A DNA stretch of 55,526 nucleotides from contig CADCHE010000008.1 of assembly GCA_902801205.1 (NCBI GenBank), positions 99,480 through 155,005 of the forward strand, read 5' to 3'. Under the pieces are notes generated by a model. That model was not told the DNA's origin. It did no database searches and saw nothing but the letters and a program-made list of their open reading frames with translations. Origin of the DNA: an uncultured Bacteroidia bacterium (lineage in GTDB: Bacteria > Bacteroidota > Bacteroidia > Bacteroidales > UBA932). This document shows, one piece after another, positions 1 through 55,526 of this stretch. Each line of letters begins with the position of its first letter. Within the stretch, counting starts at the first letter, position 1. A program made the position numbers and the translations under genes.

Positions 1-733
1 CCGCCAGCTCTTCCGCCCGTCCCGCCAGCCCGCCCGCCTGCCCGGTCGCCTGCCCGGTCGCCTTGCCCGCCTTGCCCGCCTTGCCCGCCTACCCGGTCGC
101 CTGCCCGGTCGCCTACCCGGCTTGCCTTGCTCACGCCATCCCGGACGTTCTCCCGGCCGTTTCGCCGCGCCCTCCCCGATCTCCCCGTTCTCCCCATTTC
201 TCGCTGACGCTTAAAGTGCTGTATGATAGCATAATGCATGATTCCCATACCCCGAAAACCGCCAGGGTAAATACGTTATCCGCTGATTGACAGAACTTTA
301 ACGGTCAGTGAAAAGTTTCTTTCCCCGCCAGCCCGCCCGCCCCGTCAGCTGCTCGGTCGCCCTGCTCGTCAGGTTCGCCGCCCGGCTCGCCTTGCTCACG
401 CCATCCCGGACGTTCTCCCGGCCGTTTCGCCGCGCCCTCCCCGTTCTGCTCGGTCGCCCTGCTCGTCAGGTTCGCCGCCCGGCTCGCCTTGCTCACGCCA
501 TCCCGGACGTTCTCCCGGCCGTTTCGCCGCGCCCTCCCCGTTCTCCCCATTTCTCGCTGACGCTTAAAGTGCTGTATGATGGCATAATGAATGATTTCCA
601 TACCCTGAAAACCGCTAGGGTAAATACGTTATTCGCTGATTGACAGAGCTTTAACGGTCAGTGAAAAGTTTCTTTCCCCGCCAGCTCACCCGCCCTTCCG
701 CCAGCTCACCCGCCCTTCCGCCAGCTCACCCGT
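1..733. repeat. 353-bp tandem repeat array next to transposase
   Basis: No convincing gene. A moderately AT-balanced segment of about 140 bp at 189-330 recurs at 542-684, exactly 353 bp later, with a handful of substitutions; the start of the window looks like the tail of a further copy. Between the copies lie C-rich, low-complexity stretches on the + strand. Reading frames are open on both strands only because of base composition, and the 353-bp period is not a multiple of three. Each unit contains the core GTTATYCGCTGAT (275-287 and 628-640). Most simply these are REP/BIME-like intergenic repeats associated with the RAYT gene at 772-1653. Confidence 0.75.
351..544. repeat. 97-bp direct duplication inside the repeat array
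   Basis: The GC-rich part of the array contains two back-to-back, essentially identical 97-bp copies (351-447 and 448-544). A diverged single copy lies around 120-190. This shows recent local expansion by slippage or unequal recombination, nested within the 353-bp unit. Confidence 0.8.
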
Positions 734-771
734 CCGCCGGCCCCGACACCGCGCTCGCGCCTGCCCACCCG

Positions 772-1653
772 TCATCGTTCGAGATGCAGGAATTTCGCGA
801 TGTTGCTTTGTTTTGCTCCGGTCTGTGCATGAAGATCGTTGACCAGCCACTGGATTTCGGCTGCAGTCAGGTTTTCCGAGCAGATCCTTTCCAGACGGAT
901 CCGTTTCTTTGCGAATGCAATCATTTTTCTGTAGCAAGTGTGGTCACCGTATTCGTCCTCAAGGTCATATTCGCTTCCGGCGTTGGCGTCAATGGCGGTC
1001 AGAACCTTTCCGAAGTTACCGTATAATCTTTCAAGTTCAGCATAATCCAAAAAGTTGTATTTGTTGATGATATAGTCGGTGAGCTGTTCTTTTTCTTCTG
1101 GTTCAAGAGGTTCGAACAGACGCTGGACGACGGAGTAATTCAGCGGTTTCCCATGCCGGTGCAGCATGTCCACCGTTTGCAGTGCCCGCCGGAGAATCTT
1201 CCGGCAGCGGTCCCGTCTGATCTTGCCGGAAAACGGGCAGGGGGAGTTCCGGTATGCCAGAAGTGACCATCTTCCATCTTTGGCGGTCCGGCACAATCGT
1301 CCTGCAACGGGGTTGTTGAAGACGTATGCAACGGATCCCATTGTGCTTTTCGTACTTGTCTTGCAGGAGCATCCGAAGGAGTGATGGAACAGGGGGCCGC
1401 TCCGCCGGTAATGCTTGTTGTACTGTATGGCGAAGATGCAGGCGAGCCTGCTCTGGAATGCGACGATGGTCTCTTTGTCGACGCCGGTAACCAGGGCGTG
1501 CGTGTGGTTGAACATCAGATTGAAGGCAATGACGCTCAGGCCGAATCTGCGGGCAAGTACGCTGAAAAGCGTCAAATAGACCAGACAGTCTTCGCGCTGG
1601 TAGAAGATGCCCCAGCCGCTGCGGCCTTTGGCAAAGACGTGGAAGGATTTCAT
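772..1653 (-). CDS. REP-associated tyrosine transposase (RAYT, Y1/IS200-like)
   Basis: A 293-residue protein of the Y1 transposase superfamily, which cuts and joins single-stranded DNA through a tyrosine. The HUH-type motif is visible as His50-Thr51-His52 in NLMFNHTHALV, and the expected tyrosine region follows at residues 78-82 (YNKHY) before RRSGPLF, a RAYT signature. The C-terminal part (about 165-293) is basic and helical and ends in a likely DNA-binding helix. I chose ATG at 1653; an upstream TTG would add 15 residues but is less likely. It is a single gene without terminal inverted repeats of a classical IS, flanked by repeats on one side, as expected for a domesticated RAYT that mobilises or maintains short intergenic repeats. 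A degenerate IS200-like element is the alternative. Confidence 0.8.
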   Translation of the reverse strand: MKSFHVFAKGRSGWGIFYQREDCLVYLTLFSVLARRFGLSVIAFNLMFNHTHALVTGVDKETIVAFQSRLACIFAIQYNKHYRRSGPLFHHSFGCSCKTSTKSTMGSVAYVFNNPVAGRLCRTAKDGRWSLLAYRNSPCPFSGKIRRDRCRKILRRALQTVDMLHRHGKPLNYSVVQRLFEPLEPEEKEQLTDYIINKYNFLDYAELERLYGNFGKVLTAIDANAGSEYDLEDEYGDHTCYRKMIAFAKKRIRLERICSENLTAAEIQWLVNDLHAQTGAKQSNIAKFLHLER

Positions 1654-2085
1654 AGTTTTTGTTTTTCCGAAGATACGCTTTCTTCTCCAAATCGGCAAAT
1701 CCGTTTTTTATTCTGACGCGTAATTGATTGAACCATATCGAAATACGTCTTTCCCCTATCTCGATTTCCCGGAGGGAATTAAATGAATATATTGATATTC
1801 AGCAATTTAATGGTCAGCGGTCGGTTGGTGAGGAGATGCTCGGCCGCGTGTCGGCCGGAGTGGGCGGTCGAGAATGGTTCATCGCCGTGCTATGGAAGAA
1901 GCGGGCGATGCTGACAAGGGGGAGAGGAGGATAAAAGGACGAGGCGGGGGGAGGCAGGCGGGACAGGCAGGGGAGACGAGGGCAGGCAAGGGTGGCAGGC
2001 GAAGCAGGTGAGGAAGGCAGAAAGGAAGGGCGAGTCGGATTGGCGAAGCGGGAGGGAAAGGAGTGCGTCTTTTGGCAAAAATGAT
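1654..2085. other. Intergenic region with purine-skewed tract
   Basis: No gene recognised. From about 1905 to 2062 the + strand is overwhelmingly G and A, with many GGG/GGAGG runs and loose repeats of GGCAGG. It is roughly the mirror image in strand skew of the C-rich arm at 1-770, so the transposase gene sits between two arms of opposite skew. Part of 1720-1810 is unremarkable AT-richer DNA. Confidence 0.5.
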
Positions 2086-2093
2086 TATCTTTC
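2086..2093 (+). promoter_or_regulatory. -7 promoter element (TATCTTTC)
   Basis: TATCTTTC matches the Bacteroidetes TAnnTTTG -7 element at seven of eight positions and lies 30 bp before the ATG at 2124. No good -33 TTTG at the usual 19-21 bp spacing; TTTTGG at 2070 is too close. Confidence 0.45.
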
Positions 2094-2096
2094 GGA

Positions 2097-2133
2097 CCGT
2101 GAAATGAAAAAGGACTCCGTGAAATGAAAAAGG
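2097..2133 (+). repeat. 17-bp direct repeat over the start codon
   Basis: CCGTGAAATGAAAAAGG occurs at 2097-2113 and 2117-2133. The first copy holds a start-like ATGAAAAAG whose frame stops after seven codons; the second holds the ATG at 2124 whose frame stays open to 3410. The duplication therefore creates a decoy start just upstream of the real one. Confidence 0.7.
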
Positions 2134-3410
2134 GTATGGTTATGTTGACAGGAATAGGCAGGATGCCGGCGGGAACGTGCCGGGCGCGTCGGGAGGCCCG
2201 GGCGGACTGGACGGACCGGGGAGACCACGCGGACTGGACGGACTGGGCGGCCCGGACGGACTGGGGAGACCACGCGGACTGGACGGACCGGGCGGCCCGG
2301 GAGGACTGGAGAAACCGGATGGATCGCACGGCCCCCATGGCCCGGGGGGTGTTGGCGCTGGGGAGGACGCTGGCGCCGGGGAGGATGCTGGCGCTGGGGA
2401 GGACGCTGGCGCTGGGGAGGACGCTGGCGCTGGGGAGGACGCTGGCGCCGGGGAGGACGCTGGCGGTGGCGCTGATGTTGGTGCTGGCCGCCGGGTGCGG
2501 CGGAAAGGATGCGGGGAGCGGTCCCGGAAAGGACGATGCGGACTCGAAGCCGCAGGAGGAGACGCTGTACGAGTGCTTCCAGGATCCCTCCATGGAGAAC
2601 GGCGTCTGGCTTCTCGCCCCCAAGGACGGGAAGCGCGTGCCGGTCGAAGCCTTCCGCCTCGGGAAGGGCACGGCCGACCCCGTCTGGGACCTCTGCCAGT
2701 GGAACAACCGGCATGACCTGGCCGGGACGAAGCCGGCGCAGACGAAGTACGGGACGACGTTCAGCAACGGCGTGCATACCTTCGCGCGTGACGCCGCCGG
2801 TGCGTTCACGATGATCCTCGACGCCTCGAAGGAATACGACGCCCCGCGGACCGACGGGCCCTGGCCGCACATGCTTGTGCAGACGAGCTTCGGACGGATC
2901 CCGCTGAAAGGGATGAAGAAGCTGGAGCTGACCTTCGACGAACGGATCCTGTCGGTCGAGAACCGGATGGGTGCCGACTTCGACCCGAACCGGCATACGG
3001 CCCAGGCCCTGTTCTACTTCAGCATCGCGAACAGGAACTCCTCCTCGGCGTGGAACAACAAGAGCATCTGGCTCGGCGTCGCCGCCTGGGACTGGCGCGG
3101 CGGGCTTACGAAACAGCCGACCGTGAGCTTCGACAAGGGAACGGCCACCTACATCTACCAGATGGCCAGCGAGAAGACCTTCTCCGGCGCCGACCTGACG
3201 GACGGCAAGTGGCATACCTGCCGGGTGGATGTCCTGCAGGCGGTCCGCGATGCGGTCGCCGGCCTGAAAGAGCACGGGGAGTTCACCGACGCCTCGGCGG
3301 ACGACTTCACCCTGTCCGAGATGAATTTCGGCTGGGAGATGCCCGGTACCTTCTACGGCGCCCTGCAGGTGCGGAATTTCTCGTTGCAGTCGGACGTCAA
3401 AGTCCGTTGA
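2124..3410 (+). CDS. Lipoprotein with minisatellite-expanded leader, unknown function
   Basis: From ATG 2124 the product has 428 residues. A lipobox (LAAGC, Cys125; hydrophobic run LAVALMLVL before it) marks it as an exported lipoprotein, so the mature part is about 304 residues. Everything before the lipobox is built from tandem repeats: a 45-bp unit (2176-2310) rich in D, W, R and an 18-bp unit (2351-2458) giving LALGRT-like hexapeptides. Both periods are multiples of three, so copy-number change keeps the frame. In-frame ATGs at 2319, 2337 and 2385 would give leaders of 59, 53 or 37 residues and may be the true start; the promoter-like TATCTTTC at 2086 favours 2124. The mature domain is Trp/Gly-rich with predicted beta strands and looks like a carbohydrate-binding or jelly-roll fold, but I do not recognise the family. 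Confidence 0.65.
   Translation: MKKGMVMLTGIGRMPAGTCRARREARADWTDRGDHADWTDWAARTDWGDHADWTDRAAREDWRNRMDRTAPMARGVLALGRTLAPGRMLALGRTLALGRTLALGRTLAPGRTLAVALMLVLAAGCGGKDAGSGPGKDDADSKPQEETLYECFQDPSMENGVWLLAPKDGKRVPVEAFRLGKGTADPVWDLCQWNNRHDLAGTKPAQTKYGTTFSNGVHTFARDAAGAFTMILDASKEYDAPRTDGPWPHMLVQTSFGRIPLKGMKKLELTFDERILSVENRMGADFDPNRHTAQALFYFSIANRNSSSAWNNKSIWLGVAAWDWRGGLTKQPTVSFDKGTATYIYQMASEKTFSGADLTDGKWHTCRVDVLQAVRDAVAGLKEHGEFTDASADDFTLSEMNFGWEMPGTFYGALQVRNFSLQSDVKVR
2176..2310 (+). repeat. 45-bp tandem repeat inside lipoprotein leader
   Basis: Two near-perfect copies (2221-2265 and 2266-2310) and a degenerate third upstream. G-rich on the + strand, 15 codons per unit, reading frame maintained. Confidence 0.75.
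2351..2464 (+). repeat. 18-bp minisatellite (six copies) in signal-peptide region
   Basis: Unit GCTGGCGCTGGGGAGGAC starting at 2351, 2369, 2387, 2405, 2423 and 2441, followed by a partial seventh. Differences among copies are single C/T, G/T changes. Each unit encodes L-A-L/P-G-R-T/M and directly precedes the hydrophobic core of the signal peptide. Confidence 0.85.
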
Positions 3411-3420
3411 CCCGCGATTT

Positions 3421-3443
3421 CTCCCACAAGGGGAGTGGTTTTT
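3421..3443 (+). terminator. Weak intrinsic terminator after lipoprotein gene
   Basis: CTCCC/GGGAG stem (3421-3425 with 3431-3435), loop of five, then a short T run at 3439-3443, starting 11 bp after the stop of the lipoprotein gene. Confidence 0.4.
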
Positions 3444-3456
3444 CTAAAAATTTTAA

Positions 3457-3464
3457 TATCTTTG
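3457..3464 (+). promoter_or_regulatory. -7 promoter element for the susC operon
   Basis: Perfect TATCTTTG 68 bp upstream of the susC start; the leader between them is not obviously structured. Likely promoter for the whole 3533-17794 locus, since gaps within it are short. Confidence 0.7.
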
Positions 3465-3532
3465 TATTTACTGCGTGCGCGCAAAAGCGCCCGCGGTGAT
3501 GAGGTTATTGTCAGAGTGTTAATCGCATTGGA

Positions 3533-6500
3533 ATGAGGAAATTGCTGCTTGCCTTCCTGTTTCTTTTTACAACCGGTCTTTTCGCTTTCGATCTGAAAGC
3601 GCAGCCGGGGGGAGGCTTACAAATCCAAGGAAAAGTCGTCGATGAGTCCGGAGCGCCGATCCCGGGCGTCTCCATCTATCCGCGCGGCGTCCCCGAGAAG
3701 GGAACGGCCACGCTGGAGGACGGATCGTTCCGGCTGACCGTCGAATCCGGAGACGTCATGCTCGTCTTCTCCGCCATCGGCTACGTGGCCCGCGACGTGA
3801 AGGCGTCGCAGGCGAAACGCGTCGTCCTCGCGGAGGATCACGAAACCCTCAAGGACGCCGTCGTCACCGGTATCTTCACCCGAAAGAAGGATTCCTTCAC
3901 GGGCGCCGTCCAGACCATCACCTCGGACGACCTCAAGCGGGTGGGCAACGCCAACGTCATCGAGAGTCTCAAAAACATCGATCCTTCGCTGCTCGTCATG
4001 GAGAACCTGCAGGCCGGTTCGAACCCGAACGTCATGGCTTCCATGCAGTTGCGCGGCGCCTCGTCGCTCCAGATGGAGACGTCCGCCCTCAAGAGCAACT
4101 TCGTCAATGACGCGAACATGCCGCTCTTCATCCTCGACGGTTTCGAGACCAGCATCGAGAAGATCACCGACATGGACATGAACCGCGTCCAGAGCATCAC
4201 GATCCTCAAGGACGCCTCGGCGAAAGCCATCTACGGTTCGAAGGGTGCGAACGGCGTCATCGTCGTCGAGACGAAAGCCCTGACCGGCGAACGCACGCTC
4301 GTGACCTACACCGGCAGCGTCACGCTGGAAACGCCGGACCTTTCTTCCTACAACCTCTGCAACGCCTATGAGAAGCTCCAGGTGGAGTGGCGGGAAGGCC
4401 GTTATTTCGACAACTCTTCAGAAACGACCGCCGACGGAGCCTCCCTCTACTACGAGCGGCTGAAGCGCGCCCTGGAAGGGGAGAGCACCTACTGGCTCAG
4501 CAAGCCGGTCCGCATGGGTGTCGGCCAGAAGCATTCCCTTTCGGTGGAAATGGGTGACAAAGCCCTCAAGAGCCTGATCACCTTCGCCTACAACGACGTC
4601 CAGGGTGCGATGAAAGGCTCCTGGCGCAACATCGTCTCCGGCGACGCCAACGTGTCCTACCGCACGGGCAAGTGGGTCTTCCGGAACATCATGAGCGTCG
4701 GTTCGATGAAGGGGCAGGAATCGCCCTGGGGTTCGTTCGCCGACTATGCGGCGGCCAATCCCTACCATTCTCCCTACGACGAGAACGGCAACCTGAAGAA
4801 GCTGCTCGTCTCCGGCAATTACGGATCCTACATCCAGAACAAGGTCGCGAACCCGATGTGGAACGCCACCGTCGGTTCGAAGGAAACGACGCAGTACCTC
4901 GACTTCACCGACAATTTCTATGCGGAATACTACGTGATCCCGTCCGTCAAACTGGTCGGCCGTCTGGGGGTGGACACGAAGAAGACCCAGGCGGACGATT
5001 TCCGCCCGGCGGAGCATACGGACTTCATGTCGGACACCATCGACCGTCCCGACGACTTCATCAACCGCGGCTCCTACACGCTGACGACCGGAAACTACCT
5101 TACGTATTCCGGCGACGCCTCCGCCCAGTTCAACCAGACCTTCGGCGGCCTGCACGACGTGTTCGCCACGGCCCAGTACAATATTTCGGAAACGCGCTAT
5201 GACGAGGTGACGAACGTGGCGCGCGGATTCCCGAACAGCAACATGAACAACTACACCCTCGCACGGCAGTATGCGACCGCTTCCACCCCGACGGGCGGCG
5301 ACGGGATCACCCGCTCCCTGGGCGCGCTGCTGACGACGGGCTATTCCTATGACAACCGCTACATGGCCGACGCCACCATCAAGGGAAGCGCGGCCTCCGT
5401 GTTCGGCACGGACCGTCACTGGGGCATCTTCTGGAGCGGCGGCCTCGCGTGGAACCTGCACAACGAGCAATTCCTGTCCGGGGCGAAAAACTGGCTGCAG
5501 CAATTCAAGCTGCGCGCCTCCGTCGGTTCTTCCGGCAACCAGAACTTCGCCTCCAACGTCACACTGCCCGTGTACCGCTACTTCACGTCGAGCTATTACG
5601 GCGGCTTCACCGGCGCGGAGTTGGTGAACATGGAGAATCCTTTCCTCCGCTGGGAGGAGAAGATGGACTACAATGTCGGCGTGGATTTCCGCACCAAGCG
5701 GGTGAACCTCGTCGTGGACGCCTACATCGCCGACACGCGCAACCTGGTCTTCGCACGGAGCCTGGTGCCTTCCACCGGTTTCGCCACCATGGTCGACAAC
5801 ATGGGCCAGGTCCGCAACCGGGGCGTGGAGGTATCCCTGAGCTATACCCTCCTGCAGCGCGGCTCGTCCTTCCTGACGGTATTCGGGAAAGCGGCCTTCA
5901 ACGACAACCGCCTGCACCGGATTTCCGAGGCTCTGGACGCGTATAACAAGCAGCAGACGGCTGCGGCGGAGGCGGTCAATTCTCCGCTCCCGGTCATCCA
6001 GTACTATCCGGGCATGCCGCTGCATTCGATCTGGGCGGTCGAATCGCTCGGCATCGACTCCCGTACGGGCAGCGAGGTGTACATCGACCGGAACGGGGAG
6101 ATGACGACGGAGTGGAACTCCGCCGACCTGAAGAACTTCGGCACCTCCGACCCGGTCGTCAACGGGAATTTCGGCGTCAGCGGTGAACTCCGCGGCTTCG
6201 GGTTCAATGCCGTGATGACCTTCCGCGCCGGCGGAAAACTGTACAATACGACGCTGCTCAACAAGGTGGAAAATGTCAATCTCGAATACAACGTCGACCG
6301 GCGCGTGTTCGAAGGACGCTGGTTCGAACCCGGCCAGGTGACCCCCTTCCGGGGTATCTCGGGCATCCTTTACGATAGTGATACGGGAGCGTATCACCAT
6401 TCCGTCACGCGCGCGACCTCCCGGTTCATCCAGCGCAACGACGTGCTGAACGTCTCGTCGCTCTCCCTCTATTACGAATTCCCGTACGCCTGGGTGCAGC

Positions 6501-6634
6501 GCCTGAAGATGAACCGCCTGCGCGCCACCCTGTACGCCAACGATGTCTTCACGTTCTCCTCGATCCGCATCGAGCGCGGAACGTCCTATCCCTACGCGCG
6601 TTCGTTCTCCTTCTCCCTGACCGCAACCTTCTAA
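3533..6634 (+). CDS. SusC/RagA-family TonB-dependent outer-membrane transporter
   Basis: A 1033-residue protein with signal peptide (1-23), a carboxypeptidase-D regulatory-like beta-sandwich (about 28-110, GKVVDESGAPIPGVSI), a plug domain (about 115-245 with PLFILDGFE and SITILKDASAKAIYGSKGANGVI, the standard SusC plug signature) and a 22-strand barrel ending in aromatic Phe (FSLTATF). It should import an oligomeric nutrient across the outer membrane with energy from TonB. The susD gene starts 6 bp after its stop, so the two form the usual transporter/lid pair. Substrate cannot be read from the sequence; the metalloprotease genes downstream favour peptides or glycoproteins over plain glycans. 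Confidence 0.95.
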   Translation: MRKLLLAFLFLFTTGLFAFDLKAQPGGGLQIQGKVVDESGAPIPGVSIYPRGVPEKGTATLEDGSFRLTVESGDVMLVFSAIGYVARDVKASQAKRVVLAEDHETLKDAVVTGIFTRKKDSFTGAVQTITSDDLKRVGNANVIESLKNIDPSLLVMENLQAGSNPNVMASMQLRGASSLQMETSALKSNFVNDANMPLFILDGFETSIEKITDMDMNRVQSITILKDASAKAIYGSKGANGVIVVETKALTGERTLVTYTGSVTLETPDLSSYNLCNAYEKLQVEWREGRYFDNSSETTADGASLYYERLKRALEGESTYWLSKPVRMGVGQKHSLSVEMGDKALKSLITFAYNDVQGAMKGSWRNIVSGDANVSYRTGKWVFRNIMSVGSMKGQESPWGSFADYAAANPYHSPYDENGNLKKLLVSGNYGSYIQNKVANPMWNATVGSKETTQYLDFTDNFYAEYYVIPSVKLVGRLGVDTKKTQADDFRPAEHTDFMSDTIDRPDDFINRGSYTLTTGNYLTYSGDASAQFNQTFGGLHDVFATAQYNISETRYDEVTNVARGFPNSNMNNYTLARQYATASTPTGGDGITRSLGALLTTGYSYDNRYMADATIKGSAASVFGTDRHWGIFWSGGLAWNLHNEQFLSGAKNWLQQFKLRASVGSSGNQNFASNVTLPVYRYFTSSYYGGFTGAELVNMENPFLRWEEKMDYNVGVDFRTKRVNLVVDAYIADTRNLVFARSLVPSTGFATMVDNMGQVRNRGVEVSLSYTLLQRGSSFLTVFGKAAFNDNRLHRISEALDAYNKQQTAAAEAVNSPLPVIQYYPGMPLHSIWAVESLGIDSRTGSEVYIDRNGEMTTEWNSADLKNFGTSDPVVNGNFGVSGELRGFGFNAVMTFRAGGKLYNTTLLNKVENVNLEYNVDRRVFEGRWFEPGQVTPFRGISGILYDSDTGAYHHSVTRATSRFIQRNDVLNVSSLSLYYEFPYAWVQRLKMNRLRATLYANDVFTFSSIRIERGTSYPYARSFSFSLTATF

Positions 6635-6640
6635 AGACGC

Positions 6641-8194
6641 ATGCACATGAAAATGAAAAGATATATTGCCGTTCCGGTCATCACCTTGTTGCTGTCCCTG
6701 CCCGCCTTTGTCGCCTGCGACGGCTGGCTGGAGGCGACTTCCAGTTCCCAGGTTTCCGACAAGAAACTCTTCAGTTCCCGTTCCGGCTTCCACGAGGCGC
6801 TTTCGGGTGTGTACCTGACGATGGCGAAGACGGAAGCTTACGGGGGCGATTATACGTGGCGTATCAACGACTTGATCTGTGTTCCGTACGCTTCGCAGTC
6901 GAACACGTTCTTCCGCGCGTTCCAACAGCAGAACTATACCGCTTCCGTCGCCGTCCCTTATCTGGAACAGATGTGGCAGGGGGGCTACAACATCATCGCC
7001 AATGCCAACAAGGTGCTGCAGGAGCTGGAGAACGGCCGCAGTGTCGTGACGGACGATTATGAGTATAACCTGATCAAGGGCGAACTTCTGGGCATCCGCG
7101 CCTACGTCCATTTCGACCTGCTGCGGATGTTCGGTCCGGCGACGTGGGCGGGCGACAATGCGTCCAAACTCGTCGTTCCGTATGTCCGTTCCTACGGCTC
7201 CGATCCGGAGGTGCAGCGGACCGCCGCCGAGACGGCCGTCCTGTTGCTTGAGGATATCCAGGAGGCCCTGAAGTGCCTGGAGGCGGATCCCGTGCGGGGC
7301 GATGTTCCCGAGCGGTTCGAAACGACGATCAACACGGACGGCTACTGGACGGACCGCCAGCGCCATCTGAATTATTATGCCGTGGAGGCGCTGGCTGCCC
7401 GGGTAGCGATGTGGGCAGGGAGCTTTGCACAGGCTTATTCGCTTGCGGAAGATGTGGCCCGGAATGCCGTCGCCGACGGCCTGGTTTCCTGGCTCGATGC
7501 GGAGGCGCTTGTTCAGGAAAGCACCGCTGACTTTCGCGACTGGACCTTCTCGACCGAGCATCTGTTCTCGCTGGATGTCACCAACCTGTACGACAACTGC
7601 AAGGACTATTTCTTCCCGTCTTCCAACGCCATGAGTTCCGGATATATCCTGCCTCGAGAGATCGTCGAGTCCCTTTTCTCCTATTTCCCGGAAGCGGGGT
7701 GGTATGACTTGAATGAGGACGTGCGCGGCCCCGCCTGCCAGATGTCCTATCTTTCCGAAGGCTATACCGAAGGCAAGTTCTACGGGTCTTCCGGTTACAA
7801 GACCCATCTACGCTGCCGCATGCCGATGATCCGCCTCTCGGAAATGTATTATATCATGGCGGAGGTCCGCGCCGCGTCCTTTGATTACGGCGGCGCTGCC
7901 GCGCTGCTCGACGAGGTCCGCTCTCACCGCGGCATCTCGCGGTCCCTGACCGAGGGGCCCATCGCCCGGATCGACCTCTCCCTGCCGTCGGAGTTCGTGC
8001 AGGCAAACTTTCTGGATGTACTGGATGACGAGTACCTGACAGAATTCATCGGGGAAGGGCAGTACTACCCTTACCTCCGCCGGATGTGGGGCCAGCGCCG
8101 GCATGCTGTCTCATTCGGCACCCTTGGCCCCCTTAACAAAGTCTATCCTTATCCGAACGAAGAGATCGTTTATGGCCGCAAACAAGAATTATGA
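6641..8194 (+). CDS. SusD/RagB-family nutrient-binding lipoprotein
   Basis: A 517-residue surface lipoprotein with signal peptide and lipobox (AFVAC, Cys26). The N-terminal half has the TPR-like helices typical of SusD (for example the run around residues 105-175 with GELLGIRAYVHFDLLRMFG, a strongly conserved SusD segment), and the C-terminal half has the expected RLSEMYYIMAE motif. It forms the hinged lid on the SusC barrel. In-frame ATGs at 6641, 6647 and 6653 are all possible; the choice does not affect the mature protein. Its stop overlaps the start of the next gene (ATGA), so translation is probably coupled. Confidence 0.95.
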   Translation: MHMKMKRYIAVPVITLLLSLPAFVACDGWLEATSSSQVSDKKLFSSRSGFHEALSGVYLTMAKTEAYGGDYTWRINDLICVPYASQSNTFFRAFQQQNYTASVAVPYLEQMWQGGYNIIANANKVLQELENGRSVVTDDYEYNLIKGELLGIRAYVHFDLLRMFGPATWAGDNASKLVVPYVRSYGSDPEVQRTAAETAVLLLEDIQEALKCLEADPVRGDVPERFETTINTDGYWTDRQRHLNYYAVEALAARVAMWAGSFAQAYSLAEDVARNAVADGLVSWLDAEALVQESTADFRDWTFSTEHLFSLDVTNLYDNCKDYFFPSSNAMSSGYILPREIVESLFSYFPEAGWYDLNEDVRGPACQMSYLSEGYTEGKFYGSSGYKTHLRCRMPMIRLSEMYYIMAEVRAASFDYGGAAALLDEVRSHRGISRSLTEGPIARIDLSLPSEFVQANFLDVLDDEYLTEFIGEGQYYPYLRRMWGQRRHAVSFGTLGPLNKVYPYPNEEIVYGRKQEL

Positions 8195-8994
8195 TGAAGA
8201 TGAGACAATATATGGCCGGCCTCCTGCTGGCAGGCGCCTTCCTGGCGGCATCTTGCTCCAAGAGCGAGATTGCGCCGTATGCGCTCGAAGACAGCGCAGT
8301 AATCTTCAGTTCTCCGAGCATCTTCTTCTCGTTGAAGGGTATGTCGGAGGAAACACGGGACCTGCGGGTTCCCGTGCTGCTGGTGGGTGTACCGGCCGAC
8401 TATGACCGGGAGATCGCCGTCGAGGCCGTTGATTCCACGGCGGTCCTCGGACGCGACTACACGATCCTTTCGAAAACCCTTCCCGCCGGCGCCGTCCGCG
8501 GGGAGATCGTCCTGCGGGTGAACCGTCTGACCGGCGGCGTGGAGTCGCGCGCCACCCGGTTCCGCATCGTCGCCAACGAGTTCTTCCGGGCGGGCCCGCC
8601 CAAGAGCGCAGCCGCAGATATCGAATGGTCCGAGGCGTATGTCCGTCCGCAAATGGAAGTCTGGCGGTACTGGTATACCTTCCTGTCGCACGGATACAGC
8701 AAGGAATACCACCGGCTGCTCATCGAGTATTTCGGCGAGGAAATCGAAAAGGTAACGAACAACCAGTCTTATGCAAGGGCGGACGAGACGCTGGTCTACA
8801 AACTCCCGTCCTGGTGGTACAACGCCACCCGCGAGTTCCGCGACTTCGTCCGCAACCACGACCAGATGAATCCGGGCGATCCCTGGCGCCACAGCGACGA
8901 CTACGAGCAGTACAGCGGCTACGGAGTCGCCCGCGGGAGCGGTTTCAAGCCCGAGACCCTTCCGACGATTTTCGAAACCCTCAATGTGTTGTAG
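8191..8994 (+). CDS. DUF4843 domain-containing lipoprotein
   Basis: A 267-residue lipoprotein (lipobox LAASC, Cys22) whose body matches the DUF4843 pattern: a Calx-beta-like N-terminal half (roughly 35-135, containing DYTILSKTLPAG and a TRFRIVANEFF end) and a helical, Trp-rich C-terminal half. DUF4843 proteins are commonly found right after SusD and before a PKD-like lipoprotein, exactly as here, and are thought to be accessory surface proteins of the nutrient-capture complex. Start overlaps the susD stop by four bases. Molecular role unknown. Confidence 0.85.
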   Translation: MMKMRQYMAGLLLAGAFLAASCSKSEIAPYALEDSAVIFSSPSIFFSLKGMSEETRDLRVPVLLVGVPADYDREIAVEAVDSTAVLGRDYTILSKTLPAGAVRGEIVLRVNRLTGGVESRATRFRIVANEFFRAGPPKSAAADIEWSEAYVRPQMEVWRYWYTFLSHGYSKEYHRLLIEYFGEEIEKVTNNQSYARADETLVYKLPSWWYNATREFRDFVRNHDQMNPGDPWRHSDDYEQYSGYGVARGSGFKPETLPTIFETLNVL

Positions 8995-8996
8995 CG

Positions 8997-10553
8997 ATGA
9001 TGAAGAGAAAAGCAACAGGTTTGATCCTCCTTTCGGCCCTCTGCCTGCTGGCTGGTTCCTGTTACAAGGACCTGAGCACGCCGGCCGACCATGAGATCCC
9101 GGACATCGTCGTCACCGGGTTGGCGCCGGAGATCCATGTGACTTACGGCGAGGAGCTCGACATTACCGTCCAGGTGAGCCAGGAAGGACGGACGGCATCC
9201 GACTTCGACCTGGTCTGGTCCATCGACCTGAACCCGGACCGCCAGGCCGACCGGATCGAAGAACTGGAAACCGGTCCCACCCTCCACTACAAGGTGGCCA
9301 ACCGGCCTGCGGACTCACCCTATATCCTCCGGCTCGACGTCACCGACCCCCGGACGGGGCTGACGAAAGTCGTCTACTCGAAGCTGTACGTGGCCTCCTC
9401 CCTGGGCGAAGGCTTGCTGGTCGCCTATACCCGCGACGGCGGGAAGACCTCCGAGTTCGATTTCTTCGCGAACGAGTATGTGACCTATGGTTACGAAAGT
9501 GAGGAGACCCTCTTTACACGGGAGATTTACCGGCTGGCCAACGAGAACACTTTCGAGGGGAAGGTGCTGTCGATGGCAGCGATCGTCGATTCGGACGGTG
9601 CTTCATATAACGAAATGCGGATCCTGGCCGGGACGGATGACCATCTCTTCGCGCTGGATCCCCTGACCTTCAAACAGACGGCCGCCGATGCGGCGCTGTT
9701 CAACTCCAGCATCCAGTCGGAGTTCGGGACGACCGCGATTTTCAATTTCGCTTCCTATCAGACCGGCGCCTTGATCGGCGGCCGCCTCTTCGTGATGCCG
9801 ACCCTGATGGACCGCGTGTTCAGCGCCGCCTCCTTCCCGTTGGAGCCCCGCAATGTCATGCATGCCCACAATTCCGCCTGGGCCGCGTTCCAGGGGGGTA
9901 ATTTCGCGTTTTTCGACGAGGTGCATGCCCGGTTCTTCCTCATCTACGGCTGGTCGGCCCACCAGGGGGCGTTCGAGGAGATTTCCTCTGCCCCCCTGGG
10001 TTTCTCCGTGCAGGGAGCAAAGTGCATCGGCACCGGCGAGATGCGAGGCAAGTCCCTGGCATTCCTGTTGTGCGATGCAACGGGAACCTACCATGTCTGC
10101 ATCATCGGAGACATGGATACGGCTCCGCGGATGAGTCCCGTCACCATCCCCCAGACGGCGTTGGACGAGGCGGTTTCCGTCGCTTTCTGCGACAACTGCG
10201 ACCTGATGTATTACGCCACGCCGGACGAGTTGTATGTCACCTTGCTCGCGGCGGGCCGCGTCAGCAACCGCAAGGTCAACTGGGCGCCCGACTCCCCGGA
10301 CGAGCGGATCACTTCCATCCGCCAGTACACGCAGGGCTTCAAGGGGACGCACAACTATGCAATCGACTGGTATCCCTACCCGATCGCGACCAACCGGCTC
10401 CAGATGATCATCACGACATACAATGACAAGACCGGGGAAGGGAAGGTCTACCTGCGCCCCTTCAACGTGAGTACGGGCCTCTTCACCGCGAAAGACAACG
10501 GCACATACGGCGGATTCGGAGAGATCACCGCCCTTTGTCCCACCCTCAGATAG
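8997..10553 (+). CDS. PKD-like family surface lipoprotein
   Basis: A 518-residue lipoprotein from ATG 8997 (MMKRK; lipobox LAGSC, Cys22). Residues about 35-130 form a PKD-like beta-sandwich (ITVQVSQEG, LRLDVTDPRTGL); the remainder has repeated beta strands resembling a propeller and matches the PKD_2 type lipoproteins encoded next to DUF4843 genes. The reading frame is open much further upstream within the preceding gene, but the signal peptide fixes the start here, 2 bp after the upstream stop. Probable role: additional ligand-binding or scaffolding component on the cell surface. Confidence 0.85.
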   Translation: MMKRKATGLILLSALCLLAGSCYKDLSTPADHEIPDIVVTGLAPEIHVTYGEELDITVQVSQEGRTASDFDLVWSIDLNPDRQADRIEELETGPTLHYKVANRPADSPYILRLDVTDPRTGLTKVVYSKLYVASSLGEGLLVAYTRDGGKTSEFDFFANEYVTYGYESEETLFTREIYRLANENTFEGKVLSMAAIVDSDGASYNEMRILAGTDDHLFALDPLTFKQTAADAALFNSSIQSEFGTTAIFNFASYQTGALIGGRLFVMPTLMDRVFSAASFPLEPRNVMHAHNSAWAAFQGGNFAFFDEVHARFFLIYGWSAHQGAFEEISSAPLGFSVQGAKCIGTGEMRGKSLAFLLCDATGTYHVCIIGDMDTAPRMSPVTIPQTALDEAVSVAFCDNCDLMYYATPDELYVTLLAAGRVSNRKVNWAPDSPDERITSIRQYTQGFKGTHNYAIDWYPYPIATNRLQMIITTYNDKTGEGKVYLRPFNVSTGLFTAKDNGTYGGFGEITALCPTLR

Positions 10554-10562
10554 AAAAACGGA

Positions 10563-13157
10563 ATGAACAAGAAAGTACTCGTTACCCTGCTGGCCGGCTG
10601 CCTCCTCCTGGGCGCCGCGGCGCCCCTTTCCGAGGCGCGCATCGTCTGGCGTTTCGGCAAGAAGAAGGCGGCTACGGAACAGCCGAAAGACACCGTCAAG
10701 AAGAAAACCCCTTACGAAAAGCTGTTCGAGAAGGGGGACAGCCTGCACCGCGGGCTGCTGAACGTGCATTTCTGCAAGGGGAAAGTGTATTTCGAAGTGC
10801 CTGACAGCCTGCTGGGCCGGACCTTCATCCTGGGCTCCACCGTCAAGGCGACGAGCGACAACGCCAACGGCGTGGTCGGATCCAAGGACGACCTGATTCC
10901 GTTCACCTTCACGAAGACCGACAGTTCGGTGTTCCTGCGCGAAGTCGGTTTCGACGTCGCGACCGACGATCCGGACATCCGCTCGGCCCTCTCCAAGAGC
11001 CATATCGGCAGCGTGCAGCGCAAGTTCAAGGTGGCGGCCCAGTCGCCGGACGGCCATTCCGTCATCGACGTGACGGACTGGTTCCTCGCCGATGAGGACG
11101 CGACACGCCCGCTGCTCTCGCTGTCGACCTATGCCTCGTCCTATAAGCGCACCCAGAACTACAAGCGCGACCTTTCCTATATCGAAGGCGTGAAGTCCTT
11201 CGCGGACAACCTCTCCGTGACGGCCTGCATGTCCTATACCTACTCGCTGGCGGACCTGCAGTCCGGGAAGGAGGCCGTCAAGGACAAGCCGTTCACGGCC
11301 CTGGTCACTCGCTCCATCCTCCTGCTGCCCGAAGATATCTACCATCCCCGGAAAGCCGACCCGCGGATCAACTTCTTCTTCACCGGACGTGTGAAGATGG
11401 GAAGCGGTTCCGAAGGCTCCCGCGCAGAGTATTTCGTCAACCGCTGGCGCTTGGAACCCTCCGACACGGCGGCCTTCCGCCGCGGCGAGAAGGTGGAGCC
11501 GGTCCGCCCCATCGTCTACTATATCGACAGCGATTTCCCGCAGTGGTGGAAACCTTACATCTTCGAGGCGGTGGAGCAGTGGAACGAAGTCTTCGAGGCC
11601 ATCGGCTTCAAGCACGCCGTCCGCGCCCTGCCTTTCCCGGAGGATGATCCTTCCTTCGACCCGGACAACATCCGTTACAGCTGCATCCGGTACGCCCCGA
11701 TCGGCATCCGCAACGCGATGGGCCCCTCCTGGGTCGACCCGCGGAGCGGCGAGATCATCAATGCGTCGGTATATGTGTACCACGACGTGATCAAGCTCCT
11801 GTCCACCTGGATGTTCGCGCAGACGGCCCAGGCCGACCCCGACGTGCGTACGGCGGACATCCCGCGCGAACTGCTGGGCGATGCCCTGATGTACGTGATC
11901 AAGCATGAGGTCGGGCATACCCTCGGCCTGATGCACAACATGAGCGGCTCTTCCGTGATCCCCACGGAGATGCTCCGCGACCCTGCCTTCACCCGCGAGA
12001 ACGGCACGACGACCTCTATCATGGACTACGCCCGTTTCAACTACGTGGCGCAGCCGGGCGACAAGGAGCGCGGCGTGAAACTGACGCCGCCGCGTTTCGG
12101 GAAGAACGACTACTGGGCGATCCGCTGGGGCTATACGCCCGTCTTCGATGCCGCGTCCTTCGAACGGGAGGCCGAGATCACGGCGGGCTGGATCACCGAC
12201 TCGCTGAAGGTGGCGCCTTTCTACCGCTACGGCAAGCAGCAGATCTATGGAGACGGTTCCCCGTTCTTCGACCCGCGCAACCAGACGGAAGACCTGGGTG
12301 ACGACGTGATCGCTTCGACGAAATACGGCGTGTCGAACCTCAAGTACATCCTGTCCCACTACCTGGACTGGATCGACGACGCGGCCGATCCGGAATACGA
12401 GATCCGTACGGAGCTCTTCTCCACGATCCTGAACCAGTATTTCCGCTACTGCCTGCATGTGCGCAACAACGTGGCCGGCCTGTACCGGAACGAGGTGATC
12501 GCCGGGGACGGGAACCCGCGCTACGAGAACGTGCCCGGTGCGAAGCAGAAAGCGGCGCTGAACTACCTGTTCGAACTGTTCGAGGATACGGACTGGCTCG
12601 ACGACCCGGCCGTGCTGGGACGTCTTCCGATCATCGGCAGCCCGGCGGGTTCCGTGGACCGGGCGCTGCTCCGCTATATCTTCACGATTCCTTTCCAGGA
12701 AGCCTACATCGATGGCGTGTCTACGCACGAATTCTCTTCGCGGGAGGCGCTGGATGCCATCTTCGACTATGCCTTCAAGCCTTCCCGCCAGGGCCGCGCG
12801 CTGACGGAGCGGCAGCGTCTCTTCCAGCGGGAATACGTCTCCTTCATGATGCAGAACGGCGCGTTCAAGACGCCCCCTTCTCCGCGCGCCGCCGCTTTCG
12901 CGGATCCGCACGCGGGCTGCTCCTTCGCCAGCGGCGAGGACCCGTTCTCGGCCGGCTCGTTCGTCTATGACCCGGTCAGCGGCTTCGAGTGGATGCCCCG
13001 GACCATCATGGCCATCGGCAACATCACGCAGGGAACCGTGTACGGCGAGATGATGCGGGCCTACGACGTCATGAAAGCCGCCAAGGCCTCAGCCCGTCCG
13101 GACGACAAGGCACATTACGAACTGCTGATGGGCAAGATCGCCTATTCCCTCAAATAA
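10563..13157 (+). CDS. Secreted zinc-dependent metalloprotease (DUF5117/DUF5118/zincin)
   Basis: An 864-residue exported protein with signal peptide (1-25), a short basic linker, a DUF5118/DUF5117-like N-terminal region (about 45-370) and a zincin domain. The metzincin motif HEVGHTLGLMH is complete: His448, Glu449, His452 and His458, and the Met-turn candidate is SIMDY a little over 30 residues later. It should hydrolyse peptide bonds in the periplasm or at the surface. It is the fifth gene of the Sus-like operon, 9 bp after the previous stop, and is followed 9 bp later by a paralogue with a destroyed active site. The gene neighbourhood suggests trimming of captured peptides or glycoproteins. 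Confidence 0.92.
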   Translation: MNKKVLVTLLAGCLLLGAAAPLSEARIVWRFGKKKAATEQPKDTVKKKTPYEKLFEKGDSLHRGLLNVHFCKGKVYFEVPDSLLGRTFILGSTVKATSDNANGVVGSKDDLIPFTFTKTDSSVFLREVGFDVATDDPDIRSALSKSHIGSVQRKFKVAAQSPDGHSVIDVTDWFLADEDATRPLLSLSTYASSYKRTQNYKRDLSYIEGVKSFADNLSVTACMSYTYSLADLQSGKEAVKDKPFTALVTRSILLLPEDIYHPRKADPRINFFFTGRVKMGSGSEGSRAEYFVNRWRLEPSDTAAFRRGEKVEPVRPIVYYIDSDFPQWWKPYIFEAVEQWNEVFEAIGFKHAVRALPFPEDDPSFDPDNIRYSCIRYAPIGIRNAMGPSWVDPRSGEIINASVYVYHDVIKLLSTWMFAQTAQADPDVRTADIPRELLGDALMYVIKHEVGHTLGLMHNMSGSSVIPTEMLRDPAFTRENGTTTSIMDYARFNYVAQPGDKERGVKLTPPRFGKNDYWAIRWGYTPVFDAASFEREAEITAGWITDSLKVAPFYRYGKQQIYGDGSPFFDPRNQTEDLGDDVIASTKYGVSNLKYILSHYLDWIDDAADPEYEIRTELFSTILNQYFRYCLHVRNNVAGLYRNEVIAGDGNPRYENVPGAKQKAALNYLFELFEDTDWLDDPAVLGRLPIIGSPAGSVDRALLRYIFTIPFQEAYIDGVSTHEFSSREALDAIFDYAFKPSRQGRALTERQRLFQREYVSFMMQNGAFKTPPSPRAAAFADPHAGCSFASGEDPFSAGSFVYDPVSGFEWMPRTIMAIGNITQGTVYGEMMRAYDVMKAAKASARPDDKAHYELLMGKIAYSLK

Positions 13158-13166
13158 GGCTGCCGT

Positions 13167-15668
13167 ATGAGAAGATTTACCGCATATCGCCTTTGCAGCC
13201 TCCTGCTTCTCGGTGCCCTGTTTTTCCCGGCACCGGACGCCCTCGCTGCCTGGCCCTTCCGCAAGAAGGCCGCCCCGGCGGAGGAAAAGAAAGAGACGCC
13301 CAAACCGACGCCTTATCAGAAATTCTTGAAAAAGAAGGGGTTGAAGTCGGTCACCGGTACGATGAAACTGTATACGGACGGCAAGGATGTCTGGTTGGAA
13401 GTGCCCGACTCACTGACCGGCCGCAAGGTGCTGCTGTCCACGGTACTCCGCGACAGCTCCGACCCCTGGGTCGAGGTGGGGCAGCGGGTGAACACGGACA
13501 GGATCCTCCTGATCGGCCGGACGGATTCGCTGCTGGTCCTTTCCGAACCGGTGCGCCTGCCTGAATCGGATGACCCCGTCGAGCGGGCGACGCTCCGCGC
13601 CGGCGTGGCGCCGGCGGTGCGCTATGCCTTCCCGATCATGACCCGGTCGGCGGATTCCGCGGCGGTGCTCGTGAAAGCGACCAAACTGTTCGACCCGTCG
13701 AACAAGGATGTCATCCAGATGCGCGGCTTCCTGTACGGTGATTCGCGGGGGCTCATGGACGGTACCCTGAAATCTGAACTGTCCCTTCCGAGCGTTCCTG
13801 TGACCTATGGGAAAGCCCATGTCGGCCTCTCGCGGGAACTGACGTTCGAAGGCATCTGGGGCAATTACAACCGCTCTTCGATCACCGCCAACCACAAGAG
13901 CGAGAAAGCGCGGATCACCGGCGACTTCGTCACCCTCCTCTCTTTGGTTCCGGACCGGGAAATCCCTGTCCGAAAGGCAGATGCGCGTGTAGGCGTCCGC
14001 CGTCAGGCGTTCCGTTCCTTCTCCTCCGACAAGGGGGTGAAGACGGAGTATGACGCGGTCCGCTGGAACCTGGCGCCCGGCGACCGGCTGACCGTCTACA
14101 TCGACACCCTGTTCTCCGCTTCCCGGCAGGAGGCCATCCGCCGCGGCGTCGAAGCCTGGAACGAAGGCTTCCGTGCCGCCGGACTCGGCGACGTCGTCCG
14201 GGCGGTGCCTTATCCGGCTGATTCCGCCTTCTGCGCCGACGATCCGTTCTTGTGCAAGGTCGTTTCCACGCATTGCGACATCGACCTCCTGCAGTCGTCT
14301 ACGACCGGCAATGCCCTGACCGGCGGCGTGCTGGGTGCGACCATCACCGTCCCCCAGGGCTACCTGACGCAGCTCTGGCGCGAATATGCCTTCACCATCA
14401 GCGAGGCGGACGACCGCTTCCGCACGCTTTTCCCGTCGGAAGACGCGCTCTGCGACATCCTCTGCGCCGCCGTGATGCGGCAGTTCGGAACGGTGCTCGG
14501 CCTCTCGACGAACCTGGCCGGCAGCGCCGCCTACAGTCCTGCGCAGCTGCGTGATCCCGCTTTCACGGCTACCCACGGCATCACGGCTTCCGTGATGGAC
14601 CAGGGGGCGATGTTCAATACCCTGGCCCGTCCGGGCGACCGCGAACGCGGGGTGCCGACCATCAGCAACCGGATCGGTGCCTACGATAAGTTCGCCGTGA
14701 ACTGGCTGTACCGGGTCTTCCCGGAAGGCACCGATGCTGCTGTGGCGTTGCGGGAAATGGTCGATGCCCGCGAGGGCGATCCGGAATACCTGTATCTCCC
14801 GGAGCAGGGGAACGGCCTGCTCGTGCGTGATTACCGCGCCCGCCGCGGCGACCTGGGCAACGACCCGGTGGAAGAATACAACCGCATCGTGTCGACGCTG
14901 AAGTACGTCGCTTCGCATGCCAAGCCCTGGGTCAGCGACCCGCGGCTGTCGGAAACTCCTGATTCCTACCTGTTCTACGAGTGGCTCTGGCTGTCTTTCA
15001 GCGATGCCACGCAACTGCTGACGACCCGCTTGGGCGGCCTCCGGACGAATGTGGTGGGGACCGGCCCGAAGTTCACCCCGGTTCCCAAGGTGGTCCAGAA
15101 AGAATACCTGAAGACCATCTTCTCCGGCTGGCGCGACCTCGGATGGATCGAGGCGGACCGCGAATTCCTGCACCTTTCCGGCCCGTACCGTACGGCGCAG
15201 GACATGAACTACCGGAACATGGGCGCGCTTTCCGGCGTGACCTACCGCCTTCCGTCGGTCATCCTCGCCTGGAAGGAAGCCGGCAGCGACTATTCCCCTT
15301 CGGAGTACATGGACGACGTGGAGGCGCAGCTGTTCCGCCAGGCCCGTTCCGGCCGGCTCGCCCCGCAGGAAGACATGTCTCTCGGCATCTACATGATGTA
15401 CCTGATCAACAGTTCTCCGGTGCTGAAGGCGGCGTACACCCGCGCGGCGGACCCGCTGGGCGGCAGGGAGCTGGCCCGGCTGGAAGAAGTATTCACGCCG
15501 GTAGAGGGCATCCCCGTCGTCTATGTCGAAGAACTTGACCTGCTCTGCAAGCAGCATCTGGAGAAGGTCCGTTCCTGGCTGCGGCAGGGGAGCGCGCGTG
15601 CAACCGATCCGGACGCCAAGGCGCAGATCGCCTTCCTGCTGCATGTCGCGGATACGGCTTTGGAATGA
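13167..15668 (+). CDS. Catalytically dead zincin paralogue (pseudoprotease)
   Basis: An 833-residue exported paralogue of the preceding protease; both begin with a signal peptide, a Lys-rich linker and TPYxKxL, and align through the zincin domain (LRDPAFT...HG, RPGDRERGV are shared). At the active-site helix the motif reads RQFGTVLGLST: the three histidines are replaced by Arg438, Thr442 and Thr448, and the catalytic Glu by Gln439, while Gly445-Leu446 of the motif remain. The Met-turn Met is kept (SVMDQ). The frame is intact over the full length, so this is a maintained protein rather than a decaying gene. Likely roles are substrate binding, inhibition or partnering of the active enzyme; which one cannot be told from sequence. 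Confidence 0.88.
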   Translation: MRRFTAYRLCSLLLLGALFFPAPDALAAWPFRKKAAPAEEKKETPKPTPYQKFLKKKGLKSVTGTMKLYTDGKDVWLEVPDSLTGRKVLLSTVLRDSSDPWVEVGQRVNTDRILLIGRTDSLLVLSEPVRLPESDDPVERATLRAGVAPAVRYAFPIMTRSADSAAVLVKATKLFDPSNKDVIQMRGFLYGDSRGLMDGTLKSELSLPSVPVTYGKAHVGLSRELTFEGIWGNYNRSSITANHKSEKARITGDFVTLLSLVPDREIPVRKADARVGVRRQAFRSFSSDKGVKTEYDAVRWNLAPGDRLTVYIDTLFSASRQEAIRRGVEAWNEGFRAAGLGDVVRAVPYPADSAFCADDPFLCKVVSTHCDIDLLQSSTTGNALTGGVLGATITVPQGYLTQLWREYAFTISEADDRFRTLFPSEDALCDILCAAVMRQFGTVLGLSTNLAGSAAYSPAQLRDPAFTATHGITASVMDQGAMFNTLARPGDRERGVPTISNRIGAYDKFAVNWLYRVFPEGTDAAVALREMVDAREGDPEYLYLPEQGNGLLVRDYRARRGDLGNDPVEEYNRIVSTLKYVASHAKPWVSDPRLSETPDSYLFYEWLWLSFSDATQLLTTRLGGLRTNVVGTGPKFTPVPKVVQKEYLKTIFSGWRDLGWIEADREFLHLSGPYRTAQDMNYRNMGALSGVTYRLPSVILAWKEAGSDYSPSEYMDDVEAQLFRQARSGRLAPQEDMSLGIYMMYLINSSPVLKAAYTRAADPLGGRELARLEEVFTPVEGIPVVYVEELDLLCKQHLEKVRSWLRQGSARATDPDAKAQIAFLLHVADTALE

Positions 15669-15712
15669 ATTCATCAACTCAATGTATATATAACAACTTT
15701 ATTTTCAGTATT

Positions 15713-17794
15713 ATGAAAAAATCCATCATGATTCTTGCGGCGCTTGCCCTGCTGGGCTCCGCCGCTTGCACCAAGACCGAAATCAAGGAGGTCGAGGTGG
15801 AGAAGGTAGTCGAGAAGGTCGTCGACCTGCTCTCGCTCACCGCTACGCAGCTCCAGGTGGGGAATGAAGGCGTCGTTCAGCCGATCGCCTTCACGACCGA
15901 GGACGCCTGGACGATCACGAGCGACCAGAACTGGGTTACGTTCGACAAGGCTTCCGGCGCCGCCGGTTCCTCCACCGTCAACATGACGGTCGCGAAGAAT
16001 CCCGACTTCGCCACCCGCACCGCCCGCGTTACGCTGAGCGTCACCCATGAGAATGCGACAAAGACGACGGTCTTCACCGTCGTCCAGTCCGAGGAACAGG
16101 TGTTCTCCACGTCGACGGAGTACCGGATCGACTTCGAAGAGCAGGACATTGCCGTTGACTTCAACACCAACCTTACCCCTGAGGTGAAGGTCGTCGAAGG
16201 TGACTGGCTTTCCGTCACCCGCACCAAGGCGGCTCCCGTCGACGGCAAGATCATCGTCCATGCGACCAAGAACGACGGAGCGGAGTCCCGTACCGGCAGC
16301 TTCACCATCGCGGCTGGCAGCATCATCCAGACTTATGTCGTCGTCCAGGCTTCCCAGTATGCTTCTGCCTCCGAGGCCACGGCGCTTTATCTGGGCAATC
16401 TGCAGGATATGTATGATGACGAGAACTATGTCTTCAAGGACATCAACCAGTTCGTCATCCAGTTCGCCGCCGCTGACGGCGATGTGACCCTGGTGCTGAA
16501 CGGCGGCCCCGAGCTTGCCGATGCCACGAAGATCCCCGCGGGCGAATACAAGATGGACGAGACCGGCCAGTATGCCGCCGGAACCTTCTCCGTCCAGGGC
16601 AGGAATGAGAAATACTACACCACGGTGACGGCCGGCGGCAAGGACATGACCCTGATCGACGGTACGGTGAACGTCTCCCAGTCCGGTGACACCTACACGG
16701 TGATCGCCACCCTGGTCGACGAATTCGGCACCGAGCACATGTACAGCTACAAAGGTCAGCTCGCCATCACGGACGACTCCTTCGGTGCCCAGGTGACCGA
16801 GGCGGCCGACAAGGGCCTGTACAACACCTACTTCGCAACGAAGGCTGACGAGGTGAAGTTGAGCCTCCGCATCAACAAGGCTCCGGAAGGAACCGAACAC
16901 TGGCTCAGCTATATCATTTTCACGATGTTCCGTGCCCATGCTTCCGCGGACCTTCCGCTCGGCAAACTGACGTATGAAGTCCCCGAGCAGGATTCCTCGT
17001 TGGGCTACGCCAACGGCATCACCCAGGGCAAGCCCGGCACCTTCTACATCTCCTCCGCCGGCAAGAAGGATTGGGAAGACGGCATTTCCTACCGCCCCAA
17101 GGACGGGACGACCCCGACCCTCGAGATCACCAAGCAGGACGATGGCCGTTATACCGTGAAGCTCGACGCGACCATCTCCCGCATCCTGACCACCTATGAT
17201 GACGATTCTAACGCCATCGAGACCGAGACGGAGTCCTTCCCGTACAAGGCGGTCTTCAAGGACCTCACCTTTGACCAGCTGTCAGAGCCCGACCAGTTCC
17301 CTTGCCCTGACGGCGACCGTGCCTTCTCTTTTGTCAATATCCAGAACAACTACATGCCGATGTGGTTCGGTGACAGGTACGATACGGGCTGCCATGTCTT
17401 CCTGTTCGGCTGGAATTTCGTCGACAGTGAGTATAATGTTTACTTGGCCATCAATGTCAAGGACGATGATTGGGTATTCGAAAAGAATTTTGCCAAACGT
17501 TTCTGCAACACGCCGTTCAATCTGGGAACCTTCAACTTCTCCTGGACGCCGGCGGAGAACACGTTGATTCCTGTCAGGTACGGGAACACGATCTACCACG
17601 CCATCGAGAACAGATACACCGGCCATATCTACCAGATCGTCGGCGGTTCCATCACCATGGACGCCACTTCCATCAAGTATGACCTGACGGCCACTTACGA
17701 AGGGAAGACGTTCAAGTTCACAGGCGGTCACCCGGCGACGCTGTACTACATCCGTGACCTTCATACCAGTGCGTTGAACCTCGACACGCAGTAG
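15713..17794 (+). CDS. BACON-domain lipoprotein, likely last gene of Sus-like operon
   Basis: A 693-residue lipoprotein from ATG 15713 (lipobox GSAAC, Cys19) with a charged EVEVEKVVEKVVD spacer and two successive BACON-type domains (about 37-130 and 135-225; AWTITSDQNWVTF and GDWLSVTR are the characteristic Trp motifs). The remaining about 470 residues are beta-rich and not assigned. BACON domains occur in Bacteroidetes surface proteins that bind glycans or mucin or act as spacers from the membrane. It lies 44 bp after the pseudoprotease and is closed by a strong terminator, so it probably belongs to the same transcript. Confidence 0.85.
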   Translation: MKKSIMILAALALLGSAACTKTEIKEVEVEKVVEKVVDLLSLTATQLQVGNEGVVQPIAFTTEDAWTITSDQNWVTFDKASGAAGSSTVNMTVAKNPDFATRTARVTLSVTHENATKTTVFTVVQSEEQVFSTSTEYRIDFEEQDIAVDFNTNLTPEVKVVEGDWLSVTRTKAAPVDGKIIVHATKNDGAESRTGSFTIAAGSIIQTYVVVQASQYASASEATALYLGNLQDMYDDENYVFKDINQFVIQFAAADGDVTLVLNGGPELADATKIPAGEYKMDETGQYAAGTFSVQGRNEKYYTTVTAGGKDMTLIDGTVNVSQSGDTYTVIATLVDEFGTEHMYSYKGQLAITDDSFGAQVTEAADKGLYNTYFATKADEVKLSLRINKAPEGTEHWLSYIIFTMFRAHASADLPLGKLTYEVPEQDSSLGYANGITQGKPGTFYISSAGKKDWEDGISYRPKDGTTPTLEITKQDDGRYTVKLDATISRILTTYDDDSNAIETETESFPYKAVFKDLTFDQLSEPDQFPCPDGDRAFSFVNIQNNYMPMWFGDRYDTGCHVFLFGWNFVDSEYNVYLAINVKDDDWVFEKNFAKRFCNTPFNLGTFNFSWTPAENTLIPVRYGNTIYHAIENRYTGHIYQIVGGSITMDATSIKYDLTATYEGKTFKFTGGHPATLYYIRDLHTSALNLDTQ

Positions 17795-17817
17795 CGTTTA
17801 TCGGATTACTGATGCAG

Positions 17818-17850
17818 GGGAGGCGGCATTCTTGCCGTCTCCCTTTATTT
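17818..17850 (+). terminator. Intrinsic terminator ending the Sus-like locus
   Basis: Ten-base-pair stem GGGAGGCGGC/GCCGTCTCCC (17818-17827 with 17834-17843, one G-T pair), six-base loop, then TTTATTTTAT. It runs straight into the promoter of the next gene. Confidence 0.85.
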
Positions 17851-17865
17851 TATGGAAATAATCAC

Positions 17866-17873
17866 TATCTTTG
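17866..17873 (+). promoter_or_regulatory. -7 element 4 nt before ATG (leaderless candidate)
   Basis: Perfect TATCTTTG, a TTTA at 17844 with an 18-bp spacer as a possible -33 box, and only four bases (TTTC) before the ATG at 17878. Transcription would be expected to start at or within a base or two of the start codon. Confidence 0.7.
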
Positions 17874-17877
17874 TTTC

Positions 17878-20679
17878 ATGCGCAAATGGCTTCCCATCCT
17901 TGTTTTGCTGCTGTCTGCGGCTGCCTGTCCGGGGCTTCGTGCCCAGCAGAAGGATTCCCTTGCGACGGTGGCCGGTGTCGTGAACTACAAGGCAGGGCGC
18001 GTTCCTCGCGACCTCCCGGTTCATTCCGCCGTCGTCCGCCTGTATACGGGCGGGGATTCCTCTTTCGTCCAGACCGGCCCGCAGGGCGAGTTCACGTTCC
18101 GGAAAGTCCGTCCGGGAACCATTACCCTGAAGGTCTCCCGGATGGGATTCCATCCGCTCGAGGAAACCTATGAGGTGGAGGCCGGAATGAACCTGCTCTA
18201 CTTGTCCCTGCAGCAGAAAACCGAGAAGCTCGATGCGGCGAAAGTGGAGGCGAAGGTCGATCCGGTCAAGATCAAAGGGGACACCGTCGTCTACACGGCC
18301 GCCGCCGTGAACACCCTCCAGGGGGAGAATGCGATGCAGATCCTCGAGCAGATGCCCGGCGTGACAGTCAGCGGGGGAAAGATCCAGGTGTTCGGCGAGG
18401 ACATCAAGCGCACCTACGTGGGCGGGAAACTCATCTTCGGAAACGACCCGAAGGCAGCTCTGAACGCTATCCTTGCCGAAGAAGTCCGGCAGATCAAAGT
18501 CTACGACGAAGACAGCAAGGAGGACCTGAAGACGGGCGCGAAGTCTGCCCGCAAGGAGCGGGTCCTGGACATCATCCCCACGCACGAGATCAAGATGGCG
18601 GTCGACGCCCATGTGCTGGCCGGCGCTGGTACCGACCTCGATCCGGATGCGGACGGTCGGCTGCAGTCGCGCTATGCCGCCGGCGTCACCGGAAATTTCT
18701 TCTCGGAGAAATTCCTGTTGTTCGGCAATGTGTACGGCAACAACGTCGGCCGCTACTCCAATCGCCTGGATGACATCAAGACCGTAACGCCGGCGATGAA
18801 TTCCTATTCCGAACTCAGCAGTGCGCAAGTCGGCGTCGAGCGCTACTGGAAAGACCGTTTCCTGGGCAACAGCCTCAAATTCTCCTATGGATTCAGCAAG
18901 GATTACGGACGGACCTCTTCCCGCGAGCGGCGTGACTATACCGCTTCGGAGGGGATTCCGGCAATGGTATACGAGTCTGCTTCCGCGTCCTCCCATGTGA
19001 CCGGGAAGCATTCCGTCCGGACCTCCGCCGACCTGAATCTCGAGAAACTGGGCCGTATCTCCTTCCTGCTGAACGGGGAAGCGTCGGACCCGACCGAAAA
19101 CGCCTGGTCGTCGGTCCGGAGCGAGGTTGCCTCCCGCGTGACGGAGCAGAACGAGCGGACGAACTCCTCCACCCAGGACCGGAGTATCAGCGGGGACTTC
19201 CGCTGGTCCGATTCGGGCGGTCATGCGTTGATGCCCTCTTTCTCGACCAGCTTCTGGTATGGAAATGACAGCGGAAACAGCTTGCAGGTCGATACGTCGG
19301 CCTCCAGCACGACCCGGCGCATCCTGTCGGGCAATGCGGACGGGACGAACGGATCGCTCACCGTTGCTCCGGGCTTGACCTGGCGCTTCGTCAATACGGA
19401 GAAACTGACGGGCTCCCTGACCCTTGCGTATGACTTTTCCGCCAAGCACAATGTGAACCGTCGGCTGGTCTACGACATGCTGGACGGGGTGCCGGTGGTG
19501 AACGTCGCCAACACACAGGACTTTACGTATGACGAGCAGGTCCACAGAGGAAAGGCGACGCTGGCGTTCAATTTCGGGAAGTCCTCCGTGCGTGCGGATG
19601 CCTGGTACGGCCGGAGCATCCAGCGCGACCGCGAACGCTTGCCTTCCGATGCGGACCTGACCTACCGTTTTCCGGTCCTTTTTTCCAGCATCTCCTTCCG
19701 GCTCCTGGACTGGAACGGCAATTACCAGCTGGTCGAAACCGTCCCTTCCGTGGATCAGCTGCGCGACCGGATCGATGACCGCAACCTCCTGATGCTCCGC
19801 ACCGGCAATCCGGACCTCAAGCCCTCCCGCACGCATATTGCCCTCCTGCACCGCTCTTTCAAGTTGGATTCCGGCAAGAAGGGCTCCATCAGTCTCGCCG
19901 TCAGCGGCAACCTGACGCAGCGTTCCGTCGCCTCCCGGATGCTCTATTACGACCGCGCATCCCTGTGGGGAAGTTATCACGTCCCGGCCGGAACCACGCT
20001 GTATACGTATGACAATGTGGACGGCCTCCGCTCCTGCTACGCATCGCTGGGCTATAACCGGCGTCTCCAGAAAATCAAGTCCACCCTGTACGTAGCGCTT
20101 TCGGACCGCCTTGCGCAGATGCCGCAGTACCAAGGCGCGACGCTGGCGACGTTGTATGAACATGTGCCCGACCTGTCCGTCAATGCCTACCTGCGCCCCA
20201 CCCGCTGGTTGAACGGAGTTCTGCAGGCGGGGGTGCAGCAGTCACGCTCCTGGAACGATTCCGGCCAGGAACTGGCTCGTCAGCAGTTGTATACCTTCAA
20301 GGAGAATTTCAAGGTGACCTTCCTCAAGAATGCCTTCGTCGGAAGTTCCTATTCATACAGCGGCTACCGCTACGCCTCCTCCCGGCAGCCGGACGTCGAC
20401 ATGCACATGCTCGGCGCGATGGTCGGCTATTCCTTCCTGAAAGGCGCCCTCAATGTCGTCCTGACGGGATCCAACCTGCTGGACAGCGCCCCCGCCTATT
20501 CGACGGAGACGACGGCCAACTATTTCCAGCAGACCTGGAAAACCTATTATGGGCGCAGCGTGATGCTCAACGTCTCCTTCCGCTTCAACCGGACGGGCAA
20601 GAACGTCAAGTTCGGCGGCCGGCTCAATGACGGCTCCGACGTCAACGGGCAGACCATCATCTACGACACCGGCCTCTAG
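17878..20679 (+). CDS. TonB-dependent-receptor-like outer-membrane beta-barrel protein
   Basis: A 933-residue outer-membrane protein: signal peptide (1-23, ending RAQ), carboxypeptidase-regulatory-like domain (about 30-110), a plug-like segment (about 115-225: GDTVVYTAAAV, MQILEQMPGVTV, FGNDPKAALNAI, IKVYDEDSKEDLKTG) and a large barrel ending with a typical beta strand region. This is the OMP_b-brl_3 type rather than SusC, and no SusD follows. A frame-extending codon upstream is ignored because the signal peptide and promoter place the start at 17878. It is paralogous to 23328-26159. Substrate unknown; such proteins often serve peptides, siderophores or as surface receptors. Confidence 0.9.
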   Translation: MRKWLPILVLLLSAAACPGLRAQQKDSLATVAGVVNYKAGRVPRDLPVHSAVVRLYTGGDSSFVQTGPQGEFTFRKVRPGTITLKVSRMGFHPLEETYEVEAGMNLLYLSLQQKTEKLDAAKVEAKVDPVKIKGDTVVYTAAAVNTLQGENAMQILEQMPGVTVSGGKIQVFGEDIKRTYVGGKLIFGNDPKAALNAILAEEVRQIKVYDEDSKEDLKTGAKSARKERVLDIIPTHEIKMAVDAHVLAGAGTDLDPDADGRLQSRYAAGVTGNFFSEKFLLFGNVYGNNVGRYSNRLDDIKTVTPAMNSYSELSSAQVGVERYWKDRFLGNSLKFSYGFSKDYGRTSSRERRDYTASEGIPAMVYESASASSHVTGKHSVRTSADLNLEKLGRISFLLNGEASDPTENAWSSVRSEVASRVTEQNERTNSSTQDRSISGDFRWSDSGGHALMPSFSTSFWYGNDSGNSLQVDTSASSTTRRILSGNADGTNGSLTVAPGLTWRFVNTEKLTGSLTLAYDFSAKHNVNRRLVYDMLDGVPVVNVANTQDFTYDEQVHRGKATLAFNFGKSSVRADAWYGRSIQRDRERLPSDADLTYRFPVLFSSISFRLLDWNGNYQLVETVPSVDQLRDRIDDRNLLMLRTGNPDLKPSRTHIALLHRSFKLDSGKKGSISLAVSGNLTQRSVASRMLYYDRASLWGSYHVPAGTTLYTYDNVDGLRSCYASLGYNRRLQKIKSTLYVALSDRLAQMPQYQGATLATLYEHVPDLSVNAYLRPTRWLNGVLQAGVQQSRSWNDSGQELARQQLYTFKENFKVTFLKNAFVGSSYSYSGYRYASSRQPDVDMHMLGAMVGYSFLKGALNVVLTGSNLLDSAPAYSTETTANYFQQTWKTYYGRSVMLNVSFRFNRTGKNVKFGGRLNDGSDVNGQTIIYDTGL

Positions 20680-20963
20680 TGCCCCGGTCGTTTCAGTTCC
20701 CGGTCCCTCCCTCCGGCTCTTAGTCCTTTCCTCCGGTCCCCGGTCCTTTCCTCCGGAGCTTCGCCACCCCTCGGCCTGGTTTCCCCGGCGTCCCTCCCGC
20801 TTTTGATTCCGCTCGCTGTGCCTGTGTTCGCCGCCCCATTTACCCCTCAGCCCTCCTGTTTTCCGTGAGCCTCCTTCCGCCGCGGGAACGCCTCCTTTTG
20901 CGCCGTTGGTGTGAAAAAAAAGCCGGTTCGTTGATAAAATTTCCGGCCGTCATCACTGCCTTC
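20680..20963. other. C-rich low-complexity intergenic region
   Basis: No gene. 20690-20890 is pyrimidine-rich on the + strand with loose repeats of CCGGTCC and TCCTTTCCTCCGG; a short A8 run sits near 20915. No clear terminator for the upstream gene is visible. Confidence 0.5.
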
Positions 20964-20971
20964 TATTTTTG
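20964..20971 (+). promoter_or_regulatory. -7 promoter element (TATTTTTG)
   Basis: TATTTTTG fits TAnnTTTG and lies 24 bp upstream of the ATG at 20996. Confidence 0.6.
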
Positions 20972-20995
20972 CAGAAACGTTATTCACAGTGTATT

Positions 20996-21766
20996 ATGAA
21001 AAAGACAGCATTGATCCTTGCGGTTGTCCTGGTGGGACTTTCCGCAACAGCCCAGGAGGCGAAGAATGAAAGAAGAGGACAGCGGCGCCCTCAACCTGAA
21101 CAGATGGCACAGATCGCGACCCGTCAGATGGCGGAACGCTACTCCCTGACGGCGGACCAGGTGAAAGCCGTTGCTGATCTGAACCGTCAGTACGCCGGCA
21201 AAGTTCCGATGCATTTCGGCTTCGAAAACGATCGAGGCCGTGGCCCGCAGGCCCGTGGTGGGCGGCTTCCTCAAGGACAGAATGGTGAGCAGCCGCATGC
21301 GCAGAATGGTCAGCGTCCCCAGCGCAGCGAGCAGCCCCAGGCCCAGAATGGCGGGAGGCCCCAATCACAGGCCGGCGAACGCCCGCAGCACGGAGGGCAG
21401 CCACAAGCCCAGCACGGAGGGCGCCCGGACTTCTCGGACGGCCATCGCCACCAGCGTCAGGAACTGACGAAAGAGCAGGAGAAGCAACTGAAGAAAGACC
21501 GGAAAGCCTACACCAAGGGCCTGAAGAAGATCATGGACAAGACGCAGTTCAAGGCCTATCAGAAGGACCTCGCCGAGATGGAGGAAGCCGCACAGAACCG
21601 GCCCGCTGGTGGCCCCGGCCACGGTTTTGGCCCCAGTAGCGGTTTTGGCCCCGGTAACGGTGGCTCTGGCATGGATCGCAGCAGCGCCCCTGCCGAGGGT
21701 TTCCGTAGCAACCCGGGCCCCGGCTCCGGCTCCGGCCCTGCCGGCTTGGGTGGTCCCGAAATCTAA
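20996..21766 (+). CDS. DUF4890-like secreted protein with Q/G/P-rich expansion
   Basis: A 256-residue exported protein (signal peptide MKKTALILAVVLVGLSATAQ, cut after AQ). Residues about 33-60 (MAQIATRQMAERYSLTADQ) and about 155-205 (LTKEQEKQLKKDRKAYTKGLKKIM) are the two helical blocks of the DUF4890 type, a periplasmic family of unknown role reminiscent of Spy/CpxP-like helices. Between them lies a repeated Q-N-G-R-P-rich insert (about 85-150) and the C-terminus is Gly/Pro-rich (about 210-256). The insert has roughly 10-12-residue repeats, probably made by slippage. Start at 20996 is set by the signal peptide. Confidence 0.75.
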   Translation: MKKTALILAVVLVGLSATAQEAKNERRGQRRPQPEQMAQIATRQMAERYSLTADQVKAVADLNRQYAGKVPMHFGFENDRGRGPQARGGRLPQGQNGEQPHAQNGQRPQRSEQPQAQNGGRPQSQAGERPQHGGQPQAQHGGRPDFSDGHRHQRQELTKEQEKQLKKDRKAYTKGLKKIMDKTQFKAYQKDLAEMEEAAQNRPAGGPGHGFGPSSGFGPGNGGSGMDRSSAPAEGFRSNPGPGSGSGPAGLGGPEI

Positions 21767-21857
21767 TCCGCCCATGCCCCCGACAGATTTGCAAGCACCT
21801 TGGCACGCGGGTTCGGTCGTACGAACGCTTTGACGGAACCGTCTTGAAGCGACAGCC

Positions 21858-21923
21858 CCTTGACGGCATGCTTAAATGCCCAGGACTGTGTGCTTAAATG
21901 CTCTTGACGGTGTGCTTAAACGC
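21858..21923 (+). repeat. Three contiguous 22-bp direct repeats
   Basis: Copies at 21858-21879, 21880-21901 and 21902-21923 share the consensus YCTTGACGGYRTGCTTAAAY (then GC). The GCTTAAA core recurs at exact 22-bp spacing (21870, 21892, 21914), about two helical turns, as seen for repeated protein-binding sites or iterons. Confidence 0.7.
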
Positions 21924-21939
21924 CTTTGGCTGACAAGCG

Positions 21940-22048
21940 GCGTGAAATGGAATTCATTGATAATCATGAAGATGTGCGATATACCCCCGCATTTTTGCCG
22001 GGGGTATATCATGTTATTCGCTGATATTTAAAGAGTTCCATTTCACGC
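21940..22048. mobile_element. Palindromic MITE/REP-like element
   Basis: A 109-bp element bounded by 13-bp inverted repeats GCGTGAAATGGAA (21940-21952) and TTCCATTTCACGC (22036-22048). In its centre is a perfect hairpin with 11-bp arms GATATACCCCC/GGGGGTATATC (21978-21988 and 22000-22010). It contains GTTATTCGCTGAT (22013-22025), the same 13-mer found in the repeats beside the RAYT gene. No coding capacity; probably mobilised in trans. No target-site duplication is obvious. Confidence 0.65.
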
Positions 22049-22505
22049 GGCATGTCCCTGCTATAGCCAGTGAGCGGCCGGAGCGGCGATGGTGGATAAA
22101 AGGGATAAAAGCCAGCGAGTGGTGGTTGCGAGCTAAAGTCGCGGCGAGCGATCCTGCCTCTTCATCCTGCGCAGGTCTCGACACCCGGAATGCCCTGTGG
22201 GGCCGAAATCCTGTCGCGACCTCGCTGAAACCGCCTCATTCCGCCTCTTCCCGGGAGGTCTCGACACCCGAATCTCCCTCCAGGGCAGATTCCATGGAGC
22301 GACCTCACCTTCCGGGGGAAATGCCCGAACGCAGGAGGATGCTGGCACCCCGCGGGGTCCTTCTGGGGGACAGTTTGCCGGACAACATTCATCTGCAGCG
22401 CCCCGTCACCCGGTCGCCTGCAGCGCCCTACCGTTGATCAATCAACAATTTAAGGGAATTATTTACTTGTTGTCCACAGAAACTCCGTAAATAGGATTTT
22501 ATTTT

Positions 22506-22513
22506 TATCTTTG
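22506..22513 (+). promoter_or_regulatory. -7 promoter element (TATCTTTG)
   Basis: Perfect TATCTTTG in an AT-rich context, 30 bp before the ATG at 22544. Confidence 0.6.
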
Positions 22514-22543
22514 TTTCATTCGTTTCAACAACTATAGTTTAGT

Positions 22544-22897
22544 ATGCGACAGGACATTTTTTACATTCTGCTTTATTGTTTGCTTGTTATTTCATGCTCA
22601 AATAATACAAGTAGGGTACCATGGGCTGTTCGCAAATGGCAAAGAGATCACAGAGTGCCTGAAAAGATAATCAAATATAGAATAGAATCGGCACAAAAAG
22701 ATTCTCTGAGATTCAAGGACATGGTCTTGGAGGAAATGACTGTAAATGCTTGTTTGCTTATAAACGGAATGCCGACTGAAATGTATGAATATGGCGATAC
22801 AATAGACATTCTTTATGCTGGACCAGAAAAAGCACCAGCGGAGGGAGTTACATACACATTCGTTAGAGATAAGTTTTATTCATATACCGTTGATTGA
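22544..22897 (+). CDS. Small AT-rich lipoprotein gene, unknown, probably acquired
   Basis: A 117-residue predicted lipoprotein (lipobox LVISC, Cys18). The mature part starts SNNTSRVPWAVRKWQRDH and has a compact alpha/beta look with a central EEMTVNACLLINGM; I do not recognise a family. The gene is clearly AT-rich and uses AGA, ATA, TTA and AAA codons, unlike every neighbouring gene, which suggests recent transfer. It has its own promoter and sits alone between repeat-rich intervals. It could be an immunity-type or adaptor lipoprotein, but nothing in the sequence proves that. Confidence 0.7.
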   Translation: MRQDIFYILLYCLLVISCSNNTSRVPWAVRKWQRDHRVPEKIIKYRIESAQKDSLRFKDMVLEEMTVNACLLINGMPTEMYEYGDTIDILYAGPEKAPAEGVTYTFVRDKFYSYTVD

Positions 22898-23275
22898 AGA
22901 GCCCGCTTCCCCCCGTCCATTTTGGATAACAGGTAAATCATTCCCCAATTTAAGCATAGCAGTCCTGTGATTCGCCTCACAGGATTGCTCCCTTCAGGGC
23001 GCTGAATATCAGGCGGAGGAGTGCTGCAGCCAGGTGTGAGAATGCGAATGCCGGCGAAAGGGACGCAAGGCGGGGCTTCCGGCGGGGAGGGGAGCCGTCC
23101 TGCCGGGCGCATCGCTTTCGGGACCCTGGCCGGAGGCTGAATCGCGGTACGCCCTTTCGGGACCCTGGCCGGAGGCTGAATCGTGGAGCGCCCTTTCGGG
23201 ACCCTGGCCGGAGGCTGAATCGCGGTACGTCCTTTCGAGGCGCTGACCGAAGGCTGAATCGCGGTGCGTCCTTTT
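22898..23275. other. Repeat-bearing intergenic region upstream of second receptor
   Basis: No gene recognised. Contains four 39-bp tandem repeats (23116-23271) immediately upstream of the receptor promoter. Open frames on the minus strand here owe their length to the repeat period being a multiple of three. Confidence 0.5.
23116..23271. repeat. 39-bp tandem repeat, four copies
   Basis: Copies begin at 23116, 23155, 23194 and 23233, each opening with TTTCGGGACC or a close variant and containing GGAGGCTGAATCG. The last copy is the most diverged and runs into the T7-G6-A6 tract of the downstream promoter. Confidence 0.85.
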
Positions 23276-23302
23276 TTTGGGGGGAAAAAAGAAGTATATT
23301 TG
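23276..23302 (+). promoter_or_regulatory. Promoter with homopolymer spacer (possible phase variation)
   Basis: -7 element TATATTTG at 23295-23302, 25 bp before the ATG at 23328. The only -33-like TTTG (23276-23279) is the junction of a T7 run and a G6 run; G6 and A6 tracts then fill most of the spacer, giving 15 bp instead of the usual 19-21. Slippage in these tracts would change promoter spacing. Confidence 0.55.
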
Positions 23303-23327
23303 GTGCATAATACCAACGAATGCATTC

Positions 23328-26159
23328 ATGCGTTTTATACCAATATTGAATCGCCTGTTCTGTTCCATCGCCGTTTGGGCCGCCGTCTTTGCTGTTTTCT
23401 GTCCGAACGTTCGCGCCCAGGAAAAAACGGACTCGCTTTCGTCCGTCAGCGGCATCCTGCTTGCGCGCTATGACCTGCCGGTAAGTGATGCGACCGTCTA
23501 CCTGAAGGGGGAGAAGGATAAGTTCGCGGTCGTTACCGGGAGGGAAGGAACCTTCTCGTTCCCGCACATCAAGGCGGGGAAGTGGGTGGTCACCGTGAAG
23601 CATGTCAAGTTCGAGCCATACGTGGATACGCTCGATGTCGAGGCGGGAGCGAACCTTCTCTATATCAAGATGAAAACGGCGGAAGAACTGGCGAAGGAAA
23701 AGCAGGAACATACCCTGGAGGCGGCAACCGTCTCCGCGGAAGTGGAAGCGATGAAGACGAAGGGGGACACGGTCGTCTTCAATGCCGCGGCGGCGCGGGC
23801 GATGCAGGGCGACAATGCCATGCAGATCCTGGAGCAGATGCCCGGCGTCTCGCGTGAAGGGGGACGGCTGCAAGTCTTCGGCCAGGAGGTCAGGCGGACC
23901 TATGTCAACGGTGTCCTCGTCTTCGGGAATGATCCACAGGCTGCCCTGAACGCCCTGTTGGCCAGCGACGTGCGCCAGTTCGAGGTTTATGACGAAACCA
24001 ACAAGGAAGACGTGCGGACGGGACTGGCCCAAGGCCGGAAGGAGCGTGTGCTGAATGTCCTGACGAAACAGGTCGTCGACATGGCGGTGGACGCGCATTT
24101 CCTGGCGGGCGCGGGCATGGACACCGGGAAGCCGGCGCAGGCCCGTTACGCCCTGGGCGCCACCGCCAACTATTTCTCCGAAAAACTGCTGCTTTACGCC
24201 AATGCGCTGGGCAACAATATCGACCGGCAGTCCAACCGCCTGGAAGACATCCGCGTCGTCTCTCCGCTCCAGACCCGCTACCAGGAACTGGCCCGGATTG
24301 AAGCGGGGGTCGAAAAGTATTGGAAGGACCGCTTCCAGGGGAACAGCCTCGGCCTTTCCTATTCGTACGACAAGTCGTATCAGCGCAGCAGCGAAAGGGA
24401 GCGTCGGCAGTATTTCCCTACGTCCGCATTCCCCTCCATGGTCTATGAGGCGGAGGATGCCCTCCATCAGCGGGAGGGTACGCACGTCCTCTCTTTCAGC
24501 GGGACGCTCAATGACGACCGGTTCAAGCATCTGCAGGCTGAAGGATATGTCCTGTGGGACGGCAGTTCCCTGCAGCAGGCGTATGCGACTTCAAACACCG
24601 GTGCGGGAAGAAGTTACCGGCAGGCGGAGCGGCAAACTTCGGAGGATGCCCGTACCATGGCCGATATCAATCTCAATTGGGACAACGCTTCCGGCGGGAA
24701 ACGTTTCTCCCAGTCGTTCGGTGTCCATTTCCTGTCCGACGACTCCGGATCGGACATTCTCCAGGTCGATACCTCCGTGCTGGCCGCGACGCGCCGTTAT
24801 CTTTCCGCCGATGCCGATGTCCGGCGGCGCGGCATCTCCCTGTCTTCTGGTTTCAGGATGCTGTTAGCCAACGGAGAGCGCATGTCCGCCGTGCTGAACT
24901 TCGGATATGAGTGCTCCCTGGACCGGCGGAAAGACCGGAAGACGACCTATGACCTCCTTCCGGGTGTTCCCGTGCTGAACCTCCCCAATACATACGATTA
25001 CTCCTTCAATGAGACGGAGCACCTGGGCAATGCTTCGATGGTCGTCCGTTCCCGGCTCTGGAATCTCTCCGCCGGCCTGTACGGCGGTGCCGCGCGCCAG
25101 CGGGATGTGTCGGCCCTCGCGACGGGACGTACGGAATCCTGGCTCTTCCCGTTCTTCCGGCCGTTTGTCTCCGTGGGGTTCAAAAATGACTTTTCCTTCA
25201 ACTACAGTGGGATGACGCAGGTCCCTGCACTCGATCAGTTGCGCGGACGGGTCAATGACGACAATTCCTTGCAGCTGCTGGCCGGAAACCCGGACCTGAA
25301 GGCGGCCATGCTGCATTCCTTCACCGGGCAGTATTCTAAGATGACCCGCCGGCAGGAGTCTGTCCACGTTGAGCTGACCGTTTCCCTGGAAGACCGTGCC
25401 GTGACGCCCCGCATGGTCTGGTTCGATACGCCGGGAGCCTGGGGCGCCTATGCCGTGCCGGCCGGGACGACGCTCTGTACCTATGACAATGCTTCCGGGA
25501 AAATAGACTTGCGTGCGGTCTTCTCTTACATGTGCCGGTTCAAACCGCTCAGCGGCAGAATGACTGTCACGCTTATGGAGAAATATGCCGTTCTGCCGCA
25601 GTTTTCCGGTGACCGGCTGGAAAAGCTCGGTATTCAGTCGCCCCTTCTTCGGGCGAATTTCTCCGGGACGCCCAGCAAGCGGGTGCGCATCGCCGCGACG
25701 GCCGACCTGAGCTGGGTCGAGAACAGAAAACGAGGCGGCGACGTCCTGCAGTCGTATCTTCCAGTCTCCCTTTCCGGTAAGGTGAATTACCAGTTCGGGA
25801 AGCACGGGTTCTCCATGCTCAGCTATGCATGGAACGGACACCGCTTCCTCCGCCCGGAGGCGCATGCCGACGTCAACCTGCACAACCTGGGCGCCCTGGT
25901 CGGCTGGCGGTTTTGCAAGGACGCGCTCGCGGTCAGCCTGTCGGGAAACAACCTGCTCGATTCCACGCCCTCTTTCAGCACGGAAACGATGTCGCAGTAC
26001 TCCGCCGAGCACTGGAAGACCTTTTTCGGCCGCAGTGTGATGCTGAACCTCTCGTACCGGTTCAACCGGAAAGGGGCTGGCGCCAGCTTCGGCGGCGGCC
26101 TGCGCGACGGCGGCGAGGACATGAAGGCGAAGGCCGCAAAAGAAAAGCTGGCCCGTTGA
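23328..26159 (+). CDS. TonB-dependent-receptor-like outer-membrane protein (paralogue)
   Basis: A 943-residue outer-membrane beta-barrel protein with signal peptide (ending VRAQ at about residue 31), carboxypeptidase-regulatory-like domain (about 38-125), plug-like segment with NAMQILEQMPGVSR and RTYVNGVLVFGNDPQAALNAL, and a barrel to the C-terminus. It aligns along its whole length with the protein at 17878-20679 (shared GDTVV-, MQILEQMPGV, FGNDP-AALNA, and a common barrel end FFGRSVMLNLSYRFNRKG). An open frame reaches 51 bp further upstream, but the signal peptide supports ATG 23328. The C-terminal tail (about 25 residues after RFNRKG) is charged. Its 3' end carries the terminator of the convergent gene. 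Confidence 0.9.
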   Translation: MRFIPILNRLFCSIAVWAAVFAVFCPNVRAQEKTDSLSSVSGILLARYDLPVSDATVYLKGEKDKFAVVTGREGTFSFPHIKAGKWVVTVKHVKFEPYVDTLDVEAGANLLYIKMKTAEELAKEKQEHTLEAATVSAEVEAMKTKGDTVVFNAAAARAMQGDNAMQILEQMPGVSREGGRLQVFGQEVRRTYVNGVLVFGNDPQAALNALLASDVRQFEVYDETNKEDVRTGLAQGRKERVLNVLTKQVVDMAVDAHFLAGAGMDTGKPAQARYALGATANYFSEKLLLYANALGNNIDRQSNRLEDIRVVSPLQTRYQELARIEAGVEKYWKDRFQGNSLGLSYSYDKSYQRSSERERRQYFPTSAFPSMVYEAEDALHQREGTHVLSFSGTLNDDRFKHLQAEGYVLWDGSSLQQAYATSNTGAGRSYRQAERQTSEDARTMADINLNWDNASGGKRFSQSFGVHFLSDDSGSDILQVDTSVLAATRRYLSADADVRRRGISLSSGFRMLLANGERMSAVLNFGYECSLDRRKDRKTTYDLLPGVPVLNLPNTYDYSFNETEHLGNASMVVRSRLWNLSAGLYGGAARQRDVSALATGRTESWLFPFFRPFVSVGFKNDFSFNYSGMTQVPALDQLRGRVNDDNSLQLLAGNPDLKAAMLHSFTGQYSKMTRRQESVHVELTVSLEDRAVTPRMVWFDTPGAWGAYAVPAGTTLCTYDNASGKIDLRAVFSYMCRFKPLSGRMTVTLMEKYAVLPQFSGDRLEKLGIQSPLLRANFSGTPSKRVRIAATADLSWVENRKRGGDVLQSYLPVSLSGKVNYQFGKHGFSMLSYAWNGHRFLRPEAHADVNLHNLGALVGWRFCKDALAVSLSGNNLLDSTPSFSTETMSQYSAEHWKTFFGRSVMLNLSYRFNRKGAGASFGGGLRDGGEDMKAKAAKEKLAR

Positions 26160-26171
26160 TGACGGGCCAGC
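26138..26171 (-). terminator. Terminator of beta-helix gene, inside the end of the receptor gene
   Basis: Perfect 10-bp stem GCTGGCCCGT/ACGGGCCAGC (26147-26156 with 26162-26171) with loop TGATG. Read on the minus strand it is followed by TTTTCTTTT, so it terminates the gene at 26200-27792. The stem includes the last codons and stop of the plus-strand receptor gene. Confidence 0.85.
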
Positions 26172-26199
26172 CTCTCGAAGGATTCCCGGTACGACCGGT

Positions 26200-27792
26200 C
26201 TACTGTGCGCCGCAGCCCGCCAGCGCGCCGAAGAGGTTGTAGCACTCCTCGAACGGATAGCGGTTCGCCCACATGCTCGGGCGGACGATTTCGCTGCCCT
26301 GCATGTTCAGGCCGTGTGCCTGGCGGTACAGGTTGGCCGCGGAGTTGGCATCGAACGAGGAGGACTGCATGATCTTCAGCCCGGCGAAGCCGTTGAGGTA
26401 CGGCTGGTTGATCCGCTCGGCGAACTTCGCGTCCTTGAGCTCGACGTTGCCGCCTTCCTCGTCGATGTCCTCGACGTCCTCGAACTGGTCGCAGCGGACG
26501 AAGAGCCACATCGCGGAAGCGGAAGGCAGCACGATGTCGCCCTTGTTCATGAAGAACTGGTTGTTCTTGACGGAGACCTTCCGGAGCGCCTCGATCGACT
26601 TGTTCGGATCCTTGTGCGTGTACTCCAGCGCGCCGTAGTTGTTGCAGCCGAAGATGTTGTCGTGCACGGAAGCGTCCACGCGCGACATGAAGCGGAAGCC
26701 GAAGCCCATGTCTTCCTGCACCTTCGTGCGGCACCAGGAGAAGAGCACCGTGTTGTGGTGGAAGTCCACGGAGCACTTGTTGGCGTCCTTGTTCATCGAG
26801 TCGATCTGGCACGCCGCATAGACGTTGGAGACGAAGACATTGTTGTAGATCTCCCAGTCGCCGGCGATGTTCATCATCTGGATGCCGTAGTAGCAGCCGT
26901 TGGCGAAGACGCAGTTGCGCACGACCAGTTTGCCTTCGATGTTGCCGTGCATGAGCTGGTGGCTCTGCGCGGCGCCGCCCACGGTGCCGCCTTCACAGCT
27001 GAGGCCCTGGCCGATCTCCTGCATCCGGCCCGTCAGGCAGCCTTCCGGCCATCCGTTGCGCGGGTCGTCCACGGGTGCAGCATACTTGTTCTGGCCACCC
27101 AGGTCGAAGCCGAAGCCGTCAACCAGCATGATGCCGCCCCCCTTCGCATCGAGGTTCATCAGGGCTTTCGCACCGTTCTTGCTGACATGGTCCGGCCCGG
27201 TGATGATGGTGGTGCGGTGGACATACGGGTTCCGCTGCGAGAAGTCGGCGGTGTAGCCGCCCACCAGGGAGAGGAACTTGTCCTTCACCTCGATGTAGCC
27301 GACGTCGAGCGTACCCAGGTAGTTGCCTTCCGCGACGAGGATGATGTCACCGCTCTCAGCGCTGTCGATGGCCTTCTGGAGGTTCTTCAGCGGTGTGGCG
27401 GCGGAGGCCCCGTCGTTCTTGTTGCTACCCTCGGCGCTGACATACCAGGTCTTCCCGCTGTTGAGGAAGTCTCCGCTGCCGGAGAAGGAACCGATGCCGG
27501 AGAGTCCGGCTGCACCGGCCACGGCGGCGGTTGCGCCGGTGGCGTCCAGCAGTCCGCCCGTCGCTTCATTCGCGGCACCGAGCACTTCACCGGCCTTCTT
27601 GTTCACATCGGCCTTGGCGGCGTTCACGGTGGAGTCCACCGTTTCTTTCAGTTTCGCCGCAGCTTCCTGCTTCATTCTCTCGGCTTCCTGTTTCGCCTTT
27701 TCCTTCAAGGCTTTCAGGTTGACCTGGGCGTAGGCGCCCGAAGAGACCGTCAGCAGCATGGCTGCGACGGCCAAGGTTTTCATCCATTTCAT
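26200..27792 (-). CDS. Secreted right-handed beta-helix protein with amphipathic N-terminus
   Basis: A 530-residue exported protein. After the signal peptide (1-22) comes an amphipathic Lys/Glu/Ala helix (about 23-75, ALKEKAKQEAERMKQEAAAK), then a Gly/Ala/Ser linker, then from about residue 115 a DUF1565/pectate-lyase-like parallel beta-helix (KTWYVSAEGSNKNDG, NLQKAIDSAESGDIILVAEG) with repeated asparagine-ladder turns such as VVRNCVFANGCYYGI and EIYNNVFVSNVYA. Beta-helix proteins of this kind bind or cleave polysaccharides; no catalytic residues can be assigned, so the activity is open. It has its own promoter and terminator and is not obviously in an operon. Confidence 0.8.
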   Translation of the reverse strand: MKWMKTLAVAAMLLTVSSGAYAQVNLKALKEKAKQEAERMKQEAAAKLKETVDSTVNAAKADVNKKAGEVLGAANEATGGLLDATGATAAVAGAAGLSGIGSFSGSGDFLNSGKTWYVSAEGSNKNDGASAATPLKNLQKAIDSAESGDIILVAEGNYLGTLDVGYIEVKDKFLSLVGGYTADFSQRNPYVHRTTIITGPDHVSKNGAKALMNLDAKGGGIMLVDGFGFDLGGQNKYAAPVDDPRNGWPEGCLTGRMQEIGQGLSCEGGTVGGAAQSHQLMHGNIEGKLVVRNCVFANGCYYGIQMMNIAGDWEIYNNVFVSNVYAACQIDSMNKDANKCSVDFHHNTVLFSWCRTKVQEDMGFGFRFMSRVDASVHDNIFGCNNYGALEYTHKDPNKSIEALRKVSVKNNQFFMNKGDIVLPSASAMWLFVRCDQFEDVEDIDEEGGNVELKDAKFAERINQPYLNGFAGLKIMQSSSFDANSAANLYRQAHGLNMQGSEIVRPSMWANRYPFEECYNLFGALAGCGAQ

Positions 27793-27827
27793 AGGCAGAT
27801 AGTTATAACGTTCAATATACTTTGATC

Positions 27828-27835
27828 CAAAAATA
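27828..27835 (-). promoter_or_regulatory. -7 promoter element (minus strand TATTTTTG)
   Basis: TATTTTTG on the minus strand, 35 bp before the start at 27792. A 10-bp inverted repeat lies just upstream at 27839-27873. Confidence 0.6.
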
Positions 27836-27838
27836 GCG

Positions 27839-27873
27839 TTTTTTACGGAAAAACCGGCGTTTCCCGTAAAAAA
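27839..27873. repeat. Inverted repeat upstream of beta-helix gene promoter
   Basis: Arms TTTTTTACGG (27839-27848) and CCGTAAAAAA (27864-27873). It lacks a T run on the 3' side in either direction, so it is not a normal terminator; its place over the -12 to -45 region of the minus promoter makes it an operator candidate. Confidence 0.45.
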
Positions 27874-27876
27874 AAA

Positions 27877-29517
27877 CTAGCGCTGGAAAACTTCCGGGTA
27901 CTTGTGGATGAAGTAGACGGGCGTGCAGCTCCAGGCATGGCAGGCGCTGTTCAGCGGATGGAAGCCGTAAGGGGAGTAGAGGTCGTCGGTGGGGTCGTAG
28001 GCTTCCCAGAAGGTGTCGGCGCCCTTGTCCACCATGCCGCCCCAGTAATCTTCCACGTAGGCGCGCGCCTCGTCGGCCATCCCGCTGCAGAGCATCGCTT
28101 CCACCAGGTAGTGCGTGCCGTACGGCGTGCCGGGCATCACGCATCCTTCCGTCTGCAGGGCCGTCCGGATCGCCCGGGCGCTCTCCTTCGACGTCAGGAC
28201 GCCCGCGATGGTGAGCCACGACTGGCTCATCATGCTGACCTGGGCGTCGGGGCCGCTCAGAACGAGACCGGACTTCTTGTCATACAGGTACTTCCGACCG
28301 GCCTGCGTCATCTTCTTGATGAGCGCCGGGTACTGTGCCACTTCTTTTTCGCGGCCCAGCCGGCGGGCCAGTTCATAGGTCTTCTGCAGGGCGAAGATCA
28401 TGACGCCCTGCATGGAGGCGGACACGTCCAGCCCCGCCCGGTGGTCGATGAACAGCCAGCTGGGCTTCTTGGCGACGTCGAAGATTCCCCGCTCGTCTAC
28501 GAAGGAGAGCCCTTCGGCGATCTGCACCTTCGCGACAGGGAACAGGTCGTCCGCGGCGGCGGTGTCACCGGTGTCTTCCAGGTAGTCCAGCAGGGCGACG
28601 TTCCACAGCAGGGCATAGGGCGTGATGTATGTGCCGTACTGGGGGTGCGGCACCGGGTCTTCGATGACCGGGGCGAAAAGCACGCCGTCTTCCCGTGCGA
28701 GGGCGGCGAAGAGGTAGAGGCAGCGTTTCGTCAGGTCGAAGTTCCGGAACGAGTACCGGTTGGCCAGGGCCTCCAGGTACATGTCTCCGATCCACAGGCG
28801 CTGGTCGCGCTTCGGTCCGTCTTCATAGACGGTCTGCATGCACTCGCGCAGGGTTTCCACACCCACGTCGTGAATCTTCCGGATGCGTTCGGGGCAGCCG
28901 GGCTCCAGGGAGGTCTGCACCTCGCCCGCCGTGCTCTGGGCGGTGAACGTAAAGTCGTCGACGGCGAAGTCGTAACCGGCGCCGGGCCAGCCCATCATCT
29001 CGATCTTGACATACCGGAAAGCGATGCGGCGGGGGATGCGGACCCATTCATCCAGCCGGGTGAGGGTGATGGTCTCGTCCTGCATCCAGGCACGTCCCAG
29101 GCGGTCCTTCCCCCACGGGTCGAAGGGCGTGTTCAGCTCCGCCGGCACTTCGCCGAAGGTGAACTTCAGGCGTACCGGCGCATCGAGACAGCGGCTGAGC
29201 GTCTTCGTATGGAAGGAGAAATACCCCACAAAGTGTTTCCCGAAGTCGAGTGTGACGGTTTCCAGCTCCTTGAAGTTGCGTTCCTTGAGGTCTTCGGGCT
29301 TGCCGACGGGCTCGTATTTCCAGCCCTGGAAGGCATGTTCGTCGCGGACTGCCTGCACGATGGCGACCGGTTTGACGGTGGTCAGGTGAAGCGCCGGTTT
29401 CGCCGCTTCGGCGGTCTGCAGCCATCCTTCCCTTTTCCCTGCATAGGGGTCCTGTGCGGCGGCGGGGAAGGCGAGAATCGCCGCCAGGAATGCGATCGTG
29501 AGCGTTTTTGCGTTCAT
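27877..29517 (-). CDS. GH78-like alpha-L-rhamnosidase-family enzyme (short form)
   Basis: A 546-residue exported enzyme (signal peptide 1-21). Residues about 85-205 form a beta-sandwich like the carbohydrate-binding module of rhamnosidases; residues about 215-546 are an (alpha/alpha)6 barrel. YEDGPKRDQRLWIGD (231-245) is the GH78 signature around the catalytic acid, and FWEAYDP and SACHAWSCTPVYF near the C-terminus are the other typical blocks. GH78 enzymes usually have 700-1100 residues, so this is a minimal version. Predicted to remove terminal alpha-L-rhamnose or a related sugar in the periplasm. Transcribed divergently from the SGNH/glycosidase fusion, suggesting a shared substrate. Confidence 0.85.
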   Translation of the reverse strand: MNAKTLTIAFLAAILAFPAAAQDPYAGKREGWLQTAEAAKPALHLTTVKPVAIVQAVRDEHAFQGWKYEPVGKPEDLKERNFKELETVTLDFGKHFVGYFSFHTKTLSRCLDAPVRLKFTFGEVPAELNTPFDPWGKDRLGRAWMQDETITLTRLDEWVRIPRRIAFRYVKIEMMGWPGAGYDFAVDDFTFTAQSTAGEVQTSLEPGCPERIRKIHDVGVETLRECMQTVYEDGPKRDQRLWIGDMYLEALANRYSFRNFDLTKRCLYLFAALAREDGVLFAPVIEDPVPHPQYGTYITPYALLWNVALLDYLEDTGDTAAADDLFPVAKVQIAEGLSFVDERGIFDVAKKPSWLFIDHRAGLDVSASMQGVMIFALQKTYELARRLGREKEVAQYPALIKKMTQAGRKYLYDKKSGLVLSGPDAQVSMMSQSWLTIAGVLTSKESARAIRTALQTEGCVMPGTPYGTHYLVEAMLCSGMADEARAYVEDYWGGMVDKGADTFWEAYDPTDDLYSPYGFHPLNSACHAWSCTPVYFIHKYPEVFQR

Positions 29518-29540
29518 GCTTGTGTGCGTTGGTCTGAAGA

Positions 29541-29548
29541 CAAATATA
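29541..29548 (-). promoter_or_regulatory. -7 promoter element of GH78-like gene
   Basis: TATATTTG on the minus strand, 23 bp before the start at 29517; it lies 12 bp from the divergent + strand element at 29561. Confidence 0.6.
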
Positions 29549-29560
29549 CCGAAAAATGAC

Positions 29561-29568
29561 TATCTTTA
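29561..29568 (+). promoter_or_regulatory. -7 promoter element of SGNH/glycosidase gene
   Basis: TATCTTTA (one mismatch to TAnnTTTG), 13 bp before ATG 29582. The two divergent -7 boxes share a 64-bp intergenic region. Confidence 0.55.
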
Positions 29569-29581
29569 CACTTCAAACCGC

Positions 29582-32332
29582 ATGATGATGAAAAGATTTT
29601 TCTTCTTCCTTCTCGCTTTGTCCCTCTGCAGTGCGGCTTTCTGCCAGGAGTTTGCCGTTCCCGACCGCCCGAAGGCACCCGGCGAGGTCCGTGTCCTGTG
29701 TATCGGCAATTCCTTCACGTATGTCTGCCATACGGACTCCATGCTGCAGGACATTTCCCGGAGCCAGGGGCTGGAACTGCAGATCGGAAAGTACCTGCAC
29801 GGCGGCCGGACCTTCGGCCAGCACCTGGAGATCGAACGCTCCCGGGCGGCCGTCGACGCGGGCGGCTACGACTTCGCCTTCCTCCAGGACCAGAGCTGCA
29901 CCCCGGCGAAATATGCACTGTGGGGGCACCGCTCCATCCTCGACCATTTCCTCCGGCTCAAGGACAGCGTGCTGCGCGCCTCGCCCGGTTGCACCGTTTT
30001 CCTGGAGCGCACGTGGACCTATCCGAACCTGCCCGGCGGTGACGCGGAAGTGTTCGGAACGGCGGAGTCGCTTGATGCACACCTCCGCGAGGGATGCCGC
30101 CAGATGGCGCTGCAGGGCGGGACGCGTGTCTCGCCGATCGGCGACGCCTTTACGCTCGCCGGCCAGCTTTACCCCGGGATCCGGCTCCTTGCGGAGGATA
30201 ATCATCATCAGAATCTTGCCGGCGCTTACTTGAAGGCGTGCGTCAACTATCTTCTCATCGCCGGAAAGCCGTTTTCCGGGGAGGTCGCCTGCTGTGGTGT
30301 CGCTCCCGCAGACGCGGCCGCGCTCCGTTCCGTCGCCGAACGCATCGTCTTCGATGAACCGCAGTTGTCGAAGCCCCGCCGCTGGCGGATCGCTTCTCCC
30401 GGTGTCCTGGCCTGGGAACCGGCCGGCGACCTGCCCCACGGCGACTTCATCGAGATGAGCGGGCAGCGCGTGTCTTCCATCGTCCGGTACCGTGTCGCCG
30501 AAGACCGTTCCGTCTCCGTCGTGGCGGACGTCGTGTGGCCGATGCTCCGCACGGTCCCCAATAATACGCATGCCTCGCTGCAACGCTCTTTCGCCGACGA
30601 CCTGCCCGGCCGGATCCTGCTGGACGGCGCACCGCGGCTTTCTGAAAAGGTCCGCGCGCTGTTCCTTGACGGTACGCTCCGCATTGAAAGCGACCTTACC
30701 ACGGCCGGTAATGCCACGCTGCACCTTACCCGAACGTTATTCCCTTCGACGGACAGCCCGGCTTTCCTGCAGGAATACGTCCTGGAGAATGCCGGCGACC
30801 GCCCGGTCCGGGTGGAGGTCCCCGATGTGGACGAAACCTGGACGACCGAGGCCGCGGACGGCGTGTACGGCGCCTACCGGATGATCCGTCATGTCGAGGG
30901 AAAGACCCTCCGGCTCGATCCCGGTGCTTCCGTGCGCTTCAGCGCGTGCATCGCCGGTTTCCGTCCGGATGAGCAGACCGCCTTCCCGGACGGCCCTGCT
31001 TCGCTGGAAGCGCGTCGTGCGCTGGTGGCCTCGCTGCAGCGCGACCTTGTGCTGGAAACGCCTGACGATGTGCTCAATACGATGTTCGCCTTCGCGAAAG
31101 TCCGGGGATGCGAAAGCATCTTCGCCACCAAAAACGGCCCGGTGCACAGCCCGGGCGGAAATGCCTACTACGCCGCCGTCTGGGCCAATGACCAGGCGGA
31201 ATACATCAACCCGTTCTTCCCGTTCACCGGCTATGCACTGGGCCGTGAGGCTGCGCTGAACAGCTTCCGCTGGTTCGCCGCCTACATGAATCCTGAATAC
31301 CGGCCGATCCCTTCTTCGATCATCGCCGAAGGAACGGATTTCTGGAACGGGGCCGGCGACCGCGGGGACATGGCGATGATCGCCTACGGCGCCGCCCGCT
31401 TCGCGCTGGCAAGCGGCGACAAAGCGGTTGCCGCCGAACTTTGGCCGCTGGTTACCTGGTGCCTGGAGTACTGCCGCCGCCACCTGACCCCGGAAGGCGT
31501 CGTCGCCTCCGACACCGACGAACTGGAAGGGCGCTTCCCGGCCGGCAAGGCGAACCTGAATACCTCCTGCCTGTATTACGATGCCCTTCTGTCTGCGGCT
31601 TGGCTCGGTGCCGAAGTGGGTGCCAAGTCATCTGTAATCAAGGATTTCCGTACCCGTGCGGCGCAGATGTCCTCGGCCATCGAGGCGTATTTCGGCGCTT
31701 CGGTACAGGGGTATGACACCTACCGGTACTATGCGGGCGGCGACCTGCTCCGTTCCTGGATCAGCACACCGCTCACCGTGGGTCTTTTCCACCGGCGCGA
31801 TGCGACGCTCGACGCCCTCTTTTCCGATCAGCTCTGGACGCCCGACGGCCTCCTGACGCAGCAGGGGACGCCCACCCTCTGGGACCGCTCCACGCTCTAT
31901 GCGATGCGCGGCGCCTTGTACAGCGGCGCCGCCGACCGGGTGATGCCTTTCCTGCAGGCCTATTCCGCCCAGCGGCTCCTGGGCGGCCACGTGCCGTATG
32001 CCGTGGAAGCCTATACCCCCGGTCGGGGCGACGAAGGGGCGATGCGCCACCTGTCCGCGGAGAGCGGCCTGTACTGCCGGGTCTTCACCGAAGGCCTGTT
32101 CGGCATCCGTCCGACGGGGCTGTCTTCCTTCACGATGACGCCGCAGCTGCCCGCCGGCTGGGATGCCGCGGCCCTGCGCCATGTCCGCGCGTTCGGCGGT
32201 GATTTCGACGTGGAAGTAACCCGTTCCCCCAAGGGGCTGAACGTGAAGGTGACGGATGTGTCCGGCGCGAAGCCCCGGGTGGTCCTTTCGAAGGCCGTCC
32301 GGTCCGGTGCGTCGGTTTCCTGCCGGCTGTAA
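29582..32332 (+). CDS. SGNH hydrolase (DUF4886) fused to six-hairpin glycosidase
   Basis: A 916-residue exported two-enzyme protein. Signal peptide 1-22. Residues about 35-240 are a DUF4886 SGNH hydrolase: nucleophile Ser44 in IGNSFT, and Asp206/His209 in EDNHHQN as the rest of the triad; such domains are usually carbohydrate esterases. A beta-rich linker region (about 270-490) precedes an (alpha/alpha)6 six-hairpin domain (about 500-830: GGNAYYAAVWANDQAEYINPF, EGTDFWNGAGDRGD, GRGDEGAMRHLSAESGLYCR) resembling GH78/GH63-like glycosidases, then a C-terminal beta-sandwich. Three start-like ATGs (29582, 29585, 29588) are adjacent. Combined deacylation and glycoside cleavage of one decorated glycan is the natural reading, inferred from domain fusion. 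Confidence 0.8.
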   Translation: MMMKRFFFFLLALSLCSAAFCQEFAVPDRPKAPGEVRVLCIGNSFTYVCHTDSMLQDISRSQGLELQIGKYLHGGRTFGQHLEIERSRAAVDAGGYDFAFLQDQSCTPAKYALWGHRSILDHFLRLKDSVLRASPGCTVFLERTWTYPNLPGGDAEVFGTAESLDAHLREGCRQMALQGGTRVSPIGDAFTLAGQLYPGIRLLAEDNHHQNLAGAYLKACVNYLLIAGKPFSGEVACCGVAPADAAALRSVAERIVFDEPQLSKPRRWRIASPGVLAWEPAGDLPHGDFIEMSGQRVSSIVRYRVAEDRSVSVVADVVWPMLRTVPNNTHASLQRSFADDLPGRILLDGAPRLSEKVRALFLDGTLRIESDLTTAGNATLHLTRTLFPSTDSPAFLQEYVLENAGDRPVRVEVPDVDETWTTEAADGVYGAYRMIRHVEGKTLRLDPGASVRFSACIAGFRPDEQTAFPDGPASLEARRALVASLQRDLVLETPDDVLNTMFAFAKVRGCESIFATKNGPVHSPGGNAYYAAVWANDQAEYINPFFPFTGYALGREAALNSFRWFAAYMNPEYRPIPSSIIAEGTDFWNGAGDRGDMAMIAYGAARFALASGDKAVAAELWPLVTWCLEYCRRHLTPEGVVASDTDELEGRFPAGKANLNTSCLYYDALLSAAWLGAEVGAKSSVIKDFRTRAAQMSSAIEAYFGASVQGYDTYRYYAGGDLLRSWISTPLTVGLFHRRDATLDALFSDQLWTPDGLLTQQGTPTLWDRSTLYAMRGALYSGAADRVMPFLQAYSAQRLLGGHVPYAVEAYTPGRGDEGAMRHLSAESGLYCRVFTEGLFGIRPTGLSSFTMTPQLPAGWDAAALRHVRAFGGDFDVEVTRSPKGLNVKVTDVSGAKPRVVLSKAVRSGASVSCRL

Positions 32333-32336
32333 CCCC

Positions 32337-32750
32337 CTACGGAATCCGTTCCAGCGCGGCGATGTCCAGCAAAGGAACGCTGTCTCCGCCATCGAAGACG
32401 AGGGTGGCAGTGCCGTCATCGATGTTCCGGACGCGTCCTTCGCGCTGCAGGTAGACGCCCCCCGCTTTCCGGTGGTCGGGGCGGAAGTAGGTGATCCGCA
32501 CTGGAGGCCGTTCCGCCAGGTGGCTGCGCAGCCAGCCCAGCGCCTCGTCGAGGGAGGCCTTCTCCTGGTCGTCGAGTTCGCGTCGTTCGTCCGTCCGCCG
32601 GGCGGTTTCGAGAATCGCGTCGCCGTATCCCGTCAGGGCGGCGAAGGGGGAGAACTGGGCGGCCCGGTCGGTCATCGACATCCGGGGATGCCTGGCGGAC
32701 GTCGGGTGCGGCAGGTCGAGCAGGTCGTCGTATCTGTGGTCGGTTTCCAT
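32337..32750 (-). CDS. YolD-like protein, partner of Y-family polymerase
   Basis: A 137-residue protein with the YolD-family block DRAAQFSPFAAL (residues 28-39) followed by a helical Glu/Arg-rich segment and a beta-rich C-terminal half ending VPLLDIAALERIP. YolD-like proteins are small partners encoded with UmuC/DinB-type polymerases, best known from Firmicutes. The gene starts 5 bp after the polymerase stop, so they form an operon. A much longer open frame covering this region on the same strand is only the antisense-composition artefact of the polymerase gene. Confidence 0.8.
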   Translation of the reverse strand: METDHRYDDLLDLPHPTSARHPRMSMTDRAAQFSPFAALTGYGDAILETARRTDERRELDDQEKASLDEALGWLRSHLAERPPVRITYFRPDHRKAGGVYLQREGRVRNIDDGTATLVFDGGDSVPLLDIAALERIP

Positions 32751-32755
32751 GGCTG

Positions 32756-34231
32756 TCAGGCTTTGTGGCCGCCGATCTGGGCGTTCCTCTCCCGGGCGGT
32801 AGCCCCTTCTTCGAAATTCATTCCCTTGAGGATGGCGTTCTTCCCGAACTTCTTGCGGATGGCGAGGATCGCCTCCTGTCCGCGATGCTCCTTCTCGGTG
32901 TCCACCGGCGCTTCGAAGAGGTTCAGCTGCAGGGCCGGTGCGCTGCGCCGGTCGGTCGCGTGGTTGGCGACGACATACATCCTCCGCACGGAGAGCCGGC
33001 GGTTGACGATACGGTCGAACAGTTCTGCCACTGCCTTGAGGATCAATTCGGTAGAGGAGGTGAAACCGTCGAGGTTGATGGAGCCGTGGGCCGGTTTGGG
33101 GACGGCGCGCCCGTAGTAGTCCGTCTCGGTCTTTCCCTGCCAGTCGGCCTTCTTTCCGCCGGAGACGTTGGAAATGTCGTAGCCGACGCTCAAGACGATC
33201 TGGTCCGTCACGAGGTTCTTTTCCACGAGGTCCAGCACCAGGGAATCCGCCATCTCCAGCGCGACGAGCCGGGCCTTGGCGAACGGGTACGGCTCCTGAA
33301 GGACCTGGCCGCTGCTGAGGCTGCTGCCCTGCGGCCGGTAGGCCTTGATGTCGGCGATCGTACAGGGCTCCCAGCCCCACGCATGGTCGATGAGCAGTTC
33401 GGCATTCACCCCGAACAGGCGGTACAGCAGTTCCTCGTTGAAGCGTTCGTAGGGTTTGCCCACCGAGCAGCGGGCGATGTCGCCCATCGTGAACAGGCCG
33501 GCTCCTTCCAGCCGGGCGGCGATGCCGCGTCCTACCCGCCAGAAGTCGGTCAGCGGGCGGTGGCTCCAGTACTTCTGCCGGTAGGTCCGCTCGTTGAGCT
33601 CCGCGATGCGGACGCCGTCCCGGTCGGGGGCGGCATGCTTCGCCTCGATGTCCATGGCGATCTTCGCCAGGTACATGTTCGGCCCGATACCGGCCGTCGC
33701 CGTGATTCCGGTGGTCTGCAGGACGTCGCGGATCATCCGCATCGCCAGCTCGTGCGCCGTTTCGCTGTAACTCTCCAGATAGGCCGTGACGTCGATGAAC
33801 ACCTCGTCGATCGAATAGACGTGGATGTCTTCCGGGGCGATGTATTTGAGGTAGATGCCGTAGATCCGGCTGCTGACTTCCATGTAATGGGCCATCCGCG
33901 GCGGGGCGACCATGTAGCCCAGGGCGAGGGAAGGGTCGGCCTCGACGGTCGGATTGTCGGTGGACACGTCGCGGAAGCGCCCGCCCGGGGCACGGCGCAT
34001 CCGGCCTGCGTTGATTTCCTCGACACGCTGTACCACCTCGAACAGGCGGGCGCGTCCGGGGATGCTGTACGACTTCAGGGAGGGGGAGACCGCCAGGCAG
34101 ATCGTCTTCTCCGTCCGCGAGGGGTCTGCGACGACGAGGTTGGTCCGCAGGGCATCCAGGCCGCGGTCCACGCACTCCACGGAGGCGTAGAACGACTTCA
34201 GGTCGATCGCTATGTACGTACGGGATTCCAT
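32756..34231 (-). CDS. Y-family translesion DNA polymerase (UmuC/DinB-like)
   Basis: A 491-residue Y-family polymerase. The palm motif AIDLKSFYASVEC (Asp10 as metal ligand, Phe14/Tyr15 as steric gate) and YSIDEVFID (Asp142, Glu143) are both intact; GIGPNMYLAKIAMD is the conserved thumb-proximal motif. QLNLF at 435-439 is a beta-clamp-binding pentapeptide. It should copy damaged templates. I start it at ATG 34231 (MESRTYIAID); the frame is open further upstream but carries no homology. Operon with yolD-like gene. Whether it is SOS-controlled is unclear: I see no recognisable LexA box, only a normal TAnnTTTG promoter. Confidence 0.92.
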   Translation of the reverse strand: MESRTYIAIDLKSFYASVECVDRGLDALRTNLVVADPSRTEKTICLAVSPSLKSYSIPGRARLFEVVQRVEEINAGRMRRAPGGRFRDVSTDNPTVEADPSLALGYMVAPPRMAHYMEVSSRIYGIYLKYIAPEDIHVYSIDEVFIDVTAYLESYSETAHELAMRMIRDVLQTTGITATAGIGPNMYLAKIAMDIEAKHAAPDRDGVRIAELNERTYRQKYWSHRPLTDFWRVGRGIAARLEGAGLFTMGDIARCSVGKPYERFNEELLYRLFGVNAELLIDHAWGWEPCTIADIKAYRPQGSSLSSGQVLQEPYPFAKARLVALEMADSLVLDLVEKNLVTDQIVLSVGYDISNVSGGKKADWQGKTETDYYGRAVPKPAHGSINLDGFTSSTELILKAVAELFDRIVNRRLSVRRMYVVANHATDRRSAPALQLNLFEAPVDTEKEHRGQEAILAIRKKFGKNAILKGMNFEEGATARERNAQIGGHKA

Positions 34232-34248
34232 CGGTACGGGCTCTCTTA

Positions 34249-34256
34249 CAAAGATA
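34249..34256 (-). promoter_or_regulatory. -7 promoter element for polymerase/YolD operon
   Basis: TATCTTTG on the minus strand, 17 bp before the polymerase start. A second minus-strand copy is at 34286-34293, and a plus-strand one at 34270-34277. Confidence 0.65.
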
Positions 34257-34269
34257 AAAATAAAAAGTG

Positions 34270-34277
34270 TATCTTTG
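34270..34277 (+). promoter_or_regulatory. -7 promoter element for membrane coiled-coil gene
   Basis: TATCTTTG on the plus strand, 23 bp before ATG 34301. Confidence 0.65.
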
Positions 34278-34300
34278 TTTCCGTACAAAGATATCGCTGC

Positions 34301-35368
34301 ATGTTCGGACTGTTCTTCAAAAAACGTATCCGTGAGGTGCTGGACCCGAGGGATGTGACGGTCAGCACCCTCGCCGTGGCCGTGTGCGCCCTGCTCATCG
34401 TCTTCAACGTGGCATTCTTCGCGCTGTTCCCGCGCCTGATGGCCCCGATGGCCGTCGTCCTCTCCAACGGTGTCACCGTCCTGCTTGCGTTCCTGGCCTT
34501 CCGGCCCGCTTCGCGGCTGCTCCAGGGCATGCTCGAGAAGCGGCAGGATGAACTGCTGGCCAAGGCGGAGGAAGAACGGGCTCTGCGCGACCAGGTGGCG
34601 CAGCTGGAAGACCGCAACCGCGACCTGGAAAGCCGCCTCGATACGCGCATGCAGACGGATGCCGCTCCGGGCGACGTCAACTTCACCTTCAAACTCGAGC
34701 AGATGGAATACGCCAAGAAGGGGTACGTGGTGAAGGAGGAAGCGCTGCCGTCGCTGCTCACGGACGCGCGTTTCAAGGACCTGCAGCCCGAGGTCGGTCC
34801 CGTCGGGAAACTGCTTGCCGCCGTCGGATTGAAAGAGAGCGGCGTGCGCAAGATCCTGTACCTCAAGAAGTACTACTATAAAGTCTCCCTCGGCATCGAT
34901 TTCAGCCGCATCAAGTTCGCCTTCGAGGGCAACGACCGGATCCTCTTCTCCGGCGTGAAGTTCTCCCTGCTGCACGACATCACCGGCGAATTGGAGCGCG
35001 ACCTGCGCGACATCGACCACTGCTGGGTGCTCAACGAGACGGACTCGCGCACGGAGATCCTCCGGGGCACGGAGTACGATGCCCTGAAAGTCGCCTATGC
35101 GCGCCTGCAGGAAGAGGAGACGAAGCAGAGCCTCGAGGAGGAAGTCGGCCTGCTGTGCCGCCGCTACACGGAAGTCTTTCGGCGCAGCCTGCAGGAGCGT
35201 TTCCCGCAGGTCGGTTTCGTCGACGGCATCGAGGACAGCGACAATACCTGGTACGCCCTCGGTGAGGGCGGCGCTTGGCGGACGGTCCGTGAAGTTGCGT
35301 CCAACATGCTGATGCTCACCGACGTGATCGGCCGCACGAAGGCGATCGATGAGTCTTTCGACGTCTAG
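34301..35368 (+). CDS. Membrane-anchored coiled-coil protein, DUF4230-like
   Basis: A 355-residue protein with two N-terminal transmembrane segments (about 20-43 and 47-67), a coiled coil (about 70-110, LLAKAEEERALRDQVAQLED) and a soluble C-terminal domain whose YYYKVSLGIDFSRIKFAFEG resembles the core of DUF4230 proteins. A second helical segment (about 265-300) is Glu-rich. No enzymatic motif. Function unknown; the assignment to DUF4230 is weak. Its stop codon overlaps that of the convergent gene in a CTAG tetranucleotide (35365-35368). Confidence 0.7.
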   Translation: MFGLFFKKRIREVLDPRDVTVSTLAVAVCALLIVFNVAFFALFPRLMAPMAVVLSNGVTVLLAFLAFRPASRLLQGMLEKRQDELLAKAEEERALRDQVAQLEDRNRDLESRLDTRMQTDAAPGDVNFTFKLEQMEYAKKGYVVKEEALPSLLTDARFKDLQPEVGPVGKLLAAVGLKESGVRKILYLKKYYYKVSLGIDFSRIKFAFEGNDRILFSGVKFSLLHDITGELERDLRDIDHCWVLNETDSRTEILRGTEYDALKVAYARLQEEETKQSLEEEVGLLCRRYTEVFRRSLQERFPQVGFVDGIEDSDNTWYALGEGGAWRTVREVASNMLMLTDVIGRTKAIDESFDV

Positions 35369-36684
35369 AAGCTGTAGCTCGTCCCGAGCGAGATCCAGAG
35401 CGGCCTGCCCAGTCCTTCCTTAAAATTGTGCGCCACCTCCGCGGAGAGGATGAAGTTCTCGTTCCAGGCGAGCTTCATGCCCAGGCCGGCGGTGTAGATG
35501 AACATGCGCGACTGATCCTTGACGAAGCGCAGCGCGTCGGAGTAGCCGGCGGCTTTCGCGGAGGCGATCGTCTGCGCCGACGCGGCCATGCGTTCGGCCC
35601 GGTAGGGCTGTACGATGGCACCGCAGTCGAAGAACGGGTTCGCCGCGATGTAGAAGAATTGGCGGAACAACTTGAATTGTACCAGTTTGACGCGGAGCTC
35701 GGCGTTCGCCCAGGCGTAGGCGTCGCCGATCATCCGGTTGGCATAGGTGCCGCGGAGGGTATTGTAACTGCCGAGGCCTTCGGAGATCATCTGGCGGAGA
35801 ACCAGGAAGTTGATGTTCTGCTGCATGTAGTAAGGCACTTCGCCGGCGACGGTGCCCTGGTAGGCGAGGTGATAGGCGAAGACCGGGTCGCCGGCCTTGA
35901 TCCACCCCAGCGGGATGCGCAGGTACTGGCGCCAGTGCGCGCTCAGCTTGGCGTACTTGTAGGAATCCCCCAAGTCAGGGGAGGCGTTCAGGTAGAGTTC
36001 CGCCCAGATGCCTTTGTTCGGCGCAGCTTCGATGTCGCGGGTGTCGTAGACGAGGCCGCCCTTCACCTCGAGCCGGTTGCCGCCCGCGGCTTCGTTGTCT
36101 TCGATCAGCCCGGACGCCCGGTAGGCGGAGTACAGGGTGGCGGCAGGGTCATAGCCGAATTTCTCCTTGACCGTACCGGTTTTGAAGTTCCAGAAGCTGA
36201 CGCCGCCCACCCACTGCAGACCGGGTATGATCTGGCCCTGGAAGTCGGCCAGGAGGCGGAGCATGTCGCGGTTCATGTAGTAGTACTCGGGGTGTGCGTC
36301 ATCGTAGACGGTCGCTGCCCCGTTATAGCCGTAAAGACTGTAGAGCGGGTCGTCGACGTAGGTGGCGGAGAGGTTTATGCGCATCTTCGGGACCAGGTAC
36401 TTCGAGTCGTAGGCCAGGAAGAAGCGCGAGCGTCCCTGCGTGTAGTGCGAGGCCTCCCAGCTGAACTTGTGGAGCGGGTCCGGGTAGGTGTCGCCGTTCC
36501 CGTAGTGGTAGACGTCGCCGAAGGCGCCGTACTGGAACCCGAGATCCGTGGAGTATGACGCGCAGGGGAGGGCGCTGAGCGACCAGCCCTGCTTGACTTG
36601 TTTTTCAGGGGCGTCGCCTGCAGTCGCCGCGGTCGCCGCCAGGGGTAGGAAAATGCTGAAGAAAAAGAAGATGTGCTTTCGCAT
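35365..36684 (-). CDS. Omp85/BamA-type outer-membrane barrel protein without POTRA
   Basis: A 439-residue exported protein (signal peptide about 1-22) that is nearly all beta strand, with the features of the bacterial surface antigen (BamA/TamA) barrel: GLVYDTRD, RQYLRIPLG, LGSYNTLRGTYANRMIGD (the conserved RGY/F-type loop-6 region reads LRGTY), AELRVKL and a C-terminal SLGTSYSF strand. It has no POTRA domains, as in the short BamA-like proteins common in Bacteroidetes. Third gene of a minus-strand operon, 11 bp after the alpha/beta hydrolase. Possibly involved in lipid or protein handling at the outer membrane. Confidence 0.8.
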   Translation of the reverse strand: MRKHIFFFFSIFLPLAATAATAGDAPEKQVKQGWSLSALPCASYSTDLGFQYGAFGDVYHYGNGDTYPDPLHKFSWEASHYTQGRSRFFLAYDSKYLVPKMRINLSATYVDDPLYSLYGYNGAATVYDDAHPEYYYMNRDMLRLLADFQGQIIPGLQWVGGVSFWNFKTGTVKEKFGYDPAATLYSAYRASGLIEDNEAAGGNRLEVKGGLVYDTRDIEAAPNKGIWAELYLNASPDLGDSYKYAKLSAHWRQYLRIPLGWIKAGDPVFAYHLAYQGTVAGEVPYYMQQNINFLVLRQMISEGLGSYNTLRGTYANRMIGDAYAWANAELRVKLVQFKLFRQFFYIAANPFFDCGAIVQPYRAERMAASAQTIASAKAAGYSDALRFVKDQSRMFIYTAGLGMKLAWNENFILSAEVAHNFKEGLGRPLWISLGTSYSF

Positions 36685-36695
36685 ATCTACTTGGT

Positions 36696-37655
36696 TCAAA
36701 GGCTCTTGGCCTTTTTGAGAAATTGGCGGACATGCTCGGTGTACGCTGCGGGATGGTCCTTGTAGGCCATGGCGTGCTCCGAGCCGGGCGCGATCCACAT
36801 CTCCTTGTAGCCGTGTGTCTTGGCTTCATAGTTCTTGTAGACGTCGGCCGTGGGCACGAAGTCGTCGTTCTCGCCGTGGATGAAAAGCATCGGGCGGTCG
36901 CATTTGGCGAGCTGCTTGAGCGAGGAGGCTTCCTTGAACCCCCAGCCGTAGCGGTGCTTGCAAACGATGCTGGCGCTGTTCAGGACGGGGAAGGGCGGCA
37001 GGTGGAAAGAGTCTTTCAGGTTGTGGGCGAACTGGTTCCAGACAGAAGAGTAGCCGCAGTCGTCGATGAACGCGCGGAAATAGGGCGGCAGGTCGTCGCC
37101 GCTGAGCATCATCGTCGTCGCTCCGCCCATCGAGACCCCGTGCACCACCAGGAAATCGTCGTTCCAGATATCGTGTGCCATTTCCGCCCAGCGGCGGACG
37201 TCCAGGCGGTCGAGCCAGCCCATCTGTACGGCGCGTCCCTCCGAATACCCGTGGTAATGGAGGTCGGGCACCATCACGTTGTAATGGAGCGAGTCGCGGT
37301 ACATCCGAACGAGGTTGAGGAAGCAGATGTGGTTGTCGGTGTAGCCGTGTACGACGACGGCCGTCCCTTCGGCGGGGCCGTCGGCGGGGGCATAGACAGC
37401 ATGCAGCTTGTATCCGTTCTCGCCGGTCATCGTCGTGTCGCGGAAGACGCCTTTCTCGTGCAGGCCGTCGTACCAGGCGAGGATGCCGGGATAGCGGCCT
37501 TCCGTCTTGGCGCGGTCGCCTTCAATGTCGTTTCCGTGTTCTTCCGGGAGCAGTGCGTAGTTGCACATGTATCTTCCTGCCAGGCACCCCGTCATCATGA
37601 GGGCACCTGCGATCAGCGCGCCGCAGGAAAGCGCTTTTTTCCAAATGTTTCGCAT
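36696..37655 (-). CDS. Alpha/beta-hydrolase lipoprotein
   Basis: A 319-residue lipoprotein (lipobox MMTGC, Cys24) with the alpha/beta-hydrolase core: oxyanion HGYTDN (113-118), nucleophile elbow GVSMGG (Ser175), a DDF-type acid (HGENDDFVPTADV) and catalytic His in PGSEHAMAY. It should be an esterase or peptidase-like hydrolase tethered in the envelope. It follows the acyltransferase gene by 14 bp and precedes the Omp85-like gene by 11 bp, so acyl-chain or lipid turnover is a reasonable guess. Substrate unknown. Confidence 0.88.
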   Translation of the reverse strand: MRNIWKKALSCGALIAGALMMTGCLAGRYMCNYALLPEEHGNDIEGDRAKTEGRYPGILAWYDGLHEKGVFRDTTMTGENGYKLHAVYAPADGPAEGTAVVVHGYTDNHICFLNLVRMYRDSLHYNVMVPDLHYHGYSEGRAVQMGWLDRLDVRRWAEMAHDIWNDDFLVVHGVSMGGATTMMLSGDDLPPYFRAFIDDCGYSSVWNQFAHNLKDSFHLPPFPVLNSASIVCKHRYGWGFKEASSLKQLAKCDRPMLFIHGENDDFVPTADVYKNYEAKTHGYKEMWIAPGSEHAMAYKDHPAAYTEHVRQFLKKAKSL

Positions 37656-37669
37656 AAAGAAGTCGGTTA

Positions 37670-38515
37670 TCAGTTTTCAGGCGCAAGCGCGTAGCACTTG
37701 TCCCTGAGGTATTTCGCAAGGGTGTGGTCGTCCATCGCGGCGATGGTCTCCGGCGGGATGGCGTCGCCGAAATGCGCCTTGACGCAGGTGCCTCTCTTGT
37801 TCAGCATCTCGTGGATCAGGCGGACGGTCCGCAGGCGCGGGTGGATGAGCCCCAGCAGGTGGAAGAAACGCGAATTGGTGCCTTCGAAGAAGATGGGGAT
37901 GACGGGCATTCCGGCCCCGCGGATCATCTTGGCGATGTTGTCCGCCCACGGCCGGTCTTCGATGACGCGCTTCCCGTCGGGACGGCCGCGTTTGCCCTTC
38001 TTCTGCCAGGTGGAGACTTCTCCGGCGGGGAAGAACCCCATCGGCCCGCCGTCCGCAAGGTGACTGAGGGCCATGCGGATGCCCGTGAAACTCCGGCTGC
38101 TGCCGCCCTTCGTCAGGTTGTCCACCGGCATGAAGCTGTCTTTCAGCCCGGGGATCAGGGCCAGCAGGAAGGTCGTCAGGACCCGGTAGTCGGGGCGGCG
38201 CCGGGCGACGGTCGCGCAGAGGGTCAGGCCGTCGATGCTGCCGAACGGATGATTCGAGACGGTGATGAAACCGCCTTGCGCGGGAATACGGTCCAGGTCT
38301 TCCGGGGCGATGTCGTAGGTGACGCCCACTTCTTCGAGCACGCGGTCTGCGAAATCCGGCCCGGTGATGCCGCGGAGTTTCCGCTGCATCGCGTTGATCC
38401 GGTGCAGGTCCAGCAGCCGGTAGGCGGCGCGGGAGAGCAGCCGTCCGGGCAAGCCATTGATCTTCATGGCTTTCTGCAGGTCTTCCGGTAGCAGGATGTA
38501 GTCTTTTTCTTCCAT
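37670..38515 (-). CDS. Lysophospholipid acyltransferase-like protein (PlsC/hemolysin type)
   Basis: A 281-residue acyltransferase of the glycerophospholipid acyltransferase superfamily. Catalytic block NHPFGSID (88-95) is the variant motif seen in the putative-hemolysin/OlsA/GlsA-like group; FPAGEVSTW (about 160-168) is the second conserved block and VIPIFFEGTNS the third. These enzymes acylate lyso-lipids; in Bacteroides a relative makes glycine lipids together with an N-acyltransferase, but that partner is not in this window. First gene of the operon ending at 35365. Confidence 0.85.
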   Translation of the reverse strand: MEEKDYILLPEDLQKAMKINGLPGRLLSRAAYRLLDLHRINAMQRKLRGITGPDFADRVLEEVGVTYDIAPEDLDRIPAQGGFITVSNHPFGSIDGLTLCATVARRRPDYRVLTTFLLALIPGLKDSFMPVDNLTKGGSSRSFTGIRMALSHLADGGPMGFFPAGEVSTWQKKGKRGRPDGKRVIEDRPWADNIAKMIRGAGMPVIPIFFEGTNSRFFHLLGLIHPRLRTVRLIHEMLNKRGTCVKAHFGDAIPPETIAAMDDHTLAKYLRDKCYALAPEN

Positions 38516-38539
38516 GTGATGGGGGCTGCGGTGTCCGCA

Positions 38540-38555
38540 TATCTTTGCAAAGATA
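38540..38555. promoter_or_regulatory. Perfectly palindromic divergent -7 elements
   Basis: TATCTTTGCAAAGATA is a 16-bp perfect palindrome made of two head-on TATCTTTG boxes: the minus copy (38548-38555) is 32 bp before the acyltransferase start, the plus copy (38540-38547) 58 bp before the guanylyltransferase start. A further plus-strand TATATTTA lies at 38568-38575. Confidence 0.65.
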
Positions 38556-38605
38556 GATTAAAATCTCTATATTTACCATCCCAGCGGGTTGTTTCCCGGG
38601 GAGAA

Positions 38606-39700
38606 ATGGATATGGAAACGCATGTAATCATCATGGCGGGCGGCGTCGGGAGCCGCCTCTGGCCCGTAAGCACACCGCAGATGCCCAAGCAGTTCATCGA
38701 CTTGCTCGGTATCGGCAAGACGATGCTGCAGATCACCGTGGAGCGCCTGCTGCCGGTCTGCAACAAGGAGAACTTCTGGGTGGTGACATCCGAGAAATAT
38801 GTCGACGTGGTGCGCCGGCAGCTTCCGGATCTGCCTGCCGGCCAGGTCCTGGCCGAGCCTGTGGCGCGCAACACCGCTCCCTGCATCGCCTACGCCTGCC
38901 GGAAGATCGCCGCGCAGAACCCGGACTCGAACGTCATCGTGACGCCTGCCGACGCCCTGGTCATCAACGTGCAGCGGTTCGCCCTGATGCTCCGCCGCGC
39001 CCTCAACTTCACCGAGCAGCGGGAGGCGATCGTCACCGTGGGCATCACGCCTTCACGTCCCGAGACCGGCTACGGGTACATCCGGATGTCGGAGAACCAG
39101 CCCGAGCAGGTGGTGAAGGTGGATGCGTTCAAGGAGAAGCCGGACCGGGCGACCGCCGAAGCCTATCTGGCCGACGGAAACTATGTCTGGAACGCGGGCA
39201 TCTTCGTCTGGAACGTCCGGACGATCCTTTCCCAGCTGCGCCGCTATGCGCCGGCGCTGTCGGAGACGATGGACCGGATCGCGGCGTCGTTCGGGACGGA
39301 AGGGGAGCACGAGACGCTGGCTGCTTTGTTCCCGCAGTGCGAGAGCGTGTCGATCGACTATGCGGTGATGGAGAAATCCGACTGCATCCATGTGATCGCC
39401 GGTGACATCGGTTGGTCCGACCTGGGCAGCTACAGCTCCGTGAAGGACCACATCCCCGCTTCCGCCGACGATCCCTGCCCTGACCCGGGCAGCGCGGATG
39501 CGGAGCGCACCGGGAACAAGATCATCGGGGGCGACATCCGCCTGATCGGATGCGAGAACTGCATCGTTCATGCGGACGGTTCGGAAAAGGTCGTGGTGTC
39601 GGGCCTGAAGGACTACATCGTCGCGGTCCGCGACGGGAAAGTGCTCGTCTGCCCCCTTGCCGAGGAACAGCGCATCAAGGATTATGTGCAAAAAAACTGA
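38606..39700 (+). CDS. manC: Mannose-1-phosphate guanylyltransferase
   Basis: A 364-residue nucleotidyltransferase that makes GDP-mannose from mannose-1-phosphate and GTP, the donor for mannose, fucose and rhamnose-type surface glycans. The signature MAGGVGSRLWPVSTPQ followed by MPKQF is at the N-terminus; further family blocks are EPVARNTAPCIAYA, TPADALV, GYGYIRM, KPDRATAEAYL and WNAGIFVW. It lacks the C-terminal phosphomannose isomerase cupin of bifunctional forms, ending after VLVCPLAEEQRIKDYV. Start taken at ATG 38606 behind GGGGAGAA; ATG 38612 is equally possible. Confidence 0.93.
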   Translation: MDMETHVIIMAGGVGSRLWPVSTPQMPKQFIDLLGIGKTMLQITVERLLPVCNKENFWVVTSEKYVDVVRRQLPDLPAGQVLAEPVARNTAPCIAYACRKIAAQNPDSNVIVTPADALVINVQRFALMLRRALNFTEQREAIVTVGITPSRPETGYGYIRMSENQPEQVVKVDAFKEKPDRATAEAYLADGNYVWNAGIFVWNVRTILSQLRRYAPALSETMDRIAASFGTEGEHETLAALFPQCESVSIDYAVMEKSDCIHVIAGDIGWSDLGSYSSVKDHIPASADDPCPDPGSADAERTGNKIIGGDIRLIGCENCIVHADGSEKVVVSGLKDYIVAVRDGKVLVCPLAEEQRIKDYVQKN

Positions 39701-39707
39701 AAAAATA

Positions 39708-39739
39708 TTTGGATAATTCCACCGAAAGCGATACCTTTG
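39708..39739 (+). promoter_or_regulatory. Full Bacteroidetes promoter for the tRNA operon
   Basis: -33 TTTG (39708-39711), 20-bp spacer, -7 TACCTTTG (39732-39739): the textbook spacing. Lies 41 bp upstream of the first tRNA. Confidence 0.75.
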
Positions 39740-39780
39740 CAATCCCGAACGGAAAAGGTAGCAAACCGTAAGGTTGGAAA

Positions 39781-39853
39781 GACTCGTTAGCTCAGTTGGT
39801 AGAGCACAACACTTTTAATGTTGGGGTCTCGGGTTCGAGCCCCGAACGGGTCA
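39781..39853 (+). tRNA. tRNA-Lys (anticodon TTT)
   Basis: Complete cloverleaf: acceptor GACTCGT/ACGGGTC (one G-T pair), D-arm TTAGCTCAGTTGGTAGAG, anticodon stem CAACA/TGTTG with loop CTTTTAA (anticodon TTT at 39834-39836), and TTCGAGC in the T-arm. No encoded CCA. Confidence 0.95.
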
Positions 39854-39874
39854 CGAAAGAGTTGACGAGAAACT

Positions 39875-39949
<75 letters not shown>

Positions 39950-39950
<1 letters not shown>

Positions 39951-39988
39951 AAACCGCCTCTGGAACATATCCAGGGGCGGTTTTCTTG
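39950..39988 (+). terminator. Intrinsic terminator of the tRNA operon
   Basis: Fifteen-pair stem from AAAACCGCC to GGCGGTTTT (39950-39964 with 39970-39984; G-T pair inside), five-base loop ACATA, followed by CTTG. It starts at the last base of the second tRNA. Confidence 0.85.
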
Positions 39989-40036
39989 TTGAGTGGGAAC
40001 GAAAAAGGGAACGAATTTCAGTTACATTCCCTTCCG

Positions 40037-41080
40037 TTAGCCGTTGGCGTAACTTTCCCAGCGCGCGCGTTCGCGCTCGAGGGCCGATGCGTCCAGTTGG
40101 ACGCCCGGTTTGAAGACGGCCGTTCGGATTTCCTTTCCACGGAGGCTCCAGTTGCCGACGACCTCTCCGTCCTGGAGGATGACATTCCAGAAGGTGCCGG
40201 TGTTGTCGTGGGCATGGTGGCGGAAGTCCGGGTGAAGGGCGACGTGGCGGCTCTTGTAGCCGATCAGGTATTCGTCGAATGCGGGAAGCAGGTGGATACG
40301 CCCGCTCCGGAATCCGCGCAGGCGGCATCCCTCATGCAGGTAGAAGACCAGCCCTCTCCATTTCTCCCGGGAGAGTTCGCCGCCCAGGGCGCCGATCCCG
40401 CTTTTGCAGTCGGAGACGTTCAGGCCGCTCCACCAGACGAAGTCCTCCAGCGTGGCGGGGCCGTGGCTGCGGAAGTACTTGCGGGCCAGCAGGGCGAGGG
40501 CTTCCTCCCTGGGCGGGAGGGGCTTCTGCGCGATGCGTTCGGAGGTCAGCGCCAGTGTCCGTTTCCTGGGGTGGAGGATGCCGGAGCAGAGGGTGCCGGA
40601 CAGTTCCGCGAGGCGGATGTGATAGGAGAGGCGGTGGTCATCCATGTGGATATCCCTTTCTGCAAGGGCGCGTGCGAGGTCATCTTTCAGGACATCCGCC
40701 CTCCCGGAAATGACTTCTTCGAAGATGGCGCTGATCCGGTCTTCTTCTTTCCGGGGGATGTCGATGGCGTTGGCGTGCATCCACCCCCGAAGGCCGCCCA
40801 GGGCCTTTTTCCGGCAGAGTGACAGCATCCAGGCGTAATCTTCCGCGGTGACAAGCTGCCAGGTCGTCCGGAAAAGGTGCGTGCGGATGATGCTGCCGCT
40901 GTCGAAGTCGCGGGCGAACGCCTTCGCCGAAGGTCTTTGGGTCCGCATCGCCACGGCCCAGCGCATCATGCTGTACTCCTGCGCCTGCATGGCTCCCATC
41001 CACGCCACCACGTCGTGGGGCGAAGTGAACTGCGGGCAGATGAGCTGCTGGCCGAGCAATCTGATCGAGATGGGATTCAT
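40037..41080 (-). CDS. AlkZ-like winged-helix DNA glycosylase
   Basis: A 347-residue HTH_42-family protein. The family's catalytic Gln-x-Gln is present as Gln32-Ala-Gln34 in GAMQAQEY, and RTHLFRTTWQLVTAEDY (about 87-103) matches the conserved R-x-x-x-R-x-T block. AlkZ/YcaQ proteins unhook DNA crosslinks or remove bulky alkylated bases. The -7 promoter box ends only four bases before the ATG, suggesting a leaderless mRNA. Transcribed divergently from a small HARE-HTH gene. Confidence 0.8.
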   Translation of the reverse strand: MNPISIRLLGQQLICPQFTSPHDVVAWMGAMQAQEYSMMRWAVAMRTQRPSAKAFARDFDSGSIIRTHLFRTTWQLVTAEDYAWMLSLCRKKALGGLRGWMHANAIDIPRKEEDRISAIFEEVISGRADVLKDDLARALAERDIHMDDHRLSYHIRLAELSGTLCSGILHPRKRTLALTSERIAQKPLPPREEALALLARKYFRSHGPATLEDFVWWSGLNVSDCKSGIGALGGELSREKWRGLVFYLHEGCRLRGFRSGRIHLLPAFDEYLIGYKSRHVALHPDFRHHAHDNTGTFWNVILQDGEVVGNWSLRGKEIRTAVFKPGVQLDASALERERARWESYANG

Positions 41081-41084
41081 ATGA

Positions 41085-41092
41085 CAAAGATA
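41085..41092 (-). promoter_or_regulatory. -7 element 4 nt before ATG (leaderless candidate)
   Basis: TATCTTTG on the minus strand with TCAT between it and the ATG at 41080: the same four-base distance as at 17866-17878. Confidence 0.65.
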
Positions 41093-41142
41093 CGTAAAAT
41101 CCTGTTTCGCCTGCCGCCCGCCGCCATGTCTGAAATATTTGT

Positions 41143-41150
41143 TATCTTCG
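41143..41150 (+). promoter_or_regulatory. -7-like element (TATCTTCG)
   Basis: One mismatch to TAnnTTTG; 13 bp before ATG 41164. Confidence 0.45.
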
Positions 41151-41163
41151 CAAATGGAAGCGC

Positions 41164-41379
41164 ATGATTCCGATGAAGATCGAAGAAGCCATCGTATATG
41201 TCCTTGCGTCGTCCGGATACGGCATGAAGACGGAGCAGATCGCGCGCGAGATCAACGCCCGCGGCCTGTTCGTCCGCAGGGACCGCACGCCGGTGGACGG
41301 GAAGATGGTGTATGCCGTGGTGATGTCGCATCCGGAGATTTTCTGCAAATCGGAAGGAAGGATCCGCCTGATGATGTAG
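41164..41379 (+). CDS. Stand-alone HARE-HTH winged-helix protein
   Basis: A 71-residue protein that is essentially one winged-helix domain: IEEAIVYVLASSG, then MKTEQIAREINARGLFVRRD and VYAVVMSHPEIFCKSEGRIRLM. The pattern is that of HARE-HTH domains (RNA polymerase delta, restriction and chromatin proteins), which bind DNA or RNA polymerase. A free-standing copy suggests a small DNA-binding or transcription accessory factor. First of three co-directional small genes. Confidence 0.7.
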   Translation: MIPMKIEEAIVYVLASSGYGMKTEQIAREINARGLFVRRDRTPVDGKMVYAVVMSHPEIFCKSEGRIRLMM

Positions 41380-41418
41380 TCGGGCGTCGACTTGCGCAAT
41401 TGTTTAAGAATCAGATAT

Positions 41419-41613
41419 ATGGCACAACAGACCTATCCGTGCGAGAACTGCCGGTTCCGCGCCCATTATGACAAGAATCCCAAATCGGTCCTGGGCCGCT
41501 TCTGGCGGTGGCACATCAATTTCTGCCCTGGATTCAAGGCGTTCTTTACCCATCAGGATGCGGAGACGCAGGCTGCGCTCCGTGAGAAGTACGATTTTAC
41601 AAAGTATCGGTAG
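41419..41613 (+). CDS. Small Cys/His protein, possible zinc ribbon
   Basis: A 64-residue protein with Cys8, Cys11, His32 and Cys36 in CENCRFRAHYDKNP and WRWHINFCPGFKAF, spaced like a single metal site. Highly aromatic and basic centre. I recall similar short proteins in Bacteroidetes but no defined function. Start at ATG 41419; the glutaredoxin-like gene follows after 5 bp, so the pair is probably co-transcribed and may share a redox or metal role. Confidence 0.65.
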   Translation: MAQQTYPCENCRFRAHYDKNPKSVLGRFWRWHINFCPGFKAFFTHQDAETQAALREKYDFTKYR

Positions 41614-41618
41614 CGGCC

Positions 41619-41918
41619 ATGATCAAGATGTTTGTCATGCAGACCTGCCCGGACTGCGAATATGTGGAGAAGCAGGTCGAAGGGAATCCCGGATTCGAGG
41701 TGATCGATATCGGGAAGCACGTCCGTAACTTGAAACAGTTCCTGGACCTGCGGGATTCCTGCCCGGCTTTCGACGAGGCCAAAAAGATCGGAGATGTCGG
41801 GATTCCGTGCTATGTGCTGGAAGACGGCACGGTCACGCTGTATTCGAAGGACGTCGGCCTCGAGCCGCGCCCCGCGGGATCCGGCGCGTCGTGCAGTCTC
41901 GACGGCAGGGGGTGCTGA
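41619..41918 (+). CDS. Glutaredoxin-like thioredoxin-fold protein
   Basis: A 99-residue thioredoxin-fold protein with a CPDC active site (Cys10, Cys13) right after the first beta strand and a cis-proline region GIPCYVLEDGTVTL. It lacks the glutathione-binding TVP motif of classical glutaredoxins and has an unusual Cys-containing tail (SGASCSLDGRGC). Probably a thiol oxidoreductase or metal-binding variant. Last of the small-gene trio. Confidence 0.75.
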   Translation: MIKMFVMQTCPDCEYVEKQVEGNPGFEVIDIGKHVRNLKQFLDLRDSCPAFDEAKKIGDVGIPCYVLEDGTVTLYSKDVGLEPRPAGSGASCSLDGRGC

Positions 41919-42012
41919 CCGAGACGATGAACGGTCTGCTGGCGGTATTTCTTCCTAAAATAATTTAATAAAAAAAATTAAAATTTTTTGCCGAAGTTTT
42001 AAAAACTCTTCG

Positions 42013-42020
42013 TATCTTGC
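42013..42020 (+). promoter_or_regulatory. -7-like element for small RNA (TATCTTGC)
   Basis: TATCTTGC preceded by a very AT-rich stretch (41956-42008, A and T tracts). Transcription would begin near 42026. Confidence 0.55.
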
Positions 42021-42025
42021 AATCG

Positions 42026-42209
42026 GAAAAGCAAGACAGGCAGTGATACACTCATTTAGCAACTTTTTTAAGCAGCAGTCTCGTAACCAGCAGGTTCCGA
42101 GTGCTTCTGCGTGTGTATAACACCAGCCTTATGCGACGCATCCATAAAAGAGGCAGATAGGAATTGACAATAAAGCGGCTGGCCCGGCGGGGCCAGCCGC
42201 TTTTCTTTT
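42026..42209 (+). ncRNA. Structured small RNA upstream of glnN (6S-like or leader)
   Basis: About 180 nt with no open frame. A central hairpin forms from GCAGCAG-TCTCG (42072-) to CGAG-TGCTTCTGC (ending 42110), capped by AACC-AGCA-GGTT. An outer helix is likely between GTGATACAC (42053-) and GTGTATAAC (42112-), with an open internal region between, and the RNA ends in a very strong terminator. The rod-with-bubble shape fits a 6S-type RNA (Bacteroidales candidate families); alternatively it is a glnN leader, as the terminator ends 45 bp before the glnN ATG and CCAGCC (42123-42128) could pair with GGCTGG of the terminator stem. Boundaries are estimates. Confidence 0.6.
42174..42209 (+). terminator. 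Strong intrinsic terminator of the small RNA
   Basis: Perfect 12-bp stem AGCGGCTGGCCC/GGGCCAGCCGCT (42174-42185 with 42190-42201), loop GGCG, then TTTCTTTT. Confidence 0.92.
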
Positions 42210-42253
42210 CAAGACGGTTTTTTATTGTGTTTTATTCTTAAGGTTTCATTGTT

Positions 42254-44428
42254 ATGGACAGATCTGATTTAGTCAAGGAGTCCTTCGTGAAGAAGGAAGT
42301 CCCCGCCTGGACCCCCACAGGCAAAACCTCCGATTATTTCGGAGAGCTGGTCTTCGACCGCAAGAAGATGTGCAAATATCTGGATGCGGTGAGTCTCCAT
42401 GCCTTGCTCGACTGTATCGAAGGCGGCAAGCCGCTTGACCGTGAAACGGCGGACGGCGTCGCCCGAGGGATGAAGGAATGGGCCATCGAACATGGCGTGA
42501 CGCATGTCACCCACTGGTTCCAGCCCTTGACCGATGGCACCGCTGAAAAACACGACTCGCTCATCGACTACGATGGCAAGGGCGGTGTGATCGAAACCTT
42601 TGACGGAAAGATGCTTGCCCAACAGGAACCCGATGCGTCATCCTTCCCGAGCGGAGGGATCCGGGCCACTTTCGAGGCCCGCGGCTATACCGCGTGGGAT
42701 CCGACATCGCCCGTCTTCATCCTCGATGACACCCTTTGTATCCCGACCGTCTTCATCTCTTACACCGGCGAGGCGCTCGACTACAAGACCCCGCTGAAAA
42801 AGGCCCTCAAGGCCGTCAGTGACGCGGCCGTGCCGATCTGCAGGTATTTCGACCCCGACGTGAAAAAAGTCTATTCCTATCTGGGCTGGGAGCAGGAGTA
42901 TTTCCTGGTGGATGAAGGCCTGTACGCCGCCCGCCCGGACCTGATGATCACCGGCCGCACGCTGTTCGGCCACAATTCCTCCAAGAACCAGCAGCTTGAC
43001 GACCATTATTTCGCCGCCATTCCGCCGCGCGTGGCCGCCTTCATGCGTGACCTGGAGTTCGCCGGTCACCGTCTTGGGATTCCCATCAAGACCCGGCATA
43101 ACGAAGTCGCTCCGAATCAGTTCGAACTGGCGCCCATCTACGGGGAAACAAACCTTTCGAACGACCAGAACCAGCTCGTCATGAACCTGATGAACCGGAT
43201 CGCGCGCAAGCACGGTTTCGTGGTGCTCCTCCATGAAAAGCCGTTCGACGGCGTGAATGGTTCCGGCAAGCACAACAACTGGTCGCTCGGTACGGACAAG
43301 GGCACCCAACTGCTGGCGCCGGGCAAGGACGCAAAGGGCAACCTGCAGTTCGTTACGTTCTTCGTGAACGTTCTTGCGGCCGTGCAGAAGCACAATGCGT
43401 TGCTGAAGGCCACCATCGCCAGCGCGACGAACGCCCATCGCCTGGGAGCCAATGAAGCGCCGCCCGCCATCGTCTCCGCCTTCCTCGGGCGTACGATGAC
43501 CCAAGTGCTGCGCAAGCTGCTGGAAGTCCCCTCGGACACGCCGATCGAGATCGCGGGCAAGAAAGGGAAGAGCGTGGGGCTCGTGGAGATTCCGGAGATT
43601 TTCGTGGACAACACGGACCGTAACCGGACTTCGCCGTTCGCCTTCACGGGCAATCGTTTCGAGTTCCGCGCCGTGGGGTCCTGCGCCAATTGCGCCGGCG
43701 CGATGACGACGCTCAACGCCGCCGTCGCCGAGCAACTGATCTCGTTCAAGGATGCCGTTGAAGCGGAACTCGCCAAAGGCAAGGAGACGAATGTCGCGAT
43801 CATGGATGCGCTCAAACCCATCATCAAGTCAGTGATCGACGTGGTCTGCTTCGACGGGAACGGTTACACGGAAGCGTGGAAGAAGGAGGCGGTCCGCCGC
43901 GGCCTCGACATCGAGACCAACGTACCGAAGATGTTCTGCGAATTCACCAAGCCTGCCTCCGTGGAGATGTTCACCAAGACCGGCGTCTATACCGAGAAGG
44001 AGCTTCTGGCCCGCAATGAGGTCAAGTGGGAGACCTATGTCAAGAAGGTGCAGATCGAGTCCCGCGTGATGGTCCGCATGGCCATCAATCACATCATCCC
44101 AGCCGCGACCGCCTACAAGGCCGCTCTGCTGAAGGAACTGTCCCTCGCGAAGGAAATCTACGGCAACCTGGACACCTGTACCACGGAACTGCGCATTCTC
44201 GATATCATCAACAAGCGCGTCGAGGAGGTCGGGACAAAGGCCCTGGCCATGAAGGAGGCCCGCAAAGCCGCCAACGCCATCGAGGACGAGTATGAGCGTG
44301 CGCTGGCGTACCACGAGATTGCGGAGAGTCTGTACGACCTGCGCAAGCCGATCGACAAACTCGAAGAAGTGGTCGACAACAAGCTGTGGCCGCTGCCGAA
44401 GTACCGTGAACTTTTATTCATCAGCTAA
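42254..44428 (+). CDS. glnN: Type III glutamine synthetase
   Basis: A 724-residue GS III, the normal length for this family, which joins ammonium to glutamate with ATP. Family blocks include TFEARGYTAWDPTSP, YLGWEQEYFLVD, KTRHNEVAPNQFELAP, KPFDGVNGSGKHNNWSLGT and RNRTSPFAFTGNRFEFRAVGS. GS III is typical of Bacteroidetes and is not adenylylated. First protein gene after the terminated small RNA; gltB starts 5 bp downstream, so assimilation genes are co-transcribed. No clean TAnnTTTG box lies in the 45 bp before the ATG, so transcription may come through the upstream terminator. Confidence 0.95.
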   Translation: MDRSDLVKESFVKKEVPAWTPTGKTSDYFGELVFDRKKMCKYLDAVSLHALLDCIEGGKPLDRETADGVARGMKEWAIEHGVTHVTHWFQPLTDGTAEKHDSLIDYDGKGGVIETFDGKMLAQQEPDASSFPSGGIRATFEARGYTAWDPTSPVFILDDTLCIPTVFISYTGEALDYKTPLKKALKAVSDAAVPICRYFDPDVKKVYSYLGWEQEYFLVDEGLYAARPDLMITGRTLFGHNSSKNQQLDDHYFAAIPPRVAAFMRDLEFAGHRLGIPIKTRHNEVAPNQFELAPIYGETNLSNDQNQLVMNLMNRIARKHGFVVLLHEKPFDGVNGSGKHNNWSLGTDKGTQLLAPGKDAKGNLQFVTFFVNVLAAVQKHNALLKATIASATNAHRLGANEAPPAIVSAFLGRTMTQVLRKLLEVPSDTPIEIAGKKGKSVGLVEIPEIFVDNTDRNRTSPFAFTGNRFEFRAVGSCANCAGAMTTLNAAVAEQLISFKDAVEAELAKGKETNVAIMDALKPIIKSVIDVVCFDGNGYTEAWKKEAVRRGLDIETNVPKMFCEFTKPASVEMFTKTGVYTEKELLARNEVKWETYVKKVQIESRVMVRMAINHIIPAATAYKAALLKELSLAKEIYGNLDTCTTELRILDIINKRVEEVGTKALAMKEARKAANAIEDEYERALAYHEIAESLYDLRKPIDKLEEVVDNKLWPLPKYRELLFIS

Positions 44429-44433
44429 CGGAT

Positions 44434-48909
<4,476 letters not shown>

Positions 48910-48915
48910 TGCGCC

Positions 48916-50262
48916 ATGGGAGACTTTAAAGCATTTCTTACGATATCCCGCAAAGAAGCCGGATATCGGCCCGTTCATGACCGGATCCACGATTTCGGGG
49001 AAGTGGAGCAGACGCTCAACACCGGAGACCGCCGGCTGCAGGCGTCGCGCTGCATGGACTGCGGCGTCCCTTTCTGCAACTGGGCCTGCCCGCTGGGCAA
49101 CCGCCCGCCGGAGTGGAACGATGCCTTGTACAAAGGCGATTTCGAACAGGCTTATCGCCTGCTCAATGCCACCAACGATTTCCCGGAGTTCACCGGCCGG
49201 ATCTGCCCGGCGCTCTGCGAGAAAGCGTGCGTGCTCAACCTTACGCTGCATGAGCCGACGACCAACCGGGAGAACGAGGCGGCCATCACCGAAGTCGCTT
49301 TCCGAGAGAATTTCGTCCGTCCCGTCACGCCGGTCCGCAACGGCCGCCGCGTGGCCGTGATCGGCTCCGGTCCTTCGGGACTGGCTGCCGCCAACCGGCT
49401 CAACCGCATGGGGTATGCCGTGACGGTCTTCGAGAAGAATGAAAAGGCGGGCGGGCTCCTCCGTTTCGGCATCCCGAATTTCAAGTTGAACAAGACCGTC
49501 ATCGACCGGCGTATCGCGTTGATGGAGCAGGAAGGCGTCGTCTTCCGTTATGGCGAAAACGTCAGTTTCGAGGCGTTGCCGGTCGGATTCGATGCCTTTG
49601 TCATCGCCACAGGAACCCCGCAGGCGCGTGATTTGGCCGTGCCGGGGCGTGAATTGAAGGGCGTGTATTTCGCCCTTGATCTGCTTGCGCAGCAGAACCG
49701 GGTGCTGTATGGCGCCGAGGTCCCCCCGGAAGAACGGGTGAGTTGCAAAGGCAAGCATGTGCTGGTGATCGGTGGAGGTGATACCGGTTCCGACTGCATC
49801 GGCACGGCGCACCGCCAGGGCTGCAAGTCCGTGATGCAGATCGAAATCATGCCCAAGCCACCGGAGGGACCGGACGATCCGGACAATCCCTGGCCCCTGT
49901 GGCCCCGTACGCTGAAGACTTCTTCTTCGCACGAAGAAGGATGCGAGCGGCGCTGGAGTGTCAATACGCTGCGTTTCCTGGGCAGGGACGGCGCGTTGAC
50001 CGGGGTCGAGATCCAGCCCGTCGCGTGGGAGCCGGATCCTTCCGGCGGCCGTCCGAAGATGGTCCCTTCCGGCGAGCCGGAGGTGGTGGAAGCCGAGATC
50101 GTCCTGCTGGCGATGGGCTTCCTGAAGCCGCAGCTGCCTGCCATGGGGGAGAATGTATTCTTCGCCGGCGACGTGCTCAGCGGTCCGTCCCTGGTCGTCC
50201 GGGCGATGGCTTCCGGACACACTGCTGCCCAGGCGGTTAATGAGTATTGTATGAAGTTGTGA
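48916..50262 (+). CDS. gltD: Glutamate synthase, small subunit
   Basis: A 448-residue FAD/NAD(P)H subunit of glutamate synthase. N-terminal 4Fe-4S ligands Cys46, Cys49, Cys54 and Cys58 (CMDCGVPFCNWAC) and a second set in CPALCEKAC; FAD-binding GSGPSGLAAANRL; NADPH-binding GGGDTGSDCIG; final FAD contact VFFAGDVLSG-type block. It feeds electrons to GltB. Its stop overlaps a start codon of pyrG (TGATG). Confidence 0.96.
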   Translation: MGDFKAFLTISRKEAGYRPVHDRIHDFGEVEQTLNTGDRRLQASRCMDCGVPFCNWACPLGNRPPEWNDALYKGDFEQAYRLLNATNDFPEFTGRICPALCEKACVLNLTLHEPTTNRENEAAITEVAFRENFVRPVTPVRNGRRVAVIGSGPSGLAAANRLNRMGYAVTVFEKNEKAGGLLRFGIPNFKLNKTVIDRRIALMEQEGVVFRYGENVSFEALPVGFDAFVIATGTPQARDLAVPGRELKGVYFALDLLAQQNRVLYGAEVPPEERVSCKGKHVLVIGGGDTGSDCIGTAHRQGCKSVMQIEIMPKPPEGPDDPDNPWPLWPRTLKTSSSHEEGCERRWSVNTLRFLGRDGALTGVEIQPVAWEPDPSGGRPKMVPSGEPEVVEAEIVLLAMGFLKPQLPAMGENVFFAGDVLSGPSLVVRAMASGHTAAQAVNEYCMKL

Positions 50263-51884
50263 TGCAAATGAATACGAAATATATCTTCATTACGGGCGGG
50301 GTGGTGTCTTCCCTCGGGAAGGGCATCGTTTCCGCCAGCCTCGGGAAGTTGCTGCAGGCGCGCGGTTTCAAGGTGACCATCCAGAAATTCGATCCCTACA
50401 TCAACATCGATCCCGGAACGCTCAATCCCTACGAGCACGGCGAATGCTACGTGACCGCCGACGGGATGGAGACCGACTTGGACCTGGGGCATTATGAGCG
50501 TTTCACGGGGATCCGGACGACGCGGGACAACTCCATCACCACCGGTCGCATCTACAAGACCGTCATCGACCGCGAGCGGCGGGGCGACTACCTTGGCAAG
50601 ACCATCCAGGTGGTGCCCCACATCACCGACGAGATCAAGCGCAAGATGCTGCGGCAGGACGTGGAGGGGGAGTTGCTCGACTTCGTGATTACGGAAGTGG
50701 GCGGCACCATCGGCGATATCGAGAGCGCGCCTTTCATGGAGGCCATCCGGCAGTTGCGGTGGGACTTGGGGCGCGACGCCGTGTGCGTCCATCTGACCTA
50801 CGTGCCCTACCTGAAGGCGGCCGAGGAACTGAAAACGAAGCCTACGCAACATAGTGTCAAGGAGTTGCAGGGGATGGGAATCCAGCCTGACATCCTCGTG
50901 CTGCGTACGGAGCGGCATCTTGACGATGCCCTTCGGATGAAGGTGGCCTCTTTCTGCAACGTGGACTTGGAATGCGTGATCCAAAGTGAAGACCTGCCCA
51001 GCATCTACGAGGTCCCCGTGAACATGCAGCGCCAGGGACTCGATGCGGCCATCCTCCGCAAGATCGGCATCCCGGTGGGCGAAACGCCCGCGATGAAGTC
51101 GTGGCATGCGTTCCTGGAGAAACAGCGCGGTGCAAGCCGTGAGGTGCATGTGGCCATGGTGGGAAAATATGACTTGCAGGATGCCTACAAGAGCATTCGG
51201 GAGAGCCTGTCCCTGGCCGGTATCTACGAAGACGTAAAGGTGAAGATCCATTTTACGAACAGCGAGGGGCTTACGCGCGGGAACGTGGCCGGACGCCTCG
51301 CCGGAATGGCCGGCGTGGTCATCTGCCCCGGTTTCGGACAGCGGGGGATCGAAGGGAAGATCCTCGCCGCGGAGTATGCCCGCACGCATGACCTGCCCTG
51401 CTTCGGCATCTGCCTGGGAATGCAGATGATGGTCATCGAGTTCGCCCGCAACGTCCTAGGTCTTGCGGATGCCGACAGCAGCGAAATGAATCCTGCCACG
51501 CCGCACAACGTCATCGATATCATGGAGGAGCAGAAGAGCGTCACGCAGAAGGGCGGGACGATGCGTCTCGGGGAATATCCCTGTGTCCTGCGTCCCGGCA
51601 GCCTCGCTTTCAAGGCGTACGGCGGCGTGGAGAGCGTCCGCGAACGTCACCGCCACCGGTACGAGTTCAATAACCGTTACCGGGAAGACTTCGAACATGC
51701 CGGCATGGAGTGCGTCGGGGTGAACCCTGACGCCGACCTGGTGGAAATCGTGGAGATTCCCTCGCTGCGCTGGTATCTCGGCACGCAGTTTCACCCCGAG
51801 TATGCGTCGACGGTGCTGCATCCGCATCCGTTGTTCATGAGTTTCATCAAGGCTTGTATCGGACATGGAACCATTGAAGCATGA
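50262..51884 (+). CDS. pyrG: CTP synthase
   Basis: A 540-residue enzyme that aminates UTP to CTP using the glutamine amide. Synthase domain opens with KYIFITGGVVSSLGKGI and contains DPYINIDPGTLNPYEHGE; the C-terminal class I amidotransferase has nucleophile Cys384 in FGICLGMQ and the catalytic HPE in GTQFHPEYAS. ATG 50262 overlaps the gltD stop by one base; ATG 50268 (MNTKYIF) is an equally good start. Its place inside a nitrogen operon ties a glutamine consumer to glutamine supply. Ends 20 bp inside the next gene. Confidence 0.96.
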   Translation: MQMNTKYIFITGGVVSSLGKGIVSASLGKLLQARGFKVTIQKFDPYINIDPGTLNPYEHGECYVTADGMETDLDLGHYERFTGIRTTRDNSITTGRIYKTVIDRERRGDYLGKTIQVVPHITDEIKRKMLRQDVEGELLDFVITEVGGTIGDIESAPFMEAIRQLRWDLGRDAVCVHLTYVPYLKAAEELKTKPTQHSVKELQGMGIQPDILVLRTERHLDDALRMKVASFCNVDLECVIQSEDLPSIYEVPVNMQRQGLDAAILRKIGIPVGETPAMKSWHAFLEKQRGASREVHVAMVGKYDLQDAYKSIRESLSLAGIYEDVKVKIHFTNSEGLTRGNVAGRLAGMAGVVICPGFGQRGIEGKILAAEYARTHDLPCFGICLGMQMMVIEFARNVLGLADADSSEMNPATPHNVIDIMEEQKSVTQKGGTMRLGEYPCVLRPGSLAFKAYGGVESVRERHRHRYEFNNRYREDFEHAGMECVGVNPDADLVEIVEIPSLRWYLGTQFHPEYASTVLHPHPLFMSFIKACIGHGTIEA

Positions 51885-53610
51885 GTGCGGTGTGGCGCTG
51901 ATCCGCCTGCTGAAACCGCTTTCTTACTATGAGCGGAAATACGGCACGTCCCGTTACGGCCTGGAGAAGCTGTACCTGATGATGGAGAAGCAGCACAACC
52001 GCGGTCAGGAAGGTGCCGGCCTTGCCTATGTGGACCTGGAAGCGGAAGCGGGTACCGAGTATATGTTCCGGGAGAGGGCTGAAGGTCCGGATGCCATCAC
52101 GGAGATATTCAAACGGGTCGAAGCGCCGGCTCGCGCGCAGCTGTACATGGGCCACCTCCGTTATTCCACCACCGGAAAGAGCGGATTGACCTATGTCCAT
52201 CCTTACCTGCGCCGCAACAACTGGCGGGCGAAGAACCTTTGCCTGTGCGGCAATTTCAACATGACCAACATCGAAGAGGTGTTCCAGTTCCTGACTGCGC
52301 AAGGCCAGTCGCCCCGGCTTCGTGGCGACGCGTACATTACGCTGGAACTGATGGGGCACCGGCTGGACCGGGAGGTGGAACGGCTTTTCGACGAGGCGAC
52401 GGACAAGGGACTGGAGGGGCTTGGTCTTACGAGCTATATCGATGGCCATATCTGCATGGCCAACGTGCTGAAAACCACGATGTCACACTTCGACGGGGGC
52501 TATGTGATGTGCGGACTGACCGGCAGTGGCGAGATGTTCGCCGTGCGTGATCCCTGGGGCATCCGTCCCGCCTTCTATTACCGCGATGAGGAACTTGTCG
52601 CCTTGGCCAGCGAGCGGCCCGTCCTCCAGACGACTTTCAACCGGGAAGCCTCGGATATCTGCGAACTCCTTCCGGGACAGGCCCTGATCGTGCGGAAGAA
52701 CGGGGAAAGCCTGCTGGAACAAATCCTGTCGGCGCAGCGCTTGAGCGCCTGCTCGTTCGAGCGCATCTATTTCAGCCGTGGCTCCGACGCCGACATCTAT
52801 CGTGAACGCAAGAAGCTGGGGGAACAGTTGACGGCGCCCATCCTGCAGGCCGTCGGCGGCGATATTGCGCATACGGTTTTCTCCTACATCCCCAATACGG
52901 CGGAGGTGGCGTTCCATGGAATGACGGACGGGATCCGGCGGCTCGACCATGATGTGCGTATCGAGAAGGTGGTCTGGAAGGATATCAAGCTTCGGACGTT
53001 CATCACGGAAAGTGCGGAGCGGAACGATCTCGCCGCGCACGTATACGACGTTACCTACGGTTCGCTGGTGCCGTACGAAGACAACCTCGTGGTCATCGAC
53101 GACTCCATCGTACGCGGAACCACCCTGAAGGAAAGCATCTTCAAGATTCTCGACCGCCTGCATCCCAAGAAGATCGTGATGGTGTCGAGCTCTCCGCAGA
53201 TCCGCTATCCGGACTATTACGGTATCGATATGTCGCACCTGGAGGAACTCTGCGCCTTCCGTGCGGCCATCGCTCTGGTCCGGGAGCGGGGCATGGAGCA
53301 GCTGATCATCGATACCTGCCGCTCCTGCAGGGAGAAACCGTTGGCCGCCAACCATGTCAGGAACATTTATGCGCCTTTCTCTGTCGGAGAGATCAATGCC
53401 AAAATCGTGGAGATGCTCCGTCCCGAGGGGATGCAGACACCTGTCGAACTGGTCTTCCAGAGCATAGAAGGCTTGCATCAAGCGTGTCCCGGCCACCCCG
53501 GCGACTGGTACTTTACCGGGGAGTATCCTACCCCCGGCGGCGTCCGTCTCTGTAACGAGGCCTTCGTGAACTATGTCGAGAACGTATTGGGATTCCCATT
53601 GCAACCCTAG
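51865..53610 (+). CDS. purF: Amidophosphoribosyltransferase, long form
   Basis: A 581-residue class II glutamine amidotransferase with nucleophile Cys8 (KHECGVAL, short propeptide) and the PRPP-binding motif VVIDDSIVRGTT of the phosphoribosyltransferase domain; RGQEGAGLAYV, GHLRYSTTG and CGNFN are amidotransferase blocks. It starts purine synthesis from PRPP and glutamine. The family is usually about 470-510 residues; extra length lies within and after the transferase domain and is characteristic of a Bacteroidetes type. Overlaps pyrG by 20 bp. A second standard purF elsewhere in the genome would suggest a specialised role, which I cannot check. Confidence 0.9.
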   Translation: MEPLKHECGVALIRLLKPLSYYERKYGTSRYGLEKLYLMMEKQHNRGQEGAGLAYVDLEAEAGTEYMFRERAEGPDAITEIFKRVEAPARAQLYMGHLRYSTTGKSGLTYVHPYLRRNNWRAKNLCLCGNFNMTNIEEVFQFLTAQGQSPRLRGDAYITLELMGHRLDREVERLFDEATDKGLEGLGLTSYIDGHICMANVLKTTMSHFDGGYVMCGLTGSGEMFAVRDPWGIRPAFYYRDEELVALASERPVLQTTFNREASDICELLPGQALIVRKNGESLLEQILSAQRLSACSFERIYFSRGSDADIYRERKKLGEQLTAPILQAVGGDIAHTVFSYIPNTAEVAFHGMTDGIRRLDHDVRIEKVVWKDIKLRTFITESAERNDLAAHVYDVTYGSLVPYEDNLVVIDDSIVRGTTLKESIFKILDRLHPKKIVMVSSSPQIRYPDYYGIDMSHLEELCAFRAAIALVRERGMEQLIIDTCRSCREKPLAANHVRNIYAPFSVGEINAKIVEMLRPEGMQTPVELVFQSIEGLHQACPGHPGDWYFTGEYPTPGGVRLCNEAFVNYVENVLGFPLQP

Positions 53611-53727
53611 CAGATAGTATTTACTTAAAATATTAATTATTAATCACTTGTGAAATATCGCATTTCGCTTGTAAAGGGTGTGCTATACCCTCGTGGACAC
53701 AAAACCGACCTAAAATAACAGCAGTGT
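53611..53727. other. Regulatory gap upstream of glnK-amtB
   Basis: 117 bp, AT-rich at first, with ATTAAT repeated around a T (53630-53642) and a small hairpin AGGGT/ACCCT (53675-53691). No TAnnTTTG and no TGGCAC-N5-TTGCA sigma54 site was seen, although separate nitrogen control of glnK-amtB would be expected to act here. Confidence 0.4.
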
Positions 53728-54075
53728 ATGAAAAAGATTGAAGCCATCGTCCGCAAGACGAAGTTCGAGGAGGTCAAGGAGGCCTTGCTCGCAGCAGACA
53801 TCAACTGGTTCGAATACCACAACGTGCATGGCATCGGCCAGAGCCGCCAGGAACGCATCTATCGCGGCGTCCAGTATTCCACGGACGTAATCGAGCGCGT
53901 GGCGCTGACCATCGTATGCCGCGACCGGTTTGTCGATCCGACCGTCGAGGTAATCCTCAAGACGGCCTCGACCGGAGAAATCGGGGACGGCCGCATCTTC
54001 ATCAGCGATGTCATCGACACCTGGTCCATCCGCACGGGAGAGCACGGCGACACGGTGCTCCGGGACAAAAAGTAG
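53728..54075 (+). CDS. glnK: P-II family nitrogen regulator
   Basis: A 115-residue PII protein: MKKIEAIVRKTKFEEVKEAL start, T-loop (about 36-54), B-loop TGEIGDGRIF and C-terminal RTGEHGDT. Tyr50 aligns with the uridylylated Tyr51 of enterobacterial PII, but the T-loop is one residue shorter and reads GIGQSRQERIYRG instead of the usual GxGRQKGH. Next to amtB with a 21-bp gap, so its expected job is to gate the ammonium channel and sense ATP/ADP/2-oxoglutarate. Confidence 0.92.
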   Translation: MKKIEAIVRKTKFEEVKEALLAADINWFEYHNVHGIGQSRQERIYRGVQYSTDVIERVALTIVCRDRFVDPTVEVILKTASTGEIGDGRIFISDVIDTWSIRTGEHGDTVLRDKK

Positions 54076-54096
54076 AACCTCTTAAACGTATATAAA

Positions 54097-55314
54097 ATGA
54101 ACGACATAGCTATTTCCCTCGATACGGTCTGGATGTTGCTGGCCGCGATGCTGGTCTTCTTCATGCAACCGGGCTTTGCGCTGTGCGAAGCGGGATTCAC
54201 CCGCAGCAAGAACACGGCGAACATCCTGATGAAGAACTTCGTGGACTTCATGTTCGGCTCCCTGCTTTTCTGGTTCGCCGGTTTCGGCTTCATGTTCGGC
54301 AGCGACGGCGCCGGTTTTATCGGTGCGCCAAACTGGGGCGACTTGTCTTTCTACAAAAGTGACCTGCCTGTGGAGGGCTTCCTGATTTTCGAAACCGTTT
54401 TCTGTGCCACCTCCGCCACGATTGTGAGCGGCGCGATGGCAGAACGGACGAAGTTTTCCATGTACCTGGTTTACAGCGCCATCATCTCCCTTATCATCTA
54501 TCCCGTTGAAGGACATTGGACTTGGGGCGGCGGCTGGCTTGCAGACCTCGGCTTCCACGATTTCGCCGGATCGGCGATCGTCCACAGCGTCGGTGGCGTA
54601 CTGGCTTTGACCGGTGCTCTGGCGCTCGGACCTCGGATCGGGAAATATACCCCTGACGGCAGGAGCCGCGCGATTCCCGGCCACAATCTGACGATGGCGG
54701 CGTTGGGTGTCTTCATCCTCTGGATGGGGTGGTTCGGCTTTAATCCGGGCTCGCAGTTGGCGGCCTCCGGCGAAGTGAACCGCACGGCGATCTCCCATGT
54801 CTTCCTGACGACCAACCTCGCAGCGGCAGCCGGAGGCCTGGCGACGATGTTCCTGACCTGGATCAAGTACGGAAAACCCTCGCTCTCCCTGACCCTCAAC
54901 GGCATCCTCGCGGGATTGGTCGGTATCACGGCAGGGTGCGACCTCGTTTCCCCGTCCGGGGCTGTCCTCATCGGCCTGGTCTGCGGCATCGTACTGGTCT
55001 TCTCCATTGAATTCGTGGATCGCAAACTACATATCGATGACCCGGTTGGTGCCTCCAGCGTGCATGGCGTCTGCGGGATCCTCGGCACGCTCCTGACGGG
55101 CTTGCTTGCGACCGACGGCGGCGCATTCTACGGCGGTGGATGGCACTTTTTCGGCGTGCAGTGCCTGGGTATTCTTGTCATTGACCTTTGGGCGGCGTCG
55201 ACCGGCTTCCTGCTCTTTTTCGGCATCAAGAAATTCCACGGCCTGCGCGTGGGCAAGCGCGTGGAAGAGGAAGGCCTCGACATTTACGAGCATGGTGAAA
55301 GTTGCTACAACTAG
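54097..55314 (+). CDS. amtB: Ammonium transporter
   Basis: A 405-residue Amt channel with about eleven membrane helices. Conserved features: FMQPGFALCEAGFTRSKN at the N-terminus, the GGGW region, the first pore histidine in AGSAIVHSVGG and the second in VGASSVHGVCGILGTLLTG. It conducts ammonium across the inner membrane and is blocked by GlnK when nitrogen is plentiful. glnK-amtB order and tight spacing support co-regulation; an outer-membrane protein gene follows after 22 bp. Confidence 0.95.
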   Translation: MNDIAISLDTVWMLLAAMLVFFMQPGFALCEAGFTRSKNTANILMKNFVDFMFGSLLFWFAGFGFMFGSDGAGFIGAPNWGDLSFYKSDLPVEGFLIFETVFCATSATIVSGAMAERTKFSMYLVYSAIISLIIYPVEGHWTWGGGWLADLGFHDFAGSAIVHSVGGVLALTGALALGPRIGKYTPDGRSRAIPGHNLTMAALGVFILWMGWFGFNPGSQLAASGEVNRTAISHVFLTTNLAAAAGGLATMFLTWIKYGKPSLSLTLNGILAGLVGITAGCDLVSPSGAVLIGLVCGIVLVFSIEFVDRKLHIDDPVGASSVHGVCGILGTLLTGLLATDGGAFYGGGWHFFGVQCLGILVIDLWAASTGFLLFFGIKKFHGLRVGKRVEEEGLDIYEHGESCYN

Positions 55315-55336
55315 TTGATATAAATTGAGACAACCT

Positions 55337-55526
55337 ATGAAAAAGATCATATACAGTGCGCTTGCGTTGCTGCTCTTCGGGGCAGCAACCGCCAAGGCAC
55401 AAGACACGGTGGAAACCACTGTCGGCACCGATTTCGTAAGCAGTTATGTCTGGCGCGGCCTGGAGTTGGGCGATGTGTCGATGCAGCCGACGCTCGGAGT
55501 CAGTTACAAGGGCCTGAGCCTGTCGG
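55337..55526 (+). CDS. Outer-membrane barrel protein, 5' part only
   Basis: Only the first 63 codons are in the window. Signal peptide MKKIIYSALALLLFGAATAKA then QDTVETTVGTDFVSSYVWRGLELGDVS and a beta-strand region. The start SSYVWRG is typical of TorF/porin-like or DUF-type outer-membrane proteins encoded with glnK-amtB in Bacteroidetes, where it may help ammonium or small solutes cross the outer membrane. It lies 22 bp after amtB and is probably co-transcribed. Confidence 0.8.
   Translation, partial: MKKIIYSALALLLFGAATAKAQDTVETTVGTDFVSSYVWRGLELGDVSMQPTLGVSYKGLSLS

Follow-up and report, generated by a model that had tools for sequence, protein, structure and literature searches.

Mitochondrial processing peptidase, a member of family M16B, combines an active zinc peptidase subunit with a homologue that lacks the zinc motif, and in bacteria M16B pairs are encoded by a two-gene operon (review PMC11266112). 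The same review describes the FtsHi proteins of chloroplasts, which are inactive M41 homologues kept beside active metallopeptidase members. In Bacteroidota, two further systems are relevant: the DUF5117/DUF4953 zinc-dependent metalloproteases (PF16313, PF17148 and PF17162) and the RagAB/SusCD import systems.

The locus described here lies in a stretch of 55,526 nucleotides from an uncultured Bacteroidia bacterium (hereafter the window). Like the M16B pairs, it encodes an active and an inactive homologous subunit side by side. Both of its proteins contain all three domains of the DUF5117/DUF4953 family, but the second copy lacks the zinc-binding and catalytic residues; intact relatives, in contrast to the window pair, are often solitary, as in records of Segatella copri and Bacteroides finegoldii. 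M16 is an HxxEH family with another fold, and no M16 domain was found in either window protein (Pfam, E up to 0.01), so that neither is assigned to that family. Moreover, the M16B heterodimer is physically proven, whereas the window pair is known from sequence. FtsHi are membrane AAA proteins of plants, whereas the window pair consists of tandem exported zincins. Genes for SusC and SusD share the gene run of the pair, which suggests a link between the protease and peptide import. The mitochondrial processing peptidase and the bacterial M16B pairs, although of a different family, are the nearest working analogy.

The literature searched, which is not all that is in print, made no mention of DUF5117 or DUF4953, and among the titles and beginnings of abstracts listed by a wider search, none describes this pair. 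PMC7618045 gave no hit for BT2261, BT2262, BT2263, peptidase, protease or DUF4843, and the words Bacteroid and zincin are absent from PMC11266112.

The tandem genes and their operon

The protease genes and the genes adjacent to them in the window are as follows:

3533 to 6634, plus strand: SusC/RagA-type TonB-dependent transporter, in the same gene run as the pair (Pfam Plug and TonB-dependent barrel)
6641 to 8194, plus strand: SusD-like lipoprotein (Pfam SusD-like_3 and SusD_RagB)
8191 to 8994, plus strand: DUF4843 protein (Pfam DUF4843)
8982 to 10553, plus strand: PKD_2-like protein (31.6 bits, below the Pfam cut-off of 39.2)
10563 to 13157, plus strand: predicted intact DUF5118-DUF5117-DUF4953 zinc protease of 864 aa, with a signal-like N terminus and HEVGHTLGLMH at 448-458
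13158 to 13166, plus strand: intergenic gap of 9 nt between the active and the dead gene
13167 to 15668, plus strand: catalytically dead paralogue of 833 aa with the same three domains, in which RQFGTVLGLST replaces the zinc motif
15665 to 17794, plus strand: BACON-domain protein, downstream of the pair (Pfam)

The original prediction of two paralogues 9 bp apart, the first with its zinc motif intact and the second open over 833 codons but devoid of every metal ligand and of the catalytic Glu, was confirmed. The HExxHxxGxxH motif is present in the first protein and absent from the second, in which R438, Q439, T442 and T448 align with H448, E449, H452 and H458 of the active copy. Both proteins belong to the DUF5118/DUF5117/DUF4953 (Met-zincin) family, with scores above the Pfam gathering scores for DUF4953 (285.8 bits in the active and 155.5 in the dead protein), DUF5117 (140.7 and 47.2) and DUF5118 (50.4 and 32.7). 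They share about 29% identity, and the duplication that gave rise to them is therefore presumed to be old. A third, intact family member (L055) is located on the same contig about 65 kb upstream of the pair, and has no family neighbour.

No family match was obtained from NCBIfam at E up to 0.01. A sequence search of the PDB with the active protein returned a 65-residue match to EcxA (E 0.0011) as well as ten proteasome chains (E 0.47-0.55), and the same search with the dead protein returned no match up to E 1. AlphaFold2 models of the single chains, built on 7-row alignments (the window proteins and L034-L036), gave a pLDDT of 52.5 for the dead and 44.1 for the active protein, too low for a fold search to be based on them.

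The two window genes have a GC3 of 0.86 (active) and 0.81 (dead), and long minus-strand ORFs overlap them; an open frame alone is therefore little proof of a gene here and needs comparison. The conservation of its homologues and of gene order, together with dN/dS, indicates that the dead ORF is a real gene.

Pfam searches agreed with the earlier placement of the pair in a Sus-like operon, as the SusC and SusD genes were found in the same gene run. The start of the PKD_2-like gene at 8982 was chosen by us; the mechanical ORF begins at 8625. The mechanical start of the BACON ORF overlaps the stop of the dead gene, and a lipoprotein-like start (MKKSIMIL) is found 16 codons inward. On the 3′ side of the BACON gene lies a gene for an OMP_b-brl_3 outer-membrane beta-barrel with a carboxypeptidase-regulatory-like domain (17812-20679). 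Elsewhere in the window, a minus-strand ORF (27877-29517) matches the N-terminal and 6-hairpin domains of GH78 alpha-rhamnosidase, and a plus-strand run of nitrogen-assimilation genes (42254-55314, Pfam) encodes glutamine synthetase III, the large and small subunits of glutamate synthase, CTP synthase, a glutamine amidotransferase-like protein and an ammonium transporter.

Relatives of the pair and their neighbours

Searches with the dead protein gave any match in 44 of 101 genomes of the genus and in 146 of 299 genomes of the family. A further search, with an alignment of 31 dead copies (A1), covered 393 genomes of the order, 296 of the phylum and three other families (38, 101 and 5 genomes), with two or three candidates scored per genome at the order and phylum levels. 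Intact relatives made up most of the matches listed in these searches. A search of genome contigs found three loci, all close relatives, and the plasmid collection gave three distant records, each with an intact motif, two of which are annotated as a solitary member beside SusC/SusD; the third is without annotation at the matching region. No relatives were found in viral contigs searched with alignments A2 and A1.

Two sets of loci were examined. The first comprised 100 fetched stretches plus the window, and because many stretches were picked for a suspected pair or a high dead-profile score, no rates can be read from it. It contained 170 members, of which 166 of at least 500 aa were aligned and four shorter pieces left out; 101 of the aligned members keep the H, E, H and H of the site and 65 do not. 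The second set comprised 60 stretches, 57 of them from listed, previously unexamined matches that were taken before their motif was known, while the other three were flanks with no family member. It held 58 members, 57 intact and one dead. This single dead copy (L259:5947-8256, G665) is very divergent and adjoins an active copy of another subfamily.

It had been proposed to ask whether the dead copies always sit beside an intact paralogue. Among the 66 found, 63 do, and none was shown to be solitary. In the first set, 62 of the 65 dead copies have an intact member adjoining on the same strand. The other three lie at contig ends: L083 adjoins a truncated relative at the contig end that scores as active type, L087 is itself cut by the contig end, and L098 is 174 bp from it. 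The 62 pairs come from 54 genomes, including that of the window. The pair is thus conserved well beyond this genome: the first set places it in six families and at least 54 genomes, and the second adds one more family (L259), which makes seven.

Within the pairs, the dead gene follows the active one in 57 of 62 and precedes it in five (L145, L191, L208, L209 and L210). The two genes are separated by a median of 9 nt; 60 of the 62 gaps fall between -14 and 28 nt, and in 15 pairs the genes overlap by 4 or 1 nt. The outliers are L041 (-160 nt), probably an effect of start codon choice, and L213 (766 nt), probably because its active ORF is broken up. A fused two-domain ORF was not seen among the ORFs listed. 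That a dead copy is found only beside an intact one suggests that the two work as one unit.

The reverse dependence does not hold. The 101 intact members of the first set include 62 beside a dead copy, six in both-intact pairs, 32 alone and one (L218) beside pieces; of the 57 in the second set, 56 have no family neighbour and one adjoins the dead L259. Altogether 88 of 158 intact copies have no relative beside them, and for 76 of these 88 the available sequence extends 600 nt or more to either side (27 in the first and 49 in the second set). Both-active tandem pairs were found at four loci (L146, L203, L211 and L218); the last looks both-active in that the upstream piece beside its intact member carries HEIGHVLGLSH. 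In L213 and L218, intact-motif genes are broken by stops in draft genomes, possibly through sequencing errors or as true breaks.

These counts bear on the proposal of an inhibitory or chaperone role, in which the dead copy would restrain its sister or help it to fold, shielding the cell until the protease is in place. The tight co-occurrence, the close spacing and the overlaps of the genes would fit such a role, but the 88 intact relatives seen alone do without such a neighbour and the five upstream dead genes indicate that the order is not fixed, and we consider it improbable.

The gene context was compared across the same 62 pair loci. SusC and SusD genes of the window type lie upstream in 38 of them, accompanied by DUF4843 and PKD_2 genes in 20; a BACON gene is downstream in 15, and SusC or SusD occurs anywhere in the fetched stretch in 49. 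In 10 loci, no homologue of any of these five window genes was seen. The counts of loci with these genes are underestimates, since contigs are cut and genes have diverged. The association with SusC and SusD, and a fold retained without catalysis, would also be expected if the dead copy were an independent peptide- or protein-binding receptor or carrier of the import operon, co-expressed with the protease but making no contact with it. Against this, solitary active members also adjoin SusC/SusD genes in the Segatella copri and Bacteroides finegoldii records, so that the operon needs no dead copy, and a dead copy as the sole family member of such an operon was not encountered. The old cleft, moreover, is not conserved across the dead group (see below), and this reading is in our judgement unlikely. 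A free binding protein, an inhibitor or a chaperone are all less likely than a dedicated non-catalytic partner.

Residues lost and kept, and selection on the dead copies

The four site columns show 49 residue combinations among the 65 aligned dead copies. None of the three zinc histidines is kept in 57 of them and one is kept in eight; no copy with more than one was present among those examined. A dead member with such a site cannot be a zinc protease. The Glu of HExxH is kept in 18 of the 65, notably in the REMGF group of genus g11. The losses go far beyond these columns. Where the dead gene is the downstream one (57 pairs), the dead copies vary freely at many positions at which the active copies are invariant, for example most of 384-390, H407, Y489, A490 and R491, whereas G455, N459 and N493 are kept in all 57 dead copies and L454, S463 and D488 in 53. 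The Met of the Met-turn, which was expected to be kept, is present in the window dead copy (Met477), but as a trait of the group it does not hold: at position Met487, 29 of the 57 have Met and 22 have Thr. The claim that the surrounding fold is kept stands in so far as the three Pfam domains match, both in the window and among 31 dead copies scanned (E up to 0.01; DUF4953 and DUF5117 in 31, DUF5118 in 30), but not in the sense that only the four site residues were exchanged. We read the dead group as having lost the catalytic constraint and kept the scaffold. As many active-type residues of the cleft are lost, ordinary substrate binding in the old active site is argued against.

In a further reading, the dead copy would still be catalytic, through a rebuilt active site or a different metal centre. 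The retained Glu of the 18 copies is in its favour, and so are the conservation of the helix (0.78), loop (0.82) and Met-turn (0.85) compared with 0.69 for the whole protein, although these values come from 84 pooled close comparisons that are not independent, and the four site columns, which are above the clade average in four of eleven clades. In the other seven clades they are below it; the many residue combinations at the site do not fit a new centre, and conservation specific to the dead group is limited to four columns, a Gly, two Leu and an Ala. We regard a rebuilt site as very unlikely; perhaps the site region has been reused in some clades.

The possibility that homologues of the second gene are frequently frameshifted had been raised as an objection to its retention. 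No internal stop was found in any of the 66 dead homologues; four are truncated where the contig ends (L046, L087, L091 and L192), and one complete ORF is short, with 633 aa (L050). dN/dS was calculated (NG86) for those dead pairs retained by a word-sharing filter, and likewise for the active partners, the values being read by hand, and only comparisons with a dead dS up to 1.1 were used for the summary, larger values being saturated. The dead copies gave 0.05-0.46 with a median of 0.15 (26 comparisons), well below 1, as the original prediction required; in the comparison with the highest value, L201/L206, the active partners gave 0.42. The window dead gene compared with L082, L084, L085 and L086 gave 0.18-0.23 at a dS of 1.28-1.57.

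The dead copies are separated by distances about 1.9 times as large as those between their active partners (median), as might be seen if the dead gene were a decaying pseudogene still open by chance. Given its low dN/dS, the unbroken frames and its retention across seven families, decay is hardly credible. Sequencing error was also considered as a cause of the dead state and rejected, as the same state recurs in many genomes. By purifying selection in the absence of the catalytic residues, the second gene qualifies as a retained pseudoenzyme, and its tie to the intact sister is well supported by these comparisons; the functions first proposed for it, as a chaperone, an inhibitor or a substrate-binding partner, are candidates, with ordinary substrate binding in the old cleft argued against.

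Origin of the dead copies and a model of the pair

A mixture-model tree of 88 rows was built with the active-site columns removed. It needs four state changes, and three to four over the bootstrap trees, which puts the number of inactivations at three or more, probably four. The main dead clade comprises 27 rows including the window gene, with support of 91/86, below the strongest class. Separate origins are indicated for the upstream dead genes of f87 (L145, L208 and L210), for L191 in f142, which is outside the order, and for L259 in f106; the last is probably a separate inactivation, although its placement is unsure because of an end branch of 3.4. One ancient loss behind all dead copies was rejected (single dead clade, p-AU 0.0001), as was the union of the main dead clade and f87 in one clade (p-AU 3e-5), with the caveat that the groups tested were defined after a quick tree had been seen.

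In the both-active pairs L146 and L211, the upstream intact genes form the sister group of the f87 dead genes (100/99), and the downstream genes of these loci show the same grouping (100/99). Thus in f87 the pair preceded the loss of the site in one member, and this is the clearest case of a loss inside an existing pair.

Co-evolution of the two genes, proposed as a check on their partnership, was borne out: distances between dead copies and those between active copies correlate with r=0.885 over 61 pairs and 0.943 over 17 f113 pairs, and in neither test did any of 2000 permutations reach the observed value. The nearest pair was identical by both genes in 12 of the 17 f113 pairs and different in five. 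Ten within-genome comparisons, which are not independent, gave a correlation of 0.72 (p 0.018). Co-divergence points to a lasting partnership rather than to contact, since co-inheritance in an operon alone gives it too.

A simple lipobox pattern is absent from 55 of the 62 active and 55 of the 62 dead proteins of the pairs and present in seven of each, so that both are likely to be soluble exported proteins. Exported without a lipid anchor, the active and the dead protein would probably meet in the periplasm.

The explanation we favour, and consider probable, is an enzyme/pseudoenzyme pair derived from an old tandem duplication, in which the dead copy is a non-catalytic subunit of its active sister in the periplasm. 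An exported DUF5117/DUF4953 zinc protease would have been duplicated in tandem into a two-gene unit. One member would have retained the HExxHxxGxxH site, while in the other zinc binding and a large part of the catalytic cleft disappeared, the three-domain fold being retained under purifying selection. The dead subunit may aid assembly or stability, or may serve as a gate or receptor presenting peptides from the neighbouring SusC/SusD. The likeliest arrangement would be a hetero-oligomer derived from an ancestral homo-oligomer, with one subunit freed from catalysis, which may trim SusCD-imported peptides in the periplasm; contact, place and substrate are inferred here from the gene comparisons. 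A point against it is the large number of intact members that do without a dead partner.

The dead member may be annotated as a zinc protease, since it shares the Pfam domains of one. The family offers repeated conversions of a protease to a pseudoprotease, with the intact sister and the both-active pairs available for comparison. More tentatively, and short of an even chance, there may be a whole class of SusCD-linked periplasmic proteases that are active/pseudo hetero-oligomers, in which the inactive subunit arose repeatedly (at least three times, and at either gene position) from both-active tandem pairs; if so, the family would provide a natural series from a homomeric protease to an enzyme/pseudoenzyme machine. 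The pair suggests that import through SusCD in Bacteroidales is linked to a proteolytic step, on which there is little in the literature searched.
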